From Candidatus Dadabacteria bacterium (lineage in GTDB: Bacteria > Desulfobacterota_D > UBA1144 > Nemesobacterales > Nemesobacteraceae): a stretch of 64,000 nucleotides of DNA. The position numbers were made by a program, and so were the translations under genes. Under the pieces are notes generated by a model, which was not told the DNA's origin, ran no database searches, and saw only the letters and a list, made by a program, of their open reading frames with translations. Shown piece by piece: positions 1 to 64,000 of the stretch. The stretch covers positions 62,001 to 126,000 of the forward strand of contig JAJECI010000010.1 of assembly GCA_022822065.1 (NCBI GenBank), written 5' to 3'. How positions within the stretch are numbered: the first letter of the stretch is position 1; every line of letters begins with the position of its first letter.

Positions 1-965
1 TTTCGGGCGCCGCCACCGCTCAGCACGACTTCCCCCACGTCCGCGGCCGGGAAAACGAACCTTTCGTAAGCAGAAACTATTGAGCAGACGGTAAACTCCA
101 CGAGCGTGCGGAGAAGGTCCGGCGTGGATATCCCCTTTTTTTCCGCAAGAGAAAAAAGCGTTCCGGCCATTTCCTCTCCAAAAAGTTCCCTGCCGGTCGA
201 TTTCGGAGGTTCGATATCCAGATAGGGATTTTCCATAAGGCTTTGGAGAAGATCCTTCCTGACCGAGCCTTTTTTTGCCATAGCGCCGTCCTCATCGAAA
301 CTTCTCTCGCCTCCGGAGGCAATACGCGCCACAGAATCGATCAGGGAATTTCCGGGCCCCGTATCGAACGCCAGAAGCTCCTCGAACTTCCCCGTAACCA
401 GCGTGCAGTTGGAAATACCCCCTATGTTCTGGGCTATGATGTCTTTTGTGGCCCCGGAGAACAGCAGGTAATCCAGATAGGGAACAAGTGGGGCCCCTTC
501 TCCCCCGGCCGCGACGTCCCTCGTTCTGAAATCCCCCACCGTGGTAATTCCCGTGGCCTCGCAGACAACGTCCGCTTCGCCGAGCTGAAGCGTGGAGGAA
601 ACCCCTTCTCCGAGAGAGGGGGGATTGTGAAAAACCGTCTGGCCGTGAGTGCCCACCAGATCCACGTCGGTCGTTTTCAGGGCGGCTTTCCGAAGAAGAT
701 CAAAAACCGCGGCGGCAAACTCCTGGCCGAGCAGAAAATTGAGATCAGACACCGAACCCGCACTCAGGGAACCGGGCGAGAGAAGAATCTCCTTCGCGGC
801 ATCGGAGTACTCCCTGCAGATGAAATCCTCAACCCGAACTTCGGCATCTTCCCCCGAACCGCGAATTCTTACCAGGGCAGCGTCTATACCATCCATTGAA
901 GTCCCGGAAATAAGACCGATTACCAGTCTCTCCTCTTTTGAAATTATCTGATGAAGCCAATGCAT
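1..965 (-). CDS. anmK: Anhydro-N-acetylmuramic acid kinase (3' end cut by window edge)
   Basis: Reverse-strand reading gives a continuous frame of about 321 residues that runs off the window. It is read directly from the sequence: it opens MHWLHQIISKEERLVIGLIS, continues with SGTSMDGIDAALV, then a THGQTVFHNP block, DTGPGNSLID, and near the edge VVLSGGGAR. These are the ATP- and sugar-binding blocks of AnmK, which hydrolyses and phosphorylates 1,6-anhydro-MurNAc to MurNAc-6-phosphate in the cytoplasm. The usual length is about 370 residues, so roughly 50 C-terminal residues lie outside. The ATG at 965 is the first in frame with no strong ribosome site; a later in-frame start near VIGLISGT cannot be excluded. 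The downstream pathway enzyme MurQ lies at 6278-7210 on the same strand. Confidence 0.9.
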   Translation of the reverse strand, partial: MHWLHQIISKEERLVIGLISGTSMDGIDAALVRIRGSGEDAEVRVEDFICREYSDAAKEILLSPGSLSAGSVSDLNFLLGQEFAAAVFDLLRKAALKTTDVDLVGTHGQTVFHNPPSLGEGVSSTLQLGEADVVCEATGITTVGDFRTRDVAAGGEGAPLVPYLDYLLFSGATKDIIAQNIGGISNCTLVTGKFEELLAFDTGPGNSLIDSVARIASGGERSFDEDGAMAKKGSVRKDLLQSLMENPYLDIEPPKSTGRELFGEEMAGTLFSLAEKKGISTPDLLRTLVEFTVCSIVSAYERFVFPAADVGEVVLSGGGAR

Positions 966-1038
966 TCGGAAAAAGCTACCTGATGAAAAAGAAGTTTAGC
1001 AGAAAGCCGCTTCCGGGGAGTGCCTGGGGGGCCGAATT

Positions 1039-2124
1039 CTACCGCGCCTGATACAAAAGCTCCGTTCCGGTCTGCTCCAGGACATCCGGTTCGTTTTGAT
1101 CGTAGTAATCCCGCAGCAACTGCCTCATCGAAATGATCCGCTCCATAAACGGCCAGTCAATCTCAATCGGCGACTCGGCATGCTTGTAGAGATGTCTCAG
1201 GGTCGATTGCAGAAATCTCGGCATGCTGGGGTCATGGATGGACGATTCACGCAGCACAGAATCACCTTCCTCGATCCGGAGAAGGTTTTCAAAAAGTCCT
1301 CCGGTGGTCTGCGTTTTAAATCGAGGTTCCATCTGCATCATGAACCGAAGCGACCCGGATTTCACTTCCACATAGCGATGCTGCACCAGCTGGTCAACGG
1401 GAAGAAAGGATTCATATCCGTAGTTCCCAATCATTGAGGACCTCAGTTCGACTTTAGTCCCGGAAGGCATAACTGTGTGTTCTTCGATCTCAGACACGAA
1501 CTGAACCGCGTCAAACGTCGGCCAAACACGTGACGACGCATAGGCGTACTCGGGCCACCTTTCCCCCAGGATATTTCTAAGGATCGCCAGCATGTGCACC
1601 CATTCGTACCCCAGCAGCCCGTAGTGCAAGTCGACGAATCTGCCCGCGGCGATATCGGGGCGGCGGTCCTTGCTGAATTCGATCCTGATCAGTTCCGGCC
1701 GTCTAATACCGGTTTTGGTAAGAAAATCCTTAAGTTCGTTGATCGCGAGAGAGTCATTATACTGCTCATTTCCCACGATGTGGGCGTCAGGATACCTGAT
1801 CAGAAGAGCCCGGAAAGAATCGATTTCAAAACTAAGGCAGATCGGCTTCTCAATAATGACCCAGGCACGCGGATTCCTCGACAGAACCTCTGAAAGGACC
1901 TTGAGATGACTCTCCGTGGGCACGCATATATTCCAGGCCTGAACGTGTCTGAAGACTTCTTCCGGCACGTCCTCAAGAGCGGAGTAAACATAGTTTTCCC
2001 CGTCTTCATCCATTTTGGGCTCAACTATCAGGAAGTGCGCGGTTAACTCATCGAATATCTTGCGGTATATCTGGCCTATCTTGCCGTAGCCTATAATTCC
2101 GATGATGTTGAATTCCTTGCTCAA
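1039..2124 (-). CDS. Gfo/Idh/MocA family NAD(P)-dependent oxidoreductase
   Basis: 361 residues. The N-terminal Rossmann fold shows IIGIIGYGKIGQ with a glycine-rich loop at residues 12-17, and the family EKP motif at about 92-94, whose lysine is normally catalytic. The rest fits the alpha/beta C-terminal domain. Members oxidise or reduce sugars, inositols or their derivatives; the substrate cannot be read from sequence. It ends 74 bases before the anmK start and begins 40 bases downstream of the enolase-superfamily gene stop, so the three may be co-transcribed. Context suggests sugar or sugar-acid metabolism near murein recycling, which is an inference. Confidence 0.8.
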   Translation of the reverse strand: MSKEFNIIGIIGYGKIGQIYRKIFDELTAHFLIVEPKMDEDGENYVYSALEDVPEEVFRHVQAWNICVPTESHLKVLSEVLSRNPRAWVIIEKPICLSFEIDSFRALLIRYPDAHIVGNEQYNDSLAINELKDFLTKTGIRRPELIRIEFSKDRRPDIAAGRFVDLHYGLLGYEWVHMLAILRNILGERWPEYAYASSRVWPTFDAVQFVSEIEEHTVMPSGTKVELRSSMIGNYGYESFLPVDQLVQHRYVEVKSGSLRFMMQMEPRFKTQTTGGLFENLLRIEEGDSVLRESSIHDPSMPRFLQSTLRHLYKHAESPIEIDWPFMERIISMRQLLRDYYDQNEPDVLEQTGTELLYQAR

Positions 2125-2164
2125 GTCAAACCACCATACCTATGCAATCTCCGCCTTTAGCCTC

Positions 2165-3538
2165 TCAGGATGTCCTCGCGGGTTCAGGAAGCCTGCGGTC
2201 AATCTCCTCAATCCTGTACCCGAACCCCGGACCGCTTATAGTACTCAGGTCAACCGCCCCGTCCACCCGACTGTACAGACCCGGATGAATCCTGGCCTCT
2301 TCAGCGGAAGCCCGAGGATAAAACTGCATCGAGTTTGTCTCTATTCCAATCTCGGGAGAAGCGTGGGCGCCCAGCTGGACATGCGATATCTGAGCAAGCA
2401 TGGGGTTAGTCAGGTCCTGTGTAAGAATATCCATCCCGTAACGCCTGGCCCAGCTGGTTGTCAGCACAGCTTCCGTCTGGGTCTTGCAGGTTTTCACCGC
2501 AATACCAGAATAACCGGTCCTTTCTACCTTTGGAAGAACGCGCCAGTCATGGGCGCTCTCGTCAAGAAACAAGGGACCCCGTTTCGCCACGGATGATATG
2601 TCCTCTCCGCTCTCAAGCAGCTGCGGGGCAAACGGCTCTTCAATAAAGCGCAGGGAATCAAGCAGGCCGGGGCGGTCCCTGTCGATCCGCTCAAAAAGCT
2701 GCTCCAGGTACTTGGGATCCGTCACCATCCCGTTAAAATCAACCCCGAGCATTTCAACTCCGAGGGGTATCGAAATATCGGCAACCTCGATGAACCTCTC
2801 AAAGTCCCGCTCGAAATCGGTTCCGCCAAGCTTGATCTTGAGCCTTCTCAGTCCGTCTTTCAGTATCCACTGCTCCAAAGTGGCGGGAATCCCGGGTTGA
2901 AGCTCCGAAGGCCCGCGCTCGCCTCCGCAGAGTTCGTCAAGTCCGCCGACTGCGTGCCATGCGGGAATCCTGACCGCGCCGCGGGACAGGAAGTCAGCCG
3001 GGTAAAGTCCCTTGAAGTTCGGGTCGCCGAAGTGGTACTCAAGATCCCGCGACATGTCGGCCGAGGAGTAGCAGTCGTAAATGGGTCTGCCGGCGGCGTG
3101 TCCGTAAGCGTCGTGGAGCGCCATATCAAAAGGCGCGCAGCATATAAGCGCCGCGAGGTACGGCATCTCGCTCTCTGCGTTTCGCCGCGAATTAAAGGAA
3201 TCAAGCAGCCCAGGCAGCGTCTCCCGGAGAAACGAATGACCGAGTTCAAGAGGGTGCCCGGAATCACCCCATCCGGACCAGGCGTCCAGAATTTCGCAGC
3301 AGAATTCCCGCAAAGCCACCTCCCTCTGCGACAAAGGCACATTCCCCGGCCAGGCCCACTGCGCTGAAAGCGGCGACTCCCCCCAACCCCGAAAAGCGCC
3401 GCCTGAGGAACTCTGCACCTCAAACATGACGCGCGCGCACGTAACCCTCTCAAGAGTCTCTCCGCCGAATCGAAAAGGCGCTTCCGCCTGAACGTCGATG
3501 AAATAAAGAGCAAGGGCCTCCGGACAAATCCTGAGCAT
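2165..3538 (-). CDS. Enolase-superfamily (mandelate racemase/muconate lactonizing-like) enzyme
   Basis: 457 residues from the ATG at 3538; the open frame continues to 3610, but the extra 24 residues are arginine/proline-rich and do not resemble the family, and GGCGGG precedes 3538. Counting from 3610, visible superfamily residues are KIK at 258-260, DFNG at 291-294, IEEP at 323-326 and LDES at 349-352, matching the second Lys-x-Lys acid/base and the three carboxylate metal ligands. A lysine at about 373 could be the opposite-face base. Such enzymes abstract a proton alpha to a carboxylate (dehydratases, racemases, epimerases). The specific reaction is unknown; it is long for a dipeptide epimerase. 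Confidence 0.75.
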   Translation of the reverse strand: MLRICPEALALYFIDVQAEAPFRFGGETLERVTCARVMFEVQSSSGGAFRGWGESPLSAQWAWPGNVPLSQREVALREFCCEILDAWSGWGDSGHPLELGHSFLRETLPGLLDSFNSRRNAESEMPYLAALICCAPFDMALHDAYGHAAGRPIYDCYSSADMSRDLEYHFGDPNFKGLYPADFLSRGAVRIPAWHAVGGLDELCGGERGPSELQPGIPATLEQWILKDGLRRLKIKLGGTDFERDFERFIEVADISIPLGVEMLGVDFNGMVTDPKYLEQLFERIDRDRPGLLDSLRFIEEPFAPQLLESGEDISSVAKRGPLFLDESAHDWRVLPKVERTGYSGIAVKTCKTQTEAVLTTSWARRYGMDILTQDLTNPMLAQISHVQLGAHASPEIGIETNSMQFYPRASAEEARIHPGLYSRVDGAVDLSTISGPGFGYRIEEIDRRLPEPARTS

Positions 3539-3773
3539 TAGTTTTTCCCGCCTGACACCCCGGCCGCAACCAGCCGGAGGAGTCTGATTATTTCCTGTGT
3601 ATATACGCAAGGAGGACGTTTAAGTCAATCCGCGCGGACCCGGACGAAGCGACGGCGGATGAAGCTTGATAAACACCCGGCGCATCAGGTTAACTATAGC
3701 TGATCCCGCATCACGGGGAGCGGAAAAACCTCCCGGGCCGTGCGGGGAACCTGCTTTATTGACGGTGAGCGAA

Positions 3774-4385
3774 ATGAAAAAGAGTCCTGACTGGAACACG
3801 CTTTACGGAGCTGTGGGAGAGGAGCTTCCCTGGTGCGTTGATGAAATGCCCTCGTGGTTTGCCGAACTGGTTGATTCAGACTGGATGGAGCCGTGCAGCG
3901 CCCTTGCCGTGGGGTGTGGTCTCGGCAACTACGCCTTTTACCTTGCGGAAAGAGGATACACCGTTCTGTGTCTTGACCGCTCAGAGGAGGCCATATCCCT
4001 GGCGAAGCAGAAAAACAGCCATCCGTCCCTGCGGTTCATCGTCGAGAGCGTTGAGAATCTAACTTCTCTTGATGAGCAGTTTGATCTCGTATATGACATC
4101 TCGCTGCTCCACCATCTAAAACCGTCAGCCAGGGATGATTACGCTTTTCAGCTGTCGTCCCTTCTTCCCTCCGGCGGAAAGCTCATGGTCTGCATGTTCA
4201 GCGAAGACGAGCCGCGCTTCGGAAAGAACTACGAGTTCATGAATCCGGTGACCGACACCATAACTTACCTTCTGGAAAAAGAGGAGCTCCTTAGGATATT
4301 CGAGCCCTATTTCGTCTTTGACAAGCTTGAGAAAATCCCCTTTGACAACTACCTTCGCTATCTTTGCCTGATGAGAAAGAAATAA
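3774..4385 (+). CDS. Class I SAM-dependent methyltransferase
   Basis: 203 residues from the ATG at 3774; the frame is open from 3666, but the extra N-terminus is low-complexity and unlike the family. Motif I reads ALAVGCGLGNYAFYLAERGY, followed by an acidic residue (LDRSEEAI) that should bind the SAM ribose, and a motif-IV-like DLVYDISLLHHL. The overall shape resembles small-molecule methyltransferases of the TPMT/UbiE-like group. The acceptor is unknown. It is divergent from the enolase-like gene and separated from the following pseudogene by about 60 bases. Confidence 0.75.
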   Translation: MKKSPDWNTLYGAVGEELPWCVDEMPSWFAELVDSDWMEPCSALAVGCGLGNYAFYLAERGYTVLCLDRSEEAISLAKQKNSHPSLRFIVESVENLTSLDEQFDLVYDISLLHHLKPSARDDYAFQLSSLLPSGGKLMVCMFSEDEPRFGKNYEFMNPVTDTITYLLEKEELLRIFEPYFVFDKLEKIPFDNYLRYLCLMRKK

Positions 4386-4448
4386 CCGGCTAAAACCGTA
4401 ATGCCGATATCGCGGTTAAGGATTACGTTTCCTCTGGAACTTGCTTCC

Positions 4449-4590
4449 AAGAGCCTTTTTGAGGGATCCGCCGCTTTTCCCAAGCAGTTCCGCCGACTCA
4501 TCAACGGAGAGACCCCGGAGCTTCATGACCGCCGCGATTCCAACGACTATGTCGTCTTCTGAGAGCTCTTTGCCGCGAAGGGCCTCCACT
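4449..4590 (-). pseudogene. Ghost of a second murQ copy with an internal deletion
   Basis: Read on the reverse strand, this segment gives a MurQ internal piece (VEALRGKELSEDDIVVGIA) joined in frame to a MurQ C-terminal piece (AVMKLRGLSVDESAELLG). In the intact murQ at 6278-7210 these two pieces are about 130 residues apart. The internal piece differs from the intact gene at only about 3 of 54 bases, while the C-terminal piece is clearly more diverged. The N-terminal part is missing and replaced by transposase-like sequence at 4591. It is a deletion remnant, not a functional gene. Confidence 0.75.
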
Positions 4591-4803
4591 CCCCCGGTTG
4601 GGGATCGTTATCATTTTGTGAGGGCAAAGGTGATGGTGCACGAGTATTCAGACGGGAGCATATCCATATACCATGGGAAGCGCAGAGTGGGAAGTTATGA
4701 CAGCAAGGGTCGATTGAAGAATGAAGGAGGGATAAGCAGGCCAAGGGTCCGGATAGAAGGACATCGCAGCTTCACATCACCCTCTTCGGGCTACGCCCTT
4801 TGA
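4591..4803 (+). pseudogene. Transposase C-terminal fragment (ISNCY-like)
   Basis: The forward frame reads GDRYHFVRAKVMVHEY followed by DGSISIYHGKRRVGSYD. This resembles the C-terminal end of ISNCY-type DDE transposases, which have a short H-x-Y-x-DG-x-I-x-h-HG-x-R-x-h tail. No catalytic region precedes it: upstream is the murQ ghost. It is a leftover of an insertion that replaced the 5' part of the second murQ copy. Family assignment is from memory of the tail motif. Confidence 0.5.
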
Positions 4804-4966
4804 GGCTGATGTGAACAAAGCAAAAGCGGATACATCGTCTGCTATTAACATGTAGATATCTTAATCGTTCAGCTTAGAAGACTTGTGAGAAAAGTTGTCA
4901 GACGTATTAACCGAATGAAACGCTTTATAGTCGTTCCTAATGGCGCGTTTTTCCGCCATATATTAT

Positions 4967-5016
4967 GTATATTTATATCTTGACATTCTAAATAATTTGT
5001 ATATATATAAATATAC
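4967..5016 (+). promoter_or_regulatory. Promoter with flanking 12 bp inverted repeat upstream of mobile mystery protein A
   Basis: TTGACA at 4980-4985 is followed 16-18 bases later by TATATA (about 5002-5009), a good sigma-70-type promoter 45 bases upstream of the 5054 start. It is bracketed by a perfect inverted repeat, GTATATTTATAT at 4967-4978 and ATATAAATATAC at 5005-5016. Since the first gene encodes an HTH protein, an autoregulatory operator is the natural inference. Confidence 0.55.
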
Positions 5017-5053
5017 GAGAAAATTATTCTGTATATAACGTTGAGAGTACACA

Positions 5054-5524
5054 ATGAGTGTTAAGCCGGTTATTACAAGACAGTACCGCGGGAAGCTTAA
5101 TCAGGCCGCGTCAAAATTTCAGGGTTTCGCCCTACCCCCCGAAGGTTGGATCCGCACAGCCAGAAAAGCCCTCGGCATGTCCGCAGCGCAGCTGGCGCGG
5201 CGTCTCGGAAAAACCCGAGCGCTTGTCTCCAACACGGAAAAGGCCGAGCTTGATGGCGCAGTGACCCTCAGAACCATGCGCTCCATGGCAGAGGCGGCAA
5301 ACTGCAGTTTCATCTATGCCTTTGTGCCGAAAGAAAGTACAGAAGTTCTTATCAGGCGGCGCGCCAAGGAAAAAGCCGAGCAGCGCGTGATAGAAGCCGG
5401 CGTACACATGGCGCTTGAGCAACAGACTCTTTCCCAAACCCAGATCGAATCTGAAATAGAACGCCTCACAGAGGAGATTCTCAGAGAACAACCGGGCGCC
5501 TTGTGGAACGACGAGGGCCGATAA
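5054..5524 (+). CDS. Mobile mystery protein A (HTH regulator-like)
   Basis: 156 residues. An N-terminal segment (ITRQYRGKLNQAASKF) is followed by a Cro/C1-type helix-turn-helix, RKALGMSAAQLARRLGKTRA, at about 36-55, then AVTLRTMRSMAEAANCSFIYAFVP, matching the family tail that names mobile mystery protein A. It always travels with mobile mystery protein B and the pair behaves like a mobile toxin-antitoxin-like cassette. The start is supported by an AT-rich promoter just upstream. It overlaps the region of the next gene's start. Likely role, by inference: DNA-binding antitoxin/repressor. Confidence 0.85.
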   Translation: MSVKPVITRQYRGKLNQAASKFQGFALPPEGWIRTARKALGMSAAQLARRLGKTRALVSNTEKAELDGAVTLRTMRSMAEAANCSFIYAFVPKESTEVLIRRRAKEKAEQRVIEAGVHMALEQQTLSQTQIESEIERLTEEILREQPGALWNDEGR

Positions 5525-5526
5525 AA

Positions 5527-6114
5527 GTGAATCATCCTGTAGAAGATACAACGGCGCTTGATCCCGACGAGGCGCAAGGATTAAAATTCAAACACATAAC
5601 CACACGCGGTGAACTGAATCGTCTGGAACAAGCCAACATTCAAAGCGGTATCGCGTGGATGCGTCGCAACAGGCGCACTGACCTGCTGTCGGAAAGCTAC
5701 GTACGTGAACTGCATAAACGTCTGTTCGGCAAAGTCTGGTTGTGGGCGGGAACATTCCGTCAGACGGGTAAAAATATCGGGGTTGACCCACTCCATATCG
5801 CCGTGGAGTTGCGCAAGCTTCTGGACGATATGCAGTACTGGTTTGATAGTGAAACCTATGTGCCGAGTGAAGCGGTAATTCGCTTTCACCACCGTCTGAC
5901 AGCAATTCATCCCTTTTCCAATGGCAACGGGCGTCACGCCAGAATTATGGCGGACGCATTGCTCATAAAACTGTACAGATTACCTACGGTCGACTGGGCA
6001 GGAGGACAGGACCTCTCTTCCATGGGGAACAGAAGAAAATCCTATATTCAGGCGTTAAAAGCTGCAGATGGAGGCGATTATGAACCTCTGCTTGCCTTTG
6101 CGGGCATTAGGTAA
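5527..6114 (+). CDS. Mobile mystery protein B (Fic-domain protein)
   Basis: 195 residues from a GTG at 5527; an alternative ATG at 5503 overlaps the upstream gene by 22 bases. The Fic motif HPFSNGNGRHAR is at about residues 128-139, with the catalytic His and the phosphate-binding GNGR loop complete. Fic enzymes transfer AMP or other nucleotide parts onto target proteins. No inhibitory (S/T)xxxE(G/N) helix is obvious in this protein, so restraint may come from partner A, which is an inference. It forms a two-gene operon with mobile mystery protein A. Confidence 0.85.
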   Translation: MNHPVEDTTALDPDEAQGLKFKHITTRGELNRLEQANIQSGIAWMRRNRRTDLLSESYVRELHKRLFGKVWLWAGTFRQTGKNIGVDPLHIAVELRKLLDDMQYWFDSETYVPSEAVIRFHHRLTAIHPFSNGNGRHARIMADALLIKLYRLPTVDWAGGQDLSSMGNRRKSYIQALKAADGGDYEPLLAFAGIR

Positions 6115-6277
6115 TCGGATTGCTCGGGGTAGATGAAAGGACCTGCGCAGATCACCCGTTAAAAGTCTTTCCAGTAACGAAACCCACCTTGTCTTTCCAT
6201 GCCGAAGTCAGATTCTTGCCCGCGCAACATCCCCGATTCGCTGCGCCTAGCCGGGATTAGGAAGCAAATCGCGGCAG

Positions 6278-7210
6278 TCATGGATTCTCCATCTCGCAGG
6301 ATGTGGTTGCAAGAGCTTTCTTTAAAGATTCGCCGTTTTCTCTTAGCAGACTGATGGCCTCATCAAACGAGAGACCCCCAAGTTTCATAACCACGGCAAC
6401 TTTCAGGTTTCCGCCGGCTTTGCTGAAAAGGGAGGCCGCCTCTTCCTCCCCTACGCCGCATATGTCCATTATGATTCTCCTTGCCCTGTCAACGAGCTTT
6501 GAGGAAGCGGGCTTAAGATCAACCATAAGGTTTCCGTAAGTTTTCCCGAGAAGCACCATGGCGGTCGTCGTAATCATGTTAAGAACCATCTTGGTCGCGG
6601 TCGCGGCCTTGAGCCTCGTGGAACCCACTATCACTTCAGGCCCCACGGGCAGGGTTATTACCAGGTCGGCCGGGGCGTTCTCCGGCTCGCTGCAGCTTAC
6701 AAGCACGCTTGGGCAGCCGACCGTCCGGGCGTACTCAAGGGCCGATATCACAAAGGGAGTCCCGGAACTCGCGGCGATTCCAACGACTATGTCGTCTTCT
6801 GAGAGCTGTCTGTCGCGAAGGGCCTCCACCGAAGCCGTAACGGAATCCTCCGCGCCCTCGACCGCGTTCCATACCGCGTCCCGTCCTCCCGCCATAACCG
6901 CCTGCACCGCCTCGGGGTCCGTTCCGAAAGTCGGCGGGCATTCGGCAGCTTCCATCACCCCGAGCCGCCCGCTTGTTCCCGCCCCCACGAAAAAAACCCT
7001 GCCTCCGCGCTCAAGCGATCGGAAAACCATGTCCGCCGCCCGGGAAACGGAGTCCTTCTCCCTTGAGACGGCGTTAAAAGCCTCCTGGTCTTCCGCGCTT
7101 ATAAGGTCGATGATTTCCGAACACGAAAGTTCATCAATATTGACCGTTCTCGGGTTTGCTTTTTCCGTGGACAGGTGTCCTGTCCGGCGAGTCTTCTTCA
7201 CGGGGAACAT
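6278..7210 (-). CDS. murQ: N-acetylmuramic acid 6-phosphate etherase
   Basis: 310 residues, close to the usual ~300. A SIS (sugar isomerase) fold is visible: VFFVGAGTSGRLGVMEAAE at about 75-92, then CPPTFGTDPEAV and IVVGIAASSGTPFVISALEY. A C-terminal UBA-like helical piece (GGNLKVAVVMKLGGLSFDEA) is present. MurQ cleaves the D-lactyl ether of MurNAc-6-phosphate to give GlcNAc-6-phosphate, using the product of AnmK (1-965). A partly deleted second copy lies at 4449-4590, with the mobile mystery cassette between them. Confidence 0.92.
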   Translation of the reverse strand: MFPVKKTRRTGHLSTEKANPRTVNIDELSCSEIIDLISAEDQEAFNAVSREKDSVSRAADMVFRSLERGGRVFFVGAGTSGRLGVMEAAECPPTFGTDPEAVQAVMAGGRDAVWNAVEGAEDSVTASVEALRDRQLSEDDIVVGIAASSGTPFVISALEYARTVGCPSVLVSCSEPENAPADLVITLPVGPEVIVGSTRLKAATATKMVLNMITTTAMVLLGKTYGNLMVDLKPASSKLVDRARRIIMDICGVGEEEAASLFSKAGGNLKVAVVMKLGGLSFDEAISLLRENGESLKKALATTSCEMENP

Positions 7211-7302
7211 TATATCTGAAACGCGCGCCGGTTATCCGGAGAACAGTCCGCGGCGCGGGGTTTGATTTGTCGGCGATATCCGTATAAAGTCCTTTGGATA
7301 TT

Positions 7303-7376
7303 GCGGGTGTAGCTCAGCTGGCCAGAGCATTGGCTTCCCAAGCCAAGGGTCGCGGGTTCGAATCCCGTCGCCCGCT
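7303..7376 (+). tRNA. tRNA-Gly, anticodon CCC
   Basis: A full cloverleaf can be drawn. The acceptor stem GCGGGTG pairs with CGCCCGC with one G-T pair; the D arm contains AGCTCAGCTGGCCAGAGC. The anticodon stem TTGGC/GCCAA encloses loop TTCCCAA with anticodon CCC, and the T arm is GCGGGTTCGAATCCCGT. The discriminator base is T at 7376 and CCA is not encoded. No direct repeat of its 3' end was found nearby, so nothing marks it as an integration site here. Confidence 0.93.
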
Positions 7377-7503
7377 CTCACTCTCCGAAAGCCGTATTTC
7401 AATTCCGGTCACCACGTTAATATCGAATCCGCCCGGTTTCTATTGATAATTTCGCCACCCCCGGTCTTGGAAAACGGTGTCGCAGGGGAATATTATAAAA
7501 ATG

Positions 7504-7746
7504 TTAAGGAACCAAGTCGTGCTGACTCGAACCCGATTGCTCCATCCGAAACCTGATTGCTTCGATGGGATCCGGATACCCCATCGGTACATGCTCGCTT
7601 TCATAGAGTTCAACAAGGTCAACCAAAATATCGAGTTCTTTGCCCTCTGGGCTGTCGAATTCGGCTTCAAATATCTCCTCGATACGAGCCAAAGCGGCTT
7701 CATAGTCTTCCTCGGTGTGAATTGGCTTTGCGCCAACCATTTTCAT
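7504..7746 (-). pseudogene. Truncated HigA-like antitoxin
   Basis: 80 residues starting MVGAKPIHTEEDYEAALARI, the typical N-terminus of HigA-type antitoxins, continuing to IEAIRFRMEQSG and ending at HDLVP. In intact relatives the helix-turn-helix follows exactly at this point, so the DNA-binding half is gone. The start overlaps a HigB-like tail by ATGA, as in functional higBA operons. Both partners are damaged, so this is most likely a dead toxin-antitoxin locus. Confidence 0.65.
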
Positions 7747-7811
7747 GCCTCCTCCGTATCTGCAACATCATGTTCCGCATGGGTTCCCACAAAACGTATA
7801 TAAACTGCGCA
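7743..7811 (-). pseudogene. Tail of a HigB-like toxin
   Basis: The reverse frame reads AVYIRFVGTHAEHDVADTEE before a stop that overlaps the higA-like ATG. The IRFVGTHAEHD block is characteristic of the C-terminus of HigB-type mRNA interferases. An in-frame stop lies immediately upstream and no catalytic N-terminal part follows, so only the last ~22 codons survive. Confidence 0.55.
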
Positions 7812-7882
7812 TTACGTATTTTATCATCGTTTCCCTGCAGTACGTAAATCTCGGGACATCTTTATCAAAAACCCTGCCCCAG

Positions 7883-8497
7883 TCAAGACCTTTTCTCAAA
7901 AACCAGGTACTTAAGGCCGAAGAAATTCCAGAAAAGCGTGAACACCAGGGATACCGCGGCTCCTATGTTCGCCCACACCGTGGACGAGATGGAGCCCCCT
8001 GAACCGCCGAATTCGGCAACCACGTACGAAGCGACCGTAACGTTTATCACGAGCCCCACTCCCACGACGGCGAAGAACCTTATGAGCTGGTTCATCCACC
8101 CCTCTACCTCGCTGCTGCCAAAAGTCCAGAACTTGTTCCACGCGTAGCCGTTAACGTTTGCCAGAATAAAGGAAGCTGCCTTGAAAACCGAGTACAAAAT
8201 CCCCTCCGCCACCCCGGAATAATAGATGAGCATGTTGAGTATTCCAAAATCGATCACGAGGTTTGAAAAGCTTATGACGCAGAACTTTGAGAACTGGACA
8301 AGCGATGACCACCGGGAGAAAAACCCGAGAAAAAGGAAGTGGATCACGGGACTCAGTATGAAAATCCCCCACTGCACCCCCACAAGCGTGGAGTACACTC
8401 CGGGCATCTCGCCGCGAAGCGTGAAGAAGAGAAGCAGTACGAAAAACGCGTTTATCTCGCTTATTACGAATACAACTGGGTAATCCGATCTGGTCAT
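7883..8497 (-). CDS. GtrA-like polytopic membrane protein
   Basis: 204 residues from the ATG at 8497. At least five hydrophobic stretches are visible (for example YPVVFVISEINAFFVLLLFF and LIRFFAVVGVGLVINVTVAS). The C-terminal two thirds match the GtrA family pattern: FSNLVIDFGILNMLI, then NVNGYAWNKFWTF and a final NFFGLKYLVF. GtrA proteins are thought to move polyprenyl-linked sugars across the inner membrane. The N-terminal extra helices exceed the usual 120-150 residue family size. A start at 8554 would place the 5' end inside a transcription terminator, so 8497 is preferred. Confidence 0.7.
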   Translation of the reverse strand: MTRSDYPVVFVISEINAFFVLLLFFTLRGEMPGVYSTLVGVQWGIFILSPVIHFLFLGFFSRWSSLVQFSKFCVISFSNLVIDFGILNMLIYYSGVAEGILYSVFKAASFILANVNGYAWNKFWTFGSSEVEGWMNQLIRFFAVVGVGLVINVTVASYVVAEFGGSGGSISSTVWANIGAAVSLVFTLFWNFFGLKYLVFEKRS

Positions 8498-8511
8498 AGC
8501 CGGTTTCGGGG

Positions 8512-8557
8512 AAAAAAAGGGTCGTACCCCGAAGCGGGAAGCTTCGGGATACAACCC
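8512..8557 (-). terminator. Rho-independent terminator
   Basis: On the reverse strand GGGTTGTATCCCGAAGC (8541-8557) pairs with GCTTCGGGGTACGACCC (8519-8535) around a short loop, and is followed by a run of seven T. It sits 24 bases after the stop of the 8581-9369 gene and should end its transcript before the GtrA-like gene. Confidence 0.8.
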
Positions 8558-8580
8558 TGAAAACTGTACTTACCTTAACT

Positions 8581-9369
8581 TCAGTTAACTACCTGGTACT
8601 GTGGGTAGACGAAGCTTCCCTTGGTCCAGATAGCCCAGACGGGGTCCCCAAGCGGCTTAAGCTTGTTAATCGAATGGCCCTCGGGAGCCGTGAACGTTAT
8701 TTTCGGGTTAGCCATGGAGACCGTACCCCCGTTCCACGGGATCGGGTACTTGACCACTCCCTTGCCCTCTATAAGCCCGAAGTAATTGAGGTGTCCCCCG
8801 CCGAATCCTCCGAGCTCGCTTCCGACCTGGGCCGTGGCCTCGATCATCGACTGTCCGCCGATTTCAAGCTTTGTCTTCAGCACTCCGTTCTCCACCACAG
8901 TGGTGGTCATTCCCTCCTGGGCGGGAATGCCGACGGGCTTGGTGAACTCCCTCATCTTGGGGGAGCTGTTGTAGTAATGGACGAAATACCTTCCGGGATA
9001 GGTTATGTCGGAATCCATCACGTACGAGTCGTGTCCGTCAAGCTCTATCGTCAGATAGGTGAGCGTGTACGCCCCGAACCCCGAGGTCTGGTTCTTGTCG
9101 GGAACCGTGTACATGTTTATGACCACATGGTTGTTCGGATGGGGCTTAAGACCCGCCGGAAGCATCGACTTCAGAACTTCCGGGTCGGCCTTGTAGGCCG
9201 CGATGAACATCCATGCGCCGGTCACGAGCTGCGGGCCCGGAAGCGAAGATGAACTGGCTGTAGCGTCCGGAGCATCACTCGAACCCGAACACCCGGAGTG
9301 CACGATCGTAAGCGGAACGGCGAAAAAAACCAAAACAGTTAAAAAAACCAAAAATCTTCTAGCTGACAT
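8581..9369 (-). CDS. Acetoacetate-decarboxylase-like exported protein
   Basis: 262 residues. The N-terminus RRFLVFLTVLVFFAVPLTIV is a signal sequence, followed by GCSGSSD; the cysteine may be lipidated, though the lipobox is imperfect. The body resembles the acetoacetate decarboxylase-like fold: ADPEVLKSMLPAGLKP, YTLTYLTIELDG, and FTKPVGIPAQEGM. Family members decarboxylate beta-keto acids through a lysine Schiff base, but secretion is atypical, so catalytic function is uncertain. It has its own terminator at 8512-8557. The family call is from pattern memory. Confidence 0.55.
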   Translation of the reverse strand: MSARRFLVFLTVLVFFAVPLTIVHSGCSGSSDAPDATASSSSLPGPQLVTGAWMFIAAYKADPEVLKSMLPAGLKPHPNNHVVINMYTVPDKNQTSGFGAYTLTYLTIELDGHDSYVMDSDITYPGRYFVHYYNSSPKMREFTKPVGIPAQEGMTTTVVENGVLKTKLEIGGQSMIEATAQVGSELGGFGGGHLNYFGLIEGKGVVKYPIPWNGGTVSMANPKITFTAPEGHSINKLKPLGDPVWAIWTKGSFVYPQYQVVN

Positions 9370-9441
9370 CTCTATTTCCTCCTTGAGATTTTCTAGTTTG
9401 ATAATATCCGGACGCCATTGAAATCAAGGTCCGCTTGAACC

Positions 9442-10218
9442 CTAATGCTCTTCCGACGCCCTCTTTTCCTTTTCTTTTATCATATACCTTACGGCGGAGC
9501 GAACGAACCTGTTTCTCTCAGCCTCCCCCAGCACTCCTTTAAGAGCATCGTGAACCGAGGGATCCACTACAAGCCCCCCGATCGAGCCTTCCCCTTCCCT
9601 TATCATTCGGGAAACCTCGGCCAGGTTGGAGGAGAAGCTCCGCATGTCCGCCGCGAACTGCTCGTCGTAGATGAGAGTATGCAGAAAACCCTCCTGCTTC
9701 TTATCCGCAAACGCCGCCACTATCTTGTCGAGATTCCTGGAGATGGCCGTGAGGTTCGTAACGAATTCCTCCGACTGGCTTATTATCTCCTGCATCTCGG
9801 GCGACGTGTAACCCCTGATCACGACCCCGTCGCGGGCCCTTCCTATGCTTTCTCCCTGGCCGGGAACGATCTCGACGAATTTCGCCCCCAGAAGCCCTTC
9901 GGTCTTGATCGTGGCGTGGGAGTCCTTCGGGATCCTGGCAAACGCCCGCTTCGTGATTTCCATCATGACCTGAACCTTCCCAAGGGAAAGATCATCCGAA
10001 AATTCAATGGACGATACCGATCCCACGCCCACTCCCGAGAGGCGCACGTAGGCACCTTCGAGCAGCCCCGCACTGTTGTCAAAGTAGGTTTTTACCTTGT
10101 ACTCCCTCTCAAAGAGCTCCTCCTGGCCGCTTATCGTAAAAACTCCGTAAACGAAGATAACGATTGATGCCAGAACGAAGATCCCCACCTTGAGCCGAGC
10201 GACTCTCTCTTTTTTCAT
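9442..10218 (-). CDS. MlaD/MCE-domain protein
   Basis: 258 residues. A single N-terminal membrane helix (VGIFVLASIVIFVYGVFTI, about 11-29) anchors it in the inner membrane. The MCE domain follows, with YFDNSAGLLEGAYVRLSGV and IKTEGLLGAKFVEIVPG, the standard beta-barrel signatures. MlaD proteins form hexameric rings that pass phospholipids between the membranes with an MlaFE ABC transporter. No mlaE or mlaF lies next to it in this window. The C-terminal half is helical and ends in a charged tail. Confidence 0.85.
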   Translation of the reverse strand: MKKERVARLKVGIFVLASIVIFVYGVFTISGQEELFEREYKVKTYFDNSAGLLEGAYVRLSGVGVGSVSSIEFSDDLSLGKVQVMMEITKRAFARIPKDSHATIKTEGLLGAKFVEIVPGQGESIGRARDGVVIRGYTSPEMQEIISQSEEFVTNLTAISRNLDKIVAAFADKKQEGFLHTLIYDEQFAADMRSFSSNLAEVSRMIREGEGSIGGLVVDPSVHDALKGVLGEAERNRFVRSAVRYMIKEKEKRASEEH

Positions 10219-10379
10219 CTGCGCTCTCCCGGCGTGACCAGCACGCCTTACCCATAGGTATTGTACCGAAAAACCGGATTATTTGTAAGCGGGGAATTGA
10301 AAATCCGGGCGGCTGTGATAACCTCAATTACTCTGTTCCGTCCGAGGCGCTCCCCAGTACCGAAAAGGAGCTTTCACTC

Positions 10380-11945
10380 ATGGCAAGGATAAAAAGAGCG
10401 GTAATAAGCGTTTACGACAAAAAGGGGATAACCACGCTCGCGAAGGGCCTGGGGGAACTTGGGGTTGAGATGCTCTCAACCGGGGGAACCGCCGGGAGGC
10501 TCAGGGACGGCGGGGCGAAAGTGACGGAAATATCGGACTACACGGGGTTTCCCGAAATACTGGGAGGAAGGGTGAAAACGCTTCACCCCAAGATCCACGG
10601 AGGACTTCTCGGAATAAGGGACGATGAACGCCACAGAGAGGAAATGGCGGCAAACTCCATAGAGCCCATAGACATGCTCGTGGTCAACTTCTACCCGTTT
10701 GAGGAAGTGGTCGCAAAAGAGGGGGCCACGTTTTCTGAAGCGATAGAGAACATAGACATAGGCGGGCCGGCGATGCTTCGGGCCGCGGCGAAAAACCACG
10801 CGTCGGTGACCGTGCTCACCGATCCCGAAGACTACGGCACCGTGCTCAGGGAGCTTCGCGGAAACAAGGGGAAAATCTCCCCCGAGACAAATTTCCGCCT
10901 CTCGGCAAAGGCCTTCTCATACGTCTCGAGATACGACGCGGCGATATCAAACTATCTCTCGTCCCTCGAACCTGACGGCGGAAGAAACCCCCTTCCAGCG
11001 ACCTACACCCTCTACCTGGAGAAAAAGCTCGATCTTCGCTACGGGGAGAACCCCCATCAGCCGGGGGCCTTCTACACGGAAAGCCGCACAGCCGGGGCGC
11101 ACTGCGTGGCAAACGCAAGGCAGCTCCAGGGAAAGGAGCTTTCCCTTAACAACATATACGACACCGACTCCGCTTTCGAACTCGTAAGGGAGCTCGAAGA
11201 GACCGCGTGCGTGATAGTGAAGCATAACAATCCCTGCGGAGCGGCGCTCGGGGACACTCCGGCGGAGGCGTTCTCCCGGGCGAGGGAATGCGATCCGGAA
11301 AGCGCTTTCGGCGGGATAATAGCCTTTAACAGGGAGGTTGACAAGACCGCAGCCGAGGAGATAGCCGGAATGTTCGCCGAAGTGGTCATAGCTCCGGGTT
11401 TTTCAGAAAAGGCGCTCATGCTGCTATCGGCGAGGAAGAACCTGCGGGTGCTTCTCTCGGGGGGAATGGATATCGGCGGGGCGGGAACCCTGGACATAAA
11501 GAAGGTGACGGGCGGGGCGCTCATACAGCAAAGCGACAGGGGACGGGGGGATGATTTTTCGGACATAAAGATCCCGACCAAGAGAAAACCTACCGAGGAA
11601 GAGATAGCAGATCTCCGGTTCGCCTGGAAAATCTGCCGGCACACCAAGTCAAACGCAATTGTCTACGCGAGAGACCTCCGGACGGTGGGCATAGGGGCGG
11701 GACAGATGAGCAGGGTCGATTCGGTAAGGATCGCGGGGATGAAGGCCCGGACTCCGACCGACGGCTCGGTGCTCGCTTCTGACGCGTTTTTCCCCTTCAG
11801 AGACGGCGTCGACGAAGCGGCGCGGGCGGGGATCACGGCAGTAGCGCAGCCCGGAGGATCGGTAAGGGACGAGGAGGTCATCGCCGCCGCGGACGAGCAC
11901 TCAATGGCGATGGTCTTTACCGGGAAAAGGCACTTCAGGCACTAA
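10380..11945 (+). CDS. purH: Bifunctional AICAR formyltransferase / IMP cyclohydrolase
   Basis: 521 residues, normal family length. The N-terminal MGS-like domain (cyclohydrolase) begins RAVISVYDKKGITTLAKGL and includes VKTLHPKIHGGLL. The C-terminal formyltransferase domain carries KHNNPCGAA at about 280-288, the catalytic Lys-His pair, and DAFFPFRDGVDEAA near the end. It performs the last two steps of IMP synthesis. Isoleucine codons here are largely ATA despite high GC, a trait shared with the tra cluster. Start ATG follows AAGGAG with good spacing. Confidence 0.96.
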   Translation: MARIKRAVISVYDKKGITTLAKGLGELGVEMLSTGGTAGRLRDGGAKVTEISDYTGFPEILGGRVKTLHPKIHGGLLGIRDDERHREEMAANSIEPIDMLVVNFYPFEEVVAKEGATFSEAIENIDIGGPAMLRAAAKNHASVTVLTDPEDYGTVLRELRGNKGKISPETNFRLSAKAFSYVSRYDAAISNYLSSLEPDGGRNPLPATYTLYLEKKLDLRYGENPHQPGAFYTESRTAGAHCVANARQLQGKELSLNNIYDTDSAFELVRELEETACVIVKHNNPCGAALGDTPAEAFSRARECDPESAFGGIIAFNREVDKTAAEEIAGMFAEVVIAPGFSEKALMLLSARKNLRVLLSGGMDIGGAGTLDIKKVTGGALIQQSDRGRGDDFSDIKIPTKRKPTEEEIADLRFAWKICRHTKSNAIVYARDLRTVGIGAGQMSRVDSVRIAGMKARTPTDGSVLASDAFFPFRDGVDEAARAGITAVAQPGGSVRDEEVIAAADEHSMAMVFTGKRHFRH

Positions 11946-12139
11946 GTATAAGACCAACTCAAGAAAAGATTCGGGGATATCCTTTCCTTACGGAATCTTT
12001 AAAGCAAGTGCACATAGCTTTTTCTTAGGACCCAAAAACTTTGCGGAAGGATTATCGCAGACAAATCACGAAAACTAACTGTGGTCAACTCCATCTGATA
12101 CTCACAACTTTCTGTTACCATTGAAGTATTTTATTGTAA

Positions 12140-12171
12140 TCAAATAAGAACAATTAATTGTGCTTATTTGA
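12140..12171. promoter_or_regulatory. 32 bp palindrome upstream of a DUF4143 ATPase gene
   Basis: TCAAATAAG at the left and CTTATTTGA at the right enclose ACAATTAATTGT, itself a perfect palindrome; only one A/G mismatch interrupts the symmetry. It ends 35 bases before the ATG at 12207, in operator position. Binding by the downstream protein or another dimeric regulator is an inference. Confidence 0.55.
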
Positions 12172-12206
12172 CTTTTTCTTTCTTCCCCGCTATTATATGG
12201 ATCACT

Positions 12207-13664
12207 ATGTTAAGAGTCTCGGAAGAGGAAATACTCCAGCGTCTTCGCACCGACAGTCCCTGGTGGGAAAATCGGAAGGACACCAGATGGAAAGATGCTC
12301 CAAAACGAGTCTACTTTGACCCGTTTTTTGAACTCATATATGAGAAAAAGGTCAATCGCGCGGTCGTACTCATGGGCCCCCGCAGGGTTGGCAAAACCGT
12401 TATGGTTCACCAAGCGATCGCCGAACTCGTAAAGAAAAGGATTAAACCGAAGCGAATTCTATACGTTCCCCTAGACAACCCCCTGTATTCAGGGCTCTCG
12501 CTCGAAAAAATACTCTTTATGTTCACCAACCTGAATTCCATAAAGAAAGACGAGTCTTCCTACCTTTTTTTTGACGAGATTCAATACCTCGGCGACTGGG
12601 AGCGGCATTTAAAATCTCTGGTTGATTCCTACCCGCAACACCGTTTTATAGTCACCGGTTCGGCCGCAGCAGCACTAAAGCTGAAAAGCGACGAATCTGG
12701 TGCGGGAAGGTTCACCGACTTCATCCTTCCTCCATTGACATTTTACGAATACATTAAATTCTCGGACGAAGAAGAAAAATTCCTTGCTCAGAAAAAAGAC
12801 ATTCCCCTTAATCAGATCAGTCTGCTTCTTGAAAAGATTGACGACCTTAACCAAGAATTTGTCGACTACATAAATTTCGGAGGTTATCCAGAAGCTGTAT
12901 TTTCAGAAGAGATAAGAACAGATCCCAGTCGTTTCATCAGAAACGACATTATAGAGAAGGTACTTCTACGAGACCTGCCGAGCCTGTATGGAATCCGCGA
13001 CATCCCTGAACTTAACCGCCTGTTTACAATGCTCGTCCATAACACCGGGCAGGAAATTGAACTGTCGGGAATTTCTCAAGACTCAAACGTAGCGAAAGGC
13101 ACGATATTAAAGTATCTGGAATATCTGGAAGCCGCTTTTCTTATAAAACGCATCAGCCGGGTCGACAGGAACGCCAGGAAATTCAAAAGGGAACATAAGT
13201 TCAAAGTTTATCTTACAAACACCTCGATGTACCCGGCATTATTCGGCGCTCTGGACAAGGATGACAAGACTGTTTTGGGAAAACTGGCGGAGACGGCCGT
13301 TTTCAGTCACTACTTCCACTTCCTCGAAAAACTATATTACGCACGCTGGAGAAACGGTGAAGTGGATCTAGTAGTTATGGATGATACGGGGGTAAAACCT
13401 GCAACAGCAGTTGAAATTAAATGGTCGGACAGGCCTGTTGAAAATTCATCGGAAATCAAAGGACTGCTTGATTTTGCCGAAAAACACAAACTCGCCGGTT
13501 TGGGAGAAACGATTTTCTGTACGCTCAGCAAATTCGACTTCCAGCAACATAACAATAAAAAAATTATGTTTTTCCCCACAAGCATTCTCTGTCTTGCGCT
13601 AGGGCAATCTCTCAACACCCGAGAATTCAGAGAAGCCTTGGTTAAATCCGCAATCGAACGCTAA
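12207..13664 (+). CDS. AAA-type ATPase with C-terminal DUF4143 domain
   Basis: 485 residues from the ATG at 12207 (frame open from 12168; GGATCACT precedes). Walker A GPRRVGKT at about 57-64 and Walker B YLFFDEIQYL at about 119-128 are intact. The C-terminal half carries the DUF4143 restriction-nuclease-like fold: GEVDLVVMDD and a later AVEIKWSDRP supply the D and ExK residues. The cellular role of this widespread ATPase family is poorly known; copies scatter with mobile DNA. A second, unrelated-in-detail copy is at 15451-16641. Confidence 0.85.
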   Translation: MLRVSEEEILQRLRTDSPWWENRKDTRWKDAPKRVYFDPFFELIYEKKVNRAVVLMGPRRVGKTVMVHQAIAELVKKRIKPKRILYVPLDNPLYSGLSLEKILFMFTNLNSIKKDESSYLFFDEIQYLGDWERHLKSLVDSYPQHRFIVTGSAAAALKLKSDESGAGRFTDFILPPLTFYEYIKFSDEEEKFLAQKKDIPLNQISLLLEKIDDLNQEFVDYINFGGYPEAVFSEEIRTDPSRFIRNDIIEKVLLRDLPSLYGIRDIPELNRLFTMLVHNTGQEIELSGISQDSNVAKGTILKYLEYLEAAFLIKRISRVDRNARKFKREHKFKVYLTNTSMYPALFGALDKDDKTVLGKLAETAVFSHYFHFLEKLYYARWRNGEVDLVVMDDTGVKPATAVEIKWSDRPVENSSEIKGLLDFAEKHKLAGLGETIFCTLSKFDFQQHNNKKIMFFPTSILCLALGQSLNTREFREALVKSAIER

Positions 13665-13737
13665 TGAGTAAAAGAATGCGCTCAATGGATTGATCAGCTT
13701 TTACAGATCTTCCCGTTGATCTGAACCTGCTCGCTTA

Positions 13738-15303
13738 TCAGTCAACTTCAAGATAAGGCCCGATGTCCGAGTGGTTCTCTATGAGAAAAGAATTGCTCTC
13801 TATCATGGTCCCCCTCGCGCGCTCAAGATCGGCCAGAGCGACCCGGTGGCTGGCGAAGGCGCTTATGTAATTGGCCTCCGCGCTTATGAGGTCCCTCTGC
13901 GCTTCAAGGATCTCCCTGGTGGTGGAAAGTCCCGCCTTGAATTTCTCCTCCTCGTTCCCGAGCACCTCCTTAGCGAGGCTGGTGGAAAGCAGGGCGGCCT
14001 CCATCCTCTTCTGGCTGCTCGTGATCTCCCTTATGGCGTTTCTGACGTCGAGGCGGACCGCGTCTTTCTGTTTCTGGTAGCTTATAACGCTTCGGTCATA
14101 GTCGGCACGGGCTTTCGCGTAGTCCCCCCCGGCCTTTCTTCCGAAGACCGGAAAGCTAAGCCTCCCCGTAACGCTCCAGCTCGGATAATCGCGGCCGACG
14201 ATGCTGTCGTAGGCATGCGAGGAATCGGCAAAGCGCCGGGGCACGCCGCCAAACTCCCCGAAAACGAGCCTGTCGGGATTCTCGGAACCCCCGAGACCCA
14301 GGTACTCAAGGCGGCCCTCCACGGTGAGCCGCGGTAGCCTCTGGCGGGAATAAAAGGTCTTAAGCGCCTGCGCCTTCTCCATCTCCTTCTCCGCCCGGCG
14401 CATCTCGGGGCGGTTCTCAAACGCCTGCACCACGGCCACGGCTTCTGAGGGCGGTTCGTAGGCGGCCGGCATGGAGTCGGTTACCTCGAGCAGCTCAACG
14501 CTTTCCTCAAGAGGGATGGCAATCAGGTTCTTAAGCGCGTCCATAGACGCCTCGTAGGCGTTCTCGGAGTTTATCATCCTAACCTTCCTGGCGGCGCTCT
14601 CGGAGCGCGCCTGGGTGAGGGCCACCCTGGGCAGAACCCCGACCTCCACCTGTATTCCGGTCCTTCTCTCAAGGTCCAGGGCCAGATCGTAGGCTTTTTT
14701 CTCAAGGTCGCGGTCGTGGGCCGCGGCCACAACTCCCCAGTAGCTTCTCTCAAGATCGAAAAGCGTCTTCGCCACCATGCGCTCGAATTCGTAGACGGAT
14801 ATGTCCCTGTCCTTTCTCGAGAGCACCACCGATACCCTGTGGGAGGCTATATCGAAGCCGCGGAGCAGCTCCTGTCCCACGCTGAAACCGAGGCTTGCGG
14901 CCCACGAAGGGCTCAGGCTCTCAAGCGGGGAATCGGTCTCGGTCCTCGATACCTCAAGATCGTAGAGCTTGTAGAAGGTCCCGGTGGGAAGCTTCCCCGA
15001 AAGCTCGCTCCCGAAGGAGAAAACCTCGGCGTTCACTATTCCGTCCTCTATGAAGGCACTGGCAGTGGGGGTTTTTGTGTCGGCATAGGAGGCCATGAAG
15101 CTTATCTCGGGATCGTAGAATCCCTTCCTGCTCTTGTGTTCCCCGCGTGCGGTGTCGATGCCGAGCATCCAGACCCTTATGTCGTGATTTTTCTCAAGGG
15201 CCATTATCTTTGCCTGCGTGAGCGTAAGGGCTTCCGCCCCGCCCGAGGCGAAGAGAAAGCACGCGGCAAAAACCAGAAAGATTCTAAAGCGTTTTGACAT
15301 CAA
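13738..15303 (-). CDS. TolC-family outer-membrane efflux protein
   Basis: 521 residues. The signal peptide RFRIFLVFAACFLFASGGAEA is followed by ALTLTQAKIMALEKNHDIRV, the usual opening of OEP proteins. Two long helical repeats rich in Ala, Arg and Glu follow (for example LFDLERSYWGVVAAAHDRDL and YQKQKDAVRLDVRNAIREIT), ending with RDLISAEANYISAFASHRVA. These trimers form the outer-membrane exit duct of efflux pumps or type I secretion. No inner-membrane pump or adaptor gene is adjacent. Confidence 0.88.
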   Translation of the reverse strand: MMSKRFRIFLVFAACFLFASGGAEALTLTQAKIMALEKNHDIRVWMLGIDTARGEHKSRKGFYDPEISFMASYADTKTPTASAFIEDGIVNAEVFSFGSELSGKLPTGTFYKLYDLEVSRTETDSPLESLSPSWAASLGFSVGQELLRGFDIASHRVSVVLSRKDRDISVYEFERMVAKTLFDLERSYWGVVAAAHDRDLEKKAYDLALDLERRTGIQVEVGVLPRVALTQARSESAARKVRMINSENAYEASMDALKNLIAIPLEESVELLEVTDSMPAAYEPPSEAVAVVQAFENRPEMRRAEKEMEKAQALKTFYSRQRLPRLTVEGRLEYLGLGGSENPDRLVFGEFGGVPRRFADSSHAYDSIVGRDYPSWSVTGRLSFPVFGRKAGGDYAKARADYDRSVISYQKQKDAVRLDVRNAIREITSSQKRMEAALLSTSLAKEVLGNEEEKFKAGLSTTREILEAQRDLISAEANYISAFASHRVALADLERARGTMIESNSFLIENHSDIGPYLEVD

Positions 15304-15450
15304 GATACTCCGTTACCTGAAAGCGGACCCTGCGTTCTGCGCCCTGCGCCCTGATCCGGACCCTTCGTCATCCTCCCCGAATCCGCGGTAAAAATTTACT
15401 GAGAAAACCGGAAAAAGCCTAATTTCGGGCCGGAGGGAATTTCCAGCTTC

Positions 15451-16641
15451 TCATGCCAGGTGTTCCCGAAGTCTGAATGCGTTTACGGCAAGCAGCTTTT
15501 CTGTAACCGGAAAGCTCTGACGGGTACGGCAAAGCACCATGACGGGCCATCTCGCGCGCGGTCCGAGCAGTTCGTGAACCTTGAGCGCCTGGGCAAAGTC
15601 GCGTGATGTCGGAAGCTCCTTCCATTTCGCTTCCGCCAGAGTCAGACGACCGTCCTTCTCAATAATGAAATCCGTTTCGCGTGACTGGTCCCGATAGTGC
15701 CATATGGTCGCTTCCGGAACCGCCAGAGACAGGTATTTTCGCAGTTCGCCAAAAATAAAAGTCTCCCATATCGCTCCGACCAGATAGCTTTCGGTCACCG
15801 CCTGTCTGCTAAGCCCCAGGAGAAAACACAGCAACCCGACATCGTTGAAAAAAAGCTTGGGTGTCTTCGCGAGACGTTTCCCGGGATTCGCGAACCAGGG
15901 CTCAAGCAGCGTAACCTGATTGGAAGCCAAAAGCACATTCAGCCACTTGTCGGCGGTTTTGCTGTTTATTCCCGTCTCCTTGGCAACTTCCGACTTATTA
16001 AGCAGTTGGCCGCTACGGAGAGCCAGGGCGCGCATGAAGCGGTCAAAGTCCCTCAACGACGAAACATTTAAAAGCTGCCTGACATCGCGCTCAAGATAAG
16101 TCGCCTGATAGCTGGCGAAATAGTCAGCGGGTCTCATCGCAGGGTCCTTCCAGAGCTGTGGCATAAACCCGCGACCGAGAATCCCGGCCATCCCTTCACT
16201 CTCTTCCAGCCGGGAAAACACGGGTCCCAGTTCCTGAATCGTAAGGCCTTCGAGTTCCAGCACGCCGCATCGTCCCGCCAGAGACTCCGACACTCCCCGC
16301 ATCAGACTGAACTTCTGTGACCCGGTAAGGATGAAGCGTCCGTTCATCTCCCTGTGCCTGTCTATTTCAACCTTCAGGTAGCGAAACAGCTTGGGTGCGT
16401 ATTGAACCTCATCCACAAGCAGCGGCGCGGGATGACGCGACAGAAAGGATTGGGGGTCCTCTTCAGCCAACTGGGCTTCCGCCGGAAGGTCGAGGCTTAC
16501 GTAGTTGTAATCCCCGAACAGTTTTGTCAGCAGCGTTGTCTTCCCCGTCTGACGGGTGCCCGTAACGACAACGGCGGGGAAGTGCCTTGCCATGCGCCTG
16601 ACTGACGCGGCTATTTCTCTTGGAAACTCATTATTCGACAT
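15451..16641 (-). CDS. AAA-type ATPase with DUF4143 domain (second copy)
   Basis: 396 residues. Walker A VTGTRQTGKTTLLTK at about 26-40 and Walker B APLLVDEVQYAP at about 72-83. A TGSQKFSLM sensor segment follows. The C-terminal part includes ETDFIIEKDGRLTLAEAKWK, the D...E-x-K arrangement of the nuclease-like domain. It belongs to the shorter, classic DUF4143 type and is not a recent duplicate of 12207-13664. Its promoter region contains a perfect 18 bp inverted repeat (16813-16857). Confidence 0.87.
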   Translation of the reverse strand: MSNNEFPREIAASVRRMARHFPAVVVTGTRQTGKTTLLTKLFGDYNYVSLDLPAEAQLAEEDPQSFLSRHPAPLLVDEVQYAPKLFRYLKVEIDRHREMNGRFILTGSQKFSLMRGVSESLAGRCGVLELEGLTIQELGPVFSRLEESEGMAGILGRGFMPQLWKDPAMRPADYFASYQATYLERDVRQLLNVSSLRDFDRFMRALALRSGQLLNKSEVAKETGINSKTADKWLNVLLASNQVTLLEPWFANPGKRLAKTPKLFFNDVGLLCFLLGLSRQAVTESYLVGAIWETFIFGELRKYLSLAVPEATIWHYRDQSRETDFIIEKDGRLTLAEAKWKELPTSRDFAQALKVHELLGPRARWPVMVLCRTRQSFPVTEKLLAVNAFRLREHLA

Positions 16642-16812
16642 ATCGGGTATTGAAACTCCATTATTTATGGGTTTAGAATAACTGAATTGTCAGACTCTCT
16701 CAAGAGAAAAATAATCAGGATCACAGAATCGCCAAAGCGGAACTGGTCAGCACGCTGAGCTGACATCGAGGCGACCGGGTCGCCGACAATGAACCCCCAC
16801 ACGCGGTTTCCA

Positions 16813-16857
16813 ATAACCATGAAAATTGGATGGCAAACTTCCAATTTTCATGGTTAT
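16813..16857. repeat. Perfect 18 bp inverted repeat, 9 base loop
   Basis: ATAACCATGAAAATTGGA at 16813-16830 and its exact reverse complement at 16840-16857. There is no T tract on either side, so it is not a typical terminator. It lies about 170 bases upstream of the DUF4143 ATPase start at 16641 and may be an operator or a dispersed palindromic element. Confidence 0.8.
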
Positions 16858-17102
16858 AAATCTGCATGATGATTCGACCTTTGGATATTTAGGTTATTAT
16901 GTCGAGGTATTTTTAGGTTATTGTGCAGGAAGCAGGTTCGTTTTGCTTCTTGACGAAACCACGGGGTGACGAAATTAGGAATAATGGACAGATTATGAAT
17001 GTCTGGGAGTGCGTCACCTTGCATGTCGGGGCTACGGCCCCACCCGGCATCTTAACGCATGATTGGCCCCGTCCATTTTCGAAATGCGGACATGAATCGA
17101 GG

Positions 17103-17202
17103 TTTTCGTGTAGCCTGAGATTGGCACAAAGCATTTTGTGTAGCCTGAAACAGAAAACAGGCTATACAAACAGATTGGAAAAGCCTGCAGGCTACTCAAA
17201 AT
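17103..17202. repeat. Cluster of four TTTTGTGTAGCCTG-like units
   Basis: Two direct copies (TTTTCGTGTAGCCTGA near 17103-17118 and TTTTGTGTAGCCTGAAA at 17134-17150) face two inverted copies (CAGGCTATACAAA at 17158-17170 and CAGGCTACTCAAAA at 17188-17201). Spacings are irregular. It lies immediately 3' of the Fic gene. Confidence 0.6.
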
Positions 17203-17216
17203 TTTCTTGACACTTA

Positions 17217-18365
17217 TTACCCCTGCGCCAGCACTATCAATTCCGGAAAACACAAAACTGCGGAGCGACTCCCCCTGCCGGGCTGAAGCTCTCGCAGTAT
17301 CTCGGCATCTCGCAGTCGCTTGAGCAGCTCAAAAGCGGTCTGTCTATGAACACCATGCCGGTCGCTGAACTGCCGGATTAAATCCGAACTTTTGAAAATG
17401 GGCTTGCTGAAAATGGAGTCAACGAGATAGATGGAGTATTGGGAACGGGTTGCATCCTGTACGCGCAGCTTCATTCCGTCATAAAGCTCCATAATCTCCT
17501 GCACCCTCTGACCATTGCGCCGGGCTTGTTTTTCAATTGCTTTTAAAAAAAAGGCGATCCAGCCATTCCAATCCCCGCACTTTGAAATCAACTGCAGTCG
17601 TTCATAGTACTCGTCCCGGTTGCTCTCCAAGTACTCGCTCAAATAAAACATCGGCTGTGCCAGGACTTTCTTCTTGTATAAAAACAGGGGTATGAGTATT
17701 CGGCCGATCCGACCGTTACCGTCCATGAAAGGATGGATTAACTCGAACTGAGCATGCACCACCGCAGTCTGCAGCAAAAAATCACTGTCGTCCGAATCGA
17801 TGTAATTTTGCCAGTTATCCAGACAACTGCTTAATATGAATGGCGAAGGTGGTACGAAAGTTGCCTGTTCTATCGTGCAGCCTCTCGGTCCAATCCAGTT
17901 CTGTTCAGCGCGGAAATCGCCTGGTTTTTTGTCCTGTCCGCGAACGCTGTTCATCAGAATTTTGTGCAACTCACGTATGAAGCCAAGCCGGATGGGATAT
18001 TCCTTCAGGTGATCTCTCGCTTGATACAACGCCGACCGGTAATTGGATATCTCCTGAATATCTTTGTATTTTTCCCCCTCCTTAACCAAACCGGCTTCCT
18101 GTTCCAGAACCTCGTCCACAGTGGCTTGCGTACCTTCAATTTTCGAAGACAGCACAGCTTCTTGAGTAGCCAAGGGCGAAAGCATAATCTCTGAATTGGG
18201 GATGCCCTGCAGCAAACCATCATAGCGCGCTAATTCCGCATTTGCCCTGCCAACTAAACCGAACAGTTTCTGATAATCCAAGTCCCTCAGCGGCAATTCA
18301 TCGGGTACATAGGTGTTTACATTCATCGTTTCCACGCTCCGTGCAAAAGAATAATCCCACTTCAT
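17217..18365 (-). CDS. Fic-family protein with internal inhibitory motif (class II type)
   Basis: 382 residues. An N-terminal DUF4172-like helical part carries SSKIEGT at 73-79, matching the inhibitory (S/T)xxxE(G/N) motif that blocks ATP positioning. The catalytic loop HPFMDGNGRIGR is at about 210-221. A C-terminal winged-helix (QFSDRHGVHRQTAFELLKRL) may bind DNA or self-regulate. Such proteins AMPylate target proteins. It is monocistronic, with no partner antitoxin next to it, consistent with built-in inhibition. Confidence 0.9.
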   Translation of the reverse strand: MKWDYSFARSVETMNVNTYVPDELPLRDLDYQKLFGLVGRANAELARYDGLLQGIPNSEIMLSPLATQEAVLSSKIEGTQATVDEVLEQEAGLVKEGEKYKDIQEISNYRSALYQARDHLKEYPIRLGFIRELHKILMNSVRGQDKKPGDFRAEQNWIGPRGCTIEQATFVPPSPFILSSCLDNWQNYIDSDDSDFLLQTAVVHAQFELIHPFMDGNGRIGRILIPLFLYKKKVLAQPMFYLSEYLESNRDEYYERLQLISKCGDWNGWIAFFLKAIEKQARRNGQRVQEIMELYDGMKLRVQDATRSQYSIYLVDSIFSKPIFKSSDLIRQFSDRHGVHRQTAFELLKRLRDAEILRELQPGRGSRSAVLCFPELIVLAQG

Positions 18366-18602
18366 TCCAGAACATAGCTACGTTTGTTCTTGAGTTATTA
18401 TCCATATGATTTCAAGTTTAAAACGCAACAGGTGGATCAGTTCCGAAGAATACCCGATTCGGCGTTTTGAATCCAAGATGTTCCCTCTGTCTGCTGTTCA
18501 GTTTGTCCATAACTCCTTAGGAATCTTCCTGCGTCAGATTCCCAAAGTCCATTTTCTTGGGAAAATACCAGTATATACAGCTTGCAATGCGGAATTCTTT
18601 AC

Positions 18603-19364
18603 TCAGGCAAGAGGACTACTCCAATTGGAGCAACCCGTGAGCAAACAGAAATCCGGGTCAGGAAAGCGAATGATGCGCCGAATGTTTTCAGCCGACAGTG
18701 GGCACTTGATGCAGTTCTCGTGTTCGGTTGGTTCTGTCGAGTGCCAGCCACGGCTGATCAAGAAGCGATGGACAATATTGAACGCTAATGCTATGTCTCT
18801 TTCAAACGACGCGATTGGCACATTGGCTTCAACAATGCACGGTGTCCCAATGCAACTGATAGCTGGCGATGTTGTTTGATCGCCCTCATGGGAGTTATAT
18901 AGGGCCTCACCACCCCAGTGGCGAAAAAAGCGCCCGATTCCGCTTTCACCATCCATATGCGGAGGGAAAAAACAGAACCAGACTCTTCCGGCCCGGTGCT
19001 CTTCATCAGCTTGATTTTCCAACTTGAGACGGCACGCCACATCGGGCGTGATTTCATTAGCTTCCACAAGAACATCAATACGGTTTGCAAGCATCGTTGC
19101 GTCGGGGAGTTGCATTCCGTTTCTTATAATCTCTTCGGCCTCCGCATCTGTGAGGCGTGTGCAATGCCAACCCATAATTTCGTACGGCTGCAAGGCATCT
19201 ATCAATCCATCCACGGCCTTGTCATACATTAGAGTGGTGACCCAGCTTTCATTAGTTTCCCACCCCAAAAACAAATCATGCCGAGCATTGAGATAGCATC
19301 GTAGTCGTGTCGGCCACTCCATAGGGCAATCAAGATCAAGCAACACTCTCGACATTGCACTCAT
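18603..19364 (-). CDS. Uncharacterised protein, possible ADP-ribosyltransferase-like fold
   Basis: 253 residues, not firmly recognised. The opening region has IMGWHCTRLTDAEAEEIIRN followed by GMQLPDATMLANRI, a layout (H-x-T-R close to a helix, then a second block) reminiscent of NAD-binding ADP-ribosyltransferases such as KptA/DarT-like enzymes. A conserved-looking WFCFFPP and FRHWGGEALYNSHEG block follows, then IGTPCIVEANVP. No signal peptide or membrane segment. It stands alone between the Fic gene and a nucleoside-deoxyribosyltransferase-like gene. The fold idea is inference only. Confidence 0.5.
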   Translation of the reverse strand: MSAMSRVLLDLDCPMEWPTRLRCYLNARHDLFLGWETNESWVTTLMYDKAVDGLIDALQPYEIMGWHCTRLTDAEAEEIIRNGMQLPDATMLANRIDVLVEANEITPDVACRLKLENQADEEHRAGRVWFCFFPPHMDGESGIGRFFRHWGGEALYNSHEGDQTTSPAISCIGTPCIVEANVPIASFERDIALAFNIVHRFLISRGWHSTEPTEHENCIKCPLSAENIRRIIRFPDPDFCLLTGCSNWSSPLA

Positions 19365-19656
19365 TGTTGTCTGACTCGGGATTCAGCAAGAAAGCTGTAT
19401 TGATTCTGACGCATTGTTAACTCTTCCGATAGCGTAGTAAATCTTTCGCGGCAAGTAATGCCAAAAACTTAAATTCTGCACTATCTTCCAGAAAAAACTA
19501 AGGGGTGTTTAGGTAACTTGTCAACAGTTATCGTGACAATCAAGGCAAAACTGTAGCGACAATACCGAGGTATTTCGGGGAGCAGATTGTAAAGAATGAT
19601 GTTCGGGTAAAACCAGAAGGAATGTCCAACCCCAATAGATCCCCAGCCCGAACTTC
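19365..19656. other. Intergenic region
   Basis: About 290 bases, AT-rich, upstream of 18603-19364 and downstream of 19657-20697. No coding frame or clear hairpin seen. Confidence 0.5.
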
Positions 19657-20697
19657 TCAGAGCAAAAATCCGTATTGCTCAATAGCAGGAGGATGTTCAG
19701 GATACTTTTTTTGGCACCTGCCCGGACCTTGCCCGATCACAGCCCCGATCCGCTCTTCAAGCCTCTCTCGAAGTTCATCTGGAGCTTCCCAGAAAATGTG
19801 ATTGTACTGGCGCGTGTCAAAGTGGATTTCATCCTGAAGGTCTTTCCGGCATGTGAATATCACCGATATGCCAAGTCCATGGGCGAAGCCCGCCTCGTAG
19901 TAGACCCCACCTCGAATTCCTTTCTCCCCATGCGTGAAATCCGCCACAACGAAACGGGAGCGCCGGATTTCGGCTATGATCCTGTCGTCTATTTTGTCCA
20001 CATGCTCTTCTTTATCAATCCGCTTCGGCGTGTATCCTGTATTCCTGATTGCGGGCCTGATTCCATCCTGCCAAGCAGATTCCATGGACGGGTCAAACCA
20101 CATGGCCACGAAAACCTTTGATGAATCAATAACTGTCTTCTCAAGTTCGGCCAAGTGAATATAGCCATTTACGGTCAGGCGATATGTCGCATGTTGCCCT
20201 TCCATTATTTTTTCAACCCATTCCCTTCTAACAAGATAGTCCACAAGAAAATCAGTTTCTTCTCTTCTAGTAGATTCCGACCAGGCCATGATTTGCAGAA
20301 AATGATCTGAATTCTCGCCCAGAAACCGGTGTTTATCATATTCAAAAGATTCTCCAAGATGCTGGGTGCTTATCTCGAAATATTTGAGAAGTCTGTCTAC
20401 CCGCTCCGTTACTGACAAAGGTTGTCGCTCGGAAGCTTCTCTGATCTCAGCCTCCGTTACCCTCGGGCATTTTATGCCCAGTAATCTTTGTTCAATAAGC
20501 CACGAGGTAAGGCGCGCTTTTACAAGGTCGTCGTCATATTCTTCTCTTAATCCCATAAGTACGATATCCCGGCGAATATAGTATTGTCCACCGGCACGTG
20601 GTGAATCCACCCGCATCATATCGTCACCATCAGAAATCCAAGAAGAGGCGGGTGCTGCCTGCCAGATAGGACACGTTTCTTCGTGGTTTGTGTTCAT
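19657..20697 (-). CDS. Protein with C-terminal nucleoside 2-deoxyribosyltransferase/TIR-like domain
   Basis: 346 residues. The N-terminal ~180 residues are helical and winged-helix-like (ATYRLTVNGYIHLAELEK). The C-terminal domain from about 190 reads KVFVAMWFDPSMESAW, then IIAEIRRSRFVVADFT and GGVYYEAGFAHGLGISVIF. This is the Rossmann-like arrangement of nucleoside deoxyribosyltransferase and TIR-like proteins, with a candidate catalytic Glu in YYEAGFA. Such domains cleave N-glycosidic bonds, including those of NAD, in several immune effectors. The start is supported by a strong AGGAGGT site. Defence role is inferred from domain and neighbours. Confidence 0.65.
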   Translation of the reverse strand: MNTNHEETCPIWQAAPASSWISDGDDMMRVDSPRAGGQYYIRRDIVLMGLREEYDDDLVKARLTSWLIEQRLLGIKCPRVTEAEIREASERQPLSVTERVDRLLKYFEISTQHLGESFEYDKHRFLGENSDHFLQIMAWSESTRREETDFLVDYLVRREWVEKIMEGQHATYRLTVNGYIHLAELEKTVIDSSKVFVAMWFDPSMESAWQDGIRPAIRNTGYTPKRIDKEEHVDKIDDRIIAEIRRSRFVVADFTHGEKGIRGGVYYEAGFAHGLGISVIFTCRKDLQDEIHFDTRQYNHIFWEAPDELRERLEERIGAVIGQGPGRCQKKYPEHPPAIEQYGFLL

Positions 20698-21200
20698 AAT
20701 ATTTCCAACCTCCTAAGTTTACCAAAGTAAATAAAGGGTTTTCTTGCTTAATCGATTTCTCTGATTTTCCTATTTCGTCTATAATGCGAAGAACAACTTT
20801 TTTGCTGAAAGCTTTGCACTATGGAGTTTATAAGATGACTTATACAGTGAGACGGTGTAACCTGTCAACCCAATACCTGCTACTCAGAAGGCAACGCGCA
20901 AATTAGTTCAGGGATTCGAAAAAAAATTCTATTTCCAATCAGTGTTCCCTTAGGCTAAACGTAAGTATTCGTTAAAGCTGTGACGGGATACCGAAAGGAC
21001 TCCCTGTCTTTTTCAAGCGGTGGTAGAAGAAAGCAAACTTTTCGCTCGTAGTTTGATAGGGAAAAACAATGAGTATTAAAACCTGTTTTGGGAAAGAGAA
21101 AAAGAGAATTGGGTGTCCGAATTCGCCGGAACAGATCTCCCTTTATTTTGGAATACGCAGTAGGTCGTCATCATCGGCAAGCAATTCAATAGTTTAAACT
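20698..21200. other. Intergenic region without a supported gene
   Basis: About 500 bases of AT-rich DNA. The first 20 bases hold the AGGAGGT ribosome site of the preceding reverse-strand gene. I see no frame longer than a few dozen codons with sensible composition, no tRNA and no strong hairpin. Confidence 0.5.
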
Positions 21201-21392
21201 TTAACGTCTCTTGGGAGTCTGTGTCGACCGCTCAAGCATCTTCTCGAAATCAAACCAAGGCGGAAGAGGCTTGAAACCGCCCCTAGCACTCGGCCTATAC
21301 TGAAAATCCCTCAGTGCGACCACGTCAATCTCCGTGATTAGAACGCACGGGTTGTCGTCGCCTTTCACAAGGAAAAAGCGTATTCCCCGCAA
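21201..21392 (-). CDS. Small hypothetical protein, start uncertain or 5' truncated
   Basis: 63 residues from a TTG at 21392; an in-frame stop lies just upstream, so no longer form exists. The frame reads FACHTHVSKLRGIRFFLVKG before continuing ITEIDVVALRDFQYRPSARG. It begins 36 bases after the stop of 21429-21947 and reads in the same direction, so it may be the last member of the TIGR04255 operon. Not recognised. Confidence 0.4.
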   Translation of the reverse strand: MRGIRFFLVKGDDNPCVLITEIDVVALRDFQYRPSARGGFKPLPPWFDFEKMLERSTQTPKRR

Positions 21393-21428
21393 CTTGGAAA
21401 CATGAGTATGGCATGCAAAATATCACGG

Positions 21429-21947
21429 TTATGAAGTTTCCTGATCAAGTGATTTTTGTACTTCCACTTTGACTTTTTCGTTAAGCCCGTCCAGATCAAT
21501 GCGTTTTTGTTTAACCGCTACTGCCAAGAGTTCAGTCAGAGACTTTTTTGTTAGGCAGATGTAACCGTCCGCCTTAATTGCGGTAGCGACGCGGGAGGCA
21601 ATTTTCCCGAGGCGTGCATAATCAAGCCGGTACACATCAACATGTTGCTTGACGAGATCCTTAACAGGCGTTCTCCCGTCAGTATCTTTCCACGTTTGAC
21701 CGTCTTCCTGCAATTTATCATTGGCGATACAAATAAGATCGAGTCTTTCAACGGAGTTGCCCGCCGCTACTATAGCCAAGGCTACCTCTTCAATGTTTTC
21801 TCTGGAGTCTGATTTGCATTTCCAAAAGGATAAAGAATTTCCTTTTGTGCGAAGATCCACAGTTACAGCATCCGCCGGTATCTCCTCACTAGATAATCCT
21901 TTCTTGGGTTCCCACTTCGCGCGCGTAATCTTGCGGATCAAAAACAT
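21429..21947 (-). CDS. Hypothetical protein in the TIGR04255 operon
   Basis: 172 residues, soluble, alpha/beta. It opens MFLIRKITRAKWEPKKG and contains VTVDLRTKGNSLSFWKCKSD and GNSVERLDLICIANDKL. It ends in a charged helical tail. The stop codon of the HEAT-like gene upstream is only 3 bases away. Not recognised as a known family; its only clue is tight linkage with two sporadically distributed genes. Confidence 0.65.
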   Translation of the reverse strand: MFLIRKITRAKWEPKKGLSSEEIPADAVTVDLRTKGNSLSFWKCKSDSRENIEEVALAIVAAGNSVERLDLICIANDKLQEDGQTWKDTDGRTPVKDLVKQHVDVYRLDYARLGKIASRVATAIKADGYICLTKKSLTELLAVAVKQKRIDLDGLNEKVKVEVQKSLDQETS

Positions 21948-21950
21948 GGG

Positions 21951-22646
21951 TTATCCTCCCAAGTCGTTGATTACGTCCAAGATGTACTCACGAAGCCACG
22001 ATTCGCTTTCGTGATGCGATTTAAGAATGCTTACCAGTCCCTGATCGCCCCACGATTCTGCCGCCTGCACAGCGGCATCCCTAATTTCCACGTCGTCAAC
22101 AGTCAGTCCTCGGTGAACGAGTTCAGCACGCCACGAATATTCTCCCAAATTCGTCTGACGTCCAAGACAACGCAGTACCGATGCAGCGAAGCTCGGACGC
22201 TCTACGTCTAGGGAAAAATTCTTGAACCAATCAAAAAACTGCTGGTTCTCCGGGGACTGCAAAGCCTTTTTAATAATTTGCTCCGCCGGGTGGTCAATTC
22301 CACTTTCAAGAGGGTCGGTTTCAAAGGCTTCCAGAAGTTTGGTCAAAAGCTGTATTTGCTCAGGTGACGCAACAGGTTCATCTTCTGTCTGCCATTTGAA
22401 ATACAGGTCATGGGCAAGTTTTATTTCAGCCTTGCGCAACCACATTGCATCCGAAGATATGGCAAGTGAGTACTTTCCGAACACAATACGGATTATAGTA
22501 TCTAGGAATGTCTTGGGTGAATCATCCCGGGGAGCGAATCCGGACGTCTCATCACATGAAAACCTTGATTGGTTTGCCGAACCGAATGCGTGCGCGATTA
22601 GGCCCGAGGCCGTGGAACGCGTGGGCGAGTGAACTTCAATCTGCAT
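21951..22646 (-). CDS. Hypothetical helical (HEAT-like) protein in the TIGR04255 operon
   Basis: 231 residues. The C-terminal third looks like HEAT-type helical pairs: VEIRDAAVQAAESWGDQGLV and LVSILKSHHESESWLREYIL. The N-terminal part is less regular. It overlaps the TIGR04255 gene by 11 bases and is followed after 3 bases by the 172-residue ORF, so translation is probably coupled. Function unknown. Confidence 0.65.
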   Translation of the reverse strand: MQIEVHSPTRSTASGLIAHAFGSANQSRFSCDETSGFAPRDDSPKTFLDTIIRIVFGKYSLAISSDAMWLRKAEIKLAHDLYFKWQTEDEPVASPEQIQLLTKLLEAFETDPLESGIDHPAEQIIKKALQSPENQQFFDWFKNFSLDVERPSFAASVLRCLGRQTNLGEYSWRAELVHRGLTVDDVEIRDAAVQAAESWGDQGLVSILKSHHESESWLREYILDVINDLGG

Positions 22647-23406
22647 TAAAGAGCCTCCTTGACTTATTTGTTATGACTGTCTCAAATGCTTTTCTTTCAC
22701 GATCGCGCAAGTCCTTGATTACTTCCAATGCTTTGTCCAGAGTAGCCGATTCAGGGCTTTCCCATATGACGTCAATATCTAGCAGGAAGCCTACATGGTC
22801 CTCCGGTGCGTCAACCGAGCCTTGGGATAGAACAAGACGTACGCCATCATCATAGGCGTAATCAACTCGACCCATGAAACTGTTCAGGCGGTCTGGCAAT
22901 CCGCTGACAACTGGCAGTGCACATCTTAGATATTCCTCTACTTTTACACTGTTTTCAGGGATAACAATTTTATTTATGTAGCGAATACCAATTCCATGCA
23001 CGCCAACTGGCTTTGATACTTTCCAGTATGTTTTAAGTGCATCCGAGATTCTGGGCTCGAATTCGTTCCATCCACTAGCCTCCGGATCAGATGGGTTTTG
23101 ATAAGGACGCAGCATATGGATACTGAGTACGTCCGGTCCAATACCGACCATTCTTCTGCCGTCCCGCGAGACAAGCTGGGTCCTCGCAAGTTTTTGATGA
23201 AGACGAAGATTAGGAGGAGTGCCTTCTTGGGACCCCAGTTCGACCTCGACAATACTTCCCTGTTGCGGTTCACCTGCATATTCGTTGCTTAATTTGCTCT
23301 GAAGCTTCCCGGGAATTGTAGGATCCCAGCTTTGTCCCGGCTTGAAGCGAAACTCAGAAACTGCTTCTTCTATTGGGGGGGTCTTGTAACGCCGCCGCTC
23401 GCTCAT
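22636..23406 (-). CDS. TIGR04255-family protein
   Basis: 256 residues. The opening RRRYKTPPIEEAVSEFRFKP is the signature start of the sporadically distributed TIGR04255 family, and the middle GVHGIGIRYINKIVIPE also fits. No function is established for the family. It heads a tight operon with a HEAT-like protein and two unrecognised ORFs. Its 5' end overlaps a possible 47-codon ORF at 23354-23497. Its patchy family distribution and island setting suggest a stress or defence module, by inference. Confidence 0.8.
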   Translation of the reverse strand: MSERRRYKTPPIEEAVSEFRFKPGQSWDPTIPGKLQSKLSNEYAGEPQQGSIVEVELGSQEGTPPNLRLHQKLARTQLVSRDGRRMVGIGPDVLSIHMLRPYQNPSDPEASGWNEFEPRISDALKTYWKVSKPVGVHGIGIRYINKIVIPENSVKVEEYLRCALPVVSGLPDRLNSFMGRVDYAYDDGVRLVLSQGSVDAPEDHVGFLLDIDVIWESPESATLDKALEVIKDLRDRERKAFETVITNKSRRLFNAD

Positions 23407-23497
23407 AGGTGTCTTCCTTCAAAAGTTTTGTGTGGAAATCCAGCACATCCACTAGCCCGCGTTGCTCTAGAGCATTTTTTGGATTCGTATTGGCCAC
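23354..23497 (-). CDS. Possible 47-residue leader gene overlapping the TIGR04255 gene
   Basis: GTG start at 23497 preceded by AGGAACTTATTAT. The product begins MANTNPKNALEQRGLVDVLD and continues FHTKLLKEDTYERAAALQDP. Composition looks protein-like and the frame ends about 53 bases inside the next gene. It may be a real small protein or a coupled leader. Confidence 0.4.
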   Translation of the reverse strand: MANTNPKNALEQRGLVDVLDFHTKLLKEDTYERAAALQDPPNRRSSF

Positions 23498-23979
23498 ATA
23501 ATAAGTTCCTGCACTCAGAAGCGAGTGGGAGTATTCCCCTTATTTAAAGGTGCGCGCATGTTTAGCCGGGGTTTCGGTGAAAATGTTTCTTTTTGCTGAC
23601 GGCAAGAAGTTGTTTCCGTGGAAAGGGAAGAGATGCCTGTTTGCCGTTCCTGCGTCTTGAATCCTCATTTTCTCTTTTTGGAAAAAATCACGAAAATTCT
23701 CTCATTAGGCCTTCTCAATATCGGGCGAGCAACTTTTTCGCTAGGAGATTATCAAGCAATCTAAGTATAAATATATACACTGATTTCTTTTAGACAAGTG
23801 CAAGGAATTCTTATGCCGACAACGTGTCGGAGCGGGAAAACAAGAAATCTTTTTGTGCGGAGAGTAGGTTTGATGACCATGTTTTTGTTCTCTTTTACAG
23901 GAAAACAGTTTGACATGAAAACTGTTGGAAGTAACCATTAGGAATGAAACAAAATATGCGACAACTGACCTGAAAAACC
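23498..23979. other. Intergenic region without a supported gene
   Basis: About 480 bases, AT-rich toward the right, lying between divergent genes, so it should contain promoters for both. No clear coding frame, repeat or terminator seen. Confidence 0.5.
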
Positions 23980-24978
23980 GTGACCCAGACCACTCGACAC
24001 CAAACGGAGATTTTGCTCGAGGCACTTCGTGGGCAGGCCGATCTTGCCCTTGCCAAGCTCCGAGCCACAGCTATGAGCCAGAACCCATCGATAAAGGGCT
24101 CCTCCAGAGAGGAGATTGTCAGAGAGTTCATCCGCTGTTTCTTGCCAAGTTCTTATGCAATCGGGCATGGTGAAGTATTCTCCGAACGTAACGAAAGAAG
24201 CAAACAGATTGACGTAATCATCCATGATGATATCTTTTCGCCCGTCTTCAAGACAGCTGACGGAGGAATTCTCGTACCTTGCGAAGCAGTTTATGGGACA
24301 GCCGAAGTCAAGACGCGTTTGGATTCAAGCGGATGGAACTTGGCCCTTAAAAACATCGCTTCGGTCAAAAGACTAAGCCGATCCCCGTCTGAACTGACAG
24401 ATATCCTGCCCAACAGAAGGCTCGGTTTGGGGGCTGGCTTGACGGTGACCGGCCCAAAGCGCCCCCACAATCCTTATCTGGGCATCGTTGTGGGTCTTGA
24501 GGGGCTTTCTGCCGACAAAATCGTGTCTGACCTAAATGACCGCATGACAAGTGGCAAAGACGAAATGATGCTGTTGCCCGATTTAGTCGCTTGCGTTAAG
24601 AACGGTCACTTGATTGCCCGATACAACAAGAATGAGGAATCCAGATTTCATATTGGCGCGGCGACTCTGGGTGACTCCTACGATGGATTCCGTGCGTTTC
24701 CCGTGGCAGGTTATGTCTTGAGCAGTCTTCATTTGGGCCTGAACGTACTCCTATCCGGCATTCGACTGAGAAGCCGCGACCTAACAACCAGTTGGTTGGA
24801 TGAGCTCTTGTGGATCGAAAGGAAGTCAGAGATTGAGGCACTCTTTGCGTGGGGAGAGCGGGAGGGTGCTATTCCAGCGCAAGGAGGGTGGGACGCTATG
24901 GAATCCGAAGCGCAGGCGCGGGGCGATGACGAAATCTTGAGAAAGTTGCAGGACCTGAGACAGAAACCTCCTGTCTAG
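23980..24978 (+). CDS. DUF6602-like protein, probable PD-(D/E)XK nuclease fold
   Basis: 332 residues. The N-terminus is helical, then SREEIVREFIRCFLPSSYAI. The core has SKQIDVIIHDDIFSP (Asp about 78) and EAVYGTAEVKTRL (Glu 109 and Lys 111), the D...E-x-K set of a restriction-type nuclease. This matches the DUF6602 pattern as I remember it. The C-terminal ~150 residues contain a conserved-looking DSYDGFRAFPVAGYVLSSLH. No methylase partner is adjacent; the nearest is 26044-29136 on the opposite strand. Confidence 0.65.
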   Translation: MTQTTRHQTEILLEALRGQADLALAKLRATAMSQNPSIKGSSREEIVREFIRCFLPSSYAIGHGEVFSERNERSKQIDVIIHDDIFSPVFKTADGGILVPCEAVYGTAEVKTRLDSSGWNLALKNIASVKRLSRSPSELTDILPNRRLGLGAGLTVTGPKRPHNPYLGIVVGLEGLSADKIVSDLNDRMTSGKDEMMLLPDLVACVKNGHLIARYNKNEESRFHIGAATLGDSYDGFRAFPVAGYVLSSLHLGLNVLLSGIRLRSRDLTTSWLDELLWIERKSEIEALFAWGEREGAIPAQGGWDAMESEAQARGDDEILRKLQDLRQKPPV

Positions 24979-25115
24979 CGGTAATTTACTGATAACTGTT
25001 CGCAGAAGCCGTGATTAGGAGCAGGAGTTGATTTTTTTCAAGCTTTCTCATTAACCGTGTAAAACAACTTAAAACCAAACACCCTGAAGAGAACTGGGGT
25101 TCCGCTCCTTTCTTC

Positions 25116-25334
25116 GTGGTCAACTCAGACCCGAACGACGATTGGAAGAAAGTCATGATTGTAAATACTGACACCGGCACCGCGACTTTTCGGTCAATTA
25201 CAAAGGATCCCGGCTACATGCCTAAGAAGGAACTCAGGCCCGGCGCGGACTGGTGGCTTGACAATTCCATGATGGATGCCAACGTCCAGCAGATGAAAGC
25301 CTTTTATTCAAACCTGCGTGATTTATTGTTATAA
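25116..25334 (+). CDS. Small hypothetical protein, possibly a 5'-truncated gene
   Basis: 72 residues from a GTG at 25116. The frame is open and protein-like further upstream to about 25041 (NRVKQLKTKHPEENWGSAPF), but no standard start is there, so the gene may have lost its 5' end. The product continues KKVMIVNTDTGTATFRSITK and PGADWWLDNSMMDANVQQMK. It follows the DUF6602-like gene by about 140 bases. Not recognised. Confidence 0.4.
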   Translation: MVNSDPNDDWKKVMIVNTDTGTATFRSITKDPGYMPKKELRPGADWWLDNSMMDANVQQMKAFYSNLRDLLL

Positions 25335-25405
25335 CATCCCTCTTGCTTAAGTGCTCGGTTGCTCAACCTGAAAAGTGAGTTAACTGTGTCAACTTTGAGC
25401 AATGT

Positions 25406-26047
25406 CTAGGAAAACGGCAGGAGCGCATGCCGGATTTCTATTTCTGTCCCACTGCCGGTACGGATATGACGGCTGGAAAAGCGTTTCACGCCGCCTAACG
25501 GTTCTTCCTCCACGGGATCCATAGCGAGGCCAATACGGTTTCTATTGTCTCCTATCGCTACGTAAACCTTTGATTGCGCGACTGACACTTTCCCGTTCAT
25601 TACGTAACCCAGCATGCACCCGACCGGAAGATTCTCCGCATATTGCTCCGTGACAAAACGGTTCATTCCTTCCATGACATATTGAGCGGAAAGCGATTTC
25701 GTGCCTCCGTTACTCTTAACATTGAGACGCTTGCACTCATAAGCAAGATACCGTTCGCGTTCACGGTCCAGAAACACCGCTATGTCTATTTTCCCCTTGC
25801 TGTAGACCTTTCCCCCGGACTCTCGCCCGAAAGGTTCGTACTGGTATTCGATCCAGTGGAACATTCGTCGCGCCAGCGGGTTTTTTCCTAACAGGTCTAC
25901 GAGGTTGGTAGTGATTTCATCTTCAAGCGGCTGGTTCTGAAAACGGGAAAGGCACTCGGGCCAGACTGCCGTCACGCATTCCAGAAACTGGACGTCAAAC
26001 GATCTGAATTTCTTTGCCCATTCGGCAGGGTTCCCAAATGCCGTCAC
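25406..26047 (-). CDS. Probable PD-(D/E)XK restriction-type nuclease
   Basis: 213 residues. The motif KGKIDIAVFLDRERERYLAY ends directly in ECKRLN: Asp 88, Glu 104 and Lys 106 form the D...E-x-K active site. The frame overlaps the upstream methylase by 4 bases (ATGA), which indicates one operon and a shared job. This pairing, a long N6-adenine methylase with a small separate nuclease, looks like a restriction-modification or related defence module. Specificity cannot be read. Confidence 0.7.
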   Translation of the reverse strand: MTAFGNPAEWAKKFRSFDVQFLECVTAVWPECLSRFQNQPLEDEITTNLVDLLGKNPLARRMFHWIEYQYEPFGRESGGKVYSKGKIDIAVFLDRERERYLAYECKRLNVKSNGGTKSLSAQYVMEGMNRFVTEQYAENLPVGCMLGYVMNGKVSVAQSKVYVAIGDNRNRIGLAMDPVEEEPLGGVKRFSSRHIRTGSGTEIEIRHALLPFS

Positions 26048-29000
26048 GAATGTCCCCCGCTGTTTCGGGACGAAATTGCATCATGCAGATCAAGAGCTAT
26101 AGAGTCTGCGTCCGCCAGAGCCGCGGATTTCATCCAGAAGCGCTTCTGGGACGGTTTGACAAGATAGAGATTGCTGCCGATGAAAATCCGCAAGTCGGGA
26201 ATTAACTGAAAGTTTCCGGGAAGAGGCTTTCCCATGGACTCGAAAAGACGCGACACCACTTCATCAACGAAAGAGTTGCTGTTCTCGGAATATCGGAAAT
26301 CTTCAGGCTTTTCCTCAAGGGAAAGACGCAGGACAGCCAGATCTTCGTTTCTCGCCTCAAGTCCGGCGCAGACGGTACTGCCATCGGCAAACCAGCCTCT
26401 CATTCTGCGGACCAGCGTGTCCGCGTACCTCCGGCGGTCCCCATAGTTTGAAGGTTCCCATATCTCCGGTATCCTGCCTCGGTGCGGTTGTGCGGCTGGA
26501 ACAACTTTTTTCACAGTGTCCTCGACGAGGGCTATCTCCTCTTTCGAAAGGCAGAAAAACTTGTAGGCGGCACGGTCAACCTTATTGAAAATGCCATTAT
26601 TGCTTTCAGCTTGAAGCTTGAAGCTCGAAGCCGAGCGGGCCGCTTGATCAACCAGAGAAACCAGTTCGGCCGCGGCAGACCGGGAGCGCCGAGGCTGCGG
26701 CATGTCATCCGGCGACGGGAACGGGAAATCCAGCAGTTCCAACTTTTTTACCTCGGGACGCTCCGAACCGAACGAAGCAGTGAAGTGAAACGCGAACCAC
26801 AACATAACACTACTGTTCAGGAGTGCCGCCAGAAGCTTCGCGCGGCGTTCTTCGCCTGGGGGGACAACAAGGGAATTAATGATATCTTGGAATGTCATGG
26901 GGTCCTCAACATAAGCCGCCCGCAGCCGCATTCTGGATGTTTTCACGCCACGCGGGACCAGCACCCTGGATCCTTCCTTGAATCCCTCTTCAAAACCCTC
27001 GAGGTAGACAGTGGCGTTTCCCCAAGGACTCAACTGATCGTTGGCGAGAAAAAAGGGCCGGAAGCCTGAAATCGGCAGATGTGGTGTGCTGGCTACGATG
27101 TCGCTATGCTTTCGCCGGTAACTGGCATCCGCAAGGCGTTCCGCTTTGGCCGGCTGGAAACCTTGACCGACTTTCCAGCCGGTGTCTTTGATCTTGGGGA
27201 ACCTAGAGAAGTAGCCAAACAGCTTCGCCTCCGGGTCGCTCATCCACAAACGGAAATTGAATGTCTTCGGTTCTCTTTCAACCGCGCGGGAATCTATCCG
27301 GCACCTGTCGGCGCTTGTGAGCGTGATAAGCCTCCTTGTCTTCAGGTTGAGATTGGCCTTTGGAACCCAGTAGTCAAACTTATAGTTAGAAATATCCTCG
27401 CCGCCCAGACCGTATATAATCAGCGCGGCGGGGCTAGAGGCATTCTCAAACAACTGAAATCTAAGGTCGCAGAAGTTAATTATGCGGAGAACATTGGTTT
27501 CAAGGATGAAGCGCTTGCGCGCGGAAACGGTTGTTTTCGATTGGTTGTGCAGAACCCCCTTGGCCGGCAGAAGAAATGCCACGGTTCCACTCCCGCGAAG
27601 ATGCAGAAGCGATTTCCACGCGAAGGCCCAAGCATCTTCTCCCCAAGGTATCGGGAATCCTTCGCGTTTGCCCCACTCGACGGAGGGGCGGTCTTTCCCG
27701 CGGCGACTCGACCAAGGCGGATTGCCGATCAGAACATCGGCCTTCATCTCATCCGGTCCGACCGTGAAAAAATCCCTGTTGCAAAGAGTTTCGTCCCGAA
27801 GTTTTGGCAGCTTCCTGCCGCGCCCCATGAGGCGCTGCAGGTCCGGCGGGCTCACCTCCTCAAGAAGGGCTATGTAAAGTGAAAACACCGCCATGCGGAC
27901 GGCTCCGCCGTTTATATCAACTCCTCCAAGCCTTGAAAGAATTGAAAGAAGGCTGTCCCAGCGTATCGTTTGCGAACTCCGCGTCCGGCGCCAGTACCCG
28001 CAGAGACGCTGAAATAATCGCACGAGGAACACACCCGATCCGCAGGCCGGGTCAAGAAAGCTTCCCTTCTCCTTGATTTCAGGCGGCAGAAAATCCCATG
28101 CTTGGGAAATTACGGTGTCTGCGAGAAACATCGGAGTGTAATAGGCACCCTGGGCTGCGCGGCCCGGCTGTCCCTTGCCCAGAAACCTGTCGTAGACGGC
28201 ACTGATCAACTCGACCGGTATGTACTTGAAATCGTATCCGCACCAGAACCGAAGCTGGCTGAAGCGGCCGCGCATTTTCTCGCGGCCGGAACGGAACCTC
28301 GCCAGAATTTTCAGATGGGAATCATTAATTGACAAGTCGTCCTCATCTTCAAGCGAACACGGCGCAACGAACAGGTCGCCGTTGAACTGTTCCCGAAGAT
28401 CTTCGAAAAGACGGTGGAGCGGCGTGACTTCCCCCGTTTCCAGCAGTTCGTAAAAGCTCCCGGCAGAACCGCCCGAAGCCCTTGCAAAACATTCTTTCCC
28501 GATAATTTCACGATCCTCCAAGTAGGCGACGAACATAGTCTGAATAAGCAAAGCCTGCGCCGCGTCGCCGGAAAGCCCTGCTTCACGGAGCCGCTCGTGC
28601 GAGGCGGTGAGATTGTCCAAAAGGACCTGATCAACTCGGTCCTTGTATCTGAAAAGTTCGGCATGTTCTTCCCAGAGACGGCCTGACTCGGCTCCGTAGA
28701 TAACCTTTTTAAGCGCGAGGGCATCGCTCACCTCGGCATCGCTCACCTCATTGAATTCCTCGATCAGGCATCTGTTGTCAAAATCCTCGTTATCGCCGGA
28801 ATGCGGAACCTGGAACAGTGAAAATGCCCGCACCGTATCGCCGGAAATCACAAGGAGGAGGCTTGCGAGTCCTTGGTTCCAAAGCGCCGCGTGCAGGGCG
28901 ACTGTCGCCTGGCGGTCATATTCGTCGACTGACAGGATCGCAATGGTCGGTACATCCTGAACGCAGAAAACCGCAGACAAGCGCATCTCACTTAATGCCG

Positions 29001-29136
29001 TTCTTATCGCACCCGCATGGGGAACATCTTGTACATCATCGGCATTTTCGTAGAGTTCGGGAATCCTGCGGGCGGCAAGATTGAGGCGCTTCTTCCATTC
29101 CTGCCCAAGGGGCCTTGTCTGCACAGCGTTCGGCAT
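26044..29136 (-). CDS. N6-adenine DNA methyltransferase (large, Eco57I/PglX-like)
   Basis: 1030 residues. The SAM-binding motif I FLDPACGSGVFLVRLF is at about 360-375 and catalytic motif IV VLIGNPPWSSRRG at about 465-478. The N-terminal ~250 residues lack a recognisable nuclease motif. A C-terminal region after 650 is probably target recognition (VGQGFQPAKAERLADASYRR, GFRPFFLANDQLSPWGN). It methylates adenine in a DNA target; the 4-base overlap with the PD-(D/E)XK gene suggests a protective role against that nuclease. Size and split are closer to Type IIG or BREX-like methylases than to simple Type II. Confidence 0.85.
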   Translation of the reverse strand: MPNAVQTRPLGQEWKKRLNLAARRIPELYENADDVQDVPHAGAIRTALSEMRLSAVFCVQDVPTIAILSVDEYDRQATVALHAALWNQGLASLLLVISGDTVRAFSLFQVPHSGDNEDFDNRCLIEEFNEVSDAEVSDALALKKVIYGAESGRLWEEHAELFRYKDRVDQVLLDNLTASHERLREAGLSGDAAQALLIQTMFVAYLEDREIIGKECFARASGGSAGSFYELLETGEVTPLHRLFEDLREQFNGDLFVAPCSLEDEDDLSINDSHLKILARFRSGREKMRGRFSQLRFWCGYDFKYIPVELISAVYDRFLGKGQPGRAAQGAYYTPMFLADTVISQAWDFLPPEIKEKGSFLDPACGSGVFLVRLFQRLCGYWRRTRSSQTIRWDSLLSILSRLGGVDINGGAVRMAVFSLYIALLEEVSPPDLQRLMGRGRKLPKLRDETLCNRDFFTVGPDEMKADVLIGNPPWSSRRGKDRPSVEWGKREGFPIPWGEDAWAFAWKSLLHLRGSGTVAFLLPAKGVLHNQSKTTVSARKRFILETNVLRIINFCDLRFQLFENASSPAALIIYGLGGEDISNYKFDYWVPKANLNLKTRRLITLTSADRCRIDSRAVEREPKTFNFRLWMSDPEAKLFGYFSRFPKIKDTGWKVGQGFQPAKAERLADASYRRKHSDIVASTPHLPISGFRPFFLANDQLSPWGNATVYLEGFEEGFKEGSRVLVPRGVKTSRMRLRAAYVEDPMTFQDIINSLVVPPGEERRAKLLAALLNSSVMLWFAFHFTASFGSERPEVKKLELLDFPFPSPDDMPQPRRSRSAAAELVSLVDQAARSASSFKLQAESNNGIFNKVDRAAYKFFCLSKEEIALVEDTVKKVVPAAQPHRGRIPEIWEPSNYGDRRRYADTLVRRMRGWFADGSTVCAGLEARNEDLAVLRLSLEEKPEDFRYSENSNSFVDEVVSRLFESMGKPLPGNFQLIPDLRIFIGSNLYLVKPSQKRFWMKSAALADADSIALDLHDAISSRNSGGHS

Positions 29137-29237
29137 GAAATTGTCTGTTCCTAGGAGTCTATAGGACTTTAGCGTACAGATTCATGTAAAATAATAACAT
29201 CAAAACACCGGAAGGAGAATTCAAGAGAATCGGTGTT

Positions 29238-29279
29238 CACTTTCAGATGGAACCAGTATTCATTTTCAAACTGTAATAG
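29238..29279. repeat. IS21-like terminal repeat remnant
   Basis: GGTGTTCACTTTCAGATGGA is followed by a second related unit GTATTCATTTTCAAACTG. Tandem units of the type GTTCACTTTCnnnnGGAA are typical of IS21-family ends. Related units occur at 36801-36951. No istA or istB gene is present. Confidence 0.45.
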
Positions 29280-30220
29280 GCAAAAGCTGATAATGCAGTT
29301 GACGGTTCCTTATATGAAACCACGTATAATTTAACAATGACCGATATAGCAAAACTGCCTACATACGACCTTTTGGCTCTGTACACTAACATCTGTTTCT
29401 TCCTGTTGTACCACGCTCCAAGCACCGCAAGTTCCTTCTGCGAGAGACTCTGTCCATACTCCGCAGCGGCCACAGGCCCCTTAAGCCCGGACAGACGGGA
29501 GAGAATATAGATGGGCAGAATGCAGGCCGCGCCGTGCTTTCTGCCCTGAGCCCTGCGAAAATCAGGAACTTCGCATAGCGCTTCATAAAGTGACTTGAGC
29601 TCCCCGTCCGAACGCTTCGTACCCGCTCTCTTCGCGCTCCACCGCTCCCCCAGAGCGTCGGCATTGCGAAGCATCTTCAAAGCTCTTCTTCTCAACGGGT
29701 AAACATAGAGCTGCTTGCTGTTGCCGTGAGGCTTTTTGTAACGACCGTTGTACCGGGCGTATCCCTTGCTGTTGCCCAGAAGCTTCCAGTTCGACGCCTT
29801 GTACATCGCCCCGTCAAAGTGCCTCGGGTCTACGAAGCTCTCGGCAAGCAGAAGACCGTGTCCGTAGTGTTCTCTCCAGTCATCGCTCAATCGTCTTGTC
29901 ATGGAAGAGAGGAAGAAAGAAGCCAGATTGGGGAACTCCCCCGCTTTGCCCAGCACCAGGAACCTGGTGTTGTTCCCTATGAGGTGGAGGTTTTGGAACT
30001 GGCACTCTTTTTTCCATCCCACCCAGCGGTCCCTGGGGCGGCACTTAAAAGCTCCTGCCTGCCATCCGGCGATAGCGAGCCACTTCCCTTCATGCTCCGC
30101 CACGTAGCGAAGACTTCTGCCGGCAAACTGCTTGAAGCCAAGGTAGTGATGTTCATTCATCAGCTCATCCCATTTAAGGTGTTCGTCGGGACGCGCTACT
30201 CTTACGATTACATCTCGCAA
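29243..30220 (-). pseudogene. DruA-like (DUF4338) domain fused to a truncated ISAs1-type transposase
   Basis: 325 residues. The first ~190 residues match the DUF4338/DruA-like pattern: NEHHYLGFKQFAGRSLRYVA, GWQAGAFKCRPRDRWVGW and LLLAESFVDPRHFDG. Residues from about 205 match the N-terminal region of ISAs1-family transposases (LYEALCEVPDFRRAQGRKHG, SLSQKELAVLGAW). The catalytic DDE part is missing: the last ~60 residues are unrelated, and the final ones (SLKMNTGSI) are read through an IS21-like end. DruA is a component of the Druantia defence system, but DruA-ISAs1 fusions are also known, and this copy is cut. Confidence 0.75.
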
Positions 30221-30565
30221 GGGAAATTGTGGGGAATTGTGTTATGATTTAGTGTGAGATCGCCGTGCTCTACAGTCACTCATACTACCCGTTCAGGATT
30301 ATCCCGATCAGCCGGAAAAGCGAACCTGAGTCGAACCTCTCCTGGGCCTGTCACGTCCCTGCTTCTGCCGAAACGTTCATTGTTTTTTCTTTCTCCCGCC
30401 TTTATCCGAACAAATTCAGAATAAGCGGCAGTATAATATCAGTCGGTTTGGTTTTCAAGCCGCGTGTCAAGGGACTGCCGCACCAGTCCTACCGCATAAG
30501 GCAATTCATCAATTGGTAGGGAATGGGACCGTCGTCTGGGATTTTGCTCAAGCGAAGACCCACGG
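30221..30565. other. Intergenic region without a supported gene
   Basis: About 345 bases. A forward frame of 84 codons exists (30265-30519) but resembles no family and has no ribosome site, so I leave it unannotated. The left part may hold the outer end of the ISAs1-type element; I could not identify its inverted repeat. Confidence 0.4.
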
Positions 30566-31315
30566 TTAAAGCTGATCGGCAATCTTAATCTGTCCAGCCG
30601 TCAGAATCTTCAGCCCCCGTTCAGCAGGCGATAATCCGTAGAGAGACTCAATGAACTCTTTTTCGAGTTCAATACGAATAGGTTCGCCTTTATACGTCTC
30701 CGAACTGACCAAACTAAATGATAACGGATCTTGAGTCATTCTGGGAGTCGTATCTCCCACATTTATCGGGGCTACTTCCATAGCCAGTTTGCCGATCCCC
30801 CACAATTCCGCAAAGCACGCATACCAGTGGTCGAAACAGTTCGTCCATTGCTGGTTCAGATGGTTCGACAAGGGCTTAGTCATGTCGCCTTCAATGGCGT
30901 ACTCGTAGAAGATTGGATTCATCTGCCTACGTGAGAGAAACAGAACGCCACTGGGGTCATCGGGGTTGTCCTCGGGCTTCCCGAGGATCAGGATCCGCTC
31001 ACCACTGTCCTTGAATACAGTCTGACCAGAAACGAAATGACCGGATTCCTCCAACAGTGGAGCAACAAACTTCACGAGGTCGTGAGAGAAGTATTCGGGC
31101 GGATTGCTGGCATGTACCAGAGAGGCGATTAGATTCTCATTGATCTTGCTCTTTCGAGCGGCATCCAAGGTCTTGACGATGGTTCCAATTGACGCGACAA
31201 TGGCAAGACCGATGATAATTCCCTTGACGCGCCCGGATGGACTAGAGATGGTACCAGCGATTGCGGCGAGCAATGTGATCAAGATCAGGATCAATTCGAC
31301 AGCGCCTATCAGCAT
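30566..31315 (-). CDS. Hypothetical membrane-anchored protein
   Basis: 249 residues. Two N-terminal membrane helices (VELILILITLLAAIAGTI at about 6-23 and VKGIIIGLAIVASIGTIV at about 30-47) precede a soluble domain of about 200 residues rich in Trp, Asp and Glu (NHLNQQWTNCFDHWYACFAE). AAAAGGAAA precedes the ATG. No family recognised. Its place in a defence-like island makes a membrane effector possible, but nothing in the sequence proves it. Confidence 0.6.
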   Translation of the reverse strand: MLIGAVELILILITLLAAIAGTISSPSGRVKGIIIGLAIVASIGTIVKTLDAARKSKINENLIASLVHASNPPEYFSHDLVKFVAPLLEESGHFVSGQTVFKDSGERILILGKPEDNPDDPSGVLFLSRRQMNPIFYEYAIEGDMTKPLSNHLNQQWTNCFDHWYACFAELWGIGKLAMEVAPINVGDTTPRMTQDPLSFSLVSSETYKGEPIRIELEKEFIESLYGLSPAERGLKILTAGQIKIADQL

Positions 31316-31723
31316 TTCATTTTCCTTTTATCAAAGCTTGAGTCAAGCAAGGCAAACACCTCAATATTGTAAACAAACATGGCCTTCTTGAGAAGACATT
31401 GCGTACCGTTGCCACATGTAGAGAGATTTTTTTATTGCTCATAGGATTTGCCCATTCAGACCTAAATCCCTATTCCCTGACTTAACAATAAATTTTGACT
31501 ATTGAGCCTCTTGCAAAACTATCGAGGCAACTGACTGTCTGGAAAATCTTACCATTTCCATGGTGAAGAGAACACTAAAGTGCGAGAAGAAGCTGATTTC
31601 CGTCTGTTTTCTGAACCGCGACGACCGAATTTACCGCAATTACGGACACCGCAGGCTCCGGAGCACGGAACTCTCCCGTCGACACGCATACAGAAGCAGA
31701 TAAAAGAGAAGAACTAACAGGAA
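31316..31723. other. Intergenic region with a probable IS end
   Basis: About 400 bases. GAGCCTCTTGCAAAACT at about 31505-31521 resembles the outer inverted repeats of IS5/IS1182-type elements and lies about 200 bases beyond the 3' end of the transposase fragment at 31724-32518. The matching opposite repeat was not found upstream of the transposase. Confidence 0.4.
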
Positions 31724-32518
31724 TCAGTAGAGCAGCCGCATCAGCTGATCAACGGTAAGCGCCAAGATGCCGAACATCAGATGACAAAACGCCTTGGCAT
31801 GTCCCCGCACCCGAAGATGTCTCCCCCCGAACTCGTCCTTTAACCGTCCGTTGGTTCGCTCAACCGTGGAACGCTGCTTGAAACGCTGTCTGCGGGAGTC
31901 AGTTATCCCCACAACTCTCTGTGCCTTTGCTTCGTCTCTCAATTCAGCCTTGAGTTCCGAATTGCGCCGCGGGTTTGTGTCTATAATCGGGACATGTCCA
32001 AGTGACCTGCTGTAATCACCTATAGCATCCACATCGTAGGCAGAGTCCATAAGATCATACAGGCTTACCACCCTCCGTGCTGTCATGGCTGCCAGTGGAA
32101 TCGCAACCTGGCTGTCATGTACGGAAGCTGATGTCAGTATACAGCTCAGCGGAATGCCGAAATCGCCTGAGTCTATATGCAGTTTCCACCCCACCCAGGT
32201 GTGTTTGTAACCCTTGGAGTCTTTCTTCGTTCCGACATCGCATACATCGGGAAGGTCTCCCAGCATCTCGTTTAAGTTCATGTTCCCTTGACGTTCAATG
32301 CGCGTCGGTTCCTTCGGGGGTTTGCAACCTTTGGGCGGACGGCCGCGTTTGCGCTTCGGCTTGCTGTGTTGCGGCTTGGAAGCGGGGCGCTCCCGAGCCT
32401 CTATAGAGGTTGAATCTCTTGATACATGAAGCACCACTTCGTCTGAGAGGAAATCGGGATAGGGGGGAATCTCACGATTCCGCCCCTCCCACAACACCAT
32501 GCACAGGGGTCCGCACAT
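31724..32518 (-). pseudogene. IS5/IS1182-type DDE transposase, 5' truncated
   Basis: 264 residues. DDE residues are visible: HVSRDSTSIEARERP (first Asp), SLYDLMDSAYDVDAIGDYSR (second Asp), and QRSTVERTNGRLKDEFGGRH (Glu). A GRPPKGCKPPKEPTR linker is present. The usual N-terminal ~120-150 residues (DUF772-like) are absent, and the first ~20 codons fall in sequence that looks like the 3' end of a group II intron (32456-32530). No opposite inverted repeat remains. Probably inactive. Confidence 0.75.
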
Positions 32519-32530
32519 GGCGGTTCAATG
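32456..32530 (-). other. Possible 3' end of a group II intron (domains V-VI-like)
   Basis: Reverse-strand sequence GAACCGCCATGTGCGGACCC, then a complementary CATGGTGTTG, forms a 34-35 base domain-V-like hairpin, followed by a GGGGCGGAATC/GATTCCCCCC stem like domain VI and a TATCCCGAT end. The hairpin has imperfections. It abuts the truncated transposase. Assignment is by pattern memory only. Confidence 0.35.
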
Positions 32531-32748
32531 GATTTAGGCTACTGAATCGGGCAACAGGAAACAAATCCAAGTTTGGGTAAGGGCGGCATTCGGTGCTCAT
32601 ACAGCACCAAGCAATAATGACACGGTTGCCTCAAACTGGAGCGTGTGACAAATGCTGTTGTCCTCCCAAATGAAAAAACAACCCGCTTCATCTGGAAATC
32701 AGCTAAGATTGTACCAAGCTTAACTGAAACGAAGAGGCTAACTAGCAG

Positions 32749-35700
32749 ATGGCATCCAAAACAACAGGGCAAATAAAAAGAAACTCCCGTAGCGCTGGTG
32801 GATCAGCGACTGCCTCGGGAATAAATTTTCAAGCTGTAGTCACCGCCATAGCTGGCGTACATCTGATCAATGGAAACCCTCTAGGCTGGCTTGAGGGCTT
32901 GGTTGATGACACGCCGGTGGCTGTCTGGGCCGAGACGGATGGACCGGGTGACGATATCAGACTCGAACTTCGTGATAAATCCACGGTTGAGGTACAAGTC
33001 AAGCGCGGCCTACGAGCCGGGAACAGGCTCTGGACTTCGCTAATGTCGCTTGCCCATGCCATCGCTACGAAGGAAGTCAGTTACGGTGTGCTGATTATCT
33101 CGCCAGATAGCAGCAACCCTATCAAATATGAATTGTCTCAAGACGTGCGCCGACTGGCCGACGGTCGGACTGACGACCTCCGCAGTGTGGCCACGGCTTT
33201 TCACTCGAAACTCAAGGAGGATGGACTGCAACCTCAGTCGGTTTGCAGAAGGCTCAGAATCCAAGTCGTGCACGGATTGGAAAGTGACAGTGCTTCAATA
33301 TTGGCGGCAAAGGCCTTCCTGAGTTCACTGGTTTCCAATCAGCAAGACGTGAACGCCGCCTGGAACCGTCTTTACCGGCAAGCCAATGTAATCATGGAGC
33401 GTAGGGGCCGGTGGGAAGCCTCGGCAATCCTGTGCATGTTCGTGGCTGAAGGAATAAAGATTGCGGATTCGGAGTCTCCGGGCGCGATGCTTGCCCGTCT
33501 GCAAAACTGGGTAACCGATAACAACCGAAGTTTCTCGCTCCCCGGGGTGAGAAAGCCGCTGTCAGTCAGCGAGGCATGGTTGCCTCTTAAGATTCTGGTA
33601 CGTGACTTAAACCATGAACCGGAGTCTGAGGCAGTGGAGGCCATGGAGCGCTATCACGCTGTCGGCCAAAACCGCGCGGTCGATCGTGATTCAGAAACCA
33701 GTGATGCCGAATGGATCGGCCGATTCTATCGGCGTGCCGTGCTGATCGGAGGACCGGGTTCGGGCAAAAGCACCCTGCTGACCAAGGCCGCGCAGCTCTA
33801 CGCGAAGGACGGTTTCCCGGTGCTCAAAATCAAGCTTAGCGCCGTGGCGGCCCGAATGGAGTCCGGCGATACATTCGCCAATAGCATATTCCACCTGGGG
33901 TTGGACGGCTCTGCCATTTCACCGGACGATGACGTGAAAACCGCGTTTCCCAATTGGGTCTTGCTCTGTGACGGTCTCGACGAATGCCACAATCAGCAGG
34001 AAGCCGTGGCCGAGGGCTTGAAACGGTTCGCATCCGGACATCCTCAAGCCCGCATCATCGTAACCACCCGGCCGACCGGCTACTCGACGACTGAGATAGC
34101 GGATTGGCGCCACTACGAACTTCTGCCCCCGGATTTCTCTTCAGGTTCGGAGCATCTCGCGAAGCTGATCCGGGCCACATTACCGACAACCAACGAGCTT
34201 TACGGGAACGCGCTTGACATCGCTGCTGACGAACTGAAAAAATGCGCTTCGCCCCGGGTCATTTCCCGGAGCCCTCTCTTGCTCGGGATGGCCGCGTCAC
34301 TGCTCGCAAATGGCGACAGGCTCGGAACTTCAAAGGCCGAGCTTTACCAGAATCTTTTCGCGTTGATTGACAAAACACCCAGTTCGCGTCCGGTCGGGCA
34401 ACAAATGTCCCGATCGGTTCTGACACGTATGCTCAATGTTCTGGGTTGGGAACTGGTCGCAAACCCTTTCAACTCCGAAACAACCATACTGGAACATTGC
34501 GCCGATCGTCTGGAGGCTGAAGTTGGAAAAACTCATCTGGAGACACTGGAAATTGTGTCCAACTGTCTTCATCAATGGGAAAACACAGGGCTGGTGGAAA
34601 AAGTATATCATGGCTCGGGTTCTCTGCTCACGTTCATACACAAGACCTTCACTGAATTCGCGGCGGCACGGTATCTGCGTGACCTTAACTTGGAGAAACA
34701 GCGGGAGGAGGTTGCAAACCGGCTGGATGATCCCGACTGGGCGGAGGTGCTTGGTTTCGCAAGCGGAATGGGGTTAGCCGAGAACATCGTTTCGGAAGCG
34801 GCGACCGGGGATGAAAAAGGAATCAGGCGGCTCGAACTGGCACTTTCCATCCTCGTTGACCCAGGCGCGTCGGTTCCGCTCGACCTGTGTCAGAAAATCG
34901 TCGGACTCGCATTCAACTATATTGACGGTAACCAAACAGACGATGTTTTCTCCCTTGGTTGTGCGCTGGCCGAAGCCGCCAAGACCCATACCGGTCTTCT
35001 GGGACAGGTCGCGGCGTCCCGACTGCAGTCACCACTGTTCCCGACACGTCTGATCGCCTGGACCTGCGCGGTCGAAGCGGGTCCGGAATATTACGACCTG
35101 GACACCGTTCCCTCACAGATCAATTCCTTGACTGCGGAGCTTAGTAAAAGTTCGGCCTCATCCTTGCTGGATGAATCTGGGCCACTGAGTCGGGAGATGC
35201 TACTGCGAGTCCGTAAAGACCGGGAACTCCTGCAACGGTTGGCTCTGGCTTTTGTCAGACGAATTCTGGATGTCTGGTCCCCAGAGACGACAGATAAGTA
35301 CGTCATGAAAATCTGGAACAACGACCGTCTCAACACCATCGGCTTTCACAAGAAACTCGAGGAGTTGTACATATCCAAAGGTCGAAAGTTTGAACTCCGA
35401 ACTGCGATTGCAAGCGCAGCAGCCAAGCACATGAAATCCTTTAAGGCTGACAGCAAAGAATATTATCGCATAACTTGCGCCGCCCTTCAGGCCATATTTT
35501 CAAGTTTCGCACCTACAGATAAAATGGCGGATGCAATTGATCTTGAACAATCACCCGCACTGCAACTAAGCGCTTTCCTGGAGATCATCGGTTTTGGAAA
35601 CGTGGTCATCTCTGATATGTTGGCATGGACCAAACAATATGATGCCGAGGCGGTGCGTGAAGTCCTGCTAGCGCTGGTTAAGATATCGGCGGTTGACGAA

Positions 35701-36750
35701 TCTGTTCTGTCCGCTGAAGCCAAGGCAATGCTGAGTCGAATGGACAAACTGCCGCAAGCTGACTCACTTTACGTTTTGTTGCCTACAGTCTCTGTTGACG
35801 TTCCACTACCCGAGTGGTCTGATGCCAAGGTGCTGGAGATCGATAGGGCCAAGCTGGAACGGGCCTTGGGCCATGAATCCGTCTGGCTTGTTCAAGTGGC
35901 GGCAAAATTGCTTTCTGGGCTCGGCGGGATGACAGTGGAGAAGGCAAAGGAACTACTCGACAACGGACACGGCTATGGCCTAGCCGTTGCCGCCTATCTG
36001 ACTTGGGAACTTGAACCCGCAGTCGCTACAGAACTTCTCTTGAACAGAATCCAAGGTCCAGACACGCCGGGAAAACACTATCTCATTGCCCACTTGAATC
36101 AACTGGATCTGCTGTCTTGGGACAAACGATTGCAAGACGGGATTCGATTCGGGCTGATGAGTTCAGACGCCGATCTTGCGGAAGAAGCTGCCTCGCTGGC
36201 ACTCAAATACGTTGAGAGTGATGCCCCTGTGCCACCTGAGTTGCTGAACGAAGCTTTCCAACACTGGATCACTTTTGAAAAACCGTATCCTCAAAAGGGG
36301 GGAGTAATCCCAAACAGCCCGAGGGAAATATTACTCAAGGGAATGCTGAAACTCAGAACCATTGATGACGAGCGGCTAATAAATCTCTGTAGCGACACAC
36401 GCCCGGACGTGCGGAAAACCGCAACCGGTGCGTTGTTGGAACGCATCGCTACTTCTGACTCCACTCGTACATCCTTTGTAAATAAAATAACGGCTAAGAC
36501 ATTGCCTGCGTTTCTGCTATCACGGGCACTCACTACGAAAGTCCCCTTCTCCAAGACCGAAGTTGATCAGCTATGTGTCTTGCTTGGAGATGAAGATGCC
36601 AAGTGGCGTTTGGCAGCCTGCAAGCTGCTTGACCCGATTTATTTAGAACCGGACGTCATTCGAAAAACCGCTGAAAATTTTTCGGCTGACTCGCACCCGG
36701 AGGTTCGCCAAGCGATTGCCTTGGTGCTTGATCGTGCTCAGACACTATAA
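32749..36750 (+). CDS. Cap4-like nuclease-NACHT STAND ATPase with helical repeats
   Basis: 1333 residues. N-terminal ~1-140: GDDIRLELRDKSTVEVQVKR, the D...E-x-Q-x-K arrangement of a DUF4297/Cap4-like dsDNA nuclease. NACHT ATPase: Walker A AVLIGGPGSGKSTLL at about 329-343, Walker B VLLCDGLDECHNQ at about 404-416, sensor ARIIVTTRPTG. From about 650 the protein is a long array of helical (HEAT-like) repeats. This architecture is that of bacterial NLR-like immune proteins, where the repeats sense phage products and the nuclease cuts DNA. Start is the ATG after AACTAGCAG; no stronger site seen. Single gene. Confidence 0.8.
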   Translation: MASKTTGQIKRNSRSAGGSATASGINFQAVVTAIAGVHLINGNPLGWLEGLVDDTPVAVWAETDGPGDDIRLELRDKSTVEVQVKRGLRAGNRLWTSLMSLAHAIATKEVSYGVLIISPDSSNPIKYELSQDVRRLADGRTDDLRSVATAFHSKLKEDGLQPQSVCRRLRIQVVHGLESDSASILAAKAFLSSLVSNQQDVNAAWNRLYRQANVIMERRGRWEASAILCMFVAEGIKIADSESPGAMLARLQNWVTDNNRSFSLPGVRKPLSVSEAWLPLKILVRDLNHEPESEAVEAMERYHAVGQNRAVDRDSETSDAEWIGRFYRRAVLIGGPGSGKSTLLTKAAQLYAKDGFPVLKIKLSAVAARMESGDTFANSIFHLGLDGSAISPDDDVKTAFPNWVLLCDGLDECHNQQEAVAEGLKRFASGHPQARIIVTTRPTGYSTTEIADWRHYELLPPDFSSGSEHLAKLIRATLPTTNELYGNALDIAADELKKCASPRVISRSPLLLGMAASLLANGDRLGTSKAELYQNLFALIDKTPSSRPVGQQMSRSVLTRMLNVLGWELVANPFNSETTILEHCADRLEAEVGKTHLETLEIVSNCLHQWENTGLVEKVYHGSGSLLTFIHKTFTEFAAARYLRDLNLEKQREEVANRLDDPDWAEVLGFASGMGLAENIVSEAATGDEKGIRRLELALSILVDPGASVPLDLCQKIVGLAFNYIDGNQTDDVFSLGCALAEAAKTHTGLLGQVAASRLQSPLFPTRLIAWTCAVEAGPEYYDLDTVPSQINSLTAELSKSSASSLLDESGPLSREMLLRVRKDRELLQRLALAFVRRILDVWSPETTDKYVMKIWNNDRLNTIGFHKKLEELYISKGRKFELRTAIASAAAKHMKSFKADSKEYYRITCAALQAIFSSFAPTDKMADAIDLEQSPALQLSAFLEIIGFGNVVISDMLAWTKQYDAEAVREVLLALVKISAVDESVLSAEAKAMLSRMDKLPQADSLYVLLPTVSVDVPLPEWSDAKVLEIDRAKLERALGHESVWLVQVAAKLLSGLGGMTVEKAKELLDNGHGYGLAVAAYLTWELEPAVATELLLNRIQGPDTPGKHYLIAHLNQLDLLSWDKRLQDGIRFGLMSSDADLAEEAASLALKYVESDAPVPPELLNEAFQHWITFEKPYPQKGGVIPNSPREILLKGMLKLRTIDDERLINLCSDTRPDVRKTATGALLERIATSDSTRTSFVNKITAKTLPAFLLSRALTTKVPFSKTEVDQLCVLLGDEDAKWRLAACKLLDPIYLEPDVIRKTAENFSADSHPEVRQAIALVLDRAQTL

Positions 36751-36800
36751 GGGTGATTTCGTTCAACTCGGAAAACCGTGCCCGTTCATGTGTGTTAAGA

Positions 36801-36951
36801 GAGGTGAACACCAATTCCGATTGAATTCGGGAACCTATCCTGTTCCCGATACACTTAACGTGTTGTCTAAAATTCGGGATTCACTTCTCCTTCCGAATGA
36901 GCGTTCATTTTCCCTCAGAATAGGTATTCACTTTCGGTCGGAATATGCATC
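36801..36951. repeat. IS21-like end repeats (inverted and tandem units)
   Basis: An inverted unit, GAGGTGAACACCAATTCCGA, at 36801-36820 is followed by three tandem units at about 36876-36951: GATTCACTTCTCCTTCCGAA, GTTCATTTTCCCTCAGAATA, ATTCACTTTCGGTCGGAATA, spaced about 25 bases. This is the multiple-repeat layout of IS21-family ends. No transposase genes lie between, so it may be a deletion derivative or small non-autonomous element. Confidence 0.5.
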
Positions 36952-37078
36952 GGAAGAGATCATCCCATCTTTACCCAAAAAGATTCCAAGTTAAGCATCT
37001 TTTGGACAGTTAAGTATATAATCCCGCCCGTATTGCGGTAGGAATGCGAGTTTCCCCGCCCCTTTAAGTCATCAGGAT

Positions 37079-37498
37079 TCAGAAATTGACTCCTTCTTTT
37101 TCTAAAACGCTCAAAAGATTTATCGAAGATTTTTTTATCTGATCTGAATTTCCGGTTTCCAAGCTAGACTTTAACTTCTCAGCAGCAGTTTTTATTTTTG
37201 AATATGATTTACAACTCTGAAAATACAAATATATCGCAGAAAAAGTTAACGATGTTATGGCTCCGCAGACCATCCAGCTATCCAGTCCCATTTCATGAAC
37301 CTCTTTTAGGGTAAACAATACAGATGCTAAAGATCCAAAAAAAATGACATAAAGAGGGGTGTAATCTCCCAAGTAAATTGAAAGTCTTAATACCCATCTT
37401 ATCACGCGAAGTATTCTTTCCCTACCGAATATAAAGATTGGGAAAAAAGCCAAAAGAGCAAAGCCTGCCAAAAGAGAAAGCAGATTTTCTAAATTCAT
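37079..37498 (-). CDS. Small multi-pass membrane protein next to the Avs-like gene
   Basis: 139 residues. About three membrane helices: LLSLLAGFALLAFFPIFIFG, YVIFFGSLASVLFTL and VCGAITSLTFSAIYLYF, then a charged helical tail. A strong GGAGGT site precedes the ATG. It starts 35 bases after the Avs-like gene's stop on the same strand, so it may be co-transcribed. Not recognised; could be an accessory membrane partner. Confidence 0.6.
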   Translation of the reverse strand: MNLENLLSLLAGFALLAFFPIFIFGRERILRVIRWVLRLSIYLGDYTPLYVIFFGSLASVLFTLKEVHEMGLDSWMVCGAITSLTFSAIYLYFQSCKSYSKIKTAAEKLKSSLETGNSDQIKKSSINLLSVLEKEGVNF

Positions 37499-37533
37499 CC
37501 CAAAACCTCCAACTTTAGTATTGAAGTAATTCC

Positions 37534-40500
37534 CTAAATCACTCTTTCTCTCAGCATATACCCGATGACGGACCCTTCTTCTATCAGAAAATCCAGCAAC
37601 ACAAGAATTTTACCCTTCAGGTGGCTCTTTTCCCTTATTTCTTGAAGGTTTTCGTAAATATACTTCCGGGCGGAATTTTCCATATGATAAACGGTATCTT
37701 GTTCAAGCCGCGTAGCGAGTGCGTCCCTGTTTTCAGACAGCATATCGGATATCCACAGAATACCGTCGTCCAAGTAATGGCTTCCTATACCGTCCAGTAA
37801 TTTCGAGACGGAATAAAGCACGGAAGGACAATAGCCGATTTCCCGCGAAATCTCTTTGAAAAATGTTTTGTCGGCATCTTTCAGTGTATGCCAGTTCGTG
37901 GCCGACTCCTTCCACCGCGGGTGGGCAAGCATAAAGTTTTTTACAATTTTGCCCGTATAAGAAAGTCTGTCCCCGTCTCTGCAGATTTCGACTACTTTCT
38001 CTCTGAACAAACTCCAAACTTCCCAGAAATTATCGTAGTTCCTGAGCCTGTCTTGCTCAACGACGAATTCCTCGAACAAGTCTGCTATCACTTCTGAAGA
38101 CCTGAAATCTTGAATGAAGGGATCTAGGTAGCTCTCGATTTCACTTTTTGGAGAGCTTAGAACCAAACAGGCCAATCTTTTGAGAAAATCTCGTCTGATT
38201 CTGTAATCAACCTTCCCTTTGCCATGACGGGAATCATTTGAAAACAGCTTCTCGGCAAACGCCCGGATGATTTTTCTTGCCAACTCCTTTTGATACTCGT
38301 TGTCCGGTTCTAGGGGAATCAGGAGAAACGCGTTCCTCAGGTAAAACTGGTCCAGGCTTCTCGTGTCTTCAAGCTCAACGGGAAGTAATTCGTTGTTTAC
38401 TACTTTTTCCATATCTTTTTCGTTCTCTTTCAAAAATCTCTCCACAACTTCAGGTTCACGGACTTCATAGATTCCCTTTGCGAAATTCTCTTCTCGGAGA
38501 TTTTTTCTCGCCCGCTCGTATTCAGGTTCCAACAGCAGGTACCCGGACAATATCGACTGCGCATCGTCAAAGCCTGTTTTCCATAAATTCAATACCGGCA
38601 TTATCGCGTAATCCGAAAACAGCTGTCCCGCTATTCCGGCACCGCGTGGATTAAACAACGTCAACAGCAGGATAGTTTTCACCCTTTTCTTCTCTTCGGG
38701 AAATTTCCCGAGCACAGACGGCAGAACGGATATAGCCGAGGCGACACCATCGCCAACCTGGTGCCCATAATCCATGGCGAAAGAAGACGCCGCCGCGCCT
38801 AAAACAATGTCCTTGCAGAAGGAAATTTCTTCCTCGGAGAGTTTTTCGGAAAATTCCCGCATCAAAACAGAACACGCATTTGCGGGTATAGAGTAATTCC
38901 AGAGATAAAACCCTTCATCTTCAGTGTGTTCATGCTTTATAAAAGATAGAGAGTCCGGTGATGTAATCGACTTCAATCTTGATATAACTTCCTTCACTTC
39001 TTTCAGCGCAAGCTTCGGATTTTTTTCGTACTTCTCATATTTTTTGTACGCTTCATTGTTTTCTATCTTGTAATGACTCCACAGTTGAAGGTCGCCGTAT
39101 CTGAAGTTTTTGGAAATTCGCTTCTGCGCTTCTTCGCTTCTTCTCCTCAATTCAGGCTCAACTTCCGGGTTAAGGTCAATCTTCACTCCCCCTTCAATTT
39201 TTTCCGTTGTCGGCCTCATTTTCCTCCTGTCCATCCTCGCGAGACAGAGCCTCCAGTCCTTGTCCGACTCGGTCTGCCGCTCTTCGGGAGGCAGTTCATC
39301 GTAATAACCGTCAAGAATATCCCATAGTGTTTTCTGGCTATCCTCAGCCTCCTGCTCGCAGGTTTCTTCGCTCCTGAAAAACTGGTATCTCACGAATAGG
39401 TCCTCCAGACGCTTTTTTCTGTGTTCGTCTTCGCACGCTTCCAGTCTTTCTTTCTGAAGAAAGTTGTTGTCGGGACCAGGAAAGAAGTTAAGCACAGAAA
39501 GTGTGTCTTTATGGTTTTGGTCCAGAACATATCTCGTCGTGTCATACCGGAAGAATTCCTTTGTCCGGAAAAGAGTTTTCGCGACGTTAAAAGTCTTCTC
39601 CGGGTATGCGAGCACTATGCTTGTCACCACGGCCGAGATAGATGCGGATTCTGATTTTCCCAAGAGGTAGAAAAGCCAGCCTTCCAATATTTTCGAGTCC
39701 ACATGCTTACCTGCCTCAAGAAAAAATTTCTCCAAGGCCATGTGAACTGACTCAAGAACATGAGGAGAAACTTGGGTGCCCCGATAAGCACACCAGAGTC
39801 GGTCGCATATATACTGTTTTTTTGTTTTATCTTCGCCGATGCATACAGTTATTTCTTCAACTTCATGTTTCCCAGAATCAGATTTTGCAAAACGCCCGAC
39901 CGTTTTATTGGTAAATTCAAGAATAAAATCAACTGTCTGTTGCAGGGCAGATTGAAGTAACCAGTGAATCGGTGTCTGGTATGGACTCGCTGGATAATAA
40001 GAAGTACTGCAATCATCCTCAATACCGAAGTACGGATCTATGCTTACTCCTGTACCCAGCCCTGAAAAAGGGTCAGAAGTCTGTTTTGGAGTAAAAGTCC
40101 AGAACAGATCAGCAAGCTGTAAGATGGATTCTGGAAGAACCTGACAGATTGCACCTGCTTCAAGTTTCGTCAGAACAGCTTCCGATAAGGAATAGTAAGG
40201 GTCGCCGGGGTTTTTCCACCCGTTTTCTGATATTTCATCAAAGATTTGCTTCAGATCATCCTTGATTTCCGACGCGCTGAAAACAATGGTTTGCAGCATT
40301 TGGTTTTCATCTGTGCCAATAAGACTAAAGCGGTGATCTTCTTGAAAACTCCACCGGTAATACCGCAACGCTATCAGCCCCGAGTATCTCGTAGTCTCTC
40401 CCGTTTTGAAGTTGGTTGTCCAGTCGTGAATCACGGGCAGGATGAAACGGATGTTTTCGGTCCCTACGGCATCCATATTTTCATAAACGAATTTAACTAG

Positions 40501-42306
40501 GCTCTTCCAGCCGCGCCCTCTCGGCTTTGTCAGAATACGTCTCAATTCCAGCAAATCCGGCTTTTCGATGCTGAATCGATTGAAAAATTCCTTGTCGATT
40601 TCCTTGCAGGCAAGCCTTAGCAGAAAACAGATTCTCCTTAGCAACTCCTGCTCGTTGCGCAGAAACGAGGATCCAAGATTCTCGAACAGAGTCTCCGAAT
40701 AATCCGACAGAAGAACGGAAACCAGGGTTTCGTCTTTCCAGAACGGCCGGGTCTCCTCATCCGCAATAACCGCTTCAACGAAATCTCCAATCTCACTGTC
40801 CCGCAGCAGAAGTTTTTCCGACATCCAGTTCCGAAAACTCCTGCGCACGGCAAGTGCCTGGCCCAGATTTTCAAAAAATTCCCTGTGGCTGCTTCGCCCA
40901 AAATACTCCCTGCTGATTATTTTTTCAAGAGCCCATTCCTCGTAGATGTCATGGGTGATGAAATAACCTCTGTCCTGTTCATATCCCAGTATGCCGTCAC
41001 TTACCAGTTCATCCGTAACGGACAATTCCCGATCGATGTCCAGAAAAAAACTTCCGCTTCTCGCTCTTTTGAAAGCGAGGCTAAGAAAAACTTCGGACCT
41101 AGAAGGCACGTTTTTTCCGATGTCCTGGTCCCAGAGCTTTTTTTTGAACCTTGAATAATCAAGACCCCCGCCGTCTTGAGCATAGAACCCAAGGTATTCA
41201 TTGAGGTAAAAGGGGGTTCTTATCAGTTTCAGCAGGTTCCGGTCTTCTGGGAGGTTAAAAGAATGCTCGGATGAAACTGAATCCAGATCTTCTTGCTCCA
41301 GCAGCGGCAGGTTTATTTTCAGCGGAGAAACGTTGCAGATTTCAAAAAACTGATAGTTGAGCGCATCAAGGTAGTTTTCTCTCGCAGTGAAAATGATTTT
41401 CCAGTCATTACCGTTCAAGACGGTCAGAAACTCCCTGAAAGGTTCCGTGTTTTTAAGGTCCGCGAGCTTTTCCGCGGAGTCAACCACGACTGTCTTGCGC
41501 TCCTCGTTTGCGTGGGCATCCACGAATTCCTGAAAACTGAAACCTCCCAGAAGGTCCTCAATGCTTCTCAATTCGAACTCCGTCGCCTTGAAAACGTAAA
41601 AGGCCTCTTCCGTTGCCGATTTCTCGTGGAGGTTTTTAATGACTGCCGTCTTTCCCGTTCCCGCAGATCCGCTCAGCACCAGTACCCGCGAGGACTCGTC
41701 ATTCAGTTTTCGAAGAACATCTTTTCTGTCTATTTCTATGGTACCGCCATTAAAGTGAATGCCGGTGCGTATTGGGTTCAGGATATTCCCGGTATGCGTT
41801 CCCAGTTCTTCCAGGATATCCATGATGCTTCTCTTGCGAGTGAAAAAATGCCTGGCTATCGGGTCGTTATCGTCGCATACGAACGAGGACTCGAAAAAAT
41901 TCTCCATGTGTTCCCAGTCAATACGGATTCCGAGAGCCTCCGCCTTCTGATCGATGTCAAGCTTCACCTGGGGGTCGTTCTGCTTCCTTCCCTGGCCCCA
42001 GTTTTGATTGGTGTAGAAAATGATTTTCGTAATACTGGGGTAGTCTTTTTTCGATCCTTCAATCAACCCGATTATTTCCGCTTTATGCTTGGACAGGGGT
42101 GTCTGATAGAACTTTGCCTGCCACCCGATTGTTTCGTCCCCTTCCGTTATCGGATGGTTCTCTATATATCTGTGGTTTTTATATCCCGAAACGCCTTTCG
42201 GTTTGTCAAATTCCGCGCAGAACAGCAGGTAGCAGAGCCACTCAAAATTCTTTTGAGGGTTTTCGCTGAATTTAGCTTCGAAAATTTTCCAGTCCGGTTT
42301 GATCAT
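37534..42306 (-). CDS. Avs-like (probably Avs4) nuclease-STAND ATPase
   Basis: 1590 residues. The N-terminus (KIFEAKFSENPQKNFEWLCY) opens a restriction-nuclease-like domain with GWQAKFYQT at 61-69, the Q-x-K core. The STAND ATPase has Walker A LSGSAGTGKTAVIKN at about 211-225, TVVVDSAEKL as a Walker-B-like strand (about 272-281), and IIFTARE as sensor. The remaining ~1100 residues are helical and probably form the target sensor. Avs proteins bind conserved phage proteins (terminase or portal) and then degrade DNA; Avs4 senses portal. Subtype is from recall of the N-terminal pattern. Confidence 0.75.
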   Translation of the reverse strand: MIKPDWKIFEAKFSENPQKNFEWLCYLLFCAEFDKPKGVSGYKNHRYIENHPITEGDETIGWQAKFYQTPLSKHKAEIIGLIEGSKKDYPSITKIIFYTNQNWGQGRKQNDPQVKLDIDQKAEALGIRIDWEHMENFFESSFVCDDNDPIARHFFTRKRSIMDILEELGTHTGNILNPIRTGIHFNGGTIEIDRKDVLRKLNDESSRVLVLSGSAGTGKTAVIKNLHEKSATEEAFYVFKATEFELRSIEDLLGGFSFQEFVDAHANEERKTVVVDSAEKLADLKNTEPFREFLTVLNGNDWKIIFTARENYLDALNYQFFEICNVSPLKINLPLLEQEDLDSVSSEHSFNLPEDRNLLKLIRTPFYLNEYLGFYAQDGGGLDYSRFKKKLWDQDIGKNVPSRSEVFLSLAFKRARSGSFFLDIDRELSVTDELVSDGILGYEQDRGYFITHDIYEEWALEKIISREYFGRSSHREFFENLGQALAVRRSFRNWMSEKLLLRDSEIGDFVEAVIADEETRPFWKDETLVSVLLSDYSETLFENLGSSFLRNEQELLRRICFLLRLACKEIDKEFFNRFSIEKPDLLELRRILTKPRGRGWKSLVKFVYENMDAVGTENIRFILPVIHDWTTNFKTGETTRYSGLIALRYYRWSFQEDHRFSLIGTDENQMLQTIVFSASEIKDDLKQIFDEISENGWKNPGDPYYSLSEAVLTKLEAGAICQVLPESILQLADLFWTFTPKQTSDPFSGLGTGVSIDPYFGIEDDCSTSYYPASPYQTPIHWLLQSALQQTVDFILEFTNKTVGRFAKSDSGKHEVEEITVCIGEDKTKKQYICDRLWCAYRGTQVSPHVLESVHMALEKFFLEAGKHVDSKILEGWLFYLLGKSESASISAVVTSIVLAYPEKTFNVAKTLFRTKEFFRYDTTRYVLDQNHKDTLSVLNFFPGPDNNFLQKERLEACEDEHRKKRLEDLFVRYQFFRSEETCEQEAEDSQKTLWDILDGYYDELPPEERQTESDKDWRLCLARMDRRKMRPTTEKIEGGVKIDLNPEVEPELRRRSEEAQKRISKNFRYGDLQLWSHYKIENNEAYKKYEKYEKNPKLALKEVKEVISRLKSITSPDSLSFIKHEHTEDEGFYLWNYSIPANACSVLMREFSEKLSEEEISFCKDIVLGAAASSFAMDYGHQVGDGVASAISVLPSVLGKFPEEKKRVKTILLLTLFNPRGAGIAGQLFSDYAIMPVLNLWKTGFDDAQSILSGYLLLEPEYERARKNLREENFAKGIYEVREPEVVERFLKENEKDMEKVVNNELLPVELEDTRSLDQFYLRNAFLLIPLEPDNEYQKELARKIIRAFAEKLFSNDSRHGKGKVDYRIRRDFLKRLACLVLSSPKSEIESYLDPFIQDFRSSEVIADLFEEFVVEQDRLRNYDNFWEVWSLFREKVVEICRDGDRLSYTGKIVKNFMLAHPRWKESATNWHTLKDADKTFFKEISREIGYCPSVLYSVSKLLDGIGSHYLDDGILWISDMLSENRDALATRLEQDTVYHMENSARKYIYENLQEIREKSHLKGKILVLLDFLIEEGSVIGYMLRERVI

Positions 42307-42350
42307 TTTCTTTATTCTAATCCGATATTATCGTCAAGCAACCTTGATAT

Positions 42351-42911
42351 TCAGTGCAGGTAACCGAGCAACGAGGCGGCCTTCAAGCTGTTCCGTTCAG
42401 TGTCATAGTCAACTGATTCGCCGTGCAGTACTTGGTGGCGATTCAGGCCGGAGAAAGATTTTCCTCTCAGGGACTCCGACATCCACAACGACAACGGGAG
42501 CGAAAGAGGGTAGAGAAAGACTTCGACCCACCTTTCTCCAGCCTGCGAGGCGTGAATGCTAATCGCAGATTCCCGTTTTCTGGACATAAACAGGTACTTT
42601 TCAGGGAATATTTCCGAAAATATCCCATCGGCCTGACTAAGAAATATAGGAACCGAGAGGCTGTATTCACCCCGCCTGTGCGCACGGAACGCGTCTATTA
42701 AGAACCGGGCCCGCTTCGGATACGATATGACGAGCCTCCGTTCAATAGAGTCCAGATGATTCCTGAAAAAATCATCAAGCCAGTCCCAGATCTTGTCAGG
42801 ATTTTCCCTTATCCGAGGTTCAATTTCATGCAGAATACTCACAGGAATCTCTGGATTAAAAAACCAACCCTCTTCCGCCAGAAGCCGTAAGGCTGTTTTC
42901 TCTTTTTTCAT
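42351..42911 (-). CDS. HEPN-domain protein, possible RNase
   Basis: 186 residues, mostly helical. The C-terminal LNRHQVLHGESVDYDTERNS contains R158-x4-H163, the RxxxxH active-site motif of HEPN ribonucleases. An upstream helix (YPKRARFLIDAFRAHRRGEY, then SVPIFLSQADGIFSEIF) fits the rest of the four-helix fold. It reads toward and ends 44 bases before the Avs-like gene, same strand, suggesting one transcript. HEPN proteins cleave RNA in many toxin and immune systems. Link to Avs is inference. Confidence 0.65.
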   Translation of the reverse strand: MKKEKTALRLLAEEGWFFNPEIPVSILHEIEPRIRENPDKIWDWLDDFFRNHLDSIERRLVISYPKRARFLIDAFRAHRRGEYSLSVPIFLSQADGIFSEIFPEKYLFMSRKRESAISIHASQAGERWVEVFLYPLSLPLSLWMSESLRGKSFSGLNRHQVLHGESVDYDTERNSLKAASLLGYLH

Positions 42912-43061
42912 TTGAAATCATTCTGGCGCAGTTTGTAAGGAGTACCCGCGTCCCGTGTAGGAAGTATTCCATCTGATCCACCGCTCCCGTTACAGTATAT
43001 TAGTCAGAAAAAGAGGAATGGCCGGGGACTTTTCACTGTTTTCTATAAGTAAACTTTGTGT

Positions 43062-43301
43062 CTATGACAACACGGCGGCCCGGCCCTTGTCCGTCAGCCT
43101 GTACTTCTGGAAACGGCTTCGAGGCTTGTCGGGAAGAGTATACTCAATGCTCCGCTCACGCATAAGAAACCGGACGACCTTGTTGAGCTGGCCCGAGATT
43201 TTCTTCTGCCCAAGGCTCCTGAACAACTCAACTTTTGACATCTCTCCGGCAGCCAGCAGGCTGAGAACTTTCGCCTCCAGTGACTCTGGCCGTGACTCTC
43301 G
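43062..43301 (-). pseudogene. C-terminal winged-helix remnant of a RecG-like/AlbA-type ATP-binding protein
   Basis: The reverse frame reads ESLEAKVLSLLAAGEMSKVE, SGQLNKVVRFLMRERSIEYT and PDKPRSRFQKYRLTDKGRAA before a stop. This is the winged-helix tail found at the end of Schlafen/AlbA-type putative DNA-binding proteins. The rest of the gene is gone; the upstream side runs into intron-like sequence. A forward frame here is a shadow. Confidence 0.5.
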
Positions 43302-43329
43302 GCGCCCCCGCTACTTGCGTCGCAAGCGT

Positions 43330-43437
43330 AGCGCGCCGAATCGTCGCGACACGGCCCTTGCGCTTCGCTAATACTTCACCGCCATCAGGTTGTATAGGGG
43401 ACTCGCACCCCCAAGCTGTTGTTCATGCTCGGCACAC
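43330..43437 (-). other. Possible 5' end of a group II intron
   Basis: The reverse strand starts GTGTGCCGAGCATGAACAAC, matching the GUGYG intron start, and continues GGGGGTGCGAGTCCCCTATA and GGCGGTGAAGTATTAGCGAA, patterns seen in bacterial group II intron domain I. It begins directly after the T run of the porin terminator, an insertion preference known for some group II introns. No maturase ORF remains. Confidence 0.45.
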
Positions 43438-43478
43438 AAAAAAAAAGCGGGCAACCTTTGTTAGGAAGCCCGCTTCAT
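43438..43478 (-). terminator. Rho-independent terminator of the porin gene
   Basis: On the reverse strand, AAGCGGGC and GCCCGCTT (43468-43475 and 43445-43452) form an 8 bp stem followed by a run of nine T. It is 30 bases past the porin stop codon. Confidence 0.88.
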
Positions 43479-43507
43479 TCAAGCTTTGTGAGCTTTGTTT
43501 TTTGTTC

Positions 43508-45010
43508 TTATTTCATGAACTGATCGATGTAAATCATCAGCCTTGACTGGAAAGCCCAGATCGTATCTTCGGCTGTGGAACCGTCTCCGGCTCTAGCCTC
43601 AAGAAGGTCCGTAAGACCGTCTCCGGCAATAACCAAGCTTCCGATGAAGTCAAGGTTTACGCCCGGATGAAGCGTCCAGCTGAGCGTTCCCTCTATCTCT
43701 GTACCGAGATAGTCATCAACCTCGGTCGCACCAATAGCCGGACCGAAATCACCACTGTCAAAAGCTGAAACCGCCGTTGTTTCATCGTTCCAGGCAATCA
43801 GAACCTGAGGAGTGAACCCTAGGTTATCAGCAAGCTGCACATTCGCATACGCTTTGGCGTAGATAGCGTTTATTACGCTTCCCTCTATGTTATAAATAGT
43901 CGGAATAACATGTTTGAAAAGAAGGTTGTCTACGTTATACGCCGGGCTGAATGGAAGGGCGTTACCTTCAATCGTCGTTCCAGTGGAACCATCATCACCC
44001 TGAGCCCAACCAGCTTCAAGACCTACCGTGCTTACCTGAGCCATCATCGAAGGCTGGAACTCAAGGCGGCCCGCCATGTCAAAGGCGTAGTCAAAATCAA
44101 GCGCTACGGGTGCATAGCTGCCAAGATAAATCTCTCCTCCACCAAACACCTGAACCTCGTAGGTGAAGCTCCAGTTGGCTGCCTTAAGTACGAGCAGACC
44201 GGAATAGAGCGAGGTGCGGTCAACATCAATACCTGTAAAACCGATATCGCTGAATATGTTGTTCTGGTGCAGGTACGGGAACCCGTAAGCTCCTACAGTC
44301 ACGTTAACGTCTCCCATCTGCTGGTTGTAGATACCAGCCGCGGCAAGTATGTCATAACCCACGCCGCTGCTTTCAGCAAACAGCGAAGCACCATTGCTGA
44401 ATACGTCAGATACGAGAACCAAAGTGAATGTTCCGGCTCCAGCTGGGAAGGACTTTAACCAAAGAGCCCTGTCAACCACGAAACCAAGATCCGAATGTGG
44501 ATCGTGTCCGCCGTTTGCGAGAATTCCAAGACCCCAATCAAAAGGCTGGCGTCCTATCCTCACGAAACCGAGGTTGTTCGGAAGAACTATGTCAGCGTGA
44601 AGCATGCGTACGGTGAAAAATCCGTAATCATCGTCTACCGCCTTATCCCCCGTCAGAATAGCGCCGTTAAAACGGTCACTTGGCCTGAGGTCGGACAGCA
44701 CAACGCTGTCATCCTCACCAAAAGTACCTCCAAAGAAATGGGCTGTGGAACCACCCCATATCATGTTGCTCGCCACGTCAACCTGAGCCCTTACGGTGAC
44801 AGCGTCACTTAAGCCCAGCTGCGGGGTGATTCTGAGCGTCGTATCAACAACACTAATCATGTCATCAGTACCGGCAACGGCATTGTCAATGACACGCGCT
44901 CTCGTCCTCAAGTAACTCGGAAATCCGCCAAGCGACCAATCTATCGCGAATGACGGGATCGACATACCAAGGACGGCGAAAAATATAATAAGCCATCTGG
45001 CTTGAATCAT
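43508..45010 (-). CDS. Outer-membrane porin-like beta-barrel
   Basis: 500 residues. Signal peptide ARWLIIFFAVLGMSIPSFA. The mature part has alternating hydrophobic strands, many Gly/Asp/Asn loops, and ends in an aromatic-rich segment (SRLMIYIDQFMK), consistent with an outer-membrane barrel. Features such as FVRIGRQPFDWGLGILANGG resemble alginate-export-type or long-chain substrate porins. AGGAGGTAAGGAG precedes the ATG at excellent spacing, suggesting strong expression, with its own terminator. Substrate unknown. Confidence 0.7.
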   Translation of the reverse strand: MIQARWLIIFFAVLGMSIPSFAIDWSLGGFPSYLRTRARVIDNAVAGTDDMISVVDTTLRITPQLGLSDAVTVRAQVDVASNMIWGGSTAHFFGGTFGEDDSVVLSDLRPSDRFNGAILTGDKAVDDDYGFFTVRMLHADIVLPNNLGFVRIGRQPFDWGLGILANGGHDPHSDLGFVVDRALWLKSFPAGAGTFTLVLVSDVFSNGASLFAESSGVGYDILAAAGIYNQQMGDVNVTVGAYGFPYLHQNNIFSDIGFTGIDVDRTSLYSGLLVLKAANWSFTYEVQVFGGGEIYLGSYAPVALDFDYAFDMAGRLEFQPSMMAQVSTVGLEAGWAQGDDGSTGTTIEGNALPFSPAYNVDNLLFKHVIPTIYNIEGSVINAIYAKAYANVQLADNLGFTPQVLIAWNDETTAVSAFDSGDFGPAIGATEVDDYLGTEIEGTLSWTLHPGVNLDFIGSLVIAGDGLTDLLEARAGDGSTAEDTIWAFQSRLMIYIDQFMK

Positions 45011-45362
45011 CTCTCCTTACCTCCTGTAAAATTTATATCCAAAATAAACGACCATCTCCTGATTTTCCTAAAATGGACGCAGAATACGATCAAACTCTGT
45101 ATAAGCTTACTACAACAGCAAGCCTAATTCAAGCGTTTTTTTCCTTAACGAAAAATCACACCTTCTGTTCATACGCCCTTAACAATAAATTACAAAGGCG
45201 CTTATGTCAAGAATCTTTGACCGGAAAAACCAAATAGAGACAGCAGCAACGGACTTAAAAACCGCTGCCCGCTCCTTAACCCAGGCGATACCGAAACAGC
45301 CGCGTTATCCCGGCCGGCGCATAAACAACGGAAGTCCCGGCCGGACACCGCTTTCATGACAC
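45011..45362. other. Intergenic region upstream of the porin gene
   Basis: About 350 bases carrying the porin promoter and leader. Two copies of CCCGGCCGG lie near 45308-45340 and could pair, just before the 3' end of the next reverse-strand gene. No coding frame seen. Confidence 0.5.
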
Positions 45363-46031
45363 TCACCCCCGCCCGAAAAGCCGAAGCGTGATGAAGGGAA
45401 TCAGGCCGAGCGCGGGCGAGAGCGCAAGCTGCGTTGCGGCGCTTTTCCGCAAAGGCTCCTTCATCCCCATTATCCCGGAGTAAAGCGAAGCCGGATCCCC
45501 GATGAATCCCCTTGCCGCCTCGCAGAAGAAAAAAACATTTTTCGGACTCAGGAGGAAAACGAACAGGTTAAATGCCAGGAATATGAGAACTCCCTTCGCA
45601 ACGAGACTCAGCGTCCTTCCCCACACAAGCGAGTTAACGGCCTTCCTCGTCAGGTTTCCCCCGTAGTACCTGGCAAGTATCCCCCCGAGAATAACCGTCA
45701 TCATGAGGCTTATCCCGAAACCGAAAAGAAAGACCAGGCACTTCCCGAGAAGATCGGCCGTCGCGCCGAAAGCCGGTATCACCTCCTCACAGACTCCCCA
45801 GGCAAGCGGAAGAAGCAGACCCAGAAACACCCCCTCCCAGAAACCGCTTCGGGCTCCCACCATGAAAAAAGTGAGCATTCCCCTCACGGTCAGGAAATCA
45901 GAAGGTATGTCCTGCCCCGTGCGCTCTATTATATGGTACTGCTGTATCTCCGATATCGCATCTATGAGGTTGCGCGGGGACGCGTGGGGCGAAGACGATA
46001 TGGGGACGAACCCTCCCCGCCCGCCGCTCAC
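45363..46031 (-). CDS. Polytopic membrane protein beside the conjugation cluster
   Basis: 222 residues from GTG. Four or so membrane segments: GVFLGLLLPLAWGVCEEVI, KCLVFLFGFGISLMMTVIL, VAKGVLIFLAFNLFVFLL and ALGLIPFITLRLF. It is divergent from traD with a 209-base gap. GC content and codon style match the tra genes, so it probably belongs to the same element, but the family is not recognised. Confidence 0.6.
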   Translation of the reverse strand: MSGGRGGFVPISSSPHASPRNLIDAISEIQQYHIIERTGQDIPSDFLTVRGMLTFFMVGARSGFWEGVFLGLLLPLAWGVCEEVIPAFGATADLLGKCLVFLFGFGISLMMTVILGGILARYYGGNLTRKAVNSLVWGRTLSLVAKGVLIFLAFNLFVFLLSPKNVFFFCEAARGFIGDPASLYSGIMGMKEPLRKSAATQLALSPALGLIPFITLRLFGRG

Positions 46032-46240
46032 GGCCTCTCTCCTTTATATATAAGGGAAGGAAAACACGGGGGGTTTCCGTCTCCGGGCTCCTGCGGATCC
46101 GCCGTCCCTGAAAATTTTTTGAAAAAAGTTGTGGACATTCAGTCCTAATTGTAATACAGTGTATTTCAAATATCAAAAAATGGCCGGAAAAAAGAGATAC
46201 TGATAAGAAAAACAAGGAAAAAACCCGGGAGAAAAACCAC

Positions 46241-47593
46241 TTGATCGGACTCCGCGCAAAGAAGCTCCGCGATATCCCCCTGCCCCCGGGGACAGCCATA
46301 GGAGAGGGCGTCGCGCTTGACGGCGGCCCCGAGGCAAAGCCCTCCCCGATAACGGTTCCCGACTCAGACCGCGAGGGACACATATTCACAATGGGCGCAA
46401 CGCGAAGCGGAAAGACCCGCCTCGCCGAAGCCATGATAGAGCACGACATAAGGGCGGGGCGAAGCATCCTCTGGATAGACCCCAAGGGGGATAACGCCAT
46501 TTTCTCAAAGATAGTGGCCGTGGCCAAGGAAGCGGGGAGGGAGGACGATCTTCTTTTCTTCTCCCCGGTTTTTCCCCGCTACTCGGTGAAGATAGACCCC
46601 CTCTCTCACTATTTCATGCCCGAGGAAATCGTTAACCACGTGGTTTCGGGCGTGCGGGTCCGCGAGGAGTTCTACTTCAACGTAGCCTACGAGGTGACGC
46701 TTGTGGTGGTGCAGGGGCTCATGCTGATATCAAGATCCCTCGGAGAGCGGCCCGAGTTCACGTTCCGGAGGATAAAGGAGAATATAGGCTACAGGGAGCT
46801 TGAGGGTCTTCGCGCCCAGATAGCCGGGACGGACGACCCCGAGGCGGAAGAGATCCTCATGCACCTCGACCAGATCCTCTCCTCTCCCCAGGACTATTTC
46901 TCCAAGGTTTCCTCGAGCCTCAGAACCGTGATAACGTCGCTCAGTTCCGGTTCGGTGGGAGAAATCATCGGCAAGGACACCTCGAACCGCTTCATAGAGC
47001 GTCTCGAGGCAGGGGAAAGTGTGATACTCGTGGTGCAGACGGGATCCCTCCTCACCAGGAAAACGGCCCACATAATGGCGCGGGTGCTTCTCTCCATGGT
47101 GCAGAGCTTCGTAGGCAGGGTGCTGGCTTCCCAGCGGAAAATCGACCCTCCCCTCGCGGTATACGCCGACGAGGCCTCAAACGTCCTTTACTTCGGAATA
47201 GACGACCTTTTCAACAAGGCGGGCGGGGCCGGGGTGTGGCTTCACATGCTGACCCAGAGCAAGCAGGACCTCGTGGCCGAACTCGGCCCGGCCTATACGG
47301 GAAAGATACTCGACAACACGAACACCAAGATAGTTTTCCGCGTCAACGACCCCAACACCGCCTCTTACGCCTCCCGCCTAGCGGGAATGAGAAAAAGGTT
47401 CTCCCCAATAATGAGCCTCGGCGGGGGTCTCAGCGTGAGGGAGATAGAGGAGAGCAGGGTGCCGCCCGAGAGCTTTCTCAGGCTCGGGCGAAGGGAATTC
47501 TACGCCTTTACCTTCGACGGCATGTACAGGGGAAGGACCCTTGACGTGCGTCCGTGCGACGAAATACGGTTCCCGGAGATAAAAGACCGATGA
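46241..47593 (+). CDS. traD: Type IV coupling protein (TraD-like ATPase)
   Basis: 450 residues from a TTG. Walker A FTMGATRSGKTRLAEAM at about 48-64, Walker B AVYADEASNVLYFG at about 306-319, and a C-terminal ANTNTK-like arginine/finger region (LDNTNTKIVFRVNDPNTAS). It lacks the N-terminal membrane helices of larger TraD proteins, as in some ICE versions. It would bring the DNA-relaxase complex to the secretion channel. It overlaps the next gene by ATGA. Confidence 0.85.
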   Translation: MIGLRAKKLRDIPLPPGTAIGEGVALDGGPEAKPSPITVPDSDREGHIFTMGATRSGKTRLAEAMIEHDIRAGRSILWIDPKGDNAIFSKIVAVAKEAGREDDLLFFSPVFPRYSVKIDPLSHYFMPEEIVNHVVSGVRVREEFYFNVAYEVTLVVVQGLMLISRSLGERPEFTFRRIKENIGYRELEGLRAQIAGTDDPEAEEILMHLDQILSSPQDYFSKVSSSLRTVITSLSSGSVGEIIGKDTSNRFIERLEAGESVILVVQTGSLLTRKTAHIMARVLLSMVQSFVGRVLASQRKIDPPLAVYADEASNVLYFGIDDLFNKAGGAGVWLHMLTQSKQDLVAELGPAYTGKILDNTNTKIVFRVNDPNTASYASRLAGMRKRFSPIMSLGGGLSVREIEESRVPPESFLRLGRREFYAFTFDGMYRGRTLDVRPCDEIRFPEIKDR

Positions 47594-48990
47594 GGAGGAA
47601 AAAGGACGCGAAAATGAAATACCTTCCCCAAGTGGCGATCGGCTGGGACACGGCAGCCGCCTTTTCGCTTCTCTGCATCTGCCTGGGCGCGGCGCTCTGC
47701 GCGCTCGCCCTGAGACAAAGAAAAGAAAAACGAAGCGGAGCCGAAACGGTAGAGTTCGCGACGGCTTCTGCGAGGAGAGCCCCGCAAAGAGAAAACGGCG
47801 CGCGGGCAGGAACCATAGAGACCCTAGCGGAGAGTCTCTGGCTCAGAAGCGATGCGGGGCTCGCGGTGCTCTCTGACCGGGAACCCGCGTCCGCACCCGT
47901 CTTCAAAAATCCCAGGACCCGGGCCTTCTGGACGGAGGAGATAGAACCCAACCGCCGCCTCTTTGAGAAAAGGCGCGAACTTGCGGTGATGGAGAGGGTT
48001 CTCCTCGAGCTTGACGAGCACGGCCTCTGCTCAAGCGTGGTCGCCGGGGACGGGAAAAGCGCGTTTGCGCCGACCGCCAGGAGATTTTCGCGCGTCACCC
48101 TGCTTGACCACTCGCTTCGGGCGGCGCGGTGCATGAGGGAAATACACGACTCGCTCTACACCGAGAAGGTCCTCTACGGAAAGCATCTCATCGCGGCTTT
48201 GGCCCACGATATCGGAAAAATGGAGCACCTGCGCCCCGAGGGCGGACGCTACGTGAAGGATGACCACGCGGCGGCATCGGCGAGGGCGCTTAACGCGTGG
48301 ATAATGGAGTGTGGGGGAGAGAGGGCCGCCCTTGAGCTTCGCTTCGTGGTGGACGCCGTCAGGAACCATCACAGAAGCGCGAACTCGCCCGACCCCATAC
48401 TCAAGAACCTAAAAAGGGCGGATACGGCGGCACGGGAGGAGGAATTCTCGGGGGCGCGCAAAAGCCCGCGCACGGCGGCCGCGCCCCCCGACGGGACAAC
48501 GGATGACGAGCCTCCCGAGTGGCTGCTCCGCGACATACCCCGGATACTGAACGACCACGTGGGGCCCGCGATAAACGAGGCGGCGCTCGAGGAGGCTCCC
48601 TTCGCCCGGGCGATCTCCTCCACAAACGGGATCGTCTACGTCTGTCCCCACTACCTTTTCGACGGGGTAAGGGAGCACATGGAGCGGGAGGAGATAGCGG
48701 ACATGAGGTTTTTCGACCCGTCCCGCCCCGCGGAGCTTCGGGCGAAGCTCCTAGTGACAAACTCCCTTAAATCCCGCAACTGGGTGGGCGAAGGGGTCCG
48801 CGACGGCTACTACGCCGCCTTCTGGAACTACGAGCACGAGGGAAAGAAAATAAGAAAAGGCGGCTTCTGGGTGCCCGTTTTCGCTGAAGCGTTCGACGTG
48901 CCGCTTTCCGAGCTTGAAAAAAGGAAAAGCGCCGAGCTTCGCCGGGTTACTTCCGTCGAGCCGTGTCTTGCCCGCGGGCGGAAAAAATAA
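47590..48990 (+). CDS. HD-domain protein (TraI_2/MobH-like relaxase candidate)
   Basis: 466 residues from the ATG at 47590 that overlaps the traD stop; 47614 is an alternative start. A membrane helix (TAAAFSLLCICLGAALCALA) sits near the N-terminus. A metal-binding HD region follows: LLDHSLRAARCMREIHDS, then HLIAALAHDIGKMEHLRPEG and VRNHHRSAN. The C-terminal WVGEGVRDGYYAAFWNYEHE resembles the tail of TraI_2 domains of MobH relaxases. If so, it would nick oriT; no other relaxase is in the window. Confidence 0.55.
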   Translation: MRRKKDAKMKYLPQVAIGWDTAAAFSLLCICLGAALCALALRQRKEKRSGAETVEFATASARRAPQRENGARAGTIETLAESLWLRSDAGLAVLSDREPASAPVFKNPRTRAFWTEEIEPNRRLFEKRRELAVMERVLLELDEHGLCSSVVAGDGKSAFAPTARRFSRVTLLDHSLRAARCMREIHDSLYTEKVLYGKHLIAALAHDIGKMEHLRPEGGRYVKDDHAAASARALNAWIMECGGERAALELRFVVDAVRNHHRSANSPDPILKNLKRADTAAREEEFSGARKSPRTAAAPPDGTTDDEPPEWLLRDIPRILNDHVGPAINEAALEEAPFARAISSTNGIVYVCPHYLFDGVREHMEREEIADMRFFDPSRPAELRAKLLVTNSLKSRNWVGEGVRDGYYAAFWNYEHEGKKIRKGGFWVPVFAEAFDVPLSELEKRKSAELRRVTSVEPCLARGRKK

Positions 48991-49051
48991 ATAAACTCAA
49001 CCGGGCGGCATCTGTCCGTTCAAAAAAATCATACAGATGGAGGTTATACAG

Positions 49052-49471
49052 ATGAACAACGAAAACGGAAAAGAAAAGAACGTTACGCTGACTATTGACC
49101 GCGTGCCGTACGGGCAACTCGAGCGCGAAGCGCGCAAGAGGGCGCTCGGGCCGGGAGAGTATCTCGAGATGCTGATAGAGATGGACCGCATCTCTAACTG
49201 CGCGGAGGACCTGGAGGAAGAAACGGCCGTCTCCATATCGGAGAGACACTACTCCCTTCTTCGAGAAGACGCGGAGGAAACCGGTTTCGAGGTTGAGGAT
49301 ATCGCCGAGATGATAATAGGGCTTTCGGCGGAAATGCTTCCGCGGAAACCTCTCAGCAGAGAGAAATTCGACGCCGTGGTCAAGGCGTGGGGAGGCGTCG
49401 ATTTCCCGGTCCTGAAAAAACCGGGGAACGCCCGGCGGCGCAGAAACTCTCTTGATAAGCCGTCGTCCTAG
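49052..49471 (+). CDS. Small hypothetical protein in the tra operon
   Basis: 139 residues from the ATG at 49052, chosen because GGAGG stands 8 bases upstream; an ATG at 49037 is less likely. Soluble, strongly charged, with helical REARKRALGPGEYLEMLIEM and a second domain around SISERHYSLLREDAEETGFE. The first half resembles a ribbon-helix-helix-like layout, but no family is recognised. It lies between the HD gene and traA. Confidence 0.55.
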   Translation: MNNENGKEKNVTLTIDRVPYGQLEREARKRALGPGEYLEMLIEMDRISNCAEDLEEETAVSISERHYSLLREDAEETGFEVEDIAEMIIGLSAEMLPRKPLSREKFDAVVKAWGGVDFPVLKKPGNARRRRNSLDKPSS

Positions 49472-49627
49472 GGACGGAAGAGACGGGGAGGCTTCCGCTT
49501 CCCCGAAGAGGCTTAACGACAGAATCGACATAACGGAATAAAACAGACGGACACATGCCGCATTCGCAATCAGGCAGACAGCAATGTCTGCGACACTCGA
49601 AAACCACTTAATAAGGAGGAAGCTAAG

Positions 49628-49942
49628 ATGAAAACATCCGAAGCAAAGTTTCCCCGCGTCGCCGCGGCCGCGCTTTTAACGGTGGTCGCGCTGGCGCTTT
49701 TTTTCCCGGACACTGCGCTCGGGGGAACCACGGGCACGGAGTTCCAGAGCATCTACGACAAGGTGAAGGGATGGTCCACCGGCTACCTGGGAAGGCTGCT
49801 CGCTCTCTGCACGTTCATAATAGGTCTCGGGGCTTCCATAATGCGCCAGACCCTCTTCCCCGCGCTTACGGGGATAGGGGTGGCGCTCGTGGTCTCCCTC
49901 GGCCCGTCGCTCATAGAGGGAATAGCCACGGGGACGTTCTAG
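49628..49942 (+). CDS. traA: Conjugative pilin (TraA-like)
   Basis: 104 residues. A long leader with a hydrophobic segment (AAAALLTVVALALFFPDTALG) then two more membrane helices (LGRLLALCTFIIGLGASIM and ALTGIGVALVVSLGPSLIEG), the VirB2/TraA prepilin layout. AAGGAGGAAGCTAAG precedes the ATG. First gene of the F-type transfer order A-L-E-K-B-V-C, whose order here is canonical. Confidence 0.75.
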   Translation: MKTSEAKFPRVAAAALLTVVALALFFPDTALGGTTGTEFQSIYDKVKGWSTGYLGRLLALCTFIIGLGASIMRQTLFPALTGIGVALVVSLGPSLIEGIATGTF

Positions 49943-50209
49943 ATGAGAACGAGGATCCCGAGATACATAGACGACCCCCCGCAGATATTCTGGTGGGAGA
50001 TCGACGAGGTGGCGCTCTTCAGCGGAGCGTTCGTGGTCGGGGCCCTCGGGGGCCAGACGCTCGGAGGGCTGCTCGGGGGATTTGCCCTCTCCTGGCTGCT
50101 CGAGCGCCTTAAGTCCGGGCGGGGAAGCGCCTTTCTGGTTCACCTCGCCTACTGGTACGGACTCTCGGCGGTGAGGCCCGAGAGCCACAGGGAGAGGTTC
50201 TTTGAGTGA
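49943..50209 (+). CDS. traL: TraL-like pilus assembly protein
   Basis: 88 residues. It opens RIPRYIDDPPQIFWWEIDEV, the TraL family start, and has a membrane pair around VALFSGAFVVGALGGQTLGG. Its ATG follows directly on the traA stop. TraL is a small inner-membrane protein (VirB3-like) needed for pilus assembly. Confidence 0.85.
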   Translation: MRTRIPRYIDDPPQIFWWEIDEVALFSGAFVVGALGGQTLGGLLGGFALSWLLERLKSGRGSAFLVHLAYWYGLSAVRPESHRERFFE

Positions 50210-50796
50210 TGCTTATACGCACCTTCCGCGAGAGATGGCTTAACCTCGCCCGGGAAAACGGGCTGCTGCGCTTCGCCGTGGGAGCGCTCTGCGTGACGGT
50301 CGCGCTTCAGGGCTGCCACATGAAAAAGCTCTCCGAGCGCACCACCGTGCACGTTCACGTGCCCGAGTACATGCAGAAGGGCTTCACCGTGAGCGCGGCG
50401 GGGGCGGCCTCGCTCGCCTACACAGAGCAGTGGGCGCTCAGCCTCCTTCCCTTCGTTGCGTCCTTCACCGCGGAAACCGTGGATTTCAACGTGAGGCAGT
50501 TCCTCCTCTACGTACACCCCGAGAGCTACGACCCCATCTCGGGATTCCTGCTTGAAAAATCAAAGGAGATAAAGGCAAGCGGGGTCGCCCAGGCGTTCTT
50601 CCCGAAAACGGTGGCCATAGAGGAGGAAGGGGCGGTCGTGGCGGTGAGCGGACGGCGCACCAGGGTGGTGGGAAACGTGGTGACCGACCAGAGGGAGGTC
50701 GTCTACAGGGTCCGCTTCGAGCTCGGGGCGAACAACCGCCCGCTCGTAACCGGACTTATCGAAAACGAAGGAGTGGAGGGAGCGGATGAACACTGA
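50209..50796 (+). CDS. traE: TraE-like (VirB8-type) inner-membrane protein
   Basis: 195 residues from the ATG at 50209, overlapping the traL stop (TGATG). One N-terminal membrane helix (LRFAVGALCVTVALQGCHM) and a periplasmic domain with VDFNVRQFLLYVHPESYDPI and RVVGNVVTDQREVVYRV. TraE is the F-type VirB8-like scaffold. Overlaps traK by 11 bases. Confidence 0.85.
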   Translation: MLIRTFRERWLNLARENGLLRFAVGALCVTVALQGCHMKKLSERTTVHVHVPEYMQKGFTVSAAGAASLAYTEQWALSLLPFVASFTAETVDFNVRQFLLYVHPESYDPISGFLLEKSKEIKASGVAQAFFPKTVAIEEEGAVVAVSGRRTRVVGNVVTDQREVVYRVRFELGANNRPLVTGLIENEGVEGADEH

Positions 50797-51496
50797 CCCC
50801 GCCCCGCGCGTCCTCGCCGTCCTGGCCGCAGCGTTTTTCGCTTTCGCCGCTACGGCGGCCGCTCTCACGATAGACCTCGGGAAAACCCGCGAGGGGGAAC
50901 CGGTATCGCTCGGCGTATCGCGCACCGACACGAACAGGATCGAGCTTCCAGAAACCATAATAAACGCTTTTTCCTCAGACGGGTCGATTGACGTGAAGAT
51001 AATAGGGCGCTCTGCGCTCGTTAGAACGGAAGACCCGGCGGAACTCATAATCCTGACCGAAAAAAGAAGGCTCACGCTGCTGCTCTCGCCCGAGGACAGG
51101 CCCTCGCGCACCGTCATAATGAGGGACGAGGCCGCGCCGCCCCCCGGCCCGCCCGGGGAGGCGGCGGAAGGCCCGAAAGCCCTTCCCTACGAAAAGGCCA
51201 TAACGGACCTCGTTCTCGCGCTCGCCACAGACGGCTCCCCGGTCGGGGAGATTTCAGAAAAGGAAGAGAAGTTCACGGGTTCGCTTCGCATCGCGCGCCG
51301 CGGAGAGATGGCGTCACCCCCTTTTTCCGCCTCGCTCTACGTCATCAGGAACTCAGGCTCCAAAACCGCCGCGCTCACAGAAAGGATGTTTCTTTCCGGC
51401 CCCGAAATCGTGGCCGTGGGAATGGAGAGCGACCGGCTTGAGCCGGGGGAGTCGGGAAGGATTTTCGTGGTCACGAAAAGGGAGCCTCGGCGATGA
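50786..51496 (+). CDS. traK: TraK-like secretin-type protein
   Basis: 236 residues with a signal peptide (VLAVLAAAFFAFAATAAALT). Beta-rich mature part with typical TraK segments SLGVSRTDTNRIELPETIIN and a C-terminal LEPGESGRIFVV. TraK (VirB9-like) forms the outer-membrane core complex with TraV and TraB. A Pro-rich segment in the middle matches a linker. Overlaps traB by 4 bases. Confidence 0.85.
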   Translation: MNTDPAPRVLAVLAAAFFAFAATAAALTIDLGKTREGEPVSLGVSRTDTNRIELPETIINAFSSDGSIDVKIIGRSALVRTEDPAELIILTEKRRLTLLLSPEDRPSRTVIMRDEAAPPPGPPGEAAEGPKALPYEKAITDLVLALATDGSPVGEISEKEEKFTGSLRIARRGEMASPPFSASLYVIRNSGSKTAALTERMFLSGPEIVAVGMESDRLEPGESGRIFVVTKREPRR

Positions 51497-52650
51497 TCGG
51501 GAAGATCCGGAAAATCTACGCCGAAAGAAAACGCCAGACGCTCGCCGCTGCGGCTCTGCTGTCCGCCTTTTTCGTCGTGGCCCTCTTTCTTCTGCTGCTC
51601 GGCGGGGAGGACAAGGGGCTTCTTGGGGAGAAAAAGCCGCGGGGGAGCATAAAGATCCTGCGGGGAGTTGACCTCGCGCGGGAGAAATGGCGCATAGAGG
51701 GGGAAAAGCGCCTCGGGATGATAGAGACCGAGCAGAGAGAGATAAAAAAGGAACTTGAGGCCGTCTCCGCCGCCCTTGGAGAGCTTGGGAAAGAATCTTC
51801 CGAACCATACCCCTACCCCCCTCCGCCGGCCGGGGACGAGACCTCACCCGAAGCGGGATTCCCTCCCGCTTCCCCACTGCCGGGCGCGGCGGAAACGCCG
51901 CCCGTGCCCCCGAAGACAAAAAGCCCGATACGGGTTTTCTCCCCCCTCGGGGGTGCCCCGGCCGAGGGGCCCGCCGCAGAACCCGCCCTGCTTAACTGGA
52001 TTCCCTCGGGAAGCTTCGTTCCCGGGGTGCTTCTAAGCGGCCTTGACGCTCCGACCGCGACCGCCGCCGCGCGAAACCCCCACCCCGTGCTGATACATCT
52101 CGCGGAACCTTCCCGCCTGCCCGGCCTGCGGCGCATGGACATAGCGCGCTGCCACGTCACGGGAGCGGGCTACGGGCAGCTCGCGAGCGAGAGGGCGTAC
52201 GTAAGGCTCGAGAGAATAGCCTGCGTGCTTCGCTCGGGGGACGCGATAGACACCAGAATAAAGGGATACGTGGCCGGGGAGGACGGAAAGACGGGGATCC
52301 GCGGAAGGCTCGTCTCGAAACAGGGAAAGATGCTCTCGCGCGGAATCCTAGCCGGATTCGCCTCGGGGTTCGGCGGGGCGGTCGAGAGCTCGAACTCGAC
52401 CTCCGGAGTGGTCGCGGGGGGAACGTTCACCGTGAGTTCAAGGAGCTCGGAGGATCTCGTCAAGACGGGAATCGGAGGAGGAGCGGGGGAGGCAGGAAGG
52501 CTTCTCGCCGAATACTACCTGAAGCTCGCCGAGGAGGTGTTTCCGGTAATAGAGATAGACGCCGGGCGCCGAGTCGACGTGATCATAACCGAGGGGACGG
52601 AACTTGTTCCGAGAAAAACCGCCTACGCCGCGGGGGAAAAAGAGAAATGA
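51493..52650 (+). CDS. traB: TraB-like (VirB10-type) channel protein
   Basis: 385 residues. One N-terminal membrane helix (TLAAAALLSAFFVVALFLLL), a coiled coil (MIETEQREIKKELEAVSAAL), a Pro-rich linker, and the VirB10 beta-barrel from about 170 (NWIPSGSFVPGVLLSGLDAP, ILAGFASGFGGAVESSNSTS). The protein spans both membranes and gates the pore. Overlaps neighbours by 4 bases on both sides. Confidence 0.92.
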   Translation: MIGKIRKIYAERKRQTLAAAALLSAFFVVALFLLLLGGEDKGLLGEKKPRGSIKILRGVDLAREKWRIEGEKRLGMIETEQREIKKELEAVSAALGELGKESSEPYPYPPPPAGDETSPEAGFPPASPLPGAAETPPVPPKTKSPIRVFSPLGGAPAEGPAAEPALLNWIPSGSFVPGVLLSGLDAPTATAAARNPHPVLIHLAEPSRLPGLRRMDIARCHVTGAGYGQLASERAYVRLERIACVLRSGDAIDTRIKGYVAGEDGKTGIRGRLVSKQGKMLSRGILAGFASGFGGAVESSNSTSGVVAGGTFTVSSRSSEDLVKTGIGGGAGEAGRLLAEYYLKLAEEVFPVIEIDAGRRVDVIITEGTELVPRKTAYAAGEKEK

Positions 52651-53168
52651 GAAGATTAGCCGCCCTGCTTGTGTTCTGCTCCCTGCTTCTTGCCGGCTGC
52701 GCCGGCGGGTCGTCCCGCTACGGCTGCCCGGTCGAGGAGGGCTACTCGTGCAAAAGCGTCTCCGAGGTTTACGCCGAGGCGGCTTCCGGCCGGGGAAGCG
52801 GGGAGCGCCCTTTCCCAAAAGCCCTAAAGAACGAAAAAACCGTGCGCCCGGCCGCGTGGAGAAGGTTCCTGAAAGGCGGGGCGTTCCGCGCGGGAAAAAA
52901 CGCCCGCAGGCGGGCGGGGGAGAGAAAGGAAGAGCGAAAGGCCGCGCGGGCCGAAGAGTCGATACCCGTCTACGTTCCCCCTCCCACGATACGCCTCTGG
53001 ATAGCCCCGTGGCAGGACGCCCGGGGCGTCTTTCACTCAGGCAGGTACGTCTACGCGGTCTCGGGCCGGGGACGGTGGACAATTGACGGGAGGACCGTTC
53101 CGCTCGGGGGGCGGCCGGAAGATTATCCCGAGGAAATACGCCTTCTCGAAGCGGGGAGGGCCCCCTGA
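52647..53168 (+). CDS. traV: TraV-like outer-membrane lipoprotein
   Basis: 173 residues. Lipoprotein signal with LLLAGCAGGSSR, the Cys being the lipidation site. The mature start YGCPVEEGYSCKSVSEVY has the two extra cysteines typical of TraV. A Lys/Arg-rich middle and a C-terminal IRLWIAPWQDARGVFHSG segment follow. It would join TraK and TraB in the outer-membrane ring (VirB7-like). Confidence 0.88.
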   Translation: MRRLAALLVFCSLLLAGCAGGSSRYGCPVEEGYSCKSVSEVYAEAASGRGSGERPFPKALKNEKTVRPAAWRRFLKGGAFRAGKNARRRAGERKEERKAARAEESIPVYVPPPTIRLWIAPWQDARGVFHSGRYVYAVSGRGRWTIDGRTVPLGGRPEDYPEEIRLLEAGRAP

Positions 53169-55600
53169 TGGGCGTCGCGAAGGAGCGCCTCCGGGGGCTT
53201 GCCGAGAGGGATTCGCTTTCCCGCTACCTTCCCTACGTGGCCTGGGAGGACGGGATGTACGTGCTGGCCGACGCGTCGTGCGGCTTTGCGTGGGAGATAA
53301 ACCCCCTTCTTTTCGCCGGGGAGGACACGAAGAGGATCCTGGGCGGGATGCTCGGCGACCGGGTGCTCCCGCCCGGGACGTCGGTAAAGTTCCACGTGTT
53401 CGCCTCCGAGCTCATATCCCCGCTTTTCCCCGAGGAAGAGGCGGTGCAGGGCAGGATCTGCCAAGAGATCGCCGCCGAGAGAAAGCGGCTCTACACACTC
53501 GGGATGCGGGAGAGGGTCGGGGTTCCCGCTAGGGACTTCCGCTTCCTGGTGTCGATAAGGATTCCCCCGGGCCCCGGCAATAACAAGGTCGCTGAACCCG
53601 CGTGGGAGAAGCACACGGAGGACGCCCGCAAGCTCGGGGCAAACGTGGCCGGGATCCTAAGCTCCGCGCAGCTTTACCCGCGCGACCTGCCCCCGGCGCA
53701 GCTGATCCTCATTCTCCGCGAGGCGCTTAACCCCGATACGCGCTGGTATGACGACCCCTACTACCTCGGGCGCCCGGGAGGCGGCCCCTACGACCCGGAC
53801 AAGGAAATAAGAAGCCAGGTAATAGACCGCGAGACCGAAATAGAGGTGCGGGCCGGGGAGATTTCGCTCGGGGACGCGCGCCTCCGGGGATACTCCCCTG
53901 CGTCCATGCCCGAGCACTTCTCCCTTGATGAGTTCCACGAGCTGCTGGGAGACCCCCTGCGGGGGCTCTCGCAGGTGCCCGCGTACTTCTTCCTCCAGGC
54001 GGGGTTCGTGATCCCCGAGAGAAAGAAAGCCTCCGAGGTGAAGACCAAGGCCGTCATGGTGAAGCAGCAGAGCTTCGGCCTTGTGACGAGATTCATACCG
54101 AGGCTAAGGAGAAAGGCCGAGAATTTCGATTTTCTGGTTAACGCACTTGAGGACGAGGGGCTGGTCACGGGGTCCCTAAGCCTCTTTCTCAGGACCCGAA
54201 GCACGGAGGAGGCGGAGAAGGTAAAGGAGATGGTTACGGGAATATGGAGGGCGCGGAACTTCGATCTCCGCGAGGAGAGATACATAGTGCTCCCCCTTCT
54301 CCTCGAGAGCCTCCCGCTCGGCGGGGAACCCGCCCTCGCGAAGCTTCTCAGGCGGAACTCGACCATGCAGAGCTCGGCCGGGGCCTCCCTTGTCCCCGTG
54401 ATGTCCGACTGGAAGGGGAGCGGCTCGGGGCCGCTTACCCTGATATCTAGGAGGGGACAGATAATGAAGCTTGATCTTTTCAGCTCGGCTTCCAACTACA
54501 ACTGCGCGGTGTTCGCCCAGTCGGGCTCAGGAAAGTCCTTTCTCACCTCGGACATGATCACCGGGTATCTCTCCCAGGGGGCGCGGGTGTTCGTGATAGA
54601 CATAGGGCGCTCCTACGAGAAGCTCTGCGGCCTGGTGGGCGGGGAGTTCGTGGTGTTTGACGAGAAAAGCGGGATCTCCCTTAACCCCTTCTCCCGCATA
54701 ACGGACATAGACGAGGACATGGAGCTGCTTAAGCCCCTTTTCGCCCAGATGGCCTCGCCGTCCGAGAAAATAGGGGACCTCGGGAAATCGCTTCTCGAGG
54801 AAGCGATAAAGAAGGCGTGGGATAAGCGCGGCCCCGAGGCCCGGATAGACGACGTCGTTGAGGCCCTGTCCTCTATCTCCGACCCGCACAGAAGGTCCGA
54901 GGACCTGGCCCACATGCTCTACGCCTATTCCTCCCGCGGGCAGTACGGGCGCTTTTTCGAGGGACCGTCAAACCTCTCCTTCGAGAAAGACCTTAACGTG
55001 CTTGAGCTAGAGGAACTCAAGTCAAAGCCCGAGCTTCAGACCGTCGTGGTGCTCATGATCATCTGGCACATAGAGAGGGAGATGTACCTCGGCGGCCGCG
55101 AGCGGCGCAAGCTCGCGATAATAGACGAGGCGTGGGACCTTCTCGGCGGGGGATTCTCGGGCGAGTTCATAGCGCACGGCTACCGCAGGGCGAGGAAGTA
55201 TAACGGCGCCTTCGTCTCCGTAACCCAGAGCCTGCTTGACTTCTACAGGGCGGGGGATCTCGGGGAGTCGGTGCTTGAGAACTCGGCCTGGATGTTCATG
55301 CTCCGCCAGAAGGGGGAAAGCGTGGAGGAGATAAAAAGGGGAGGGAAGCTTCTCCTCGGGGATTACTTCGGGGAGCTTGTCTCTACGCTCTCGACGCGCC
55401 CCGGGGAGTTCTCAGAGGTGTTCATATACAACAGCGAGCGCGGCATGGGCCTCGGCAGGTTAGTTGTGGATCCTTTTTCCTACTGGACCTACACCACGAA
55501 CCCGGACGACGTCTCCCTTCTAAACGGCTTCATATCGGAGGGGATGGAAGTGCACGAGGCGATAGAGCGCTGCGTCGAGACCTCTAGGGGGAGGAGATGA
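53168..55600 (+). CDS. traC: TraC-like (VirB4-type) secretion ATPase
   Basis: 810 residues, normal family size. Walker A FAQSGSGKSFLTSD at about 447-460 and Walker B KLAIIDEAWDLLGGG at about 648-662. The N-terminal domain shows YVAWEDGMYVLADASCGFAW. It powers pilus assembly and substrate transfer in the cytoplasm. Start ATG overlaps the last base of traV; the end overlaps trbI. Confidence 0.95.
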   Translation: MGVAKERLRGLAERDSLSRYLPYVAWEDGMYVLADASCGFAWEINPLLFAGEDTKRILGGMLGDRVLPPGTSVKFHVFASELISPLFPEEEAVQGRICQEIAAERKRLYTLGMRERVGVPARDFRFLVSIRIPPGPGNNKVAEPAWEKHTEDARKLGANVAGILSSAQLYPRDLPPAQLILILREALNPDTRWYDDPYYLGRPGGGPYDPDKEIRSQVIDRETEIEVRAGEISLGDARLRGYSPASMPEHFSLDEFHELLGDPLRGLSQVPAYFFLQAGFVIPERKKASEVKTKAVMVKQQSFGLVTRFIPRLRRKAENFDFLVNALEDEGLVTGSLSLFLRTRSTEEAEKVKEMVTGIWRARNFDLREERYIVLPLLLESLPLGGEPALAKLLRRNSTMQSSAGASLVPVMSDWKGSGSGPLTLISRRGQIMKLDLFSSASNYNCAVFAQSGSGKSFLTSDMITGYLSQGARVFVIDIGRSYEKLCGLVGGEFVVFDEKSGISLNPFSRITDIDEDMELLKPLFAQMASPSEKIGDLGKSLLEEAIKKAWDKRGPEARIDDVVEALSSISDPHRRSEDLAHMLYAYSSRGQYGRFFEGPSNLSFEKDLNVLELEELKSKPELQTVVVLMIIWHIEREMYLGGRERRKLAIIDEAWDLLGGGFSGEFIAHGYRRARKYNGAFVSVTQSLLDFYRAGDLGESVLENSAWMFMLRQKGESVEEIKRGGKLLLGDYFGELVSTLSTRPGEFSEVFIYNSERGMGLGRLVVDPFSYWTYTTNPDDVSLLNGFISEGMEVHEAIERCVETSRGRR

Positions 55601-55950
55601 GGAAAATCGGGGTTCCGGTCCTGCTTGTGGCGCTCGCGGTCCTTGGTGCCGCGGGGGTCCTCTCCTGCGCGGCCGAGAAGAGGGACGAGAAAGTGGTTTT
55701 CATAGACCTTGAGGAGGTGGTCTCTGAGGAGCGTAAAAGGATATTCTCTAGGGTGCTCCGCGGGGAGCTATCGCGCGAGGAGGCGGAGGAGCGGGTCGGG
55801 CGGTTCTTCGTGCGCTTCGGGGAGGTTCTCGCCGATTACGAAAAGGAAGGCTATCTCGTGTTTGACGCTAAGTCGGTCCTCGGGGGCGGCCGCGACGTGA
55901 CCGGGGAGATACTCGAGAAGCTCTCGGCGCGGGGAGAGAAAAGTGAGTGA
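55597..55950 (+). CDS. trbI: TrbI-like (F-type) assembly protein
   Basis: 117 residues with a signal/membrane helix (VLLVALAVLGAAGVLSCA) and a charged helical body (SVLRGELSREEAEERV-type helices; VFIDLEEVVSEERKRIFSRV). Length, position between traC and the traF/traW pair, and the VFIDLE start of the domain fit F-type TrbI. The overlap with the next gene is 8 bases. Confidence 0.7.
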   Translation: MRKIGVPVLLVALAVLGAAGVLSCAAEKRDEKVVFIDLEEVVSEERKRIFSRVLRGELSREEAEERVGRFFVRFGEVLADYEKEGYLVFDAKSVLGGGRDVTGEILEKLSARGEKSE

Positions 55951-56437
55951 GTTTCTTCGGGCCTGCATGGGAGCGCGGGGGGCGGTTTCGGTTTTCCTGG
56001 TCCTTGCTCTGCTCGCGGGGGCGTATCTCTTCGAGATCCGCGTCTCGTTTAACGTATCGGGGTCGCTTCCCCACCGGGCGTTTCTCACCGTAAGGGGCGG
56101 GGAAGCCTCCTGCGGGCCCGGGGAAATAGGGCTTTTTCGCCTGAACGTCCGCAATCCCTACTGGGATTACGGAACGGTTTTCGCGAAGAGGTTCGTTGGC
56201 TGCCCAGGCGACACGCTCAGGACGGAAGGAGTGGAGTTCTACATAAACGGCGAGAGAGTGGCCGTCGCGAGCGGGCATGACTCAAACGGGGTCGCCGTTT
56301 CGAGCTTCCGGTTTTCCGGGGTGATTCCCGCCGGAAGCTACTTCGTTCTGGGAGAGGGAGAAAGAAGCTATGACTCAAGATACTGGGGGTTCGTCAGAAA
56401 ATCATGGATAGTCGGGCGTGGGTTTCCCTTGTTCTAG
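55943..56437 (+). CDS. traF: TraF-type S26 signal peptidase
   Basis: 164 residues. One N-terminal membrane helix (VSVFLVLALLAGAYLFEI). The active site shows FNVSGSLPHRAF with candidate nucleophile Ser 41 in S-x-P, and AKRFVGCPGDTL with general-base Lys 82, as in S26 peptidases. The C-terminal SYFVLGEGERSYDSRYWGF is the usual final motif. It matures pilin or other secreted factors of the element. Overlaps traW by 34 bases. Confidence 0.85.
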   Translation: MSEFLRACMGARGAVSVFLVLALLAGAYLFEIRVSFNVSGSLPHRAFLTVRGGEASCGPGEIGLFRLNVRNPYWDYGTVFAKRFVGCPGDTLRTEGVEFYINGERVAVASGHDSNGVAVSSFRFSGVIPAGSYFVLGEGERSYDSRYWGFVRKSWIVGRGFPLF

Positions 56438-57027
56438 CCTCGGTCTTTCTTGTCCAGTCCTTCTCGGTGCCGAGCCGGGCCTCGGGGAAAGATCTCGGGG
56501 TTCACGGGCGCCTCTACGAGATAAAGGAAGAGGACATGCTTTCCTATGTGCGGAGAAAGGCCGGGGAAATCGACATGCGGGCGCTTCGGGAAAGCATGGA
56601 GAGAAAACTCGAGGAGTCCTACGCCCGGCACTCTTTTGTTTCTCTCGACATCCCCTCGGCCACGGAAGAGCGGGTGCGTTATGTCGACCCCTCGGTGAAC
56701 GTGCGGAATCCGCTCCACGACCACACGGGGAAAATAATTTTTCCCGCGGGCACAGTAAATCCGCTTGATCACGTCCCGCTTTCAAAAAGCATCATGGTGC
56801 TGAGGGAGGACCAAGTGAAAATGGCACTTGAGGAAATAGGCAAAAAAGGTGGAAAACCGATTCTGCTGCTCACCAACGGCGATATCCGGAGAGCTTCCTT
56901 GCTTGCGGGCCAGACAGTATACAAAGCAACTCCTTTTATGCTCAGAAGACTTCAGATTGAAAAGGTGCCTTCGCTCGTAACACAGGAGGGGAGAAAACTC
57001 AGGGTGGAACAAGTCATCTTAAAATAA
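56404..57027 (+). CDS. traW: TraW-like pilus assembly protein
   Basis: 207 residues. Signal peptide RAWVSLVLASVFLVQSFSVP. The mature part begins with GKDLGVHGRLYEIKEEDMLS and has VNPLDHVPLSKSIMVLREDQ and PILLLTNGDI, the TraW signatures. It is the last recognisable tra gene in this window. The final ~70 codons are less GC-rich than the rest, hinting that the junction with inserted DNA is close. Confidence 0.88.
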   Translation: MDSRAWVSLVLASVFLVQSFSVPSRASGKDLGVHGRLYEIKEEDMLSYVRRKAGEIDMRALRESMERKLEESYARHSFVSLDIPSATEERVRYVDPSVNVRNPLHDHTGKIIFPAGTVNPLDHVPLSKSIMVLREDQVKMALEEIGKKGGKPILLLTNGDIRRASLLAGQTVYKATPFMLRRLQIEKVPSLVTQEGRKLRVEQVILK

Positions 57028-57128
57028 TTCCCTGAATTGTACTTCAACGGGCAATATTTTTCCTTCTCCACCTTTCAAATATAGAACTCAGTTATAATTT
57101 GTTCTTGAAAACAGATGTTCAAATTATT

Positions 57129-59270
57129 ATGAGCAAACCGATTCAAAGAGAAATCAGTCAGTCATTCCGTCCCCGTGCCAGAATATTGCGTCTGCTTGGA
57201 GACGAACTGATTGCCAATGATCGTCTGGCAATTTTTGAACTGGTTAAAAACGCCTATGATGCAGACGCAAATGAAGTCGTTGTCCGTTTGGATCTGAACA
57301 CAGACAGAGACTCGATGATAACCGTTTCTGATGACGGAGAAGGAATGAACCTTGATGTCCTGAAGTCAGTCTGGCTCGTACCTGGCGATGAACATCGTCG
57401 AAAACAAAGACACGACAAAAAAAGAACTCCTATCCACAACCGTCTTCCTCTCGGGGAGAAAGGACTTGGACGTTTTGCGGTTCACAAGCTTGGAAACCGG
57501 ATAAGCATGGTAACCCGTTCCAAGAATTGCAAAGAATACGTAGTAGAAATAGATTGGAACAGTCTGATTGAAAAGCCATTTCTGGATAAAGCTCCTGTGA
57601 AAATAATCGCCCGGAATCCAAAAGTGTTTACTAAAAAGAAGACGGGAACCCGGATTGAAATCCGGGAGTTGCGCAAAACCGACTGGACCCGCGGCAAAGT
57701 GAGGCGACTTTATAATCAAATCACATCCATATGTTCCCCGTTCCGGGAATCCGGAAGCTTCAACGCTGTTCTGAAAATTCCCGGTCATGAGACATGGATA
57801 TCTGACCTGCCGGATATATATGAAATCCTGAACCGTGCAATATGGAAATTTTCATTCAAGCTGGACAAAAAAGGGGGGTTTGACTGGTGTTATGAATTTC
57901 GACAGGTGCCGGGGTTTAAACTGGTTCCCAGAACAGTCAAGAAATCTGGTGACTTGCTGAAACTTCCTCCTGAATCTGAAGACGGCAAAAAGACCGAAAA
58001 GGTGGTTGCCAGTAAGTCCACGACTCGAGGTATCGGCCCTGTAAGCGGTGAGTTTTATGTGTATGACCGAGAAAAGGAAGTTATTAGAAAATTCACAGAT
58101 GTTCAGTTGCTGACCAGTTATCTGGATGAAACGGGTGGCGTGCGAGTCTATCGAGATGGAATCAGAGTATATAACTACGGAGAACAGGGAGACGACTGGC
58201 TTGGTCTTGATCTTCGTCGTGTAAATTTTCCTACACGCCGAATCAGCCGCAACATCATTCTTGGAGCAATACACCTGTCACTGGAGCATTCTTCGGGACT
58301 TGTTGAAAAAACCAACAGAGAAGGTTTTGTCGAGAACGACTCCTGCAGCCAGCTGCGCCGCATTGTCCTTGGTGCTCTTGCGGCCTTAGAAGAGGAACGT
58401 CAGCTAGACAAGGAACGAATCAGAAAACTCACGGGAAAACCTGAAGACTCCACTATGGACAGGATCGAAAAATTAATAAAAGAGCTTGAACATGCACTTG
58501 ACCGACGGGGAGTGAAAAAAGAATTCAAGCCCTATCTCAGCAGGATTGAAAAGAACTATCGGGGCATGCAGGAAATCCTGCTCTCCGCAGGCATGTCAGG
58601 GCTGAATCTGGCCGTAGTGTTCCACGAAGTGGAACGAGGAGTACGGACAATTCATCAGGTTATAACTGAAGGAGCAGATATAGATGAAGCCGCCCGCCAG
58701 ACTCAAGAACTAATGAGAATTCTTGACGGTTTTTCGGCATTGCTCCGGCGGGACAGCAAAAAACTGCATGAGGCCAGCAAACTTATCAGGATGGCACGAC
58801 AGAACAGCGCACTCCGGCTTCGCCACCACCATATTGCTCTTAACTGCCCGTTACTGGACAGCAAAGAAGAAGGTTTCAGTTCCCGTTTCGCATTCGGACT
58901 TGTACTAGGTGCATTAGGCAATCTCATTGACAATTCTCTTTACTGGCTGAGGGTTCGATGGCACGACACTCCATCTAAGAAGAGCCCTCACCAAAGAAAG
59001 CTTTACATCGGCCTATCAAGAGATTTTGAAGCCGGACCAGCTATCGTGGTCGCAGACAACGGACCCGGATTCCAAGGCGATGATCCTCAGAATCTGGTGC
59101 GTCCGTTTTTCACTCGAAAACCCGACGGCATGGGGCTTGGCCTGTATTATGCTAATTTAGCGATGGAGTTAAACGGCGGGCAACTCGTATTTCCTCAACT
59201 AGGAGAAGTAGAGCTGCCCGATGGGTTTGACGGTGCGGTAATGGCCCTGATATTTAAGGAAGCAGAATGA
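57129..59270 (+). CDS. Double-GHKL sensor kinase-like protein
   Basis: 713 residues from the ATG at 57129 (frame open from a TTG at 57099). N-terminal HSP90/MORC-like GHKL domain: FELVKNAYDADANEV (N box, about 37-51), VSDDGEGMN (G1) and GEKGLGRFAVHKLGN (G2). A long middle follows. Then an H-box-like AVVFHEVERGVRTIHQVI, and a second GHKL domain: GALGNLIDNSLYWL, VVADNGPGF and GMGLGLYYANLAMEL. So it looks like a histidine kinase whose sensor is itself an ATPase. No membrane helices, so cytoplasmic. It overlaps the receiver gene by ATGA. Lower GC than tra, so probably acquired. Confidence 0.8.
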   Translation: MSKPIQREISQSFRPRARILRLLGDELIANDRLAIFELVKNAYDADANEVVVRLDLNTDRDSMITVSDDGEGMNLDVLKSVWLVPGDEHRRKQRHDKKRTPIHNRLPLGEKGLGRFAVHKLGNRISMVTRSKNCKEYVVEIDWNSLIEKPFLDKAPVKIIARNPKVFTKKKTGTRIEIRELRKTDWTRGKVRRLYNQITSICSPFRESGSFNAVLKIPGHETWISDLPDIYEILNRAIWKFSFKLDKKGGFDWCYEFRQVPGFKLVPRTVKKSGDLLKLPPESEDGKKTEKVVASKSTTRGIGPVSGEFYVYDREKEVIRKFTDVQLLTSYLDETGGVRVYRDGIRVYNYGEQGDDWLGLDLRRVNFPTRRISRNIILGAIHLSLEHSSGLVEKTNREGFVENDSCSQLRRIVLGALAALEEERQLDKERIRKLTGKPEDSTMDRIEKLIKELEHALDRRGVKKEFKPYLSRIEKNYRGMQEILLSAGMSGLNLAVVFHEVERGVRTIHQVITEGADIDEAARQTQELMRILDGFSALLRRDSKKLHEASKLIRMARQNSALRLRHHHIALNCPLLDSKEEGFSSRFAFGLVLGALGNLIDNSLYWLRVRWHDTPSKKSPHQRKLYIGLSRDFEAGPAIVVADNGPGFQGDDPQNLVRPFFTRKPDGMGLGLYYANLAMELNGGQLVFPQLGEVELPDGFDGAVMALIFKEAE

Positions 59271-60535
59271 TACGACCAGCGCCAAGAATTATAACTATTG
59301 ATGATAATCAGGAAGATCTGGATGAGTTGACTGAAGGCATTAATCGTTACGGAGCAGCATGTCTGCCATTCCATTTTACAGGCGATACAGAGAATATTAG
59401 TTCATGCCCTCACGCAAGAGTAATATTCGCTGATCTTCACCTGAATGAAACCGGGCCCGGCGGTGATAGCGCACAACATTTCAGTACCATAGGAAGTTTG
59501 ATCTTGGACACAATCAAACCTTCTGGCCCTTATCTCCTGATTCTTTGGACACAATATCCTGAAGATGGAAAGTCTCTGCGCGAGTTTCTTGATGAAAGAC
59601 TGCCGACAGATACGCCGAAGCCGCTCGACGTTATAGCAATTGACAAAAAAGTTCTTCGCGAAAAGACAGAAGGAAATTCTCTGAATATTGAAAAACTGGT
59701 TGAAGAGATAACCAATTCATTTGACCGGTTTCCACAGATTACTGCATTACTCAACTGGGAAGAGATGGTGTTAGGTGCTGCGGGAGACACTGTTTCTTCA
59801 ATTTTTGACCTAGTGGGAAAACAGAACAGAGACAAAGAAGTCAGCAGGATACTTGCTCATTTGGCTGTTGGTGCAGTTGGCAGAAACCATGTTGAAAACG
59901 ACCGTTTTCATGCAGTGAATGAAGCACTGTTACCCATTCTGACTGACCGTATTGCTTCCATGCATTTGAAAAATGATGACCGAGATATCTGGCAAAAAGC
60001 GTTTGACAGTTCGGATATCGAAAGCTCTCTCTCACTGGAAAAAGCCGCCAGACTTAATCGTCTGGTCCAGATTGATCCTGCAACTGACAACGGAGCCAGA
60101 AACGGTTCCGTTATCGCTTTACCTGAGGAGTTTTCAAAGAAGAATTTTGAAAAGCAATTCGGCTTCAAGCAACAAAAGACAGCAGAGAAACAGTTTTTCT
60201 GTAAGAACCCAAGAAAAAAACTCAGTTGGGTTCTGATACAGTGCCAAGCTGTCTGCGACTACGCGCAGAACAGACCAGGAACGCTGCCGTACTACCTTGG
60301 TCTTGAACTACCATACCCATTAAGAGGACACCCAAAAGCATTATGGGTCAGTCCACCTTTCGAAAAAGATGGTTCCACTGTCTATTTATACGTGAATGCC
60401 CGCTTTCCGGTTTCTCTGCCACCAAAATTTGCGGAACGGAAAAATGTTCGCTACCGCCTACGCGAACAACTGCTCAATGATCTTATATATCATATCCACA
60501 GCCACGGAGCTCGTCCCGGAATGCTTCGGTTTTAG
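59267..60535 (+). CDS. Receiver-domain protein with unknown C-terminal domain
   Basis: 422 residues. The N-terminal receiver has all key residues: RIITIDDNQ (Asp 12, Asp 13), VIFADLHLNETGPGG (phospho-acceptor Asp 56), LLILWTQYPED (Thr 95) and VIAIDKKVL (Lys 127 or 128). From about 150 to the end the protein has no DNA-binding domain that I can see; it includes SQVLAHLAVGAVGRNH-type helices and a beta-rich tail (GLELPYPLRGHPKALWVSPP). It starts inside the kinase stop codon, so the two are translationally coupled. The C-terminal part is probably the output and may be an effector. Confidence 0.75.
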   Translation: MIRPAPRIITIDDNQEDLDELTEGINRYGAACLPFHFTGDTENISSCPHARVIFADLHLNETGPGGDSAQHFSTIGSLILDTIKPSGPYLLILWTQYPEDGKSLREFLDERLPTDTPKPLDVIAIDKKVLREKTEGNSLNIEKLVEEITNSFDRFPQITALLNWEEMVLGAAGDTVSSIFDLVGKQNRDKEVSRILAHLAVGAVGRNHVENDRFHAVNEALLPILTDRIASMHLKNDDRDIWQKAFDSSDIESSLSLEKAARLNRLVQIDPATDNGARNGSVIALPEEFSKKNFEKQFGFKQQKTAEKQFFCKNPRKKLSWVLIQCQAVCDYAQNRPGTLPYYLGLELPYPLRGHPKALWVSPPFEKDGSTVYLYVNARFPVSLPPKFAERKNVRYRLREQLLNDLIYHIHSHGARPGMLRF

Positions 60536-60662
60536 GAAACTAAATCTTCAGGCAATAGTGTCAGAGGAATCTCTTTAACTTGTATTCCTCATGTAAAAAT
60601 CTTGTCAATATTTAAAAACTATTACTGATTCTAAGAGTTAGGGATTCTTGATAAATAATTAG

Positions 60663-60696
60663 GGGAATTATGTATTTGGGTTGACAAACCTTTCTT
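60663..60696 (+). repeat. Left terminal inverted repeat of the IS1595 transposon
   Basis: 34 bases identical to the reverse complement of 63925-63958. The target duplication AATAATTA stands at 60654-60661. Confidence 0.93.
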
Positions 60697-60709
60697 TCCC
60701 CGCTAATCT

Positions 60710-60811
60710 TCATTCGTGTTCTTCTTCAGAATCATCTTTCAAATAAACATCTTTTTCGGGCGGACTCCCAAGCAGAATTGAGAAAACATCGTCAATATCA
60801 AAATCCGCCAT
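60710..60811 (-). CDS. Tiny acidic ORF at the 3' end of the transposon passenger operon
   Basis: 33 residues from the ATG at 60811, with AGGAG 9 bases upstream: MADFDIDDVFSILLGSPPEK then a strongly acidic tail DDSEEEHE. A 46-codon form starting at a TTG (60850) has GGAGG 8 bases upstream, so the true start is unsure. It follows the methylase stop by 13-52 bases, same strand. Too short for family assignment; the charge suggests a protein-binding or DNA-mimic role, which is speculation. Confidence 0.45.
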   Translation of the reverse strand: MADFDIDDVFSILLGSPPEKDVYLKDDSEEEHE

Positions 60812-60863
60812 ACTTGGAATCTCCTGACCTTTTTCGTCCTCGCTAGGCAATAGTCCTACCTCC

Positions 60864-62012
60864 TTATTTCTCGATCAAGAACAAAAATTCCCTATTTGGT
60901 TCATTCGCATCTCGCAACCATTCATTAGTCCATTTCATTTTAGACATAACATTTCTTTGATAATGAATCTCAACTATATCTACCAGTCTGCCAAATGCCT
61001 TTATAGACTCATTCAGTTCATAAGCAGTAGCTCTGCCTCCTGAACTATAGGAAAGTATAACCCACCTGCAAGGGGTTTCTTTTAACAACTGTTTTATACT
61101 CTCAACTGCTATGAACTTGCCGTCTCCATTTTTGCGAAACTCCTCAAATACCGATGCTGAAACAGTGTCAGAAGTGTCTTTTCTTCTTAACGCTTTCCCG
61201 AAAAGATCCGGCTGGTCATTTTTGCAGATAGTTTCCCACAAATGATAGTAAGACGCATACCTAACCCGGGAGGGAGGCATTTTCTCATTGTTTGAACCGT
61301 AGGGAGGATCATAATAAGCAAGTTCAGCGTCTATTGTGGGAAGAATATCAAAGATATTGCCCTGCAATACCTCGTTTTCCGCAGAATTTACCCAAACTCT
61401 GGGAACCTCAAGCGTCAAATCCTTAAATGACCTCGGAGACCAGTTCTTCAAATAAGCGACATGATGCCCAAGCGTGTTATCTACCTTGTCGAGTGCCAAG
61501 ATCAGACTGGACAATGCTACGCTTCTCTCTATCTCATCAAGATTAGATTCGTCGATTTCCCTTCTTATCGCATCAAGTTTTCTTGTATTCTTTTTCTGAA
61601 AGGGTTTTTTAGTGCCATCCGCTTGAATTGCATTGTATTCCCCCTCCGCTACTTCACCCCCGTAGTTTTCTGTAAACCATCCGTCTTCAGGTGGCAATGA
61701 ATTGAGATGGTCTATTAGAGGCTTGTACTCGCATGGATTGCTCTTGTTTTGCAAATAGCATTTGCCAAAAGTGTAAGACCAATCCGCTATGTCGTTAGAA
61801 ATTACTTTATATCCAGATTGTACACACGCTTGACCAACACGAGTAGAACCAGAAAAGCCATCAAAAACGGTTTTCGCTCCAGTTCTCTCTATCAGTCTGA
61901 TTATGTGTGGCAACAATTTCAATTTAGAACCTATATACTTCACGCCTTCAGTCTTCAGTTTTTTGTCATTGCCGTTGCCACAAAACAGTTGCCGTTGTAT
62001 CATCCTGCTCAT
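60864..62012 (-). CDS. Adenine-specific DNA methyltransferase (D12 class), transposon passenger
   Basis: 382 residues. Motif I TVFDGFSGSTRVGQACVQSG at about 48-67, catalytic motif IV AYYDPPYGSNNE at about 232-243, and VKYIGSKLKLLPHIIRLI at the start as in D12/Dam-type methylases. It methylates N6-adenine in its target to protect it from the co-encoded nuclease. The ATG overlaps the restriction enzyme stop (ATGA), so both are translated together. It lies between the inverted repeats of the IS1595 element. Confidence 0.88.
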   Translation of the reverse strand: MSRMIQRQLFCGNGNDKKLKTEGVKYIGSKLKLLPHIIRLIERTGAKTVFDGFSGSTRVGQACVQSGYKVISNDIADWSYTFGKCYLQNKSNPCEYKPLIDHLNSLPPEDGWFTENYGGEVAEGEYNAIQADGTKKPFQKKNTRKLDAIRREIDESNLDEIERSVALSSLILALDKVDNTLGHHVAYLKNWSPRSFKDLTLEVPRVWVNSAENEVLQGNIFDILPTIDAELAYYDPPYGSNNEKMPPSRVRYASYYHLWETICKNDQPDLFGKALRRKDTSDTVSASVFEEFRKNGDGKFIAVESIKQLLKETPCRWVILSYSSGGRATAYELNESIKAFGRLVDIVEIHYQRNVMSKMKWTNEWLRDANEPNREFLFLIEK

Positions 62013-62869
62013 TGTGTCAATTTGCTCTTTAAGTTCTTAATATCTTCTTTGACCTGTTCAAGTGCTTTTTGGTGTCCCGCAACCGATGAAACCAGTGCGT
62101 TAGAGAACAATTCCACTAACACTAAATTGTGGGAATAGTCTATCCACCCATTTGTTATGCTATCAAAGTAGTTCAACCCATTTTTCGTGTGTGTCCATAA
62201 TCCTCGCTGTAGAGCATTAGCGGTTGCATCTCCGTAACGCACTTCGCAAATGTAAGAATCGTCGGAGTCATAGAACCGGAAAACAGGATGCTTCCTGCCC
62301 TTACCTTTCGATTCACGGGATATTCTGACTGTTCTCGTTGCTGCTTTCTCATAATCGAATACTAGGATGTTACACCTGTTTGATTTTTCATCATATATAA
62401 GTGGCAGTACGTTAATGCTCCGAAAATCGGAAAAGGCAGAATCGGAAAAAATCCCCGCAATTTTATCTGTATCGGAGATGACGCTACCTTCCTTCTCTAG
62501 TCTTGGGAACATCTTGAAGTTCTTATCTGTTGATAATTGAAGCGGGCCATCTCCATACGCCTTCAAGCTCACGGGAAACTCTTGTTTGTCTATCTCGTTT
62601 ACTATCTTAATGTCTTCTTCATGTGATTTAGCTCTATACAAGTCTTTGCCAACATGAGTAGAGTGAAAATCATACATGTACTGGTTTATAAACTCTGATA
62701 TGGCTATTTCGGCTAAATCTCCATGCGTCTTGTTTCCAATGAGCCTCATAGTAAATATGTTGCTCAGTGTAGTAGTTATCAATTCGGGATTTTTGCTTAT
62801 CAGAAGTTTTAATCTTGTTGTGAAATCTTTGTATGGACTGATCCCACTTGACTTGTAAGAGGTAGGCAT
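62009..62869 (-). CDS. Probable Type II restriction endonuclease, transposon passenger
   Basis: 286 residues, not matched to a named enzyme. A candidate PD-(D/E)XK core is SHEEDIKIV (Glu 84-85, Asp 86) with EFPVSLKAYGDGP (Lys 103 in S-x-K). A C-terminal helical region ends KEDIKNLKSKLTQ. Its identity rests mainly on being the translationally coupled partner of an adenine methylase in the same transposon. The 68 bases between it and the transposase stop contain no gene. Confidence 0.65.
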   Translation of the reverse strand: MPTSYKSSGISPYKDFTTRLKLLISKNPELITTTLSNIFTMRLIGNKTHGDLAEIAISEFINQYMYDFHSTHVGKDLYRAKSHEEDIKIVNEIDKQEFPVSLKAYGDGPLQLSTDKNFKMFPRLEKEGSVISDTDKIAGIFSDSAFSDFRSINVLPLIYDEKSNRCNILVFDYEKAATRTVRISRESKGKGRKHPVFRFYDSDDSYICEVRYGDATANALQRGLWTHTKNGLNYFDSITNGWIDYSHNLVLVELFSNALVSSVAGHQKALEQVKEDIKNLKSKLTQ

Positions 62870-62937
62870 ATTGTTGCAAAAACTATATAGAAATCTTGCT
62901 TCTCAAGATTATAGACTACCTCGACAGATTGAGCAAT

Positions 62938-63885
62938 TCACAGTTGCGAGACCACCTCCCTGTAACTGATTCTCTTTGTTCCTATCAATCCGGCAATCGT
63001 AGCGTTTATCTGGTCCATCATGTCGAGCTGGCGGACGTTGATACAGTTTGAGAACTCGTCTATGTACTTCTGAAGATGCTTGGCGGACATTCTGTGATAG
63101 ATCCCGTAGTATCTACGCTTGAGCAACGCCCAAAAGGACTCCACGCCGTTTGTGTGAGCTTCCCCTCTCACGTATTCCCCGATGGAGTGATAAACAGTTT
63201 CATGCTTGAACCCGTGCTTCTCAATCCCCGAGTAGCTTCTATGCTCATCGGTGCAAACGGTCGTACCTTTGGCCACGGTGTCAATGATTATCCAGTGAAG
63301 CGTTTGAGCGTCAGTGCTTTCCACACGTAAAGCCTTTACTTTCTTGTCCTTCCTATCTTTGACGGCAATGACCGCTTCCTTTCCGACCGGACCCCGCCCC
63401 TTCTTGGTCTTCTTGTCTTTGTGCTTGTTGCGCTCAAGTCCGCCAAGATAAGCTTCGTCAATCTCGACTACTTGTCCGAAAAACTGGCTTGCGTTGTTAA
63501 CCCATCCCTGACGGATTCTGTGAGCAAGGAACCATGCCGACTTCTGCTGTACGCCTATATCGTTTCCAAGTTTCGTACTGGATACGCCTTTGAGAAAAGT
63601 TGACATTAGATAAACAGCCATCATCCACTTGCGATATTTGATATGGCTTCCCTCCATCAAGGTTCCGGTACGGACGCTGAAATACTTACGGCAACCCTTA
63701 CACCAGTAAGGCATCTTCTTATGAGAAGAAACGCTGGTTTCAACAGAACCGCAATGCGGACAACTCCTTTGCCCATGCCACCTCCGCTCCTCTAGGTATG
63801 CCATCGCCTTTTCTTCCGTATCGAACCGCTCCATGAACTCGTAGAGACTGACTCTTTCTCTTTTTGACTTGGGTTTCTGTCCCAT
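62938..63885 (-). CDS. IS1595-family transposase (ISXO2-like)
   Basis: 315 residues. The N-terminal zinc ribbon has Cys 42/45 and 62/65 (CPHCGS, CKGCRKYF). The ISXO2-like catalytic domain shows VVEIDEAYLGGLERNKHKDK (first Asp), TTVCTDEHRSYSGI (second Asp) and HTNGVESFWALLKRRYYGIY (third acidic/Asn position). It moves the element by recognising the 34 bp ends. Intact, with ATG supported by its position just inside the right inverted repeat. Confidence 0.93.
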   Translation of the reverse strand: MGQKPKSKRERVSLYEFMERFDTEEKAMAYLEERRWHGQRSCPHCGSVETSVSSHKKMPYWCKGCRKYFSVRTGTLMEGSHIKYRKWMMAVYLMSTFLKGVSSTKLGNDIGVQQKSAWFLAHRIRQGWVNNASQFFGQVVEIDEAYLGGLERNKHKDKKTKKGRGPVGKEAVIAVKDRKDKKVKALRVESTDAQTLHWIIIDTVAKGTTVCTDEHRSYSGIEKHGFKHETVYHSIGEYVRGEAHTNGVESFWALLKRRYYGIYHRMSAKHLQKYIDEFSNCINVRQLDMMDQINATIAGLIGTKRISYREVVSQL

Positions 63886-63924
63886 TGAACTAACCTTCTT
63901 AACTGCCTATAATACTACATGGTT

Positions 63925-63958
63925 AAGAAAGGTTTGTCAACCCAAATACATAATTCCC
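63925..63958 (-). repeat. Right terminal inverted repeat of the IS1595 transposon
   Basis: 34 bases, reverse complement of 60663-60696. The second copy of the target duplication follows at 63959-63966. The remaining 34 bases of the window hold no gene. Confidence 0.93.
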
Positions 63959-64000
63959 AATAATTACAACTGGCTGGCATCTTTCTTTTTTTTTATCATT

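What the first reader, a model, noticed from the sequence alone, without database searches (positions are those of the whole stretch)
60654..63966. Complete IS1595 transposon that mobilises a restriction-modification system
34 bp perfect inverted repeats plus an exact 8 bp target duplication bracket a transposase, an adenine methylase, a coupled nuclease-like gene and a tiny ORF. IS1595 members with passenger genes are known as a class, but a self-contained RM cargo in one, apparently intact, is worth documenting: an RM system that hops on its own can explain patchy RM distribution and is selfish by nature.
Basis: partly seen in the sequence, partly recalled or inferred. Interest (0 to 1): 0.8.

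Follow-up and report, generated by a model that had tools for sequence, protein, structure and literature searches.

The report
Jumping gene carrying restriction-modification system
A complete IS1595-type jumping element in this bacterial genome carries its own DNA-cutting and DNA-protecting enzyme pair, and related elements in several unrelated bacterial families carry similar DNA-modifying or cutting enzymes, so this kind of element looks like a repeated carrier of such systems.

Summary
Window 60662-63958 is a 3.3-kb IS1595-family element: 34-bp perfect inverted repeats, an exact 8-bp AATAATTA target duplication (one unpaired G at the left tip), an intact transposase, a Type II pair (REase overlapping a D12-class adenine methylase by 4 bp) and a 46-aa ORF. 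The REase has no Pfam match, but hits a PADLOC Type II REase model (447 bits), and its pLDDT-78 model aligns best with PD-(D/E)XK nucleases. One copy in the genome. It sits at the 3' end of a vsr gene whose stop codon lies in the duplication.

The R-M pair also occurs without the transposase in distant bacteria (6 of 6 loci), so it is captured cargo. It is not a one-off: 15 of 26 examined IS1595 transposases closest to this one have a DNA methylase beside them (8 of 15 in the genus, 7 of 11 outside the phylum), some as R-M pairs or methylase-nuclease fusions inside elements with 8-bp duplications. The tiny ORF belongs to this IS1595 subgroup, not to the R-M system. IS1595 passengers and R-M on transposons are known; recurrent R-M cargo in this lineage I did not find in print. 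Mobility and addiction are inferred.

The parts
60654..60661 (.). left target-site duplication AATAATTA
60662..60696 (.). left (tnp-distal) end: one unpaired G (60662) followed by the 34-bp inverted repeat 60663-60696
60710..60850 (-). 46-aa acidic ORF (16 D/E, 3 K/R); member of a small family found in sister IS1595 elements
60864..62012 (-). D12-class N6-adenine DNA methyltransferase, 382 aa, with motif I (FDGFSG) and motif IV (DPPY) present (motif names recalled)
   Evidence: PF02086 2.7e-25; PDLC03342 MTase_II 546 bits; sequence
62009..62869 (-). Type II restriction endonuclease, 286 aa, PD-(D/E)XK fold predicted; candidate active site D86...S101-x-K103; overlaps the MTase start by 4 bp
   Evidence: PDLC03568 447 bits; AF2 model pLDDT 78; VIA-align best rows NaeI, HinP1I, SwaI, MspI, HincII, EcoRV; invariant residues
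62938..63885 (-). IS1595-family transposase, 315 aa, zinc ribbon plus DDE-type domain; D143, D213, N246, E249, K256 invariant in the 12 aligned sequences
63912..63940 (-). promoter-like site: TTGACA inside the right inverted repeat, 17 nt, TAGTAT; would drive tnp-REase-MTase-ORF. The number of such sites in 60600-64000 (7) is no higher than in shuffles (mean 6.7)
63925..63958 (.). right (tnp-proximal) 34-bp inverted repeat
63959..63966 (.). right target-site duplication AATAATTA; 63964-63966 is the TAA stop codon (minus strand) of the flanking vsr gene

Best explanation
It is an IS1595-family 'transporter IS' (an IS with passenger genes) that has captured a Type II restriction-modification system. 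The transposase would act on the 34-bp ends and insert the whole 3.3 kb with an 8-bp target duplication. A sigma-70-like promoter whose -35 box lies in the tnp-proximal end probably transcribes tnp, REase, MTase and a small element-specific gene as one unit. The MTase would methylate and the REase cut the same unknown site, so a cell that holds the element restricts foreign DNA and may be harmed if it loses the element (addiction), which would stabilise the transposon. The element is one of a lineage in which DNA methylases, often with a nuclease as partner or fused domain, are recurrent and exchangeable cargo. Shown: anatomy, gene identities, complete ends and duplication, recurrence. Inferred: transposition, operon transcription, enzyme activity and specificity, addiction.
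For: Ends and duplication. Transposase family and invariant catalytic-type residues. MTase and REase. Nuclease fold: 48 of the 50 rows shown are restriction enzymes, Holliday-junction resolvases or one homing nuclease, though many rows are repeat entries of HincII, EcoRV and Hjc. R-M pair in the same order without the transposase in L002-L007. Recurrence: MTase beside 15 of 26 examined transposases with profile E <= 1e-100, 8 of 15 in the genus and 7 of 11 outside the phylum. In 13 genus genomes 7 of 36 MTase loci (PF01555, PF02086) lie within 2.5 kb of the 15 full-length transposases against 0.15 expected (G010 and G011 share one identical element, so at most 6 independent). Of the 20 elements whose 8-bp duplication was confirmed, 11 carry an MTase. 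Tree: sister elements with different cargo.
Against: No second copy and no empty site, so no direct evidence of movement. The left tip has one unpaired base. Three further close relatives, found and examined after the pattern was proposed, showed no MTase (0 of 3). MTase absence was tested by Pfam for most, but not all, ORFs of the negative elements. REase precedes MTase and no controller gene is seen, which is awkward for establishment in a naive host; the transposase-free relatives have the same order. The promoter-like sites are no more than chance for the region as a whole.
Confidence: 0.85

Rival explanations
1. The R-M pair is a chance passenger: an IS1595 element trapped it once, it has no role for the element, and methylase neighbours in relatives reflect IS1595 insertion into defence islands rather than cargo.
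For: The element lies beside a defence cluster (Vsr, C5 MTase, AspBHI-like and Eco29kI REases, an N6_N4 MTase), and sister elements L041, L042 and L043 show no MTase.
Against: In 11 elements the MTase lies between the matched ends and the 8-bp duplication, so it moved with the element. The link recurs in six unnamed bacterial families, the genus's own included, with several MTase classes. Some MTase starts overlap the tnp stop by 4 bp (L054, L084, L087, L053).
Confidence: 0.3
2. The methylase mainly serves the transposon itself: methylation of its ends or promoter regulates transposase (as Dam does for some ISs, recalled), and the REase is secondary.
For: Cargo with an MTase and no recognised nuclease exists (L054, L091, L092), and tnp-MTase overlaps suggest coupled translation.
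Against: Methylase classes differ (D12, N6_N4, C5, HsdM-like), so no common methylated site in the ends is likely. In most MTase elements a nuclease partner or domain is matched, some weakly.
Confidence: 0.12
3. The element is a dead remnant: fixed, immobile, R-M inactive.
For: One copy only, and one extra G at the left tip.
Against: All four ORFs are open, ends are 34/34 identical, and the target duplication is perfect, as expected of a recent insertion.
Confidence: 0.1

Closest known systems
IS1595 family and its tIS members with passenger genes (e.g. MTnSag1/tISSag10, tISCpe8)
   Same: IS1595 DDE transposase, terminal inverted repeats (25 bp in those two), 8-bp target duplication, passenger genes between the ends (passages of PMC5704250)
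   Different: Those two are mobilisable elements (IMEs), tISCpe8 named there as a lincomycin resistance element; here the cargo is a Type II R-M pair plus a small acidic gene. The founding paper (Siguier 2009) was not available to me, so I cannot say which passengers it lists
R-M systems on transposons or IS composites (PaeR7I with IS1/IS5; PluTI; Rhizobium VF39SM R-M)
   Same: R-M genes moved with transposable elements, with addiction proposed to favour joint movement (passages of PMC3031569; PluTI and VF39SM known here only from its text and reference list)
   Different: The structures described there are cointegrates or IS-flanked composites; here one transposase with its own terminal repeats carries the R-M inside the unit
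Published 'IS1 - Site specific DNA methyltransferase' neighbour pair
   Same: A large survey found this pair over-represented (37.2% of the IS1 family's couples; passage of PMC9208149); IS1 is a relative of IS1595 (recalled)
   Different: It is a neighbour statistic for IS1, not IS1595, and the passage says nothing of ends, nuclease partners or cargo
Type I R-M cluster near IS1595 in Acidithiobacillus caldus
   Same: hsdMSR genes reported beside IS200/IS605 and IS1595 (passage of PMC10214660)
   Different: Described as neighbourhood only, not as cargo within IS1595 ends
Type II R-M families PDLC03568 (REase) / PDLC03342 (MTase) in PADLOC
   Same: Very strong matches to both genes (447 and 546 bits)
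   Different: The model says nothing of a transposon; specificity unknown

Membership tests
IS1595 family | IS1595 transposase domain and N-terminal zinc ribbon | tested here: met
   PF12762 1.1e-38, PF12760 8.7e-9; NF033547 179.7 bits against cutoff 75
IS1595 family | terminal inverted repeats plus 8-bp target duplication | tested here: met
   34/34 bp and AATAATTA twice; 8-bp repeats reported for two IS1595-type elements in PMC5704250
IS1595 family | catalytic D-D-N-K type residues (motif recalled) | tested here: met
   D143, D213, N246, K256 invariant in 12 aligned transposases
IS1595 family | transposition activity | not testable with these tools
   needs a bench assay
Type II R-M system | stand-alone DNA MTase | tested here: met
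   PF02086, PDLC03342
Type II R-M system | restriction endonuclease gene adjacent to the MTase | tested here: met
   PDLC03568; the pair is conserved in L002-L007 and L108; nuclease fold
Type II R-M system | same recognition sequence for both enzymes, and activity | not testable with these tools
   specificity unknown; no solved relative by sequence
PD-(D/E)XK nuclease | fold | tested here: met
   best Z 8.3 to NaeI and 48 of 50 rows of this fold class; weak by Foldseek alone, best E 5.4e-3 to SwaI
PD-(D/E)XK nuclease | D...(D/E)xK active site | tested here: inconclusive
   D86 and S101-x-K103 invariant in 9 sequences and on or beside neighbouring strands of the model, but S stands where D/E is usual
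Composite (IS-flanked) transposon | two IS copies flanking the cargo | tested here: not met
   one transposase only, cargo inside one pair of ends

The most novel reading that the evidence does not exclude
A clade of IS1595 transposons, spread over unrelated bacterial families, is a dedicated carrier of self-contained restriction-modification enzymes. Very different methylases, each with a nuclease partner or a fused HNH/Mrr-type domain, have been recruited repeatedly because the R-M function works as an addiction and immunity module for the transposon. One subgroup also keeps a small acidic core protein that may act in transposition or protect the element.
Probability: 0.35. Interest if true: 0.7.

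Novelty: new variant of a known kind. Interest (0 to 1): 0.52.

Why it matters
R-M systems are patchily distributed and much transferred, but a minimal vehicle that can move an entire Type II system is seldom pinned down. Here the vehicle is complete at base level. The same transposase lineage repeatedly holds MTase or R-M cargo in distant bacteria, so 'do R-M genes stabilise their own transposon?' becomes a direct test on units of about 2.3-3.4 kb.

Tried and rejected
Exact end sequence in viral contigs: none. REase in plasmid and phage records: none; whole element against plasmids: none. Empty site: the left flank 58600-60661 has no DNA match in 12 genus relatives. Plasmid relatives of the RR-like neighbour show HATPase-RR-like-vsr-dcm (L104) or HATPase-RR-like-hypothetical-dcm-vsr (L103) without the transposon, but L105 lists no vsr/dcm there, and vsr orientation in L104 differs from the window; three of seven hits were looked at, so this is not a true empty site.

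First structure model of the REase (5 sequences) was poor (pLDDT 52.5) and matched nothing; a 9-sequence alignment gave pLDDT 78, but even then Foldseek alone had no hit below E 5e-3 and only the second aligner gave the clear list.

Considered and rejected: the tiny ORF as R-M controller (relatives sit in elements without R-M); composite transposon (one transposase only).

Limits and dropped rows. In some searches at most 5 candidates per genome were scored (G288 had 85), so the transposase lists are not exhaustive. Of 27 hits with E <= 1e-100 I left out G008:C53 (frameshifted, at a contig edge). Of weaker hits (1e-100 to 1e-60) I counted 18 (3 with MTase: L078, L087, L088) and left out G288 (three further hits), G008:C54, G279:C25, G004:C11, G330:C94 and G009:C13. 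The Pfam scan of negatives took 63 of 70 listed ORFs; 25 of 29 families were shown, none of those a methylase, one a BglII-type REase that I did not trace to its element. L110-L112 were checked only by phmmer with six MTase queries, a screen that had missed the divergent MTase of L089. Elements are those for which I could set bounds, by hand; 5 of 25 showed no identical 8-mer, L042 and L048 because I set bounds wrongly (one search shows 8-bp repeats for both), L047, L091 and L092 truly none found.

Literature: no description of complete R-M cargo in IS1595 elements appeared in the listings of searches nor in passages of the papers opened; two R-M mobility papers were not held, and Siguier 2009 and the ISfinder pages were not seen.
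Full report
Observation. The window is G000:C9:62001-126000 of a 1.63-Mb, 12-contig genome. At 60663-60696 and 63925-63958 lie 34-nt arms, 100% complementary, the only perfect inverted repeat of 20 bp or more in the window. AATAATTA flanks them at 60654-60661 and 63959-63966 and occurs nowhere else in the window on either strand. The left end has one unpaired G at 60662. The ends occur once each in the genome with up to 3 mismatches allowed.

Genes. All four ORFs are on the minus strand in the order transposase, REase, MTase, 46-aa ORF. The transposase carries the IS1595 zinc ribbon and DDE domain; residues D143, D213, N246, E249 and K256 are invariant in the 12 aligned sequences. The MTase is D12-class and matches a PADLOC Type II MTase model at 546 bits. 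The second gene has no Pfam hit up to E 1 but matches a PADLOC Type II REase model at 447 bits over residues 12-282. An AlphaFold2 model from 9 sequences reached pLDDT 78. Of the 50 entries shown by VIA-align 2, 48 are restriction enzymes, Holliday-junction resolvases or one homing nuclease (NaeI Z 8.3, HinP1I and SwaI 6.6, MspI 6.2, HincII 5.5, EcoRV 5.3); two Rep15 entries are not, and many rows are repeats of HincII, EcoRV and Hjc. Z values under 8 are weak singly, this is a second look at Foldseek's own list, and Foldseek's best E was 5.4e-3, to SwaI. D86 and S101-x-K103 are invariant in 9 sequences and lie on or beside neighbouring strands, a plausible variant PD-(D/E)XK site.

Site. The left neighbour genes are a HATPase and an RR-like protein (57099-60535, plus strand), and the right neighbour is vsr on the minus strand, whose TAA stop lies at 63964-63966 inside the right duplication. 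The insertion broke no listed gene. Beyond vsr come a C5 MTase, an AspBHI-like REase, an Eco29kI-type REase and an N6_N4 MTase, and further left TraD/TraG-, TrbI- and TraC-like genes (46241-55600). So the element sits in a defence cluster next to conjugation genes. On a Burkholderia plasmid HATPase, RR-like, vsr and dcm are adjacent without a transposon; a Rhizobium plasmid has the same set with one gene between; an Agrobacterium plasmid lists no vsr or dcm there.

R-M pair without the transposon. Among 100 genomes, the window's own included, 2 match the REase: the own genome and G090, which holds two copies, L002 and L003. Four loci of genome contigs match too (Nitrospinota, Limisphaerales, Thermochlorobacteriaceae and Chrysopegis records; L004-L007). 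All six loci have the MTase next to it and none has this transposase (flanks of L002-L004 are short). In viral contigs one locus (L108) has the pair and three (L106, L107, L109) the REase without a detectable MTase.

Recurrence. In the genus (13 genomes) 15 full-length transposases match the profile at E < 1e-120. Eight have an MTase beside them: the window; G009:C78 with an N6_N4 MTase and a ThaI-type REase interrupted by an assembly gap; G004:C57 with a specificity-like subunit and an MTase with an HSDR_N domain (no 8-bp duplication found); G010:C29, G011:C21, G008:C46 and G012:C19 with MTase-HNH proteins (that of G008 in two frames); and G009:C46 with an MTase cut by the contig edge. Outside the phylum 7 of 11 have one: G065, G330, G304, G167, G370 and two copies in G288; the four without are G372 and three elements of G387 and G389 found later. 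G330 and G167 are MTase-HNH, G304 MTase-Mrr, G370 a Dam-like MTase with a gene weakly matching a REase model. Among 18 weaker relatives 3 have an MTase, one of them (L078) a C5 MTase with an overlapping 242-aa gene of no matched family; the difference 15/26 against 3/18 has Fisher p 0.012, not corrected for relatedness. Background: 36 distinct PF01555/PF02086 loci in the 13 genomes, 7 within 2.5 kb of the 15 transposases against 0.15 expected.

Complete units. Of 25 elements whose bounds I could set, 20 have identical 8-bp flanks; 11 of these 20 carry an MTase (window, L046, L050, L054, L078, L083, L084, L086, L087, L088, L089). L086 is 6.6 kb. Most ends of the close group begin GGG(A/G)AT. 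The tree places the window's transposase with L040 (MTase cargo) and L041 (none found) at 99/97 support, and MTase presence needs at least 9 changes on 41 rows: cargo is exchanged.

Tiny ORF. Profile A2 (three sequences) finds 9 places in 5 of 13 genus genomes at E <= 0.05. Five lie within elements (window, L041, L042, L043, L074), two beside an isolated element end (L071, with a stop in frame, and L073), and for two (L072, and a fragment beside L042) no clear end was found. It is acidic (14-16 D/E against 2-5 K/R in three members). Since those elements differ in cargo, it belongs to the transposon subgroup.

Expression. The right end holds TTGACA-17-TAGTAT upstream of tnp. Of 20 complete elements, 14 have a site of at least 10 of 12 matches at the tnp-proximal end against 5 at the distal end (my count from its rows). 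REase and MTase overlap by 4 bp, and the gap between tnp and REase is 68 bp. Co-transcription is inferred.

Known versus new. IS1595 elements with passenger genes (tIS) and 8-bp duplications are established (passages of PMC5704250). R-M genes on transposons and joint R-M/IS movement are established (passages of PMC3031569 and PMC4176335). A survey reports 'IS1 - Site specific DNA methyltransferase' as an over-represented pair (passage of PMC9208149), and hsdMSR genes near IS1595 are reported in Acidithiobacillus caldus (passage of PMC10214660). I found no report of complete R-M cargo in IS1595 elements, but the key IS1595 paper and ISfinder were out of reach. Hence: new variant of a known kind.

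Noticed in passing
L056:5964-11290 (window 63964 onwards, beyond the window's end): Defence cluster directly right of the element: Vsr, C5 MTase, AspBHI-like/Mrr REase, Eco29kI-type REase and an N6_N4 MTase.
   Followed up: partly
window 57099-60535: HATPase plus RR-like gene pair; plasmid relatives lie next to vsr and dcm in a Burkholderia and a Rhizobium record, but not in an Agrobacterium one, suggesting a vsr/dcm-associated module.
   Followed up: partly
window 46241-55600: Conjugation genes (TraD/TraG-like, TrbI-like, TraC-like), so the element may ride on an integrative conjugative element.
   Followed up: no
L106:3737-4534, L107:2908-3705, L109:945-1742: Homologues (57% identity) of the REase without a detectable MTase in three viral contigs, near genes that look like a phage polymerase and a RecA/UvsX-like protein (by eye): possibly homing-type nucleases.
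   Followed up: no
window 60710-60850; L041:8202-8342; L042:5859-6002; L074:5805-5921: Small acidic protein family (IPDMS..FDDV...L.G.PP) tied to one IS1595 subgroup; window copy without Pfam or NCBIfam match, three copies without a PHROG match better than E 0.16.
   Followed up: partly
L041:7230-7888, L110:4954-5468, L052:7361-7603: Recurring alternative cargo: small coiled-coil-like proteins ending in a hydrophobic stretch, in L041 and L110 beside a similar 90-aa protein; perhaps another two-gene system (seen by eye).
   Followed up: no
L086:1436-8049: A 6.6-kb IS1595 element with a perfect 8-bp duplication and an MTase-HNH protein; the rest of its cargo is unexamined.
   Followed up: no
G010:C29 / G011:C21 (L049, L050): The same MTase-HNH element (100% identical MTase and transposase) in two genomes of the genus, consistent with recent transfer; the G010 contig ends just past the transposase.
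   Followed up: partly
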